From positions 1-22,604 of the forward strand of contig JAFGIT010000271.1 in the NCBI GenBank assembly GCA_016929465.1: a stretch of DNA of 22,604 nucleotides, written 5' to 3'. Under the pieces are notes generated by a model. It had not been told where the DNA came from, did no database searches, and saw only the letters and a list, made by a program, of their open reading frames with translations. Below are positions 1 through 22,604 of the stretch, in pieces (the stretch's first letter is position 1; each line of letters opens with the position of its first letter). Source of the DNA: JAFGIT01 sp016929465 [NCBI: Candidatus Coatesbacteria bacterium]. Lineage in GTDB: Bacteria > B130-G9. The translations under genes and the position numbers were made by a program.

Positions 1-148
1 ACGTGGCGAGGGAACGACTCAGGTCGCTCCACGAGAAATATCACCCAAGAGGGTAATATCCGACCACGGCGTTGGGAGAACGCCTCGGGATCGTATTGCG
101 ATAATCCCGTCCATAGGGTCCATTCATGTCCATCCTTGCCAGGGGCAC
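1..148. other. Left edge with no supported gene
   Basis: No gene can be supported here. A short plus-strand frame at 3-56 ends in TAA and could be the last 17 codons of a gene entering from the left, but it is too short to judge. A small hairpin with six-base arms (GGCGTT 68-73, AACGCC 79-84) lies just after it without a T-run. Three GTCCAT copies follow and are listed separately. Confidence 0.3.
109..133. repeat. Short GTCCAT array
   Basis: GTCCAT occurs three times, starting at 109, 118 and 128 (steps of 9 and 10 bases). The same core in a 9-base period recurs at 7657-7695, also in non-coding DNA, so it is probably a dispersed microsatellite-like repeat of this genome rather than chance. 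Its function is unknown. Confidence 0.5.
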
Positions 149-179
149 AAAAAAAAGCGCCTCAGTTTCCTGAGGCGCT
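149..179 (-). terminator. Intrinsic terminator of the secreted CBM9-like gene
   Basis: A perfect 10-bp stem (AGCGCCTCAG at 156-165 with CTGAGGCGCT at 170-179) encloses a four-base loop. On the minus strand it is followed by a run of eight T (149-156 read in reverse, sharing one base with the stem). It lies about 60 bases beyond the stop of the gene at 242-2191, which it should terminate. On the plus strand only a weak TTT follows. Confidence 0.9.
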
Positions 180-241
180 TTGAGGGGGCTCTAAATTTTG
201 GTGAGAATTAATCTCACATATCAGATACAGGCTCTAAACGA

Positions 242-2191
242 TTAGTCTCCTGTCTCGCCATGTCCGAGATAGTAAACTCTCATCGCGTCCGAATAGGACT
301 GGGTTCCTGAGTAGCGCCATGTTGTGCCGATCAGGATTTCATTCATCGCATCCGTCAGCTCATCGCTGCCATCGCCCACGACGATCTCAACACTACCGCG
401 GCGATAGAGGGGATCGCCGGCTATCGTGCTCGACAGGAGGGTGGCGAGGTCAAAGACCAGCGTCTGGTGAGGAGGTATGCAGACCTCGTCGTATTCCGTA
501 ATGATGTTTGCCGCGCTTGGATAGTCGGTGCCCTGATATTGCGTTCCAGGCCACTCATACGCATTGAGCACTATCTCCGCGTCATAGCAGCATGACGGGT
601 TGAATATGGCGATCTTGGTGCTGTAATTGTCCGCCTGAGCGACGGTGTAGTAATTGCATGACAGGAGAGCGTGATCAGGCTCTTCTACATTCGGCCACAT
701 CTCGTAGTATTCTGCAGGACTTGCCGGATTTCCGAGTAGATTTACGGAGCTCGCATGGATCCCGGTCGTGATCCCCTTCATGTGCGCCATATATCCATAG
801 AGGTTCGGATTTGACACTTCGACGGTACCGATTAGGTTGATCAGAGCGCCGGGGTCGCCAGTGTCTCTGTCGGCAACGTCTCGCAGGTTAAGGACGTAAA
901 CACCGTGCGCTGGAATATTGATGCACATCGAAGCCTTGGCAATGATGAGACCAGCTTTCGGGCCATTGGAGAAGCTCGTTACCGTGCCTTGCTGCTCATT
1001 GAAGCCGAACGAATAATCGGACTCATAGAACTTGACCGATGTGGTCTGAGTATAATCGCTCGCGTTCTTGAGAACGAGCCAAGTCGTCTCATCGAGCTCG
1101 GTCAGGTCGAAGTAGACGCCCCAGAGCCTGTCACCCCAGCAGAGGCTACCGGTTCCTCTGTAGCTGAGTATCAGGTTGCCCATATACATGGCATCGGTGA
1201 CATCCCAGCCTTCTTCCTGGCAGTCGCCAGTGTCGGCGATGTCAACAGGCCACCAAAGCTCCTCGCTGCCCGCTCCTGACTCATCGATGTCACCATCTGC
1301 ATTCTCGTCGTCTATATAGCAGACGGCGAAACCGAGGGTCGATCCGAGAGGTGTCGCGCAGCCGAGATATTCTATCGGAACTCTCATCTGGAAATGCCAG
1401 CGACCGGTCTTACGGGCATCACCTTCCACCGCCATATTGGGCGCAAAGCCTGCCGCATAATCGATGCCAGCGCTGACCTCGAAGTAGTTCGGCCAGCATG
1501 GCGGGTACTGCCCACCAGCGTTCTTGTCCCAATTTCCCGTGCAGTGCCCACTTCTCTGGGCAACCACAGCACCTGTATCATCTATATCAAAGGAGACCAT
1601 GAACGCGCTGTCAGTAATGAAGTGTGCATCGCCTGCATCGGTATAGTGGTCAGGATCAAAATAGAATTCGATGCTGCTATCTGCCGTGCTGGCAACCGGG
1701 GCCTTGTCGAGTTCGAGGGCAATAAAGAGATAGGTCTCGTCATTCATTGCCCAGATCGTTCCGGTGTAATGGTCGTTGGCCTCGTAGCCAACAAAGGATA
1801 TCTCCTGGCCTGCGGTTCTGCCCTGGTCTGCATCGAGCCAGGCAGTGCCATCGAGGCTGAAAGGCCAGTCAATAACAGCTGGATTGCTATCATAATTCGG
1901 ATCAGTTACCGGAAGGGTCATGTCGCCCTCTTCTGGGATCGATCCTTCCTGTCCGGTGTTATTGCTACGCGGGGCGTAGGTTGTGCCCCAAATACACTCG
2001 ATGGGGAACATCCCGCCGTGCTTCACCTCAATATCATCTTTGACTACGGTCTTGGCAGCACAGATATTGGCCTCGTCAAGGACCGAATTCGAGCGCGAGA
2101 TCGTCGGCTCGAAGATATGCCCGGCCAGACCCAATCCAGCCATCGCAATAATCGCAACACAGGCAACCAGAACAACAGTTGCTCTCTTCAT
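242..2191 (-). CDS. Secreted protein with CBM9/DOMON-like domain
   Basis: This is a 649-aa exported protein of unknown function. Residues 1-24 form a Sec signal peptide: MKR, a hydrophobic stretch VVLVACVAIIAMAGLGLAG, then the mature part. Residues of roughly 105-340 read like a CBM9/DOMON-type beta-sandwich. They show the typical opening (IDW..SLDG.AWLDAD), a central strand (DETYLFIALELDK) and a later FYFDPDH strand. A loop DENADGDIDES looks like an EF-hand or dockerin-type calcium loop. The C-terminal half (about 350-649) is beta-rich with several Cys and no anchor or sorting signal that I recognise. The ATG is preceded by GAGGAGG at good spacing. The gene appears monocistronic, with its own promoter and terminator. 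Binding of a polysaccharide or other ligand outside the cell is a family-based guess. Confidence 0.85.
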   Translation of the reverse strand: MKRATVVLVACVAIIAMAGLGLAGHIFEPTISRSNSVLDEANICAAKTVVKDDIEVKHGGMFPIECIWGTTYAPRSNNTGQEGSIPEEGDMTLPVTDPNYDSNPAVIDWPFSLDGTAWLDADQGRTAGQEISFVGYEANDHYTGTIWAMNDETYLFIALELDKAPVASTADSSIEFYFDPDHYTDAGDAHFITDSAFMVSFDIDDTGAVVAQRSGHCTGNWDKNAGGQYPPCWPNYFEVSAGIDYAAGFAPNMAVEGDARKTGRWHFQMRVPIEYLGCATPLGSTLGFAVCYIDDENADGDIDESGAGSEELWWPVDIADTGDCQEEGWDVTDAMYMGNLILSYRGTGSLCWGDRLWGVYFDLTELDETTWLVLKNASDYTQTTSVKFYESDYSFGFNEQQGTVTSFSNGPKAGLIIAKASMCINIPAHGVYVLNLRDVADRDTGDPGALINLIGTVEVSNPNLYGYMAHMKGITTGIHASSVNLLGNPASPAEYYEMWPNVEEPDHALLSCNYYTVAQADNYSTKIAIFNPSCCYDAEIVLNAYEWPGTQYQGTDYPSAANIITEYDEVCIPPHQTLVFDLATLLSSTIAGDPLYRRGSVEIVVGDGSDELTDAMNEILIGTTWRYSGTQSYSDAMRVYYLGHGETGD

Positions 2192-2299
2192 TAAGAGCCC
2201 TCCTCAAGTTTTCAAAAATGACGTTACGCTGCTGCTCGCTCCGCTAAAGACAAGCATCAGGTGAAGTATTAATCAGACTGCCCAATTCAGCCAACAGCC

Positions 2300-2329
2300 A
2301 GATTAGCCTATCTATACAATACCTGTCAA
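2300..2329 (-). promoter_or_regulatory. Candidate sigma-70 promoter for the secreted CBM9-like gene
   Basis: On the minus strand TTGACA (2324-2329) is followed after 18 bases by TAATCT (2300-2305). Transcription would start near 2293 and give a leader of about 100 nt. The -35 box is perfect, while the -10 box is only a partial match. An imperfect palindrome, TGTTCCTTCAGGACA (2353-2367), lies just upstream. Confidence 0.4.
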
Positions 2330-2440
2330 TAGCTTTTCTGATTAACGCAACATGTTCCTTCAGGACAAGAAATACCATACCCCAGAGCTATCAAACAAGT
2401 GCTAATAATACTGAATAGCTTCGATAAAGCAACCCCAAAA

Positions 2441-2956
2441 TCAGCCCTCAGAATTCGACTCTGAAGACTGCCTATTGCCTCCTGCGAGCGCCCTCAGAAG
2501 ATCGAGCGCAGATACGATCCCGACAAGCTTCCCGTCATTGACGACCGGAATGCGGTGAATGCTCTTCTCAGAGAGCATCAACGCAAGTTCCGAGACGCTT
2601 GTATCCTCCGTCGCGGAGACAACTCGCTTCGTCATAATGTCCTCGACCCAGCGCGGAGACCTCCGGTGTCTGAGCACTCCGCCGCCCTCAGATGAGGCAC
2701 AGAATAGGTCGAAAATATCGTCATAGCTCGCGTTGCCAACCTGCGATGCTAGTTGGGAGAAGAGAATGTCTGTCTGCGAGACAATCCCAACAATGCGGTC
2801 GTCCTCGTCCACCACGGGAGCGCCGGTTATATGGTGCTCCTCGAGTATCCTGCCCAGTGCTTTCAAGGAGGTGGACGGCAACACCGTGACTACTTCGCGA
2901 GTCATCACATCCCTGGCCTTCAATTCCCTTGCGGCCAATCCCAATTGCTCACTCAA
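2441..2956 (-). CDS. CBS-domain pair protein
   Basis: This 171-aa cytoplasmic protein consists of two CBS repeats, a module that binds adenosyl nucleotides and acts as an energy or redox sensor. Repeat 1 spans about 15-70 (ARDVMTREVVTVLPSTSL... ITGAPVVDEDDRIVGIVSQTDIL). Repeat 2 spans about 105-162 (VEDIMTKRVVSATEDTSV... IHRIPVVNDGKLVGIVSALDLL). A charged insert of about 35 residues separates them. The likely start is TTG at 2956, which overlaps the last 8 bases of the upstream nicotinamidase-like gene and has GGGAG six to seven bases before it. The two are therefore probably translationally coupled. The neighbour suggests a link to NAD or adenylate status, but that is inference; a stand-alone CBS pair has no fixed function. 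Confidence 0.88.
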   Translation of the reverse strand: MSEQLGLAARELKARDVMTREVVTVLPSTSLKALGRILEEHHITGAPVVDEDDRIVGIVSQTDILFSQLASQVGNASYDDIFDLFCASSEGGGVLRHRRSPRWVEDIMTKRVVSATEDTSVSELALMLSEKSIHRIPVVNDGKLVGIVSALDLLRALAGGNRQSSESNSEG

Positions 2957-3467
2957 CCCTCGCTCCCAGCACCTTCACAAAATGATTCATTGCCCACTCA
3001 TGGGAGTCCTTATCGAATGAACCCACGCAGTTCTTAGGGACAATAACATCATAGCCCCTGACTCTCAATCCGGCCACGGCGTAGAGGACGCAGATATCTG
3101 TGCACACTCCGACAACATAAACCCTGTCGGGCGACAATTCCTGCATAATCTCCGAGAGCTCGTTGCCGTAGAAGACATCGAAGGTGCGTTTCTTTATGAT
3201 GAGGCCAGGGAGTCTCTCGAATTGCGGAAGAATGCGCGATTCGGACGTGCCCTCGACGCAATGGGGCGGGAACATCTTGAATTCAGGATCATCCACTCTA
3301 TGGCTGTCGCAGACGAAGATCCTGGTTGCCTCGGGCTTCGAGATCAGAAGCGACACCACATTGGGAACGATCGATTTCACCTCATCGCCGCAATAAAGCG
3401 GACAGCCTGGCTCGAAGAAGCCGCCTATCAGATCTACAAGCACAATCGCTTCTTTCACATCACCCAT
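2949..3467 (-). CDS. pncA: Nicotinamidase/isochorismatase-family cysteine hydrolase
   Basis: This 172-aa enzyme of the cysteine hydrolase fold probably converts nicotinamide to nicotinate in NAD salvage. The expected catalytic residues are visible: Asp12 in VLVDLIGGFF, Lys93 in IKKRTFDVFY, and the nucleophile Cys126 in GVCTDICVL. The metal-site residues of true nicotinamidases are also present (Asp54 and His56 in CDSHRVDD, His69 in MFPPHCVEGT). The PPHCVEGT stretch favours nicotinamidase over isochorismatase. Its length is slightly short for the family (usually 180-210). The ATG at 3467 has only a weak purine-rich site (GGGGATGG) upstream. It is the first gene of a two-gene operon with the CBS protein, overlapping it by 8 bases. 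Confidence 0.85.
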   Translation of the reverse strand: MGDVKEAIVLVDLIGGFFEPGCPLYCGDEVKSIVPNVVSLLISKPEATRIFVCDSHRVDDPEFKMFPPHCVEGTSESRILPQFERLPGLIIKKRTFDVFYGNELSEIMQELSPDRVYVVGVCTDICVLYAVAGLRVRGYDVIVPKNCVGSFDKDSHEWAMNHFVKVLGARVE

Positions 3468-3516
3468 CGACGCACCATCCCCATTCCCTTTAATTCAATG
3501 AAGATTTGACTCTATC

Positions 3517-3545
3517 AAAATAAGCCGAGAAGGTCCAGAAGTCAA
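3517..3545 (-). promoter_or_regulatory. Candidate sigma-70 promoter of the pncA-CBS operon
   Basis: On the minus strand TTGACT (3540-3545), a 17-base spacer and TATTTT (3517-3522) form a plausible promoter. It would start transcription near 3510, about 43 bases before the pncA-like ATG. The match is moderate and AT-rich chance is possible. Confidence 0.4.
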
Positions 3546-3638
3546 AGGCGTCAAGACTGGAGTCGATCATGCGGCCCGCCCCAAGGAATGGGATTCTTTC
3601 AGCAGGTCGCGCGAGAAAGAAGCGGTCAGGATGCGAGC

Positions 3639-4304
3639 CTACATGCCAAGCCGCCTTCTTGCCTCATCAGCAAACTCACCATTCGGATCGTGCTCGAGAT
3701 AAAGCCGCCAGTTCTCGTTCGCGTCGGACCGGCGACCCATGCGGTCCAATAATATAGCGTATCCTCTATATGCCTTGGGAAATTGAGGATTCAGGATGTG
3801 TCGATACTGGGCCTGCGCCTCGTCGAGATATCCGAGCTCGGTGCAGACCATGCCCAGCTCATAGGATATCTCGACCCTTCTCTCGCCGCCGAGACCACCT
3901 TTCAGCGCCTTTCGGAATTCGATTCTGGCATCCTCCAACAGGTCCAGTTCCCAGAAGCACTCGCCGGCGGCAGCCACTACCTCATAGAGGGGTCCCAATT
4001 TCGCCTTGGCCGCGGCCAGGGCTGCCTGCGAGTTGCCGTCATCTCCCATCTCGAGATATATCTCGCTGATGCAGTAGCGTGCAAAAGCCTCCCACTTGTC
4101 CGCTGAGGTAAGCTCTCCTGCCTTATTGAATGCGGCAATGGCGCCCTGCCTGTCACCGTTGCTCCAGAGGTCCATCGCGTAGTTGAAGGCCACTCTGCCC
4201 TCCGGATTTAGATGATCGGCCTCATGGAAACAGCCAATCATGATGCAGACGACGAAGAACAGCATAGTCTTCGACGCCAGGCCTCTAATCCAAATTTTCT
4301 TCAT
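3639..4304 (-). CDS. TPR lipoprotein
   Basis: This is a 221-aa predicted lipoprotein. The start is taken at ATG 4304 rather than at a longer in-frame start at 4412. From 4304 the protein begins MKKIWIRGLASKTM, runs through a hydrophobic stretch and reaches the lipobox MIGC with Cys25; TGGGAG lies at proper distance upstream. The longer version would bury the signal peptide and overlap the upstream gene by over 100 bases. After Cys25 the protein is helical, with four or five TPR-like units (FNYAMDLWSNGDRQGAIAAF; ISYELGMVCTELGYLDEAQAQY; AYRGYAILLDRMGRRSDANENW). It would be a periplasm-facing scaffold. It follows the radical SAM gene with only four bases between, so the two are co-transcribed. 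Its partner is unknown. Confidence 0.82.
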   Translation of the reverse strand: MKKIWIRGLASKTMLFFVVCIMIGCFHEADHLNPEGRVAFNYAMDLWSNGDRQGAIAAFNKAGELTSADKWEAFARYCISEIYLEMGDDGNSQAALAAAKAKLGPLYEVVAAAGECFWELDLLEDARIEFRKALKGGLGGERRVEISYELGMVCTELGYLDEAQAQYRHILNPQFPKAYRGYAILLDRMGRRSDANENWRLYLEHDPNGEFADEARRRLGM

Positions 4305-4308
4305 ATCT

Positions 4309-5247
4309 CTACTCCCAGTCGTTGCAGCTCTTGCACAAAGGTATTCTGTCGAGATCGCCGCTGAGGTAGGCATTGCGATATTCGGAGAGTTTCCGTCCGC
4401 GCCACATCTCAATCAACCTCTCACTATTTATATTGCCCAGCGAGAGGTGAAAGTCAAAATCGAGGCAGCATGGCGTGACCTCCCCATCAACATTGATCGT
4501 CAATGATCTCCACAGATGCCTGCAGGCAAGTGGCCGCTTCTCACCCTTTCTCCGCGCGTTGACGCCAGCGGAACCGGCCCCGGTCCATGAAATGGCGCTG
4601 TTGACTCCAATGCCGTCGCCCTCCGCGAGCATCCTACCCCATCTGTCTCGAAGAAGATCCAACACCAATTGCTTATCGCCAAGAGCGACACCTCTCAATA
4701 ACAAGCTGGGCGAAGTGACACCCATCGCAACCCGCTGCTCCAGAAGGTCGCTGATGTTCCTGTCCAGTTGGTCGAAATCGCCCCCAACGCGTATCCTCTC
4801 ATAGTCATCCTTCAATCCCGTCTCAACGCTTATGATGATCCCGTCGGCAAGTCTATCCCTGATTATCTCTCGGGACATCTCCTTCCTGAGCAACGTCCCG
4901 TTGGTGATTAGCACTATTCGATTAGGAATAGCAGACCTCGCATAGCGCATGACCTCTAGGAATTTGGGATGCACCAAGGACTCGCCGAAGCCCTGAGGCA
5001 GAAACAGCGACTTCGGGAATTCTCCGATTTGATCGATCCAGCGCTTCGCATTCTCGAGGCTCATCAGACCCTTCGGCCGCCTCATCCGCTTTCTGAAGCA
5101 CATGACACAGCTGAGATTGCAGATGTTGGTCAGCTCCAATGCAATCTCTTCCGGCTGCCGAATCAGGCGGCCAATGGGGAAGACTCTCAACCTCGGATCG
5201 ATTGCAGCCCGTAAGAGAGCGCGGTCGAATAGAGTCCGATTTTTCAT
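4309..5247 (-). CDS. Radical SAM protein with SPASM domain
   Basis: This 312-aa enzyme carries the radical SAM cluster motif CNLSCVMC (Cys43, Cys47, Cys50), which binds the 4Fe-4S cluster that cleaves S-adenosylmethionine. The barrel follows, with FLPQGFGESLVHPKF and LITNGTLL as typical strands. The C-terminal part (about 242-312) holds a SPASM-type cysteine set (Cys242; Cys260-Cys261 in VTPCCLDFD; Cys305 and Cys308 in LCKSC) that would ligate an auxiliary Fe-S cluster. SPASM enzymes modify peptides, proteins or other substrates; the substrate cannot be read from the sequence. No precursor peptide is obvious nearby. The ATG has a strong site (GAGGAGG). It is the first gene of a pair with the TPR lipoprotein. 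Confidence 0.88.
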   Translation of the reverse strand: MKNRTLFDRALLRAAIDPRLRVFPIGRLIRQPEEIALELTNICNLSCVMCFRKRMRRPKGLMSLENAKRWIDQIGEFPKSLFLPQGFGESLVHPKFLEVMRYARSAIPNRIVLITNGTLLRKEMSREIIRDRLADGIIISVETGLKDDYERIRVGGDFDQLDRNISDLLEQRVAMGVTSPSLLLRGVALGDKQLVLDLLRDRWGRMLAEGDGIGVNSAISWTGAGSAGVNARRKGEKRPLACRHLWRSLTINVDGEVTPCCLDFDFHLSLGNINSERLIEMWRGRKLSEYRNAYLSGDLDRIPLCKSCNDWE

Positions 5248-5263
5248 GGGCCTCCTCGCGTTG

Positions 5264-5279
5264 TGTCCGGATTAGAACA
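5264..5279. promoter_or_regulatory. Candidate operator TGTCC-N6-GAACA
   Basis: TGTCCGGATTAGAACA is an imperfect inverted repeat lying 17 bases upstream of the radical SAM start and about 190 bases upstream of the sigma-54 regulator. It resembles the perfect inverted repeat at 7805-7820. Elsewhere in this 219-bp divergent gap I see a short CCCCG/CGGGG hairpin (5398-5414) without a T-run and no convincing -35/-10 pair. The protein that would bind is not known. Confidence 0.3.
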
Positions 5280-5466
5280 GCTATACATTCCAGTATGATA
5301 ATAGCGTTCGGCTATCGGTGCTTCAAGCTAGCAATTGAAATCGATGGGTATCGAGCGATAAAGCTAATGGATGAAAATCACGAATAGAGAAGCGATGCCC
5401 CGCAATTTCCGGGGATCGCGCCTCGAGTGAGTTTACATTTAATCTGATCCACAAGGATATCTGAGT

Positions 5467-6867
5467 ATGGAATCACGCGGAACCGCACTCCTGGTCGATG
5501 ATGACAACTCAGTCCGTGCGCTTTTGTCGGAAGTGCTCGATGACGACGGCTTTGATGTGGAAAGCGCGGCGACAGCGGAAGATGCCCTTGAGAAGCTCTC
5601 GAAGGCGGACTTTGATGTAGTTATCACCGACGTCCGTATGAGGGGGATGGATGGTCTCCAGCTTCAGGAGAAGATCAGGGCCCAGAACGAGCATGTTGAG
5701 GTAGTTATCATCACCGCGTTCGGTGACATCCCAATGAGCGTGCAGGCGATGAAGCAGGGCGCCTTCGAGTTCCTTACGAAGCCATTCAAGAGTGTTGATC
5801 ACGTCGTGCTTGTTGCGAGAAGGGCCGCCGAAAAGGCGCAGATGGCGAAGAAGATCGAGAAGCTGATGGAGTCGCTCGAGAAGCGTGACCACCTCGACAA
5901 GCTCATCGGCTCGAGCAGCCCGATGCAGGAAGTATATCGGCGCATCGCGCATCTCGCCAAGACCGACTCGACCGTGCTGCTCCTGGGTGAGACCGGCACC
6001 GGCAAGGAGATGACTGTCAGGGCGATCCACAGCCTCGGGGCAAGAAAGAAGGCCCCATTCGTCGCCGTGAACTGCGGCAGTCTTCCAGAATCGCTCCTGG
6101 AGAGCGAGCTATTCGGCCACTCGAAAGGCTCCTTTACGGGTGCATCGACGAGCAAACTCGGGCTATTCGCATCCGCATCGGGGGGATCAATACTACTAGA
6201 CGAAATCGAGGCAGCGAAGGAAGGCACTCAGATCGCACTGCTTCGCGTCCTTGATTCGAAGGAGATTCGCCCCATAGGGAGCAATACACCACAGAAGGTC
6301 GATGTCAGGGTCTTCGCCGCGAGCAATGAGAACTTAGAGACGCTGGTCGAGGAGGGCTCCTTCCGAAAGGACCTATACTATAGATTGATATCGGCGATAA
6401 TAACGCTGCCGCCACTCCGTGAGCGTAGGTCCGACCTTCCAATGCTCGCCGAGTATTTCCTGAAGCTCTATTCCCAGACGCACGATCGCCAGCACAAGCG
6501 ATTGTCGAGGAAGGCGAGCGAGCTCCTCATGAAATACGATTGGCCGGGAAACGTGCGGGAGCTCAAGCATGCGATGGAGCACGGCGTCATCTTCTCGAGC
6601 GGCCCCACCATAGGCCCCAAAGACCTTCCAGAAGCCATTTCCGCAGCCGGGAAGCAGAATGATCGCGTCTTCGTCACCCTCGAGAAGCTCGAGCGAGACC
6701 ATATCGCAAAAGCACTTAGAATGTCCGCCTTCAATATCGCGAAAGCAGCGAGGCTTCTCGGACTCACACGGCAGTCGCTCTATCGCAAAATGGAGCACCA
6801 CCAGATCTCCCAAGCCCCTGATCGACCGGAAGCGGACACTTTTGACGAGAGGAAGGATCTCGATTGA
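5467..6867 (+). CDS. NtrC-family sigma-54 response regulator, PilR-like
   Basis: This 466-aa activator of sigma-54 RNA polymerase has three parts. The receiver domain (about 6-125) has acidic Asp11-13, phospho-acceptor Asp55 in ITDVRMRGMDG and Lys105 in LTKPF. The AAA+ domain (about 145-375) has Walker A GETGTGKE (174-181), the sigma-54 contact loop GSFTGA (221-226) and Walker B ILLDEI (242-247). The Fis-type helix-turn-helix (about 420-455) includes AKAARLLGLTRQSLYRKM. The loop has Ser where GAFTGA has Ala. AAGGA stands nine bases before the ATG. No sensor kinase gene adjoins it. Two sigma-54 promoters directly downstream, one before the major pilin, make it the likely activator of pilus genes, much as PilR activates pilA; that link is inference. 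Confidence 0.93.
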   Translation: MESRGTALLVDDDNSVRALLSEVLDDDGFDVESAATAEDALEKLSKADFDVVITDVRMRGMDGLQLQEKIRAQNEHVEVVIITAFGDIPMSVQAMKQGAFEFLTKPFKSVDHVVLVARRAAEKAQMAKKIEKLMESLEKRDHLDKLIGSSSPMQEVYRRIAHLAKTDSTVLLLGETGTGKEMTVRAIHSLGARKKAPFVAVNCGSLPESLLESELFGHSKGSFTGASTSKLGLFASASGGSILLDEIEAAKEGTQIALLRVLDSKEIRPIGSNTPQKVDVRVFAASNENLETLVEEGSFRKDLYYRLISAIITLPPLRERRSDLPMLAEYFLKLYSQTHDRQHKRLSRKASELLMKYDWPGNVRELKHAMEHGVIFSSGPTIGPKDLPEAISAAGKQNDRVFVTLEKLERDHIAKALRMSAFNIAKAARLLGLTRQSLYRKMEHHQISQAPDRPEADTFDERKDLD

Positions 6868-7059
6868 GCGTTGCAGAAAGCAGAATGACTTCTCGATGAG
6901 TCCGGGAGGTGGATATGGACCCAAGAATAGGCCTCACTTTCGGCAGGGCATATCTCCGGAATCAGGCGCTTTTTTGAGGAAAAGAACGAGACACACCACC
7001 CGCGATAAGATCGTGAATCCAGAGCCTTTCGAAGAGACGACGACAGTTATTCAGCAGAT

Positions 7060-7075
7060 TGGCATGATATTTGCA
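7060..7075 (+). promoter_or_regulatory. Sigma-54 promoter upstream of receiver-like gene
   Basis: TGGCATGATATTTGCA fits the -24/-12 consensus: GG at 7061-7062, GC at 7073-7074, exactly ten bases between. Transcription would start near 7086. This start excludes the TTG at 7087 as a useful start codon for the next gene and supports the one at 7132. Confidence 0.85.
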
Positions 7076-7131
7076 TACAACAATTATTGAAATCGAATTT
7101 GACAATCGAAAGGCATCGCAGGAGTTACCAA

Positions 7132-7548
7132 TTGGACAATATGGACCATCTGAGACAAGTTGAGGCCAGGAACGCCCCCCCAAAAGGGAGCGTCGTCGTT
7201 GTTGTTGCTTCGAATGACCTCGCTCAATACACGCGCATCAAGGAGCTCCTCGAGACCCAGGAATTCAGCTCTGTCGGTGTCCTTTCATCGAGTGATCCTC
7301 TGCCGGTTGAGAGGCTGATCAAGCCATCCGCCTTTGTCCTTCAGATAGATCCCGAGCCGGGACTTGCGTCCGAGCAAATATCCCATTTGCGGTTACAGGA
7401 TCCCGATGTGCCTATCCTGTTCGCCGTGGAGCAGAACAGCGACCAACTGGAGATAAGTATCAGGCAGTTGGGTATTCAATACTACATGCTCCTTCCGGCA
7501 GATACGAACGAGCTAGCGATCGTCGTAAACAGCCTTGCCAGGGCATAA
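7132..7548 (+). CDS. Degenerate receiver-domain protein
   Basis: This is a 138-aa single-domain protein with the alternating strand/helix pattern of a CheY-like receiver: SVVVVVASNDL, then SAFVLQIDPEPG, DVPILFAVEQ and IQYYMLLPADTNEL. The usual acidic pair after strand 1 is replaced (ASND). The strand-3 Asp is displaced or absent (IDPEPG), and the strand-5 Lys-Pro is replaced by LPAD. It is therefore probably a pseudo-receiver that cannot be phosphorylated normally. The TTG start at 7132 has GCAGGAG seven bases upstream; ATG 7141 is the alternative. A sigma-54 promoter precedes it. It sits between the sigma-54 regulator and the pilin gene, so a part in pilus regulation is plausible but unproven. 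Confidence 0.75.
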   Translation: MDNMDHLRQVEARNAPPKGSVVVVVASNDLAQYTRIKELLETQEFSSVGVLSSSDPLPVERLIKPSAFVLQIDPEPGLASEQISHLRLQDPDVPILFAVEQNSDQLEISIRQLGIQYYMLLPADTNELAIVVNSLARA

Positions 7549-7656
7549 ACCTCAAGCTTCTAAACATCTGTCAAAAGACGCGGCCAGCGCCATTCTGGGG
7601 GCCTCCCGCCCTCAACGGCTCAGCCACATCATTAATCAGTCCCCATGCCAAGCCGG

Positions 7657-7695
7657 TCCATCCTCTCCATCTAGTCCATCTTGTCCATCCAGTCC
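7657..7695. repeat. Four-unit 9-bp tandem repeat (TCCATCNNN)
   Basis: Four consecutive 9-base units begin TCCATC at 7657, 7666, 7675 and 7684, each followed by three variable bases; a partial fifth (TCC) ends the tract. It lies in the 603-bp non-coding gap before the pilin gene. It resembles the GTCCAT array at 109-133. The rest of the gap up to the sigma-54 promoter holds TGTCC-type repeats (7714-7729, 7805-7820) and no gene that I can support. Confidence 0.8.
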
Positions 7696-7804
7696 TAATC
7701 TAGACTCCTCCAGTGTCCGGAATTGGTCTTTTTCGACAATTGCACTGCGCAGTGGCTGATTAGCGGCACTCCTGTGGATCGCTCTGATTCCTCAGAATTG
7801 TGCG

Positions 7805-7820
7805 TGTCCGGATACGGACA
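7805..7820. promoter_or_regulatory. Inverted repeat, candidate upstream activator site for the pilin promoter
   Basis: TGTCCGGATACGGACA is a perfect inverted repeat with six-base arms and a four-base centre. It is centred about 145 bases upstream of the predicted pilin transcription start, the distance typical for binding by NtrC-type activators. A partial copy, TGTCCGGAATTGGTCT, lies 91 bases further upstream (7714-7729). Binding by the regulator encoded at 5467-6867 is inference. Confidence 0.45.
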
Positions 7821-7930
7821 AATCCGGCGGTAGAGTCTGATTCTGCAAAACAGCCTATGGAAGGCGAGAGTGGAAGATTCTCCCTTCTATTGGGGCTTCA
7901 CGGGCGGTCCGATAAATAAGAAGGCTAAAG

Positions 7931-7946
7931 TGGCATGAGACCTGCT
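7931..7946 (+). promoter_or_regulatory. Sigma-54 promoter of the major pilin gene
   Basis: TGGCATGAGACCTGCT has GG at 7932-7933 and GC at 7944-7945, with the required ten bases between. The first seven bases are identical to the sigma-54 promoter at 7060. Transcription would begin near 7957 and read into the pilin gene after about 195 nt. Confidence 0.82.
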
Positions 7947-7956
7947 CCGATAAGTG

Positions 7957-8151
7957 GTGACAGAAATGAGAGTTAATCACGGAGGTAGCCAAAGAAGCTC
8001 TTAGCTTCTCGGATTACGGAATGTGAAGGGAGGTGCTGACGGATAGCCCCGGGGAATCCCCGGACTTCAGACGACTTATTTGTGCTGATTGGAACATATT
8101 GCCCTTATTCAGGGCGACCCCACATCTTTTTATTAATAGGAGGAAGAACAA
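7957..8151 (+). promoter_or_regulatory. Long structured 5' leader of the pilin mRNA
   Basis: The leader predicted from the sigma-54 start is about 195 nt and contains three hairpins. The first is AGAAGCT/AGCTTCT with a three-base loop (7993-8009), enclosed by an outer TAATC/GATTA pairing. The second is CCGGGG/CCCCGG with an AAT loop (8048-8062). The third is GCCCT/AGGGC (8101-8115). AGGAGG (8138-8143) and the GTG start follow. The three stems could stabilise an abundant pilin mRNA or act as a regulatory RNA. I do not recognise a known riboswitch; the conserved cores of the cyclic-di-GMP class I element are missing. Confidence 0.4.
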
Positions 8152-8559
8152 GTGGGACAGCAACAGCTACTGTTGATCGTATTGAGTATCATCATCGTTG
8201 GTATCGCGGTGGTCATCGGTCTGGGTCTCTTCAGCGAGGGTGCTGATCAGGCGAATATCGACCAGGTCGTTCAAGACGTCGTAGCCATGGGCGCGAAGGC
8301 TCAGCAGTTCTATATGAAGCCGACTGCGCTTGGTGGTGGCGGCCAGAGCTTTACGACTATGGCCATTGAGGATGTTGGCTCCTCGTCCAACAGAAATGGC
8401 GACACCTATACGGTCACTGGCGGAAGCGACACGCAGGTTACCATCACCGGGACATGCGTAACCGCCAAGTGTGACGATGACGCCACTCCGGTGACAGTTG
8501 TCGGGACGGTGACACCTGTTGATGTATCTACAGTAATCAACAGAACAGCGTCCACCTAG
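8152..8559 (+). CDS. Major type IV pilin-like subunit with two-residue leader
   Basis: This 135-aa protein begins MGQQQLLLIVLSIIIVGIAV: a two-residue leader (cleavage predicted after Gly2), three Gln, then a ~22-residue hydrophobic helix as in pilins. The usual Glu at mature position 5 is absent (Leu). A segment AQQFYMKPTALGGGGQSF (50-67) follows, which I recall as typical of this pilin family in FCB-type phyla. Cys102 and Cys107 may form a disulphide. The GTG start is fixed by AGGAGG eight bases upstream and by an in-frame TAG at 8137-8139, which rules out a longer leader. Its own sigma-54 promoter, a long leader and a terminator directly behind fit a highly expressed structural subunit. Confidence 0.85.
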   Translation: MGQQQLLLIVLSIIIVGIAVVIGLGLFSEGADQANIDQVVQDVVAMGAKAQQFYMKPTALGGGGQSFTTMAIEDVGSSSNRNGDTYTVTGGSDTQVTITGTCVTAKCDDDATPVTVVGTVTPVDVSTVINRTAST

Positions 8560-8575
8560 GCACGATTTGCGAATG

Positions 8576-8608
8576 AGGCAGGCCCAACCTGGTTTGGGCC
8601 TGCCTTTT
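8576..8608 (+). terminator. Intrinsic terminator between pilin and pilus machinery
   Basis: AGGCAGGCCCAA (8576-8587) pairs perfectly with TTGGGCCTGCCT (8594-8605) around a six-base loop; the closing T and the next three give a run of four T, then CT. Placed just after the pilin stop, it should end most pilin transcripts and let a fraction read through into the downstream genes, setting a high pilin to machinery ratio. Confidence 0.85.
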
Positions 8609-8634
8609 CTATCTAAAGCAAGGGGCAAGGACTT

Positions 8635-9984
8635 ATGGCAGAGTTCAGATACCATGGGATGAGCGCCGCCGGCCGACCCGTTCAGGGAATGCTCGCGGCA
8701 AAGAACAAAAAGGCGGCACAGCTGAAGCTCAAAGAGCTGATGCGTGCGAAGCGATTCAATCTCACCAGCCTGGAGAAAAAGCGGACTTACACCTATAAGG
8801 TTCAGAAAGGCGCCGATAAACCCGTAATCGGTGAACGAAAGGCCTACTCATCTGATGAGCTTACCCGCGCGCTACGCGCAATCGGATATAACGTTATCTC
8901 GATACGTCGGAAGTGGCTGGATTTCAATATGGGACCTCCGACCAACGACGTGGTCATGTTCATCCGACTGGGCGCAGACCTCTTGCGCGAGAAACTGCCA
9001 TACGACGAGGTTCTGCAGCTTCTGGGCAATGACATCCAGAACAAGCCCCTGCGCGAAGCGATCAAAGAGATCAGCAACGACCTCAAGGAGGGCAAGGAGG
9101 GCAAAGAAGTATTCGGGAAGCAGGAAGCAGCCCTCGGACGTTTCGCGGCTCACATGCTCGGCGTCGCCTCCACAAGCGGTAACATGGTAGAGATATACGA
9201 GAGCACCGCGAAGTTTCTGGAAAGGAATCAGCAATTCAAGAAGAACCTGAGAAGTGCGCTGGTTATGCCTGCGGTCACGGTCTTCTTACTTATGTGTGCC
9301 GTGTTCTTCTACGTAGGCTACATATTCCCGGAGACAGCCGAGATGTTCCTGAAATTCGACATGGTGCTGCCTCCGATGACCCAATTTACGCTCGATTTGA
9401 GCCACTTCATCACGGACAATATCATTATACTTCTGGTGTCCCTCATCGTACCCATAATCGTCGGCCTGAAGTTCGCCCTAAGCAACAAAGGCCGGCTGTT
9501 CGTCGACAGATATATAATAAAGCTCCCGATCATCGGCTCGGTCCTGCACAAGACGAGCATCGAGATATTCTGCAGGGTGTTCACAGCCCTCTATTCAGGC
9601 TCCGGCGAGAACATCGAGGTAATCAAGACCGCTTCCGAGGCCTGTCGAAATCGCTACATGGAGAAGCAGATCAAGGAGATTACTCTTCCGATGATGATCA
9701 AGGAGGGCAAGGGCCTCGTCGAGTCGTTGGACAAGACTGGCGTATTCACAGAGAACGCGCTGAACAGGCTCAAAGGCGGCGCCGAGACGGGAACACTCCG
9801 CAAGACGGCGCTGCAGGTTGCGAACTATTACGAGAAAGAAACGACCTACAGGATGAAGGCAATCATCGACTGGGTGCAGGTCTTCATCGCGTTCTATGTA
9901 TTGATAATCATGACCGCAATTACGGTCGTATCGTCCGAGACTGCGATCATTTCGCCTAAGAGACCAGGGGTTACAACGAACTAA
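8635..9984 (+). CDS. pilC: PilC/GspF inner-membrane platform protein
   Basis: This 449-aa polytopic protein forms the inner-membrane platform on which the assembly ATPases act. Membrane segments lie near 207-231 (ending FFYVGYIF), 262-283 (IILLVSLIVPIIVGLKFAL) and 414-436. Two T2SSF domains (about 105-225 and 310-435) are visible, the second with the typical RLKGGAETGTLRKTALQVANYYEKE. The first ~95 residues hold two short units of the N-terminal module (GRPVQGMLAAKNKKAAQLKL and GERKAYSSDELTRALRAIGY) instead of one. AAGGA precedes the ATG. The stop codon overlaps the next start by one base (TAATG), so PilC and PilB are translationally coupled. Confidence 0.92.
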   Translation: MAEFRYHGMSAAGRPVQGMLAAKNKKAAQLKLKELMRAKRFNLTSLEKKRTYTYKVQKGADKPVIGERKAYSSDELTRALRAIGYNVISIRRKWLDFNMGPPTNDVVMFIRLGADLLREKLPYDEVLQLLGNDIQNKPLREAIKEISNDLKEGKEGKEVFGKQEAALGRFAAHMLGVASTSGNMVEIYESTAKFLERNQQFKKNLRSALVMPAVTVFLLMCAVFFYVGYIFPETAEMFLKFDMVLPPMTQFTLDLSHFITDNIIILLVSLIVPIIVGLKFALSNKGRLFVDRYIIKLPIIGSVLHKTSIEIFCRVFTALYSGSGENIEVIKTASEACRNRYMEKQIKEITLPMMIKEGKGLVESLDKTGVFTENALNRLKGGAETGTLRKTALQVANYYEKETTYRMKAIIDWVQVFIAFYVLIIMTAITVVSSETAIISPKRPGVTTN

Positions 9985-11768
9985 TGACACCGTCTTCTCC
10001 GCAGGCACGATTCGGAAGTACGCTCATCGAGAATGGCGTTATAGATCAGGAGACGCTGGACAAGGCGCTCCAGATCCAGGGCATGGAGGTTGACTCCAAC
10101 CGGCGCAAGCTCGGCGAGATACTCGTTAGCGATCTCGGCATCGACCGGGACAAGGTCTATAGAGAGATCGCGAATATCTACGCCTTCCGCACCGAGGAGC
10201 TCACGGAGGACGACCTCGAGGAGGACCGCATTCGGTTCATCTCCGATGTGATGGAGGGCGTGAGTGGTGAGATGAGAGGCTACCTATTAAATAAGAAGGT
10301 GCTTCCATACAAGCTCCACTCCGTCAAGCACGGTGTGCTCATCGTGGTCTGTCCTGACCCGACCGACCGCGAGGTGCAGAGCCTCGCCACGGAATTCGGC
10401 TATCGGCGCTATGAAATCGCCTATATGCGTGTTGAGGATATCGTGACACTTGCAAGCAAACTGGTCCCTGAGGAGGAGGAGTTCCTCAAGCTAATCGAGC
10501 AGGCCAACGATGCGGTTGAGACGATCGAGGATACCGATACCGAATTCGACGAGGAGGCGCTCGAAGCCGAGATCAACAAGAGCCTTCTGACTAACCTGGT
10601 CGAAGGATGCCTGGTCGAGGCCGTGCGCAAAGGCGCTTCTGATATTCACGTCATACCGAAACCCGGAAACATCACCGAGTTCTATTTCCGCGTGGATGGC
10701 AAGCTCCAGCTCTGGTATCGACACGAGGGGACGAAGCCGGAGGCGATCTCGGCGGTCATCAAGGACCGGTCGAAGAACGTTGACCGGTTCGAATGGGATG
10801 CCGCACAGGACGGCTTCATCCAGAGAACGATCGACAATTATCTGATGCGTTTCCGTGTCTCGATAATGCCGATTGTCGGCCAGGAGCTGAGACGCAAGCT
10901 GGAAAGCATCGTCATCAGAGTCATCGATGACCGCAAGTTGATAACGGATTTCGAGGACCTCGGCTTCCAGAAGAAGGCAAGAGAGGACTTCATCAAGGCC
11001 ATCGGCAAACCGCAAGGGATCGTAATCCTCACCGGACCGACCGGTAGTGGTAAGAGCACGACACTGGTCGCGGCGCTCAGTCATGTTATGAATCCGAGCA
11101 TCAACGTCGTGACCGTCGAGGATCCGGTCGAGTATAACATCCCCGGAGCGAGGCAGATAAAGCTCGGGCCGAGGCTCGATTTCGACCTGGCTATCCGCTC
11201 TATTCTTCGTCATGACCCGGATGTCGTGATGGTCGGTGAGATGCGAGATAAGACGACGGCGGAGATCGCGGTTAAGATGGCCAACACAGGGCACTTGACC
11301 TTCACAACGCTTCACACGAACGACGCCATCAGCGCCGTCGCCAGGCTCTATAAGATGGGAATCGAGCCATTCTTGCTGGCTTATTCGATAAATATCGTCG
11401 TTGCGCAACGTCTCGTCAGAACACTCTGCAAGGAATGCAAGAGACCGATTACGGACCTCGACCACGCAGCTCCTCTGGAGCTCGGCTTCACCGAGGAGGA
11501 GATCCAGCAGACGACTTTCTACGAGCCGGTTGGCTGCAAGAAGTGTCGGCTTGGCTACAGGGGACGTATTGCGATACATGAGGCATTCTATTTCACAAAG
11601 GCGATCCGGCAGCTGGTGTATCAGTCCTCGAAGGATATTGACGAGGACGCCTTGCGCACACAGGCAATCAAAGATGGAATGCTCACGCTTCGCGCATCCG
11701 GGCGCGAGCGCATCAGAAAGGGCTTAACGACATTAGAAGAAATAGCGTTTGCCACCGCAGAAGACTAA
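9984..11768 (+). CDS. pilB: PilB/GspE assembly ATPase
   Basis: This 594-aa hexameric motor would power fibre extension. An N-terminal MshEN/T2SSE_N-like domain (about 8-150; FGSTLIENGVIDQETLDKAL) is followed by an acidic linker and the N2 domain (GASDIHVIPKPG, YFRVDGKLQL). The ATPase core has Walker A GPTGSGKS (351-358), Asp box VEDPVEY, Walker B DPDVVMVGEMRD (411-422) and His box TGHLTFTTLHTND. The zinc-type tetra-cysteine motif of assembly ATPases is intact (Cys482, Cys485, Cys518, Cys521). All catalytic motifs are present, in contrast to the second ATPase at 15232. The ATG overlaps the pilC stop by one base. Confidence 0.94.
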   Translation: MTPSSPQARFGSTLIENGVIDQETLDKALQIQGMEVDSNRRKLGEILVSDLGIDRDKVYREIANIYAFRTEELTEDDLEEDRIRFISDVMEGVSGEMRGYLLNKKVLPYKLHSVKHGVLIVVCPDPTDREVQSLATEFGYRRYEIAYMRVEDIVTLASKLVPEEEEFLKLIEQANDAVETIEDTDTEFDEEALEAEINKSLLTNLVEGCLVEAVRKGASDIHVIPKPGNITEFYFRVDGKLQLWYRHEGTKPEAISAVIKDRSKNVDRFEWDAAQDGFIQRTIDNYLMRFRVSIMPIVGQELRRKLESIVIRVIDDRKLITDFEDLGFQKKAREDFIKAIGKPQGIVILTGPTGSGKSTTLVAALSHVMNPSINVVTVEDPVEYNIPGARQIKLGPRLDFDLAIRSILRHDPDVVMVGEMRDKTTAEIAVKMANTGHLTFTTLHTNDAISAVARLYKMGIEPFLLAYSINIVVAQRLVRTLCKECKRPITDLDHAAPLELGFTEEEIQQTTFYEPVGCKKCRLGYRGRIAIHEAFYFTKAIRQLVYQSSKDIDEDALRTQAIKDGMLTLRASGRERIRKGLTTLEEIAFATAED

Positions 11769-11789
11769 GAGAAAACAGGAGGGAGAAAA

Positions 11790-12272
11790 ATGAGTTCAGG
11801 GCAAATGATACTTGCTTTGGGGGCGATAGTTATGCTCTCGACGCTGGCTCTTACCCTCAACAGCATCATGTTGGACGGTAACAAAACAATGATGGAAAGC
11901 GAGCTTTACATATCTGGTACCTCGGTGGCCCAGTCATTTATCGAGCACGCGGCGATCCTGGCCTTTGATGCCTCGGTTGGCGTCCAGGACCCCTCGACCT
12001 TTCCGGGGACGTTCACATCGCCATACAGCCTGGGTCCAAAAGTCGGGGAGAACTATCCCAACTTCAGCGACGTGGATGATTTCAACGGCTATTCAGCAAC
12101 AGTTTCAACAACAAGAGTAGATTTCATAGTGAATATAACCGTCCAGTATTGCGACGAGGACGGTAATGTTTCGGGCAGTCGCACCAACTTCAAGATCATG
12201 ACCGTAAATGTAAGTAGTCCTTTCCTTCCGACAGATGTAACCGCAACTCGGATCTTCTCGTACAGCATATAA
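11790..12272 (+). CDS. PilV/GspI-like minor pilin
   Basis: This 160-aa pseudopilin candidate begins MSSG followed by QMILALGAIVMLSTLALTLN, a four-residue leader with Gly before the hydrophobic helix. The Ser-Gln context and lack of Glu5 match the other subunits here. The body contains SVAQSFIEHA and VDDFNGYSATV, features seen in PilV/GspI-type minor subunits. GGAGG stands nine bases upstream, and no alternative start exists back to the in-frame stop of pilB at 11766. It is the first of four minor-subunit genes; assignment rests on order and fold features rather than on strong motifs. Confidence 0.75.
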   Translation: MSSGQMILALGAIVMLSTLALTLNSIMLDGNKTMMESELYISGTSVAQSFIEHAAILAFDASVGVQDPSTFPGTFTSPYSLGPKVGENYPNFSDVDDFNGYSATVSTTRVDFIVNITVQYCDEDGNVSGSRTNFKIMTVNVSSPFLPTDVTATRIFSYSI

Positions 12273-12304
12273 GGACTTCGGACATTAGAAGGAGGTGAAG
12301 CCAG

Positions 12305-12868
12305 ATGGCATTAGCTGACATAGTTGGAACAGCGATTGTATCGGGGATTCTCATCCTCATGGTTATTGGACTCACGGGAAGTGTATCCGAAACCACCACC
12401 CAGCAGATGCTCGATGTCAACACTCAGGGCGCTCTCACAACTATCAAGAGCATGATCGAGTATGACTTTATGAAGATGGGATATGAACAGGCTCCGGGGA
12501 CCGCGATCACTTCCATAGGAACAGATAGCATAACCTTTTGGGCTGGGATAGATGCGAATAGTGATGGCATCGAGGACGGAGTCAACACAATCAATTACAC
12601 ACTGAGTGATACCTCGCAGGCATCTGCGACCCAGAATCCGAATGACCGGATACTCTACCGGACCGTGGGAGCGGCGACGCCGGTCGCGGTTGCCATGGGC
12701 GTGACCGCTTTCTCACTCAGATATTTCGACGCTACCGGGAACATCACGATGAACGCGCCCGACGTGAAGTCGATCGAGGTCAAAATGACCGTTCAGAGCA
12801 CGATGGCGCTCGACGGGAATTACGCTGAGGCCGCCTGGGAGAAGCGGATCAGCCCGAGAAACCTGTAG
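12305..12868 (+). CDS. PilW/GspJ-like minor pilin
   Basis: This 187-aa protein begins MALADIVGTAIVSG, then ILILMVIGLTGSV, a hydrophobic head beginning at residue 4. The body shows the marks of PilW/GspJ subunits: MIEYDFMKMGYE (57-68), ITFWAGIDANSDGIEDGVN, NPNDRILYRT and a late VTAFSLRYFDATGN. The DANSDGIED stretch may bind a metal ion. A perfect AAGGAGGT stands eight bases before the ATG, and an in-frame TGA (12296-12298) excludes a longer leader. The cleavage site is less clear than in the neighbours (after Gly14 or earlier). Confidence 0.78.
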   Translation: MALADIVGTAIVSGILILMVIGLTGSVSETTTQQMLDVNTQGALTTIKSMIEYDFMKMGYEQAPGTAITSIGTDSITFWAGIDANSDGIEDGVNTINYTLSDTSQASATQNPNDRILYRTVGAATPVAVAMGVTAFSLRYFDATGNITMNAPDVKSIEVKMTVQSTMALDGNYAEAAWEKRISPRNL

Positions 12869-12923
12869 AAATGGGCCGAGAGAATCAATGAAAAGGTCTG
12901 AGTTGATATAGGAGGTCCATGAA

Positions 12924-13967
12924 ATGGGAAGAGTATGTTTGATCGCCGTCTTGGGGCTTGCAGTATCGGCTTCCTTCTTGATGATGGGTGCCCATGAAAA
13001 GGGTAGCAGCGCTGTGCTGAATTCCAGTAATTCCTTCACCGATACTGGAGCTGGAAATTTGGCTCATTCCGCTGCGAATTTGGCATTGAAGAACATAACC
13101 GCGGACCCGAGTTGGACCACCACCGGCGAGAGCAGAAATCTCTCGGACGGCCCCTGCTACTTCAGCTGCGATAGGGTACCGGCATCGGTCAACTCGATGA
13201 TCCAGGCTTCCGGGACATACTCACAGAGCAGTCACGGGGTGAGAGTGCTCGTTCAGACGCGTGCGCCGAATCTCAGGTCAGCAATTACTGCCAATCCGCC
13301 GGTTGACACGCTCGGGACCTTTATCGTGGATGGACGCGATTATGACGAGACTGGGAATATCATCCCTGGCCAGGGCGGACTTGCGGTTGAGTGCTCCAAT
13401 GATGTTACTCGAAGAGGTTCCTCAGTCTATGGTGGGACAAACGCAAATGGGGACGATTTCGCCCCAACAACAACCTATGATCCCAGCATAGTAAAGGACA
13501 ATTCGACCTTCGATGGCGGCTTCCCCGATAATCCGGACGCGGTAATCGGGGTTCCCGTAGGCACCCTCAAGACGCGGGCCATGAGCGGGGTTAGTGGAAG
13601 CCAATACACGACAGATCCCTCGACGCTCTCAATGCCCTTGAGCGGGGTAACATACGTTGACCTGCCCAGCGGTGGACAGTGGAATGATGCGACACTCAGT
13701 GGTTCGGGAATTCTGGTCGTCCACAGCCCCACGAAGGACGCGATCATCAAGAACATGTATGGCACCTTCAAGGGCATCATCATCGCCGACGACGTGGACA
13801 AAATACACGGTACAATCATAGGCAACCTGACCGTGCCGGGAGACGTTGCGACGGGCAACTGCATCGGCAACGGCGAGGGTCAGGTTCTTTTCAGCAGCTA
13901 TCAGATCTTCCAGGTCCTGAAGGACCTCAACAATCCAGACTTAAAAATCATCTCCTGGTGGGAATGA
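12924..13967 (+). CDS. PilX/GspK-like minor subunit, copy 1
   Basis: This 347-aa protein starts MGRVCLIAVLGLAVSASFLM: two-residue leader ending in Gly, then a hydrophobic helix, as in the major pilin. The helix is followed by LAHSAANLALKNI, a PilX-type N-terminal helix. The large domain has VDGRDYDETGN (possible metal-binding loop), DDFAPTTTYD and a repetitive strand region ending GTFKGIIIADDVDKIHGTI. Two Cys (in FSCDRVPAS and GNCIGNGEG) are conserved in the paralogue at 14160-15227 and may form a disulphide. GGAGG lies eight bases upstream and an in-frame TAG (12909-12911) fixes the start. It is probably a tip or initiation subunit. Confidence 0.75.
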   Translation: MGRVCLIAVLGLAVSASFLMMGAHEKGSSAVLNSSNSFTDTGAGNLAHSAANLALKNITADPSWTTTGESRNLSDGPCYFSCDRVPASVNSMIQASGTYSQSSHGVRVLVQTRAPNLRSAITANPPVDTLGTFIVDGRDYDETGNIIPGQGGLAVECSNDVTRRGSSVYGGTNANGDDFAPTTTYDPSIVKDNSTFDGGFPDNPDAVIGVPVGTLKTRAMSGVSGSQYTTDPSTLSMPLSGVTYVDLPSGGQWNDATLSGSGILVVHSPTKDAIIKNMYGTFKGIIIADDVDKIHGTIIGNLTVPGDVATGNCIGNGEGQVLFSSYQIFQVLKDLNNPDLKIISWWE

Positions 13968-13970
13968 TCG

Positions 13971-14147
13971 ATGAAATCGGCTGATCCAGTTCACAATGAG
14001 GGCATTTTGCTGACAGCAGGGCTCATTGCTCCTGAAACAGGGGCATCTCGACGGCTGGACAGCATCGGAATGGAAATTGACCAAAGAATCGAAGGCAATC
14101 ATCCGATAAGCAATATGCACTACCTATTAGCCTTAGAAGACCGATAG
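13971..14147 (+). CDS. Possible small ORF between PilX-like paralogues
   Basis: A 58-aa frame opens at ATG 13971, three bases after the stop of the upstream gene, with GGTGGGA about seven bases before it. It runs without stop to TAG 14145-14147, which lies against the GGAGG of the next gene. It begins MKSADPVHNEGILL and ends YLLALEDR, soluble and without Cys or membrane segment. It fills almost the whole gap in an otherwise tightly packed operon. I recognise no family, and an open frame of this length can arise by chance at this GC content. Confidence 0.35.
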   Translation: MKSADPVHNEGILLTAGLIAPETGASRRLDSIGMEIDQRIEGNHPISNMHYLLALEDR

Positions 14148-14159
14148 GAGGACTTTCAC

Positions 14160-15227
14160 ATGGGCAGAGCAATGACAATCACTGTTCTGGGGATCGCGGT
14201 CGCCATGTCATTTTTGACGATGGGAGCGCAGGAGAAGAGGAATACCGCCATGTCCAACGCCTGTAATTCATTTAGTGTATGCAGCGCGAGGAATCTATCA
14301 CATTCTGGCGCGAATGTCGCGCTCAAAAAGATCACTGAAAACATAGCATATCGTGGCACGACTTCCTCTAACTACTCGGATGGGTCCTTCACAGCTAGCT
14401 GCTCCAAGGTGCCGGCTACGACAACCGCAAAGATCACTTCAATCGGGACATATCAGCAGAACACCCACAAGGTGGAAATCGTGTTGGAGCTCGCGCCAGG
14501 TGGCTTCAAATCAGCAATAACCGCAAAGCCCTATGTCCAGACTCTCGGGACACTGGATGTCGATGGCAGGGACTACGATGAGAATGAGAACATTATTCCG
14601 AACCAGGGCGGGCTTGCGATCTTAAGCACACAGACGATAAACAGAGGTGGTAATTCGAAGTACGGAGGAACCACATCTGAGGGAATCGACTATGCGCCTT
14701 CTACGAGCTTCGATTCGGGCTTGATTGAGGAGAATGCGATATTCGAAGGTGGCTTCCCTGGCTCACCAGACGCAGCTGTCAAAGTCACAGATGGAATGCT
14801 GAAGGCGATCGCCCAGAGTGGCGCTGGCGGAAGCCAATACGCCACGGACCCCGGAGATATAACAATCCCCCTGAGAGGTGTCACCTATCTCGAATTGCCC
14901 GACAACGGGACCTGGAACGCGCCGAACTTCACATATTGCAATTGCGGCTTCGATTACCACAGTTTCGGGATTCTGGTCGTCCATAATGCAAACAAGAACG
15001 CTCGCTTGAAGAATATGCGGGGCAGTTTCTACGGGATTATCATCGCCGACGATGTGGACAAGATACACGGCAAGGTGACGGGCAATGTGACCATCATCGG
15101 TGACTACCCACGAGGCAACTGCGTCGGTAATGGAACTGGCGACGTCCACTACAGCTCGTTTTACATCTCCAAATCGCTCAAGGACCTGCTCAACAAGCAG
15201 CCTGTAATCGTATCCTGGTGGGAGTAG
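14160..15227 (+). CDS. PilX/GspK-like minor subunit, copy 2
   Basis: This 355-aa paralogue of the product of 12924-13967 starts MGRAMTITVLGIAVAMSFLT and shares the same blocks: LSHSGANVALKKI, VDGRDYDENEN, GGTTSEGIDYAPSTS, GSQYATDP, GIIIADDVDKIHGKV and the final VSWWE. The two paired Cys (ASCSKVPA; GNCVGNGTG) are kept. It has an insertion with extra cysteines (NFTYCNCGFDYHSFG) where copy 1 has a short SGSG loop. GGAGG lies eight bases upstream and an in-frame TAG (14145-14147) rules out a longer leader. Tandem duplication followed by divergence is evident; the two may take different places in the pilus tip complex. Confidence 0.76.
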   Translation: MGRAMTITVLGIAVAMSFLTMGAQEKRNTAMSNACNSFSVCSARNLSHSGANVALKKITENIAYRGTTSSNYSDGSFTASCSKVPATTTAKITSIGTYQQNTHKVEIVLELAPGGFKSAITAKPYVQTLGTLDVDGRDYDENENIIPNQGGLAILSTQTINRGGNSKYGGTTSEGIDYAPSTSFDSGLIEENAIFEGGFPGSPDAAVKVTDGMLKAIAQSGAGGSQYATDPGDITIPLRGVTYLELPDNGTWNAPNFTYCNCGFDYHSFGILVVHNANKNARLKNMRGSFYGIIIADDVDKIHGKVTGNVTIIGDYPRGNCVGNGTGDVHYSSFYISKSLKDLLNKQPVIVSWWE

Positions 15228-15231
15228 TCAA

Positions 15232-16488
15232 TTGGAAACAGAGGCCTTGATTCAAGATACCGATGTTCTCTCCGAGGCGAGGGGAATACTAAATCGCCTG
15301 TCGTCCCAGGTGCCAAGCTCGCACGAGGGCGTCGAGAGACAGATGTACATCGGTAAGCTGCTCAACGAGCTCCACATCAACCAGCGGCAGGTTCTCAAGA
15401 GCCTGGTCGATACCTGGCTGGATAGGACCGTTGAGATGCAGGCCTCTGATATCGACGTCGGCAGCCACGGATGCGAGGGCAGCATCTGGATGCGTGTCTT
15501 CGGCTTCAAGAGGCCGTGTCCGGATCTCGGATCATTCTCTATCGATGAAACCGATATTCTGGTCCAGAGCCTTCTGATGGATAGGCAGAGAGAGCACCTC
15601 TACGAGTGGCGAAACCTGGACTTCTCCTACATGATCTATCACAACGGGACCAGGATCAGATTCAGGGGTGATATGTATTTTGACTTCGATCACCTCGCCA
15701 TGAACATGAGGCGCATCAACGATTTCATCTACCCGTTCAAGGACCTTGGCTTCCATCCGGATGTAGCGAAGGCGCTATCTCTCACTCACGTGAAGCAGGG
15801 CCTGATATTGATTACGGGAATCACCGGTTCGGGTAAGAGCACGACTCTCGACAGCATAATCGACGCAAATAACAAGACAGTTGATGCGCACGTCGTAATA
15901 ATCGGCAGCCCAATCGAGAACATCCACAACAGCAACAAGTGCCTGGTTCGTCATCGCGAGGTCGGACGTGACGTCATGTCGTTCAAGGAGGGCGCGGTTC
16001 AGGCCCTTCGTCAGGACCCCGATATCATAGTAATCGGCGAGATGCGTGATCCGGACACGATATTGACGTCTCTCGAGATAACAGACAGTGGTCACAAAGT
16101 GTTCTCGACACTCCATACAGGTTCGGCGGTGGAAAGCATCGACCGAATAATAGCGGAGTGCCCTACCACAGTCCAGGACAGGGTGCGTATGCGTCTCGCG
16201 GACGTTCTGACAGTAATTGTCTCCCAGAAGCTCGTCCCGAGCGTGACGGGCAAGCTTCAGCTCGCGAAGGAAGTGCTTCTGGTCAATTCCTCGGTCCGGG
16301 CAGCAATCAAGAACAATAATACGGGCGAAATATACCAGATGATCTTCGAGTCTCAGAATGAGGGGATGATCACCATCGAGCAGGACCTATATCGCCTTTA
16401 TAGACTTAAAAATATAACGAAAGAGAATGCAATGAACTTCGCGAATAACAAGAAGAGGTTAGCCGAGTTGCTTCGGAGGGAGCTATGA
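15232..16488 (+). CDS. PilT-like second ATPase with altered Asp box
   Basis: This 418-aa T2SSE-family ATPase lacks the tetra-cysteine motif and carries a PilT-like block AAIKNNNTGEIYQMIFES (compare the AIRNLIRE motif), so it is probably a retraction-type motor. Walker A GITGSGKS (196-203), Walker B DPDIIVIGEMRDPDT and His box SGHKVFSTLHTGSAVESID are intact. The Asp box reads IGSPIE (224-229) where PilT has EDPIE: both acidic residues are replaced by Gly and Ser. It is longer than usual PilT (about 350), with an extra N-terminal ~60 residues. The start is TTG at 15232 with GGGAG formed by the end of the upstream gene. The stop overlaps the next start (ATGA), so translation is coupled to PilM. 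Confidence 0.86.
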   Translation: METEALIQDTDVLSEARGILNRLSSQVPSSHEGVERQMYIGKLLNELHINQRQVLKSLVDTWLDRTVEMQASDIDVGSHGCEGSIWMRVFGFKRPCPDLGSFSIDETDILVQSLLMDRQREHLYEWRNLDFSYMIYHNGTRIRFRGDMYFDFDHLAMNMRRINDFIYPFKDLGFHPDVAKALSLTHVKQGLILITGITGSGKSTTLDSIIDANNKTVDAHVVIIGSPIENIHNSNKCLVRHREVGRDVMSFKEGAVQALRQDPDIIVIGEMRDPDTILTSLEITDSGHKVFSTLHTGSAVESIDRIIAECPTTVQDRVRMRLADVLTVIVSQKLVPSVTGKLQLAKEVLLVNSSVRAAIKNNNTGEIYQMIFESQNEGMITIEQDLYRLYRLKNITKENAMNFANNKKRLAELLRREL

Positions 16489-19064
16489 GGAAAGAGGCAA
16501 TAGGATTATCAATCGAGGGGACCGACATAAAGGTCGCCCACATCGGACTTTCTCATAAGGGTGTCATACTAAAGCGGCTCGAGGTTGCCAGGCTTCCGGA
16601 ACCGTTAGGCATCCCGACACAAGATGAGGAGATTGCGGACGAGGCTCTGGACGCCTTTGAGGAGGCGTTCGGTGAGGTGAGTTCCTCGACCGATTCACCC
16701 ATCGAGGTTGGCGAGGGTGGAGAACAGGCAGGCGAGGCTGACTCGTCTTCAGCGCTGCTCGGGATTCTCGCCGGCTACAATCTGACCAAGGCGAAGATCG
16801 GTGTCAACTTGCCCGAGGATGCGATCAGCTTCTATACGTTGAGTGACACTTTCGCCGTTAAGGGACGCAAGTTGAAGAGGGCCATTATAGAGATGGTCTC
16901 TCCCAGGCATGATGGCCCGGTGTCGCCCGATATGGTTGAATACATCAAATCAGCCGACAAGAACCTGACTTGCCTGATCTGCGATCGTCCGCCGGTCTTT
17001 CTCGATGTGCTGAAGGAGATCAAACCATTCCTGGCGCACAATAAGCCCTTCATCGGCTTGATCGACTCGATGGACACCGCTCTGATGAGCCTTGTCCGAG
17101 CGAACCACGAGCTGAAAGAAGAGCAGATCACTGCGATCATCTACGTGGGGCCGGAGAGCACACGGACCATCATTATGAAGGGCAGAGATTACCTGATGAT
17201 GCTGCCCTCGATTCAGGAGGGCGCGAATTCTCCGGACCTGCTCAACAAAGTATATAGCAAGATGCTTCTGGAGCAGGACGAAGGCGGGCTTCCCGAGATC
17301 ACTCACTTGGTCCTGGCCGGCGAAGGAGATATGGACGAAGCCAAGGAGTTCTTCGTCGATAAGATGCCTGATGCGGTAATTGAGGCAATCAAATACGGAA
17401 AGTTCGTCGGCAGCGAGATGGAGCCATCGAAGGTGCCGGCTCCCCTTTCGAGCTTTGCACTTCCGCTCGCTCTCGCGAGGAAGGCCCTCGAGCCGACCAA
17501 TCCCAGCTACTATGAGACCGATTTCACTCCTGAGTACATGAAGGAGTCGCAAAAGCCATTCCGCATAGCGTGGCATGGCCTTATGTCTCTCTTCATCATC
17601 TTCGCGATGAGCCTGCTACTGGTCATCAAGGGCGGCTACAACCTGGCGGAGATGGAGGACCTGGAGGAGGATACGTTCAATCACAATCGCCTTACGAAGC
17701 TTGCGCAGCCTCTGCTCTACGAGATTGATACGCTCAATGCGCAGATCAACGAATACGGGTCCGAGATCGCGCAGCTTGCCTTGCTGGCGCAGGATTCTCA
17801 CGTCTGGAGTGAATCGCTGCAGAAGATCTGCGACTTGACAGAGCGCTGTGATTCGCTGTGGCTTGTGAACCTGTCCTCATCAGATGATATGGGTTACATC
17901 CTGAGAGGCAAATCTCGCACACGCGACAAGATAACCGCGTTCGCGAGCGCATATCAGAACTCGTATCTGGATACGGTCAGTCGCGGCATGATTCGCGATT
18001 ACCGTCTCTGGGACTTCACGATGAGAGTGAAGTTCCCCGACGTTCTTCATCCACAGACGTACCTGGCGATGGTCAAGGAGCACGGCAAGGACGGCTACGG
18101 GCAGAACGCACACACCCAGGACAATACGTTCGATTTGTCTGGAGATATGCCGGGCCTCGCGATGTCCGGGCAGATGATGCCTGGCGGCGATATGCAGGCG
18201 ATGGTCTCCCAGATGGGTATGCAGAGCAGCGATATGGTCAGCAGCATGCTGAAGACGGGCTTCAACCTCTACTATGATCAGGCTTCTCGCGTTGCCAACA
18301 GCCCGAAGCTCGCTATGCTCAAAAAAGATCAGCTTCGGCAAGAGGCCGAACTGAGAGAGTCATTGCTTCAGAAAAAGCAAGAGCTCGATGAGCAGAAGAT
18401 AGCGGCGTCCGAGAAGAGCCTCGAGGAGCAATACCTGGGTCCGGAGCCTGACGGCATGCAGATGGAACCTGCAGACATCTTCTTACCTGCGCCGCGGACG
18501 GAATCCGAGGCGGAGCCTGACGTGATAATACCCGAGGCGCCCAAGAGTGATTCGCGGGACGCAGCCGATAGCAAGCCCGGAGTTATCGCTTCGACCGCCA
18601 AGCCAAAACCGATGAATAAGCAAGAGCAGCCCACCGTCAGCGCCACGCAGAAGCCCGAAGAGCCCAAGCGCGAGAAGGCGGCGAACTCGCCGGTCAAATC
18701 CGATGAGAACTACGATAGGGCCATGGACCTCTTCAAGGCCGGGCAATATGAGCAGGCGGCGGAGCTATTCAAGGACATGGTCGCCAAGGGCGGGCCGGCA
18801 ACAGATTGCAGGGCCGGCTACTGGCTTGGCCATTGCCTCTATGGAATGGGTGAATTCCAGGCAGCAATCGAGCAATTCAAGAACTCCGAAAGCTGCAAAG
18901 AGGAAGGCGTCGAGGATGGCGTTCTGTTCATGTTGGGCAATTGCTACCTTAGGCTTGGCGATGAGCAGAGCGCGAATGAGAAATATGCCAAGCTGCTGCA
19001 AGAGTATCCAGACAGCCGTTTCGGATCGATCGCTTCTGCAAGAACGAGAGCCTACGGGAAATAA
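16485..19064 (+). CDS. pilM: PilM-PilN fusion with C-terminal TPR domain
   Basis: This 859-aa protein joins parts normally encoded separately. Residues 1-360 resemble PilM, the cytoplasmic actin-like protein (IGLSIEGTDIKVAHIG; VNLPEDAISFYTL; LVLAGEGDMDEAKEFF). A single membrane helix (367-386, MSLFIIFAMSLLLVIKGGYN) and the periplasmic region 387-545 match PilN (coiled coil, then WLVNLSSSDDMGYILRGKSRTRDKITAF). A Met/Gln-rich stretch, a charged coiled coil (about 605-645) and a Pro-rich linker lead to TPRs (742-859; YDRAMDLFKAGQYEQAAELF, YWLGHCLYGMGEFQAAIEQF), as in YbgF. The first two phosphate-loop acidic residues of actin-like folds are replaced (GLSIEG; IYVGPE), so ATP binding is doubtful. 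It overlaps the upstream gene by four bases. Confidence 0.88.
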   Translation: MRKEAIGLSIEGTDIKVAHIGLSHKGVILKRLEVARLPEPLGIPTQDEEIADEALDAFEEAFGEVSSSTDSPIEVGEGGEQAGEADSSSALLGILAGYNLTKAKIGVNLPEDAISFYTLSDTFAVKGRKLKRAIIEMVSPRHDGPVSPDMVEYIKSADKNLTCLICDRPPVFLDVLKEIKPFLAHNKPFIGLIDSMDTALMSLVRANHELKEEQITAIIYVGPESTRTIIMKGRDYLMMLPSIQEGANSPDLLNKVYSKMLLEQDEGGLPEITHLVLAGEGDMDEAKEFFVDKMPDAVIEAIKYGKFVGSEMEPSKVPAPLSSFALPLALARKALEPTNPSYYETDFTPEYMKESQKPFRIAWHGLMSLFIIFAMSLLLVIKGGYNLAEMEDLEEDTFNHNRLTKLAQPLLYEIDTLNAQINEYGSEIAQLALLAQDSHVWSESLQKICDLTERCDSLWLVNLSSSDDMGYILRGKSRTRDKITAFASAYQNSYLDTVSRGMIRDYRLWDFTMRVKFPDVLHPQTYLAMVKEHGKDGYGQNAHTQDNTFDLSGDMPGLAMSGQMMPGGDMQAMVSQMGMQSSDMVSSMLKTGFNLYYDQASRVANSPKLAMLKKDQLRQEAELRESLLQKKQELDEQKIAASEKSLEEQYLGPEPDGMQMEPADIFLPAPRTESEAEPDVIIPEAPKSDSRDAADSKPGVIASTAKPKPMNKQEQPTVSATQKPEEPKREKAANSPVKSDENYDRAMDLFKAGQYEQAAELFKDMVAKGGPATDCRAGYWLGHCLYGMGEFQAAIEQFKNSESCKEEGVEDGVLFMLGNCYLRLGDEQSANEKYAKLLQEYPDSRFGSIASARTRAYGK

Positions 19065-19096
19065 GGAAATCAAGATAGTCAATAGGGAGATGTAAG

Positions 19097-19987
19097 ATGA
19101 GCAACGCGCTTAGAAGCACGATAGCGATCGCCGTCATCTGGCTGATCTTGCTCTTGGTGGGCGGTTGGTACGTCTATTACAAGCAGGCCGATGATCTCGA
19201 GGCAATTCGCGAGGAAAATAAAGAAGCACACGAAGCTTTTGACGAGATGCAGGCCAAGGTGGATAGCCGCCAGGTTGTCAAGGCGACGCTGGGGAAACTG
19301 AAAGAGCAATGGCATGAGCGGAAGAAGGTCATCCCTGTAACGGAGGATGCCAGGACAACCTATAACTACTTCAACTGGCTGGGTTCGCAATCGCGCTCAC
19401 CACTGATGTATGACTTTATAGTCCTTTCGGAGAGCCCGGATGAGACGCCACCGTCGAGAACGTATCAGCTGCGGGGGGAGGACTCTTACGAGAGCCTCTT
19501 CAATTTCATTTACTATCTGGAGAACCACCCGCTGCTATATAAGATAGAGAAGATTAACTTAGACAGCACTTCCGTTGGCGAGAACGCGGAGGGGGATGTG
19601 CGTGGAGTTGGATTCGACATGTATGTGAAAGTCTATTACGGATCTTCTCCATCGCTCGATAATACTTATGCCTCCCGCGAGGTTGAGGCTCCCCCGAAGC
19701 AGATAGACCCATTCTATCCGCTGATACTAGAAAAGCTTCCGCAAAATCCGAAGGGTCTTGTCATTGTTGACGAGTCGAAGCTCCAGGCCCTGACGAAAAC
19801 AACCGCATTCATCGTTGACCAGACGGGCAAGATGGTCACGCTGGAGATCGGTGACGAGGTCTATCTGGGCTACCTGACCAGAATAAACACAAAGAAGAAC
19901 GAATGCGAATTCACGCTCAACCTGGGCGGGATCATAGAGAAGTATACAATGCAACTCAACTTCGACAGTCAAAGGGGAGGGAAATGA
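19097..19987 (+). CDS. pilO: PilO-PilP fusion
   Basis: This 296-aa bitopic inner-membrane protein has a helix at 8-28 (TIAIAVIWLILLLVGGWYVYY), a coiled coil (30-75) and a PilO-like ferredoxin-fold region (about 85-190; SYESLFNFIYYLENHPLLYKIEKI). The C-terminal ~70 residues (from about 226; TTAFIVDQTGKMVTLEIGDEVYLGYLTRI...) look like the small beta domain of PilP/GspC that contacts the secretin. PilP is normally a separate lipoprotein, so this gene seems to carry both roles. AGGGAG stands eight to nine bases upstream. Its stop overlaps or closely adjoins the secretin start. The product would link the PilMN fusion to the pore. Confidence 0.85.
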   Translation: MSNALRSTIAIAVIWLILLLVGGWYVYYKQADDLEAIREENKEAHEAFDEMQAKVDSRQVVKATLGKLKEQWHERKKVIPVTEDARTTYNYFNWLGSQSRSPLMYDFIVLSESPDETPPSRTYQLRGEDSYESLFNFIYYLENHPLLYKIEKINLDSTSVGENAEGDVRGVGFDMYVKVYYGSSPSLDNTYASREVEAPPKQIDPFYPLILEKLPQNPKGLVIVDESKLQALTKTTAFIVDQTGKMVTLEIGDEVYLGYLTRINTKKNECEFTLNLGGIIEKYTMQLNFDSQRGGK

Positions 19988-19989
19988 TA

Positions 19990-21303
19990 ATGAAGAAGGC
20001 GACTTGCCTGGTATTTGTGCTGGTTCTATTCGCCGCAATATGCGTCGCGCAGGACGCCCCTCAGGGTAGCAAGCATCCGTTTGTTCCCAAGGAGTATCCG
20101 ATCGAGCACACCTCTGTTGACGAGATGGTTTCGCTGTCATCGGGGACTCCATTCGCGCAGGCGATGTTCATAATCTCGAAGTTCTCGAACAAATTCGAGA
20201 AGAAGGTCATCATCGATCCGATCAAGCATAAGGGCAATATCAGTGTAGATATTGAGAACATGCATTGGAAGAAGGCCTTCGAGATGATCCTTCGTGCCAA
20301 TGGGCTCTGGTATGTTAGCTATGAGACATACTACGAGGTCGTCGAGCCTGTTGACGAGGTTGCCACGGCAAAACCCAAAACCGATGACACAAAGAAGAGC
20401 ACTCTAACGGAGAATACACGCGAAGTCCGGATCAAGGCCACCTTCTTCGAGGGCGATAGGCACTTCCTGCACGAGCTCGGAATTGACTGGAGGACCATCA
20501 GAGCTGGCTCTCTCAATGTTGATGCGAGAAGCGCGGGCCACCAGAAGCTCTGGGATTCCGCAGTGTATAATGCGCTTGAGACATACTCTGCTGGCTTTGA
20601 GAGGCAGTTCGGCAGCGTGACCATCCAGGCTCTATTGGACACTCTGGAGAGCGCCGAAAAGGGACGCATAATCGCCACTCCCGAAGTCGTTGTCATGGTT
20701 GGCAAGTCAGCAAAGGTGCTTGTGGGCCAGGAATTCGCGGTGAACACCCGTGACTTCGCTGGCAATATAGTCACAGAATTCTACGAGACTGGCACGATCA
20801 TGGAGGTCGTCCCCACCGTATTCACGGACCGGGCGGGCAAGGAATTCATTCATCTGGCCGTCTCCGTGATACGCTCGAGCCTGAGTGATCCGGTTAACCT
20901 CACGATCAACAAGACTGAGGCCAACTCGTCGATTCTGTTGAACGACGGCGAGGATACGGCAATCGCGGGCCTATATTCGACCGAGAGGAAGGTAGGAAGA
21001 AGCGGTGTGCCTCTCCTGAAGGACCTGCCCTGGTGGGTGCTTGGCCTGAGATATGTCTTCGGCTTCGACCGTGTCGAGAAGCAAGACAAGGAGCTCGTGA
21101 TCCTTCTGAATGCACAGCTGGTTCCCAAGCTCAACGACCGTATCGCTCAGGAAGAGGGCGCATCTGACTTCGATAAGCTCAACAAGGAGCTAAATGATAC
21201 AGTCAAGCCGCTCTGGAACAGGCCCGGAGACGGGAGCCCGTCATTCTACGAGATAAAGGCTGACAAGAAGAAGAAAGCCGAAAAGGACGACAGCGAAGAC
21301 TAG
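19990..21303 (+). CDS. pilQ: PilQ/GspD-type secretin, short form
   Basis: This outer-membrane pore subunit has 437 aa from ATG 19990. That start is chosen because GGGGAGG ends nine bases before it; ATG 19984, which overlaps the upstream stop, is the alternative. A signal peptide (MKKATCLVFVLVLFAAICVAQ) is followed by one STN/N0-like domain (about 55-115; KVIIDPIKHKGNISVDIENM) and the secretin core (about 200-375). The core has ELGIDWRTI, GRIIATPEVVVMVGKSAKVLVGQEF, the signature GVPLLKDLPWW (339-349) and ELVILLNAQLVP. Typical PilQ or GspD proteins exceed 600 residues with several N domains, so most of the periplasmic vestibule is missing here. The Lys-rich acidic tail (KKKKAEKDDSED) is unusual. 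It is the last gene of the operon. Confidence 0.9.
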   Translation: MKKATCLVFVLVLFAAICVAQDAPQGSKHPFVPKEYPIEHTSVDEMVSLSSGTPFAQAMFIISKFSNKFEKKVIIDPIKHKGNISVDIENMHWKKAFEMILRANGLWYVSYETYYEVVEPVDEVATAKPKTDDTKKSTLTENTREVRIKATFFEGDRHFLHELGIDWRTIRAGSLNVDARSAGHQKLWDSAVYNALETYSAGFERQFGSVTIQALLDTLESAEKGRIIATPEVVVMVGKSAKVLVGQEFAVNTRDFAGNIVTEFYETGTIMEVVPTVFTDRAGKEFIHLAVSVIRSSLSDPVNLTINKTEANSSILLNDGEDTAIAGLYSTERKVGRSGVPLLKDLPWWVLGLRYVFGFDRVEKQDKELVILLNAQLVPKLNDRIAQEEGASDFDKLNKELNDTVKPLWNRPGDGSPSFYEIKADKKKKAEKDDSED

Positions 21304-21332
21304 TAACTGTAGGCCATATAACCAACAAACAG

Positions 21333-21366
21333 AAGGGCGGCCCGGTGGCTGCCCTTTTTCTTTTTT
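21333..21366 (+). terminator. Intrinsic terminator of the pilus operon
   Basis: AAGGGCGGCC (21333-21342) pairs with GGCTGCCCTT (21347-21356), one G-T pair, around a CGGT loop. A T-rich tail runs to 21366, broken by a single C. It lies 30 bases after the secretin stop and closes the operon. Confidence 0.92.
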
Positions 21367-21997
21367 CCATAGGATGACGAAGACGCAGCAGTGGCGCTGC
21401 CTGTCCATCAGATCGCGAGTGACTCGAAATTGAGGCTAATCTGGCCAGTATTTATTTCAACAAATTGCTACCCAATTAGTCTGCTTTGCTCAGTTCATGG
21501 CAGACCGGGGCCTCATTTGACTAGCCAAAGTGCCATATTGCGATCAGCAGGATGTCCCCCCGACAACGAAAGATCATAGAAGTCCTCGACGGCGCATCCG
21601 ATTTCAGAGGCTCTCTAATAGATGAAATCGAAAGGGGATTGAGGGATTCCCCGAACGCCATTCCCCGCATAGGTGGGGGCAGGCCTTGGAGGCTGTAAAA
21701 TAAGTCGAATCACCCGTCGATTAGATGCATCGACCTGTCTCCGCCTGTTTATATATTGTGGCAAGCCTGTTTATAGGCACAAGGTGTAGCTTGGGCTTTC
21801 CGAGGCTGCCCAAAGAAGAGACTGCGGTCGCCGCGAATTCGAATTTATTTTACAGCCTCCATGCCCCGTCCCTACACGGCGAAAAATCCGACTTATTGGA
21901 CAGCCTCTTCAATCAGTATGTAACACACGACATAGACACAGACACACCTATTTCGACCAGAGTGAGAATCCCCAGATCAATAACGATGAAAGTCAGG
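21367..21997. other. Non-coding gap with repeats
   Basis: This 631-bp stretch between the converging pilus operon and the M20 gene has no supported gene. Short frames at 21391-21579 and 21725-22012 lack ribosome sites and recognisable sequence. It contains the inverted repeat family at 21688-21907, a GTCGAT/ATCGAC hairpin (21715-21733), two copies of CCTGTTTATA (about 21741 and 21765) and a CCCC/GGGG hairpin (about 21663-21678). It may be remains of a small mobile element. Confidence 0.5.
21688..21907. repeat. Inverted repeat pair plus third direct copy (~22 nt)
   Basis: The left arm (21688-21710) read in reverse complement is nearly identical to the right arm (21837-21860): both contain TTATTTTACAGCCTCC preceded by ATTCGA and differ only at the join. 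A third copy (about 21887-21907, ending ACTTATTGGACAGCCTC) lies in the same orientation as the right arm with three changes. The arms enclose 126 bases, reminiscent of a MITE or a degraded insertion sequence end, but no target duplication or transposase was seen. Confidence 0.7.
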
Positions 21998-22604
21998 CTA
22001 GATTTTGAGTAGGTCGGGTTCCAGGAGAACCCTGAGGCCAGTCAGCGCGAGGACTCGTGCTGCAATTCTCGCGCACTCGATCCCTTCGAGAGAGCCGGCC
22101 GCATCTCGGAACGCCTCGGTATGTGCTTCGAGATTCTCGAATCCGCGGCTGATTATCGGGTGAATGACGGGAATAGACCTGCTCAAAGACCCGATGTCAT
22201 ACGCTCCGAACGACATCGATGGCTCCTGAGTTATGGAGAGACCTTCTCGGCTCAGATAGTCCTCACATACGAGCGCCATCTTCTCATTCACTTCGATTGG
22301 CTCGTAACCCGCCTCGAACCGACGCATCGAGAAGCTGCAGCCTGTCGTCCGGGCAGCAATTCGAACGCAATCTGCGGTGGAATTCATGAACTGCCTGAGC
22401 TGAGAACGGGTCCTCGCCCTGAAGCTGAATCGGCAAATGGCTCTCGGGGGGATGACATTCGGCCTCTCTCCTGCCTCGATAATGACTCCTGGAGCTCGGA
22501 CTTCAGCCGGGAATTCCCTCGTTGCGGTTGAGATGGCCCTGAAGAGCTCGACTGTCGCCATGACGGGATTGGGCGGCATCTCGTAGCTCAATCCCCCGAT
22601 CTTC
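21998..22604 (-). CDS. M20-family amidohydrolase, C-terminal part (runs off the window)
   Basis: This is the C-terminal ~200 residues of a gene that continues beyond the right edge: the frame stays open to the last base. It resembles M20 metallo-amidohydrolases of the AbgB/PM20D2 type. The dimerisation domain is clear (ERPNVIPPRAICRFSFRA). The returning catalytic domain follows (SMSFGAYDIGSLSRSIPVIHP; a late LEAHTEAFRDAA with the metal-type His; then ALTGLRVLLEPDLLKI at the end). The N-terminal metal-binding residues lie outside the window. Likely work is hydrolysis of an amide or dipeptide-like substrate in the cytoplasm. A TTG at 22591 is in frame but is probably internal. There is no evident terminator after the TAG at 21998. 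Confidence 0.88.
   Translation of the reverse strand, partial: KIGGLSYEMPPNPVMATVELFRAISTATREFPAEVRAPGVIIEAGERPNVIPPRAICRFSFRARTRSQLRQFMNSTADCVRIAARTTGCSFSMRRFEAGYEPIEVNEKMALVCEDYLSREGLSITQEPSMSFGAYDIGSLSRSIPVIHPIISRGFENLEAHTEAFRDAAGSLEGIECARIAARVLALTGLRVLLEPDLLKI

Follow-up and report, generated by a model that had tools for sequence, protein, structure and literature searches.

Results

Organisation of the locus

The window, by which we mean the whole 22,604 nucleotides analysed from a Candidatus Coatesbacteria genome, carries on its forward strand an operon that a sequence-only reading had described as a compact type IV pilus or type II secretion system (T2SS)-like machine lacking a prepilin peptidase. 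Domain, profile and fold matches bear out its gene set and order, and no prepilin peptidase was found within the operon. After the major pilin gene (8152..8559) come those of a PilC/GspF platform protein (8635..9984; PF00482, E 3.1e-29) and a PilB extension ATPase (9984..11768; PF00437, E 9e-100) whose residues 9-60 bear a weak MshE-type c-di-GMP motif (29.8 bits, cut-off 38); the pairing of a PilB/GspE-family ATPase with a PilC/GspF-family platform places the machine in the type IV filament superfamily. Four minor pilin genes are followed by that of a PilT-type retraction ATPase with a TTG start (15232..16488), which at 303.2 bits falls below the 319.1-bit cut-off of NCBIfam pilT_fam. The genes had been said to overlap often, which holds for pilC and pilB (1 nt) and for pilT and pilMN (4 nt), and for pilO and the secretin gene hinges on the start chosen.

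The proposal that PilM, PilN, PilO and PilP are merged into two proteins stood for PilN, PilO and the C-terminal part of PilM, and found no match for PilP or N-terminal PilM. The first protein (16485..19064) is a PilM-PilN fusion with a linker and a TPR tail, in which the PilM match is confined to the C-terminal half, the N-terminal part giving no Pfam PilM match in 19 members. Its PilN half matches PDB PilN 3jc8 (E 1.5e-10) and, in 6 of 19 members, Pfam PilN at E<=0.1; a 594-aa PilM_2 protein of the same genome also aligns with the fusion over a stretch spanning C-terminal PilM and the TM helix (E 6e-8, probability 94.7). The second (19097..19987) joins PilO (PDB PilO, E 6.9e-5; Pfam PilO at E<=0.1 in 5 of 20 members) to a further C-terminal domain that resembles PilP in appearance only, a search for PilP having given no match. 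The short PilQ-like secretin (19990..21303; PF00263, E 1.8e-25) is taken as about 437 aa because its relatives start at Met 19990, an alignment that rules out 19903 and leaves 19984 as an alternative start; it matches PilQ 6ve2 at E 1.6e-18, and PilQ models and structures outscore those of GspD.

The minor pilins share the leaderless type of start seen in the major pilin. The first, m1 (11790..12272), has at most 4 aa ahead of its helix and is PilV/GspI-like by position and look only, its family search giving no match. For m2 (12305..12868), fold match and start analysis indicate a leaderless member of the GspJ/PilW class; a sequence search of the PDB returned no relevant match, and the class was recognised through the AF2 model (mean pLDDT 81, and 65-72 at the helix N-terminus), which gave Z 13.0 against TTHA1219 and 12.4 against the XcpW complex. 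The 347-aa m3 (12924..13967), PilX/GspK-like by position only, and m4 (14160..15227) are paralogues, 52% identical; genomes G001 and G003 have a single pilin of this type.

Ahead of the pilin lie genes for an NtrC-type response regulator (5467..6867; receiver, sigma-54 activation and Fis HTH domains by Pfam), which occupies the equivalent position in other Coatesbacteria loci and may have a PilR-like role, and for a small protein (7087..7548) whose role may be surmised from weak receiver-domain similarity (Response_reg, E 0.07). One sigma-54-like site (7060-7075) stands immediately 5' of the small protein, and another, of -24/-12 form (TGGCATGAGACCTGCT; 7931..7946), some 206 nt 5' of the pilin start, where the aligned block TGGCA...TGCTCCGATAAG is conserved in four Coatesbacteria genomes. 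The pattern has 2 matches in the window against 0.05 expected, having been composed post hoc with one site already seen. As a clade-wide pilin feature the site was rejected, a strict match occurring in 6 of 141 upstream regions (0.05 in single-base shuffles), and it is therefore lineage-specific. Terminator-like hairpins stand between pilin and pilC (8575..8606; 13 pairs, kept in four Coatesbacteria genomes, with a putative role in expression) and 3' of the operon (21331..21358; 12 pairs). Scanning 7000-22604 gave 14 sigma-70-type sites against 11.0 expected and 10 terminator-like sites against 12.4, and we therefore rely on the two long hairpins and not on the count. No Rfam family or tRNA was found in the window.

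A major pilin without a leader

The 135-aa major pilin starts at a GTG codon, preceded by a Shine-Dalgarno sequence and an in-frame stop, and begins MGQQQLLLIVL; the M-G-Q-Q-Q-L-L-L stretch is too short for a normal leader. Judged by profile and fold, it exceeds a mature type IV pilin by no more than 1-3 residues: profile residue 9 aligns with residue 6 of geopilin 2m7g (E 0.0076), which we take to be the mature geopilin chain, and residue 1 of 1oqw, 1ay2, 5vxx and 6xxd corresponds to model residue 4, 4, 3 and 2, respectively. The best geopilin match of the profile is 9egp (E 4.8e-4). The predicted fold (pLDDT 88) is a lollipop pilin with an N-terminal hydrophobic helix and VIA Z values of 10.3 (PilV), 9.3 (PilA4) and 8.9 (PAK), and the models of the major pilin and m2 find their matches among pilins and GspJ-type pseudopilins; Foldseek alone gave weak pilin matches for the major pilin (best E 0.26). 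None of these pilins displays a class III signal peptide, that is, a hydrophilic leader ending in Gly or Ala.

Mis-called starts are ruled out in the window by the Shine-Dalgarno sites and upstream stops, and in most relatives by upstream stops or the lack of an alternative start codon. Among 122 distinct MGQQQL proteins, chosen by that very motif, an in-frame stop lies upstream in 121 (median 3 codons away), with no ATG, GTG or TTG between stop and start in 117 of the 121; GGAG, GAGG or AGGA stands just 5' of the start in 77 of 120, and not one of the 122 has D, E, K or R within residues 1-12. A profile search yielded 53 loci with 84 N-terminal matches (not dereplicated), of which 80 start [M]GQQQ and 4 have other short starts; in 79 of the 84 there is no alternative start. 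Canonical prepilins at loci of the same carriers have a shortest possible leader of median 9 aa (range 2-33; 34 picks, a few doubtful). The uniformity of the pilin start is partly a selection effect, since MGQQQLLL was the seed of the contig scan, from which 80 of 470 relatives were kept, and later pilin profiling likewise relied on MGQQQ rows; a first, narrower profile matched 12 of 290 drawn relatives, 4 of them Coatesbacteria. For 62 pilins, N_methyl is absent from the 22 families listed at E<=0.1 and a GspG model is listed for one (E 0.0057). The pilin is not covered by any Pfam or NCBIfam model, and annotation that needs recognisable prepilins therefore likely misses it. A plasmid search with the pilin gave no match.

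A separate clade across several phyla

The order pilA-pilC-pilB-pilT-pilMN-pilO-secretin was found in a large family spread over several phyla that have been little studied, the machine being present in Coatesbacteria, Balneolota, Ignavibacteriota, Calditrichota, KSB1 and Kryptonia. The run pilC>pilB>pilT>pilMN occurs in 47 of the 80 fetched loci and continues via pilO to the secretin in 36; in 15 the pilin stands alone or nothing was recognised. Three other Coatesbacteria genomes keep the order over the extent of their contigs, two of which break at or near pilB. At one locus (L130) a three-TM ORF lies between pilB and pilT.

The suggestion of a distinct clade within the superfamily is supported by trees in which one branch separates the clade's rows for PilC (34 rows, SH-aLRT 100), PilB (22, SH-aLRT 100) and PilT (21, SH-aLRT 99), as built by a quick method from chosen rows (73 and 61), with long-branch warnings and few named references, few of them T4aP and a single one for PilT. 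Against 107 distinct PilC ORFs, the window's PilC scores 381-983 bits within the clade and at most 122 elsewhere. The clade may have arisen from within broad T4aP. The reasons first offered for its distinctness, the fusions and the short secretin, proved less telling: a PilM-PilN fusion recurs in this same genome, where one further locus (L054) encodes both Pfam domains and another (L055) the 594-aa PilM_2 protein, and the relatives' secretins range from 396 to at least 620 aa. Instead, the hallmark of the clade is its leaderless pilins, most often encoded in genomes in which no prepilin peptidase is detected.

Prepilin peptidase in the carrier genomes

Searching genomes for the peptidase missing from the operon gave a divided answer in Coatesbacteria, with none in G000 or G001, for which a gap in the metagenome-assembled genome (MAG) is still likely the cause, and G002 and G003 each having one above cut-off. 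As two of four Coatesbacteria genomes encode a peptidase, the machine might use it in this phylum. Across 50 carriers, reached via 50 of the 80 loci, a PF01478 peptidase scores above cut-off in 17 and 33 are without. It occurs in 2 of 28 carriers with a single PilC versus 15 of the 21 multi-PilC carriers (Fisher p 3e-6, a guide only since the carriers share ancestry; G318, with no T2SSF match, is excluded), and classical prepilins in 1 of 28 versus 17 of 21. No peptidase was detected in six of the 21 multi-PilC genomes, and 4 of these six carry classical prepilins, from which it follows that assembly gaps or the search miss some peptidases.

The order of G317, a single-record chromosome itself labelled a MAG, was sampled at a completeness of at least 95% with a pilin profile built from MGQQQ rows. 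Of the 68 genomes sampled, 8 have a peptidase, 57 the pilin and 7 both; setting aside G365 (E 4.5e-6, match not N-terminal) leaves 56 clear carriers of the pilin, which was searched for in place of the whole machine, and 49 of these, the single-record chromosome included, have no detectable peptidase. The positives in this order score 38-57 bits, and sensitivity is therefore fair. Given 68 genomes of this completeness, a single-record chromosome and named isolates, MAG gaps are an unlikely cause of the absence. Isolates with one PilC and no peptidase detected are Gracilimonas mengyeensis, Fodinibius sediminis, Fodinibius halophilus and Aliifodinibius salipaludis. Taken with the 2/28 versus 15/21 split, the missing peptidase is thus probably the main finding rather than a gap.

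Discussion

The class III leader and its peptidase are listed as conserved components of such machines in reviews (PMC4471445 and PMC10191384, in excerpt). As far as sequence can tell, the present operon belongs to a separate clade whose subunits are made without a leader, and as such the machine seems able to run without a prepilin peptidase. We consider it probable that this distinct type IV filament clade builds pili from leaderless pilins with no need of the peptidase, pilus formation and peptidase-independence being what we infer from the genes; a literature search found no pilus or determined pilin N-terminus for this clade. The machine is most likely a retractile surface pilus of unprocessed pilins without Glu5.

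It is reasonable to postulate that the pilins would be inserted N-in/C-out with their own N-terminal helix as signal anchor, and that methionine aminopeptidase would remove the Met ahead of Gly and leave a free GQQQLLL end. PilC and PilB could then pull membrane subunits into a helical fibre in which the Gln cap would replace the N-methylated end and Glu5, with a tip primed by m1, m2 and m3/m4 in the manner of GspI-J-K-type pilins; the fibre would exit via the PilQ-like secretin and be retracted by PilT. In Coatesbacteria the neighbouring NtrC-type regulator, acting with sigma-54, probably turns on the pilin.

The machine resembles the type IVa pilus in its homologous extension and retraction ATPases, platform, PilN, PilO, PilQ-like secretin and lollipop major pilin and, in Coatesbacteria, in its NtrC-type regulator and sigma-54-like site. 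Unlike that pilus, it has leaderless pilins without Glu5 in genomes usually devoid of prepilin peptidase, separate PilB, PilC and PilT clades, a single operon, a PilM-N fusion and a longer PilO. Its GspJ-like m2, GspL-resembling PilM-N fusion and single operon recall the T2SS, from which it differs in a PilT within the operon, the lack of a leader and a secretin scoring closer to PilQ than to GspD.

These likenesses leave some room for a secretion pseudopilus in place of a surface pilus, which we regard as unlikely. The GspJ-like m2 favours it, the secretin and GspL-like fusion are compatible with either machine, and the so-called T2SS of Bacteroidetes was raised as an independent secretion-type derivative in a 2019 study (PMC6668835, in excerpt); however, a PilT lineage travels with the machine, and the hairpin conserved behind the major pilin gene in four Coatesbacteria genomes suggests that the pilin is expressed separately. 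The Cytophaga hutchinsonii 'T2SS' (chu_3191-3202), compared by its description, is likewise a type IV filament machine in Bacteroidetes but has an adjacent Peptidase_A24 gene of its own (PMC5553014, in excerpt); going by this paper, the Bacteroidetes 'T2SS' is unlikely to be the same system.

We find it quite improbable that this is an ordinary T4aP or T2SS variant with a very short leader (MG, MSSG, MALA) removed by a normal prepilin peptidase whose gene lies elsewhere or also serves another system. Leaders do end in Gly or Ala (PMC10191384, as excerpted), all five pilins of the window have one of these within their first four residues, and a peptidase was found in G002, G003 and the 17 carriers noted above. 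MSH loci also lack a peptidase of their own, and sharing has been suggested for MSH pili, reported always alongside other peptidase-supplying systems (excerpt of PMC6668835). Unlike in the MSH case, no peptidase was detected in 26 of 28 single-PilC genomes of the clade, nor in 49 of the 56 clear carriers of one order, and the fetched stretch of ~3 kb includes a classical prepilin at 10 of the 17 loci with a peptidase. Furthermore, the m2 of several relatives starts without Gly or Ala (MNVYLD, MNPSLL, MNLSLI), and the leaders given in the excerpted review PMC4471445 are 6-26 aa long. It is very improbable that a different, unrecognised enzyme replaces PilD by trimming or modifying the N-termini beyond methionine aminopeptidase: the conserved MGQQQ cap could serve as its recognition motif and the absence of PF01478 is uninformative on unrelated enzymes, yet no multi-TM protein recurs between pilB and pilT, the sole gap listed, and a pilin just 1-3 residues beyond mature length offers little to cut.

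Returning to unprocessed pilins, we think it likely that a widespread type IV pilus lineage dropped leader, peptidase, N-methylation and Glu5 together and assembles its pilins as made. If so, leader cleavage would have been added in the better-known systems, the PilB/PilC motor having no mechanical need of it, and a natural, widespread exception would make the need for pilin cutting and methylation, and the role of Glu5, directly testable. Earlier work had already described archaeal loci in which no peptidase was detected (PMC4471445, in the excerpt, for Nanoarchaeota; PMC9563170). For the Melioribacter genome, as published in 2013, pilB, pilC, pilT and pilQ were reported but not pilA or pilD, an absence that leaderless pilins and the lack of a peptidase would explain.

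Results

The pilins of this system are very likely made without a leader peptide. Each of the five pilin genes in the window is preceded by a Shine-Dalgarno stretch, and in every case an in-frame stop lies no more than about 8 codons upstream of the start codon. The major pilin reads MGQQQLLLIVLSIIIVGIAVVIG, and in the PDB its family profile matches the Geobacter geopilin (best E 4.8e-4), with profile residue 9 aligned to residue 6 of geopilin chain 2m7g (E 0.0076). An AlphaFold model of the protein (pLDDT 88) consists of a helix at residues 2-55 and a four-stranded head; type IV pilin entries make up all 17 of its best structural matches (PilV at Z 10.3), and its Foldseek E-values are weak, the best being 0.26. 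Residue 1 of the full-length pilins 1oqw, 1ay2, 5vxx and 6xxd falls on model residue 4, 4, 3 or 2. Because profile and model register on known pilins in this manner, the major pilin is predicted to exceed a mature pilin in length by about 1-3 residues. The model of m2, the second of the four minor pilins, resembles a GspJ-class pilin (Z 13.0 to TTHA1219 and 12.4 to an XcpV-XcpW entry), with confidence dropping to 65-72 over the first 30 residues.

The same starts recur well beyond the window. Among 122 distinct proteins beginning MGQQQL, an upstream stop was found for 121, at a median distance of 3 codons, and 117 have no alternative start codon between that stop and the start; none carries a charged residue within its first 12 positions, and a Shine-Dalgarno-like 4-mer precedes 77 of 120. 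A profile search returned 84 N-terminal hits at 53 loci, 80 of them starting with [M]GQQQ and the remainder with MANKELLL (2), MNSTQIVL and MEAQQILL. For the classical prepilins at loci of the carrier genomes, the shortest possible leader has a median of 9 residues and a range of 2-33 (34 picks, a few of them doubtful). The families listed for 62 of the pilins do not include N_methyl, the mark of classical prepilins, nor does any NCBIfam model fit more than one of the 62; the MGQQQ cap is invariant across their alignment, the rows of which were chosen by that start.

A prepilin peptidase (PF01478) exceeded the cut-off in 17 of 50 carrier genomes and was matched in 32 at E<=1, the additional matches being weak. 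One PilC gives two PF00482 matches, and genomes with exactly two were taken as having a single PilC: there were 28 of these, 21 with more matches and 1 with none. The peptidase occurs in 2 of the 28 single-PilC genomes as against 15 of the 21 multi-PilC genomes (Fisher p 3e-6), and classical prepilins (PF07963) in 1 as against 17. In one of the two single-PilC exceptions (G306) a classical prepilin adjoins the peptidase; in the other (G329) PF07963 detected none. Six multi-PilC genomes had no detected peptidase, and 4 of them carry classical prepilins, so that the search or the assemblies must miss some peptidases. CP051242, a chromosome contained in a single record, shows two PilC matches, and neither a peptidase nor an N_methyl protein was found in it with PF01478 and PF07963. 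Its order supplied 68 genomes when a completeness of >=95% was requested; the pilin profile matched 57 of these (56 clearly) and the peptidase 8, the two coinciding in 7, and no peptidase was detected in 49 of the 56 clear carriers. The positives score 38-57 bits, and the search therefore picks up moderately divergent peptidases. For a further carrier, G328, the pilin profile matched 51 of the 57 genomes in its family (requested at >=90%). The pili of this clade are likely to be assembled free of the peptidase.

Two of the four Coatesbacteria genomes possess a peptidase, which may serve the two to four other PilC-type genes that each genome holds. The sequence-only reading had noted that the enzyme is missing from the locus; a search of the remainder of the window's source assembly (3.19 Mb, 423 contigs, 86% complete) found none there either, probably owing to an assembly gap.

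The collinear gene set described in that reading was confirmed as a run bounded by an NtrC-type regulator (from 5467) and a terminator-like hairpin (21358), in the order major pilin, PilC, PilB, four minor pilins, PilT, PilM-PilN-TPR, PilO carrying an extra domain, and finally a PilQ-like secretin. To the extent that their contigs reach, gene order is the same in the remaining three Coatesbacteria genomes, G001 and G003 having a single m3/m4-type pilin where the window has two. Of the proposed merging of PilMNOP, the PilM-PilN fusion is supported, for PilM over part of its length, as is the extra domain on PilO, and the PilP half was not confirmed when sought. Neither the fusion nor the short secretin sets the machine apart: both Pfam domains are likewise fused at L054, another locus of the same genome, and probably at L055, and the shortest secretin of the clade has 396 aa and the longest at least 620 aa. 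A sigma-54-like site (7931-7946, + strand), matched by a pattern composed after one site had been seen, is located some 206 nt upstream of the pilin and conserved in all four genomes, and in Coatesbacteria a hairpin follows the pilin gene; together, these predicted signals would fit a fibre subunit that is expressed separately and strongly. A second such site lies at 7060-7075 (+ strand), and strict ones precede the pilin in L079, L080, L085, L099 and L114.

That the machine forms a distinct clade, as had been suspected, is very likely. Clade PilC proteins score 381-983 bits against that of the window and all others <=122 (107 distinct ORFs). In trees made by a quick method with few named references, clade members fall on one side of a branch for PilC (34 rows, support 100), PilB (22 rows, support 100) and PilT (21 rows, support 99, with a single reference PilT).

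A scan of genome contigs gave 470 stretches encoding a pilin relative, and the 80 loci retained from these, on which the following counts rest, belong to Balneolota (Aliifodinibius salipaludis, Gracilimonas mengyeensis, Fodinibius sediminis, F. halophilus and Balneola sp. EhC07 among them), Ignavibacteria, Calditrichota, KSB1, Kryptonia and others. The gene order, sought in other phyla, was recovered there: pilA is followed by pilC in 59 loci, and pilC>pilB>pilT>pilMN occurs in 47, continuing to the secretin in 36. Fifteen loci show the pilin alone or nothing else recognised, and an additional pilB-like piece breaks the order in one. The narrower first pilin profile matched 12 genomes in a draw of 290 relatives, 4 of them Coatesbacteria. 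The set of m1, m2 and m3/m4-type minor pilins recurs in several lineages, the membrane segment mostly beginning within the first four residues. In G. mengyeensis the pilin and PilC share a contig some 68 kb apart, and thus the operon is not always intact.

Discussion

Methionine aminopeptidase removes Met before Gly as an established rule, and we propose that it would do so here, after which the pilin's own helix would drive membrane insertion and the MGQQQ cap would stand in for Glu5 and the N-terminal amine. PilB and PilC would then assemble a fibre whose tip is primed by m1, m2 and m3-m4, which would exit via the secretin and be retracted by PilT. The machine is more probably a surface pilus than a pseudopilus.

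In two reviews, leader and peptidase count as conserved parts (PMC4471445, PMC10191384), the former giving leaders of 6-26 residues. A 2019 superfamily study presents a generic model that requires ATPase, platform and major pilin and leaves the peptidase optional, and describes MSH loci that lack their own peptidase, always alongside another system (PMC6668835). For Melioribacter roseus, one paper reports pilT, pilQ, pilB and pilC, with pilA and pilD not found and the set judged incomplete (PMC3534657). The accessible part of PMC8258643 holds nothing relevant to such a system, and no recognisable description of one was met in the literature searched, subscription journals and preprints being mostly outside its scope.

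Several minor observations accompany these results. Contigs C385 and C179 of the window's genome carry T2SS-like and T4aP-like loci with classical prepilins. At 242-2191 (- strand) the window encodes a 649-aa protein that has a signal-peptide-like start and matches no Pfam family; an ORF resembling it is found close to the operon in G002 (L052, 394-2328). Pilins also occur in L085, L104, L116, L154 and L156, labelled Deltaproteobacteria, Patescibacteria, Chitinophagaceae or Actinomycetota, which may reflect mislabelled bins or gene transfer. In Balneolaceae (L083, L086, L087, L090, L094, L119 and others) a protein of ~167 aa, carrying KKFLKEPPLLL.NFHYEDVLEFL and perhaps resembling a cyclic-nucleotide-type sensor domain, recurs between pilB and pilT in the place of the minor pilins of other lineages. 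Last, an ORF on contig C221 of the window's genome (L076, 967-1842) encodes 291 aa, the C-terminal part of which aligns with the pilin profile starting at profile position 22, and lacks an N-terminal pilin helix; it is perhaps a secreted protein bearing a pilin head, and partial profile matches occur in 264-271-aa frames of G301, G338, G347, G360 and G365.
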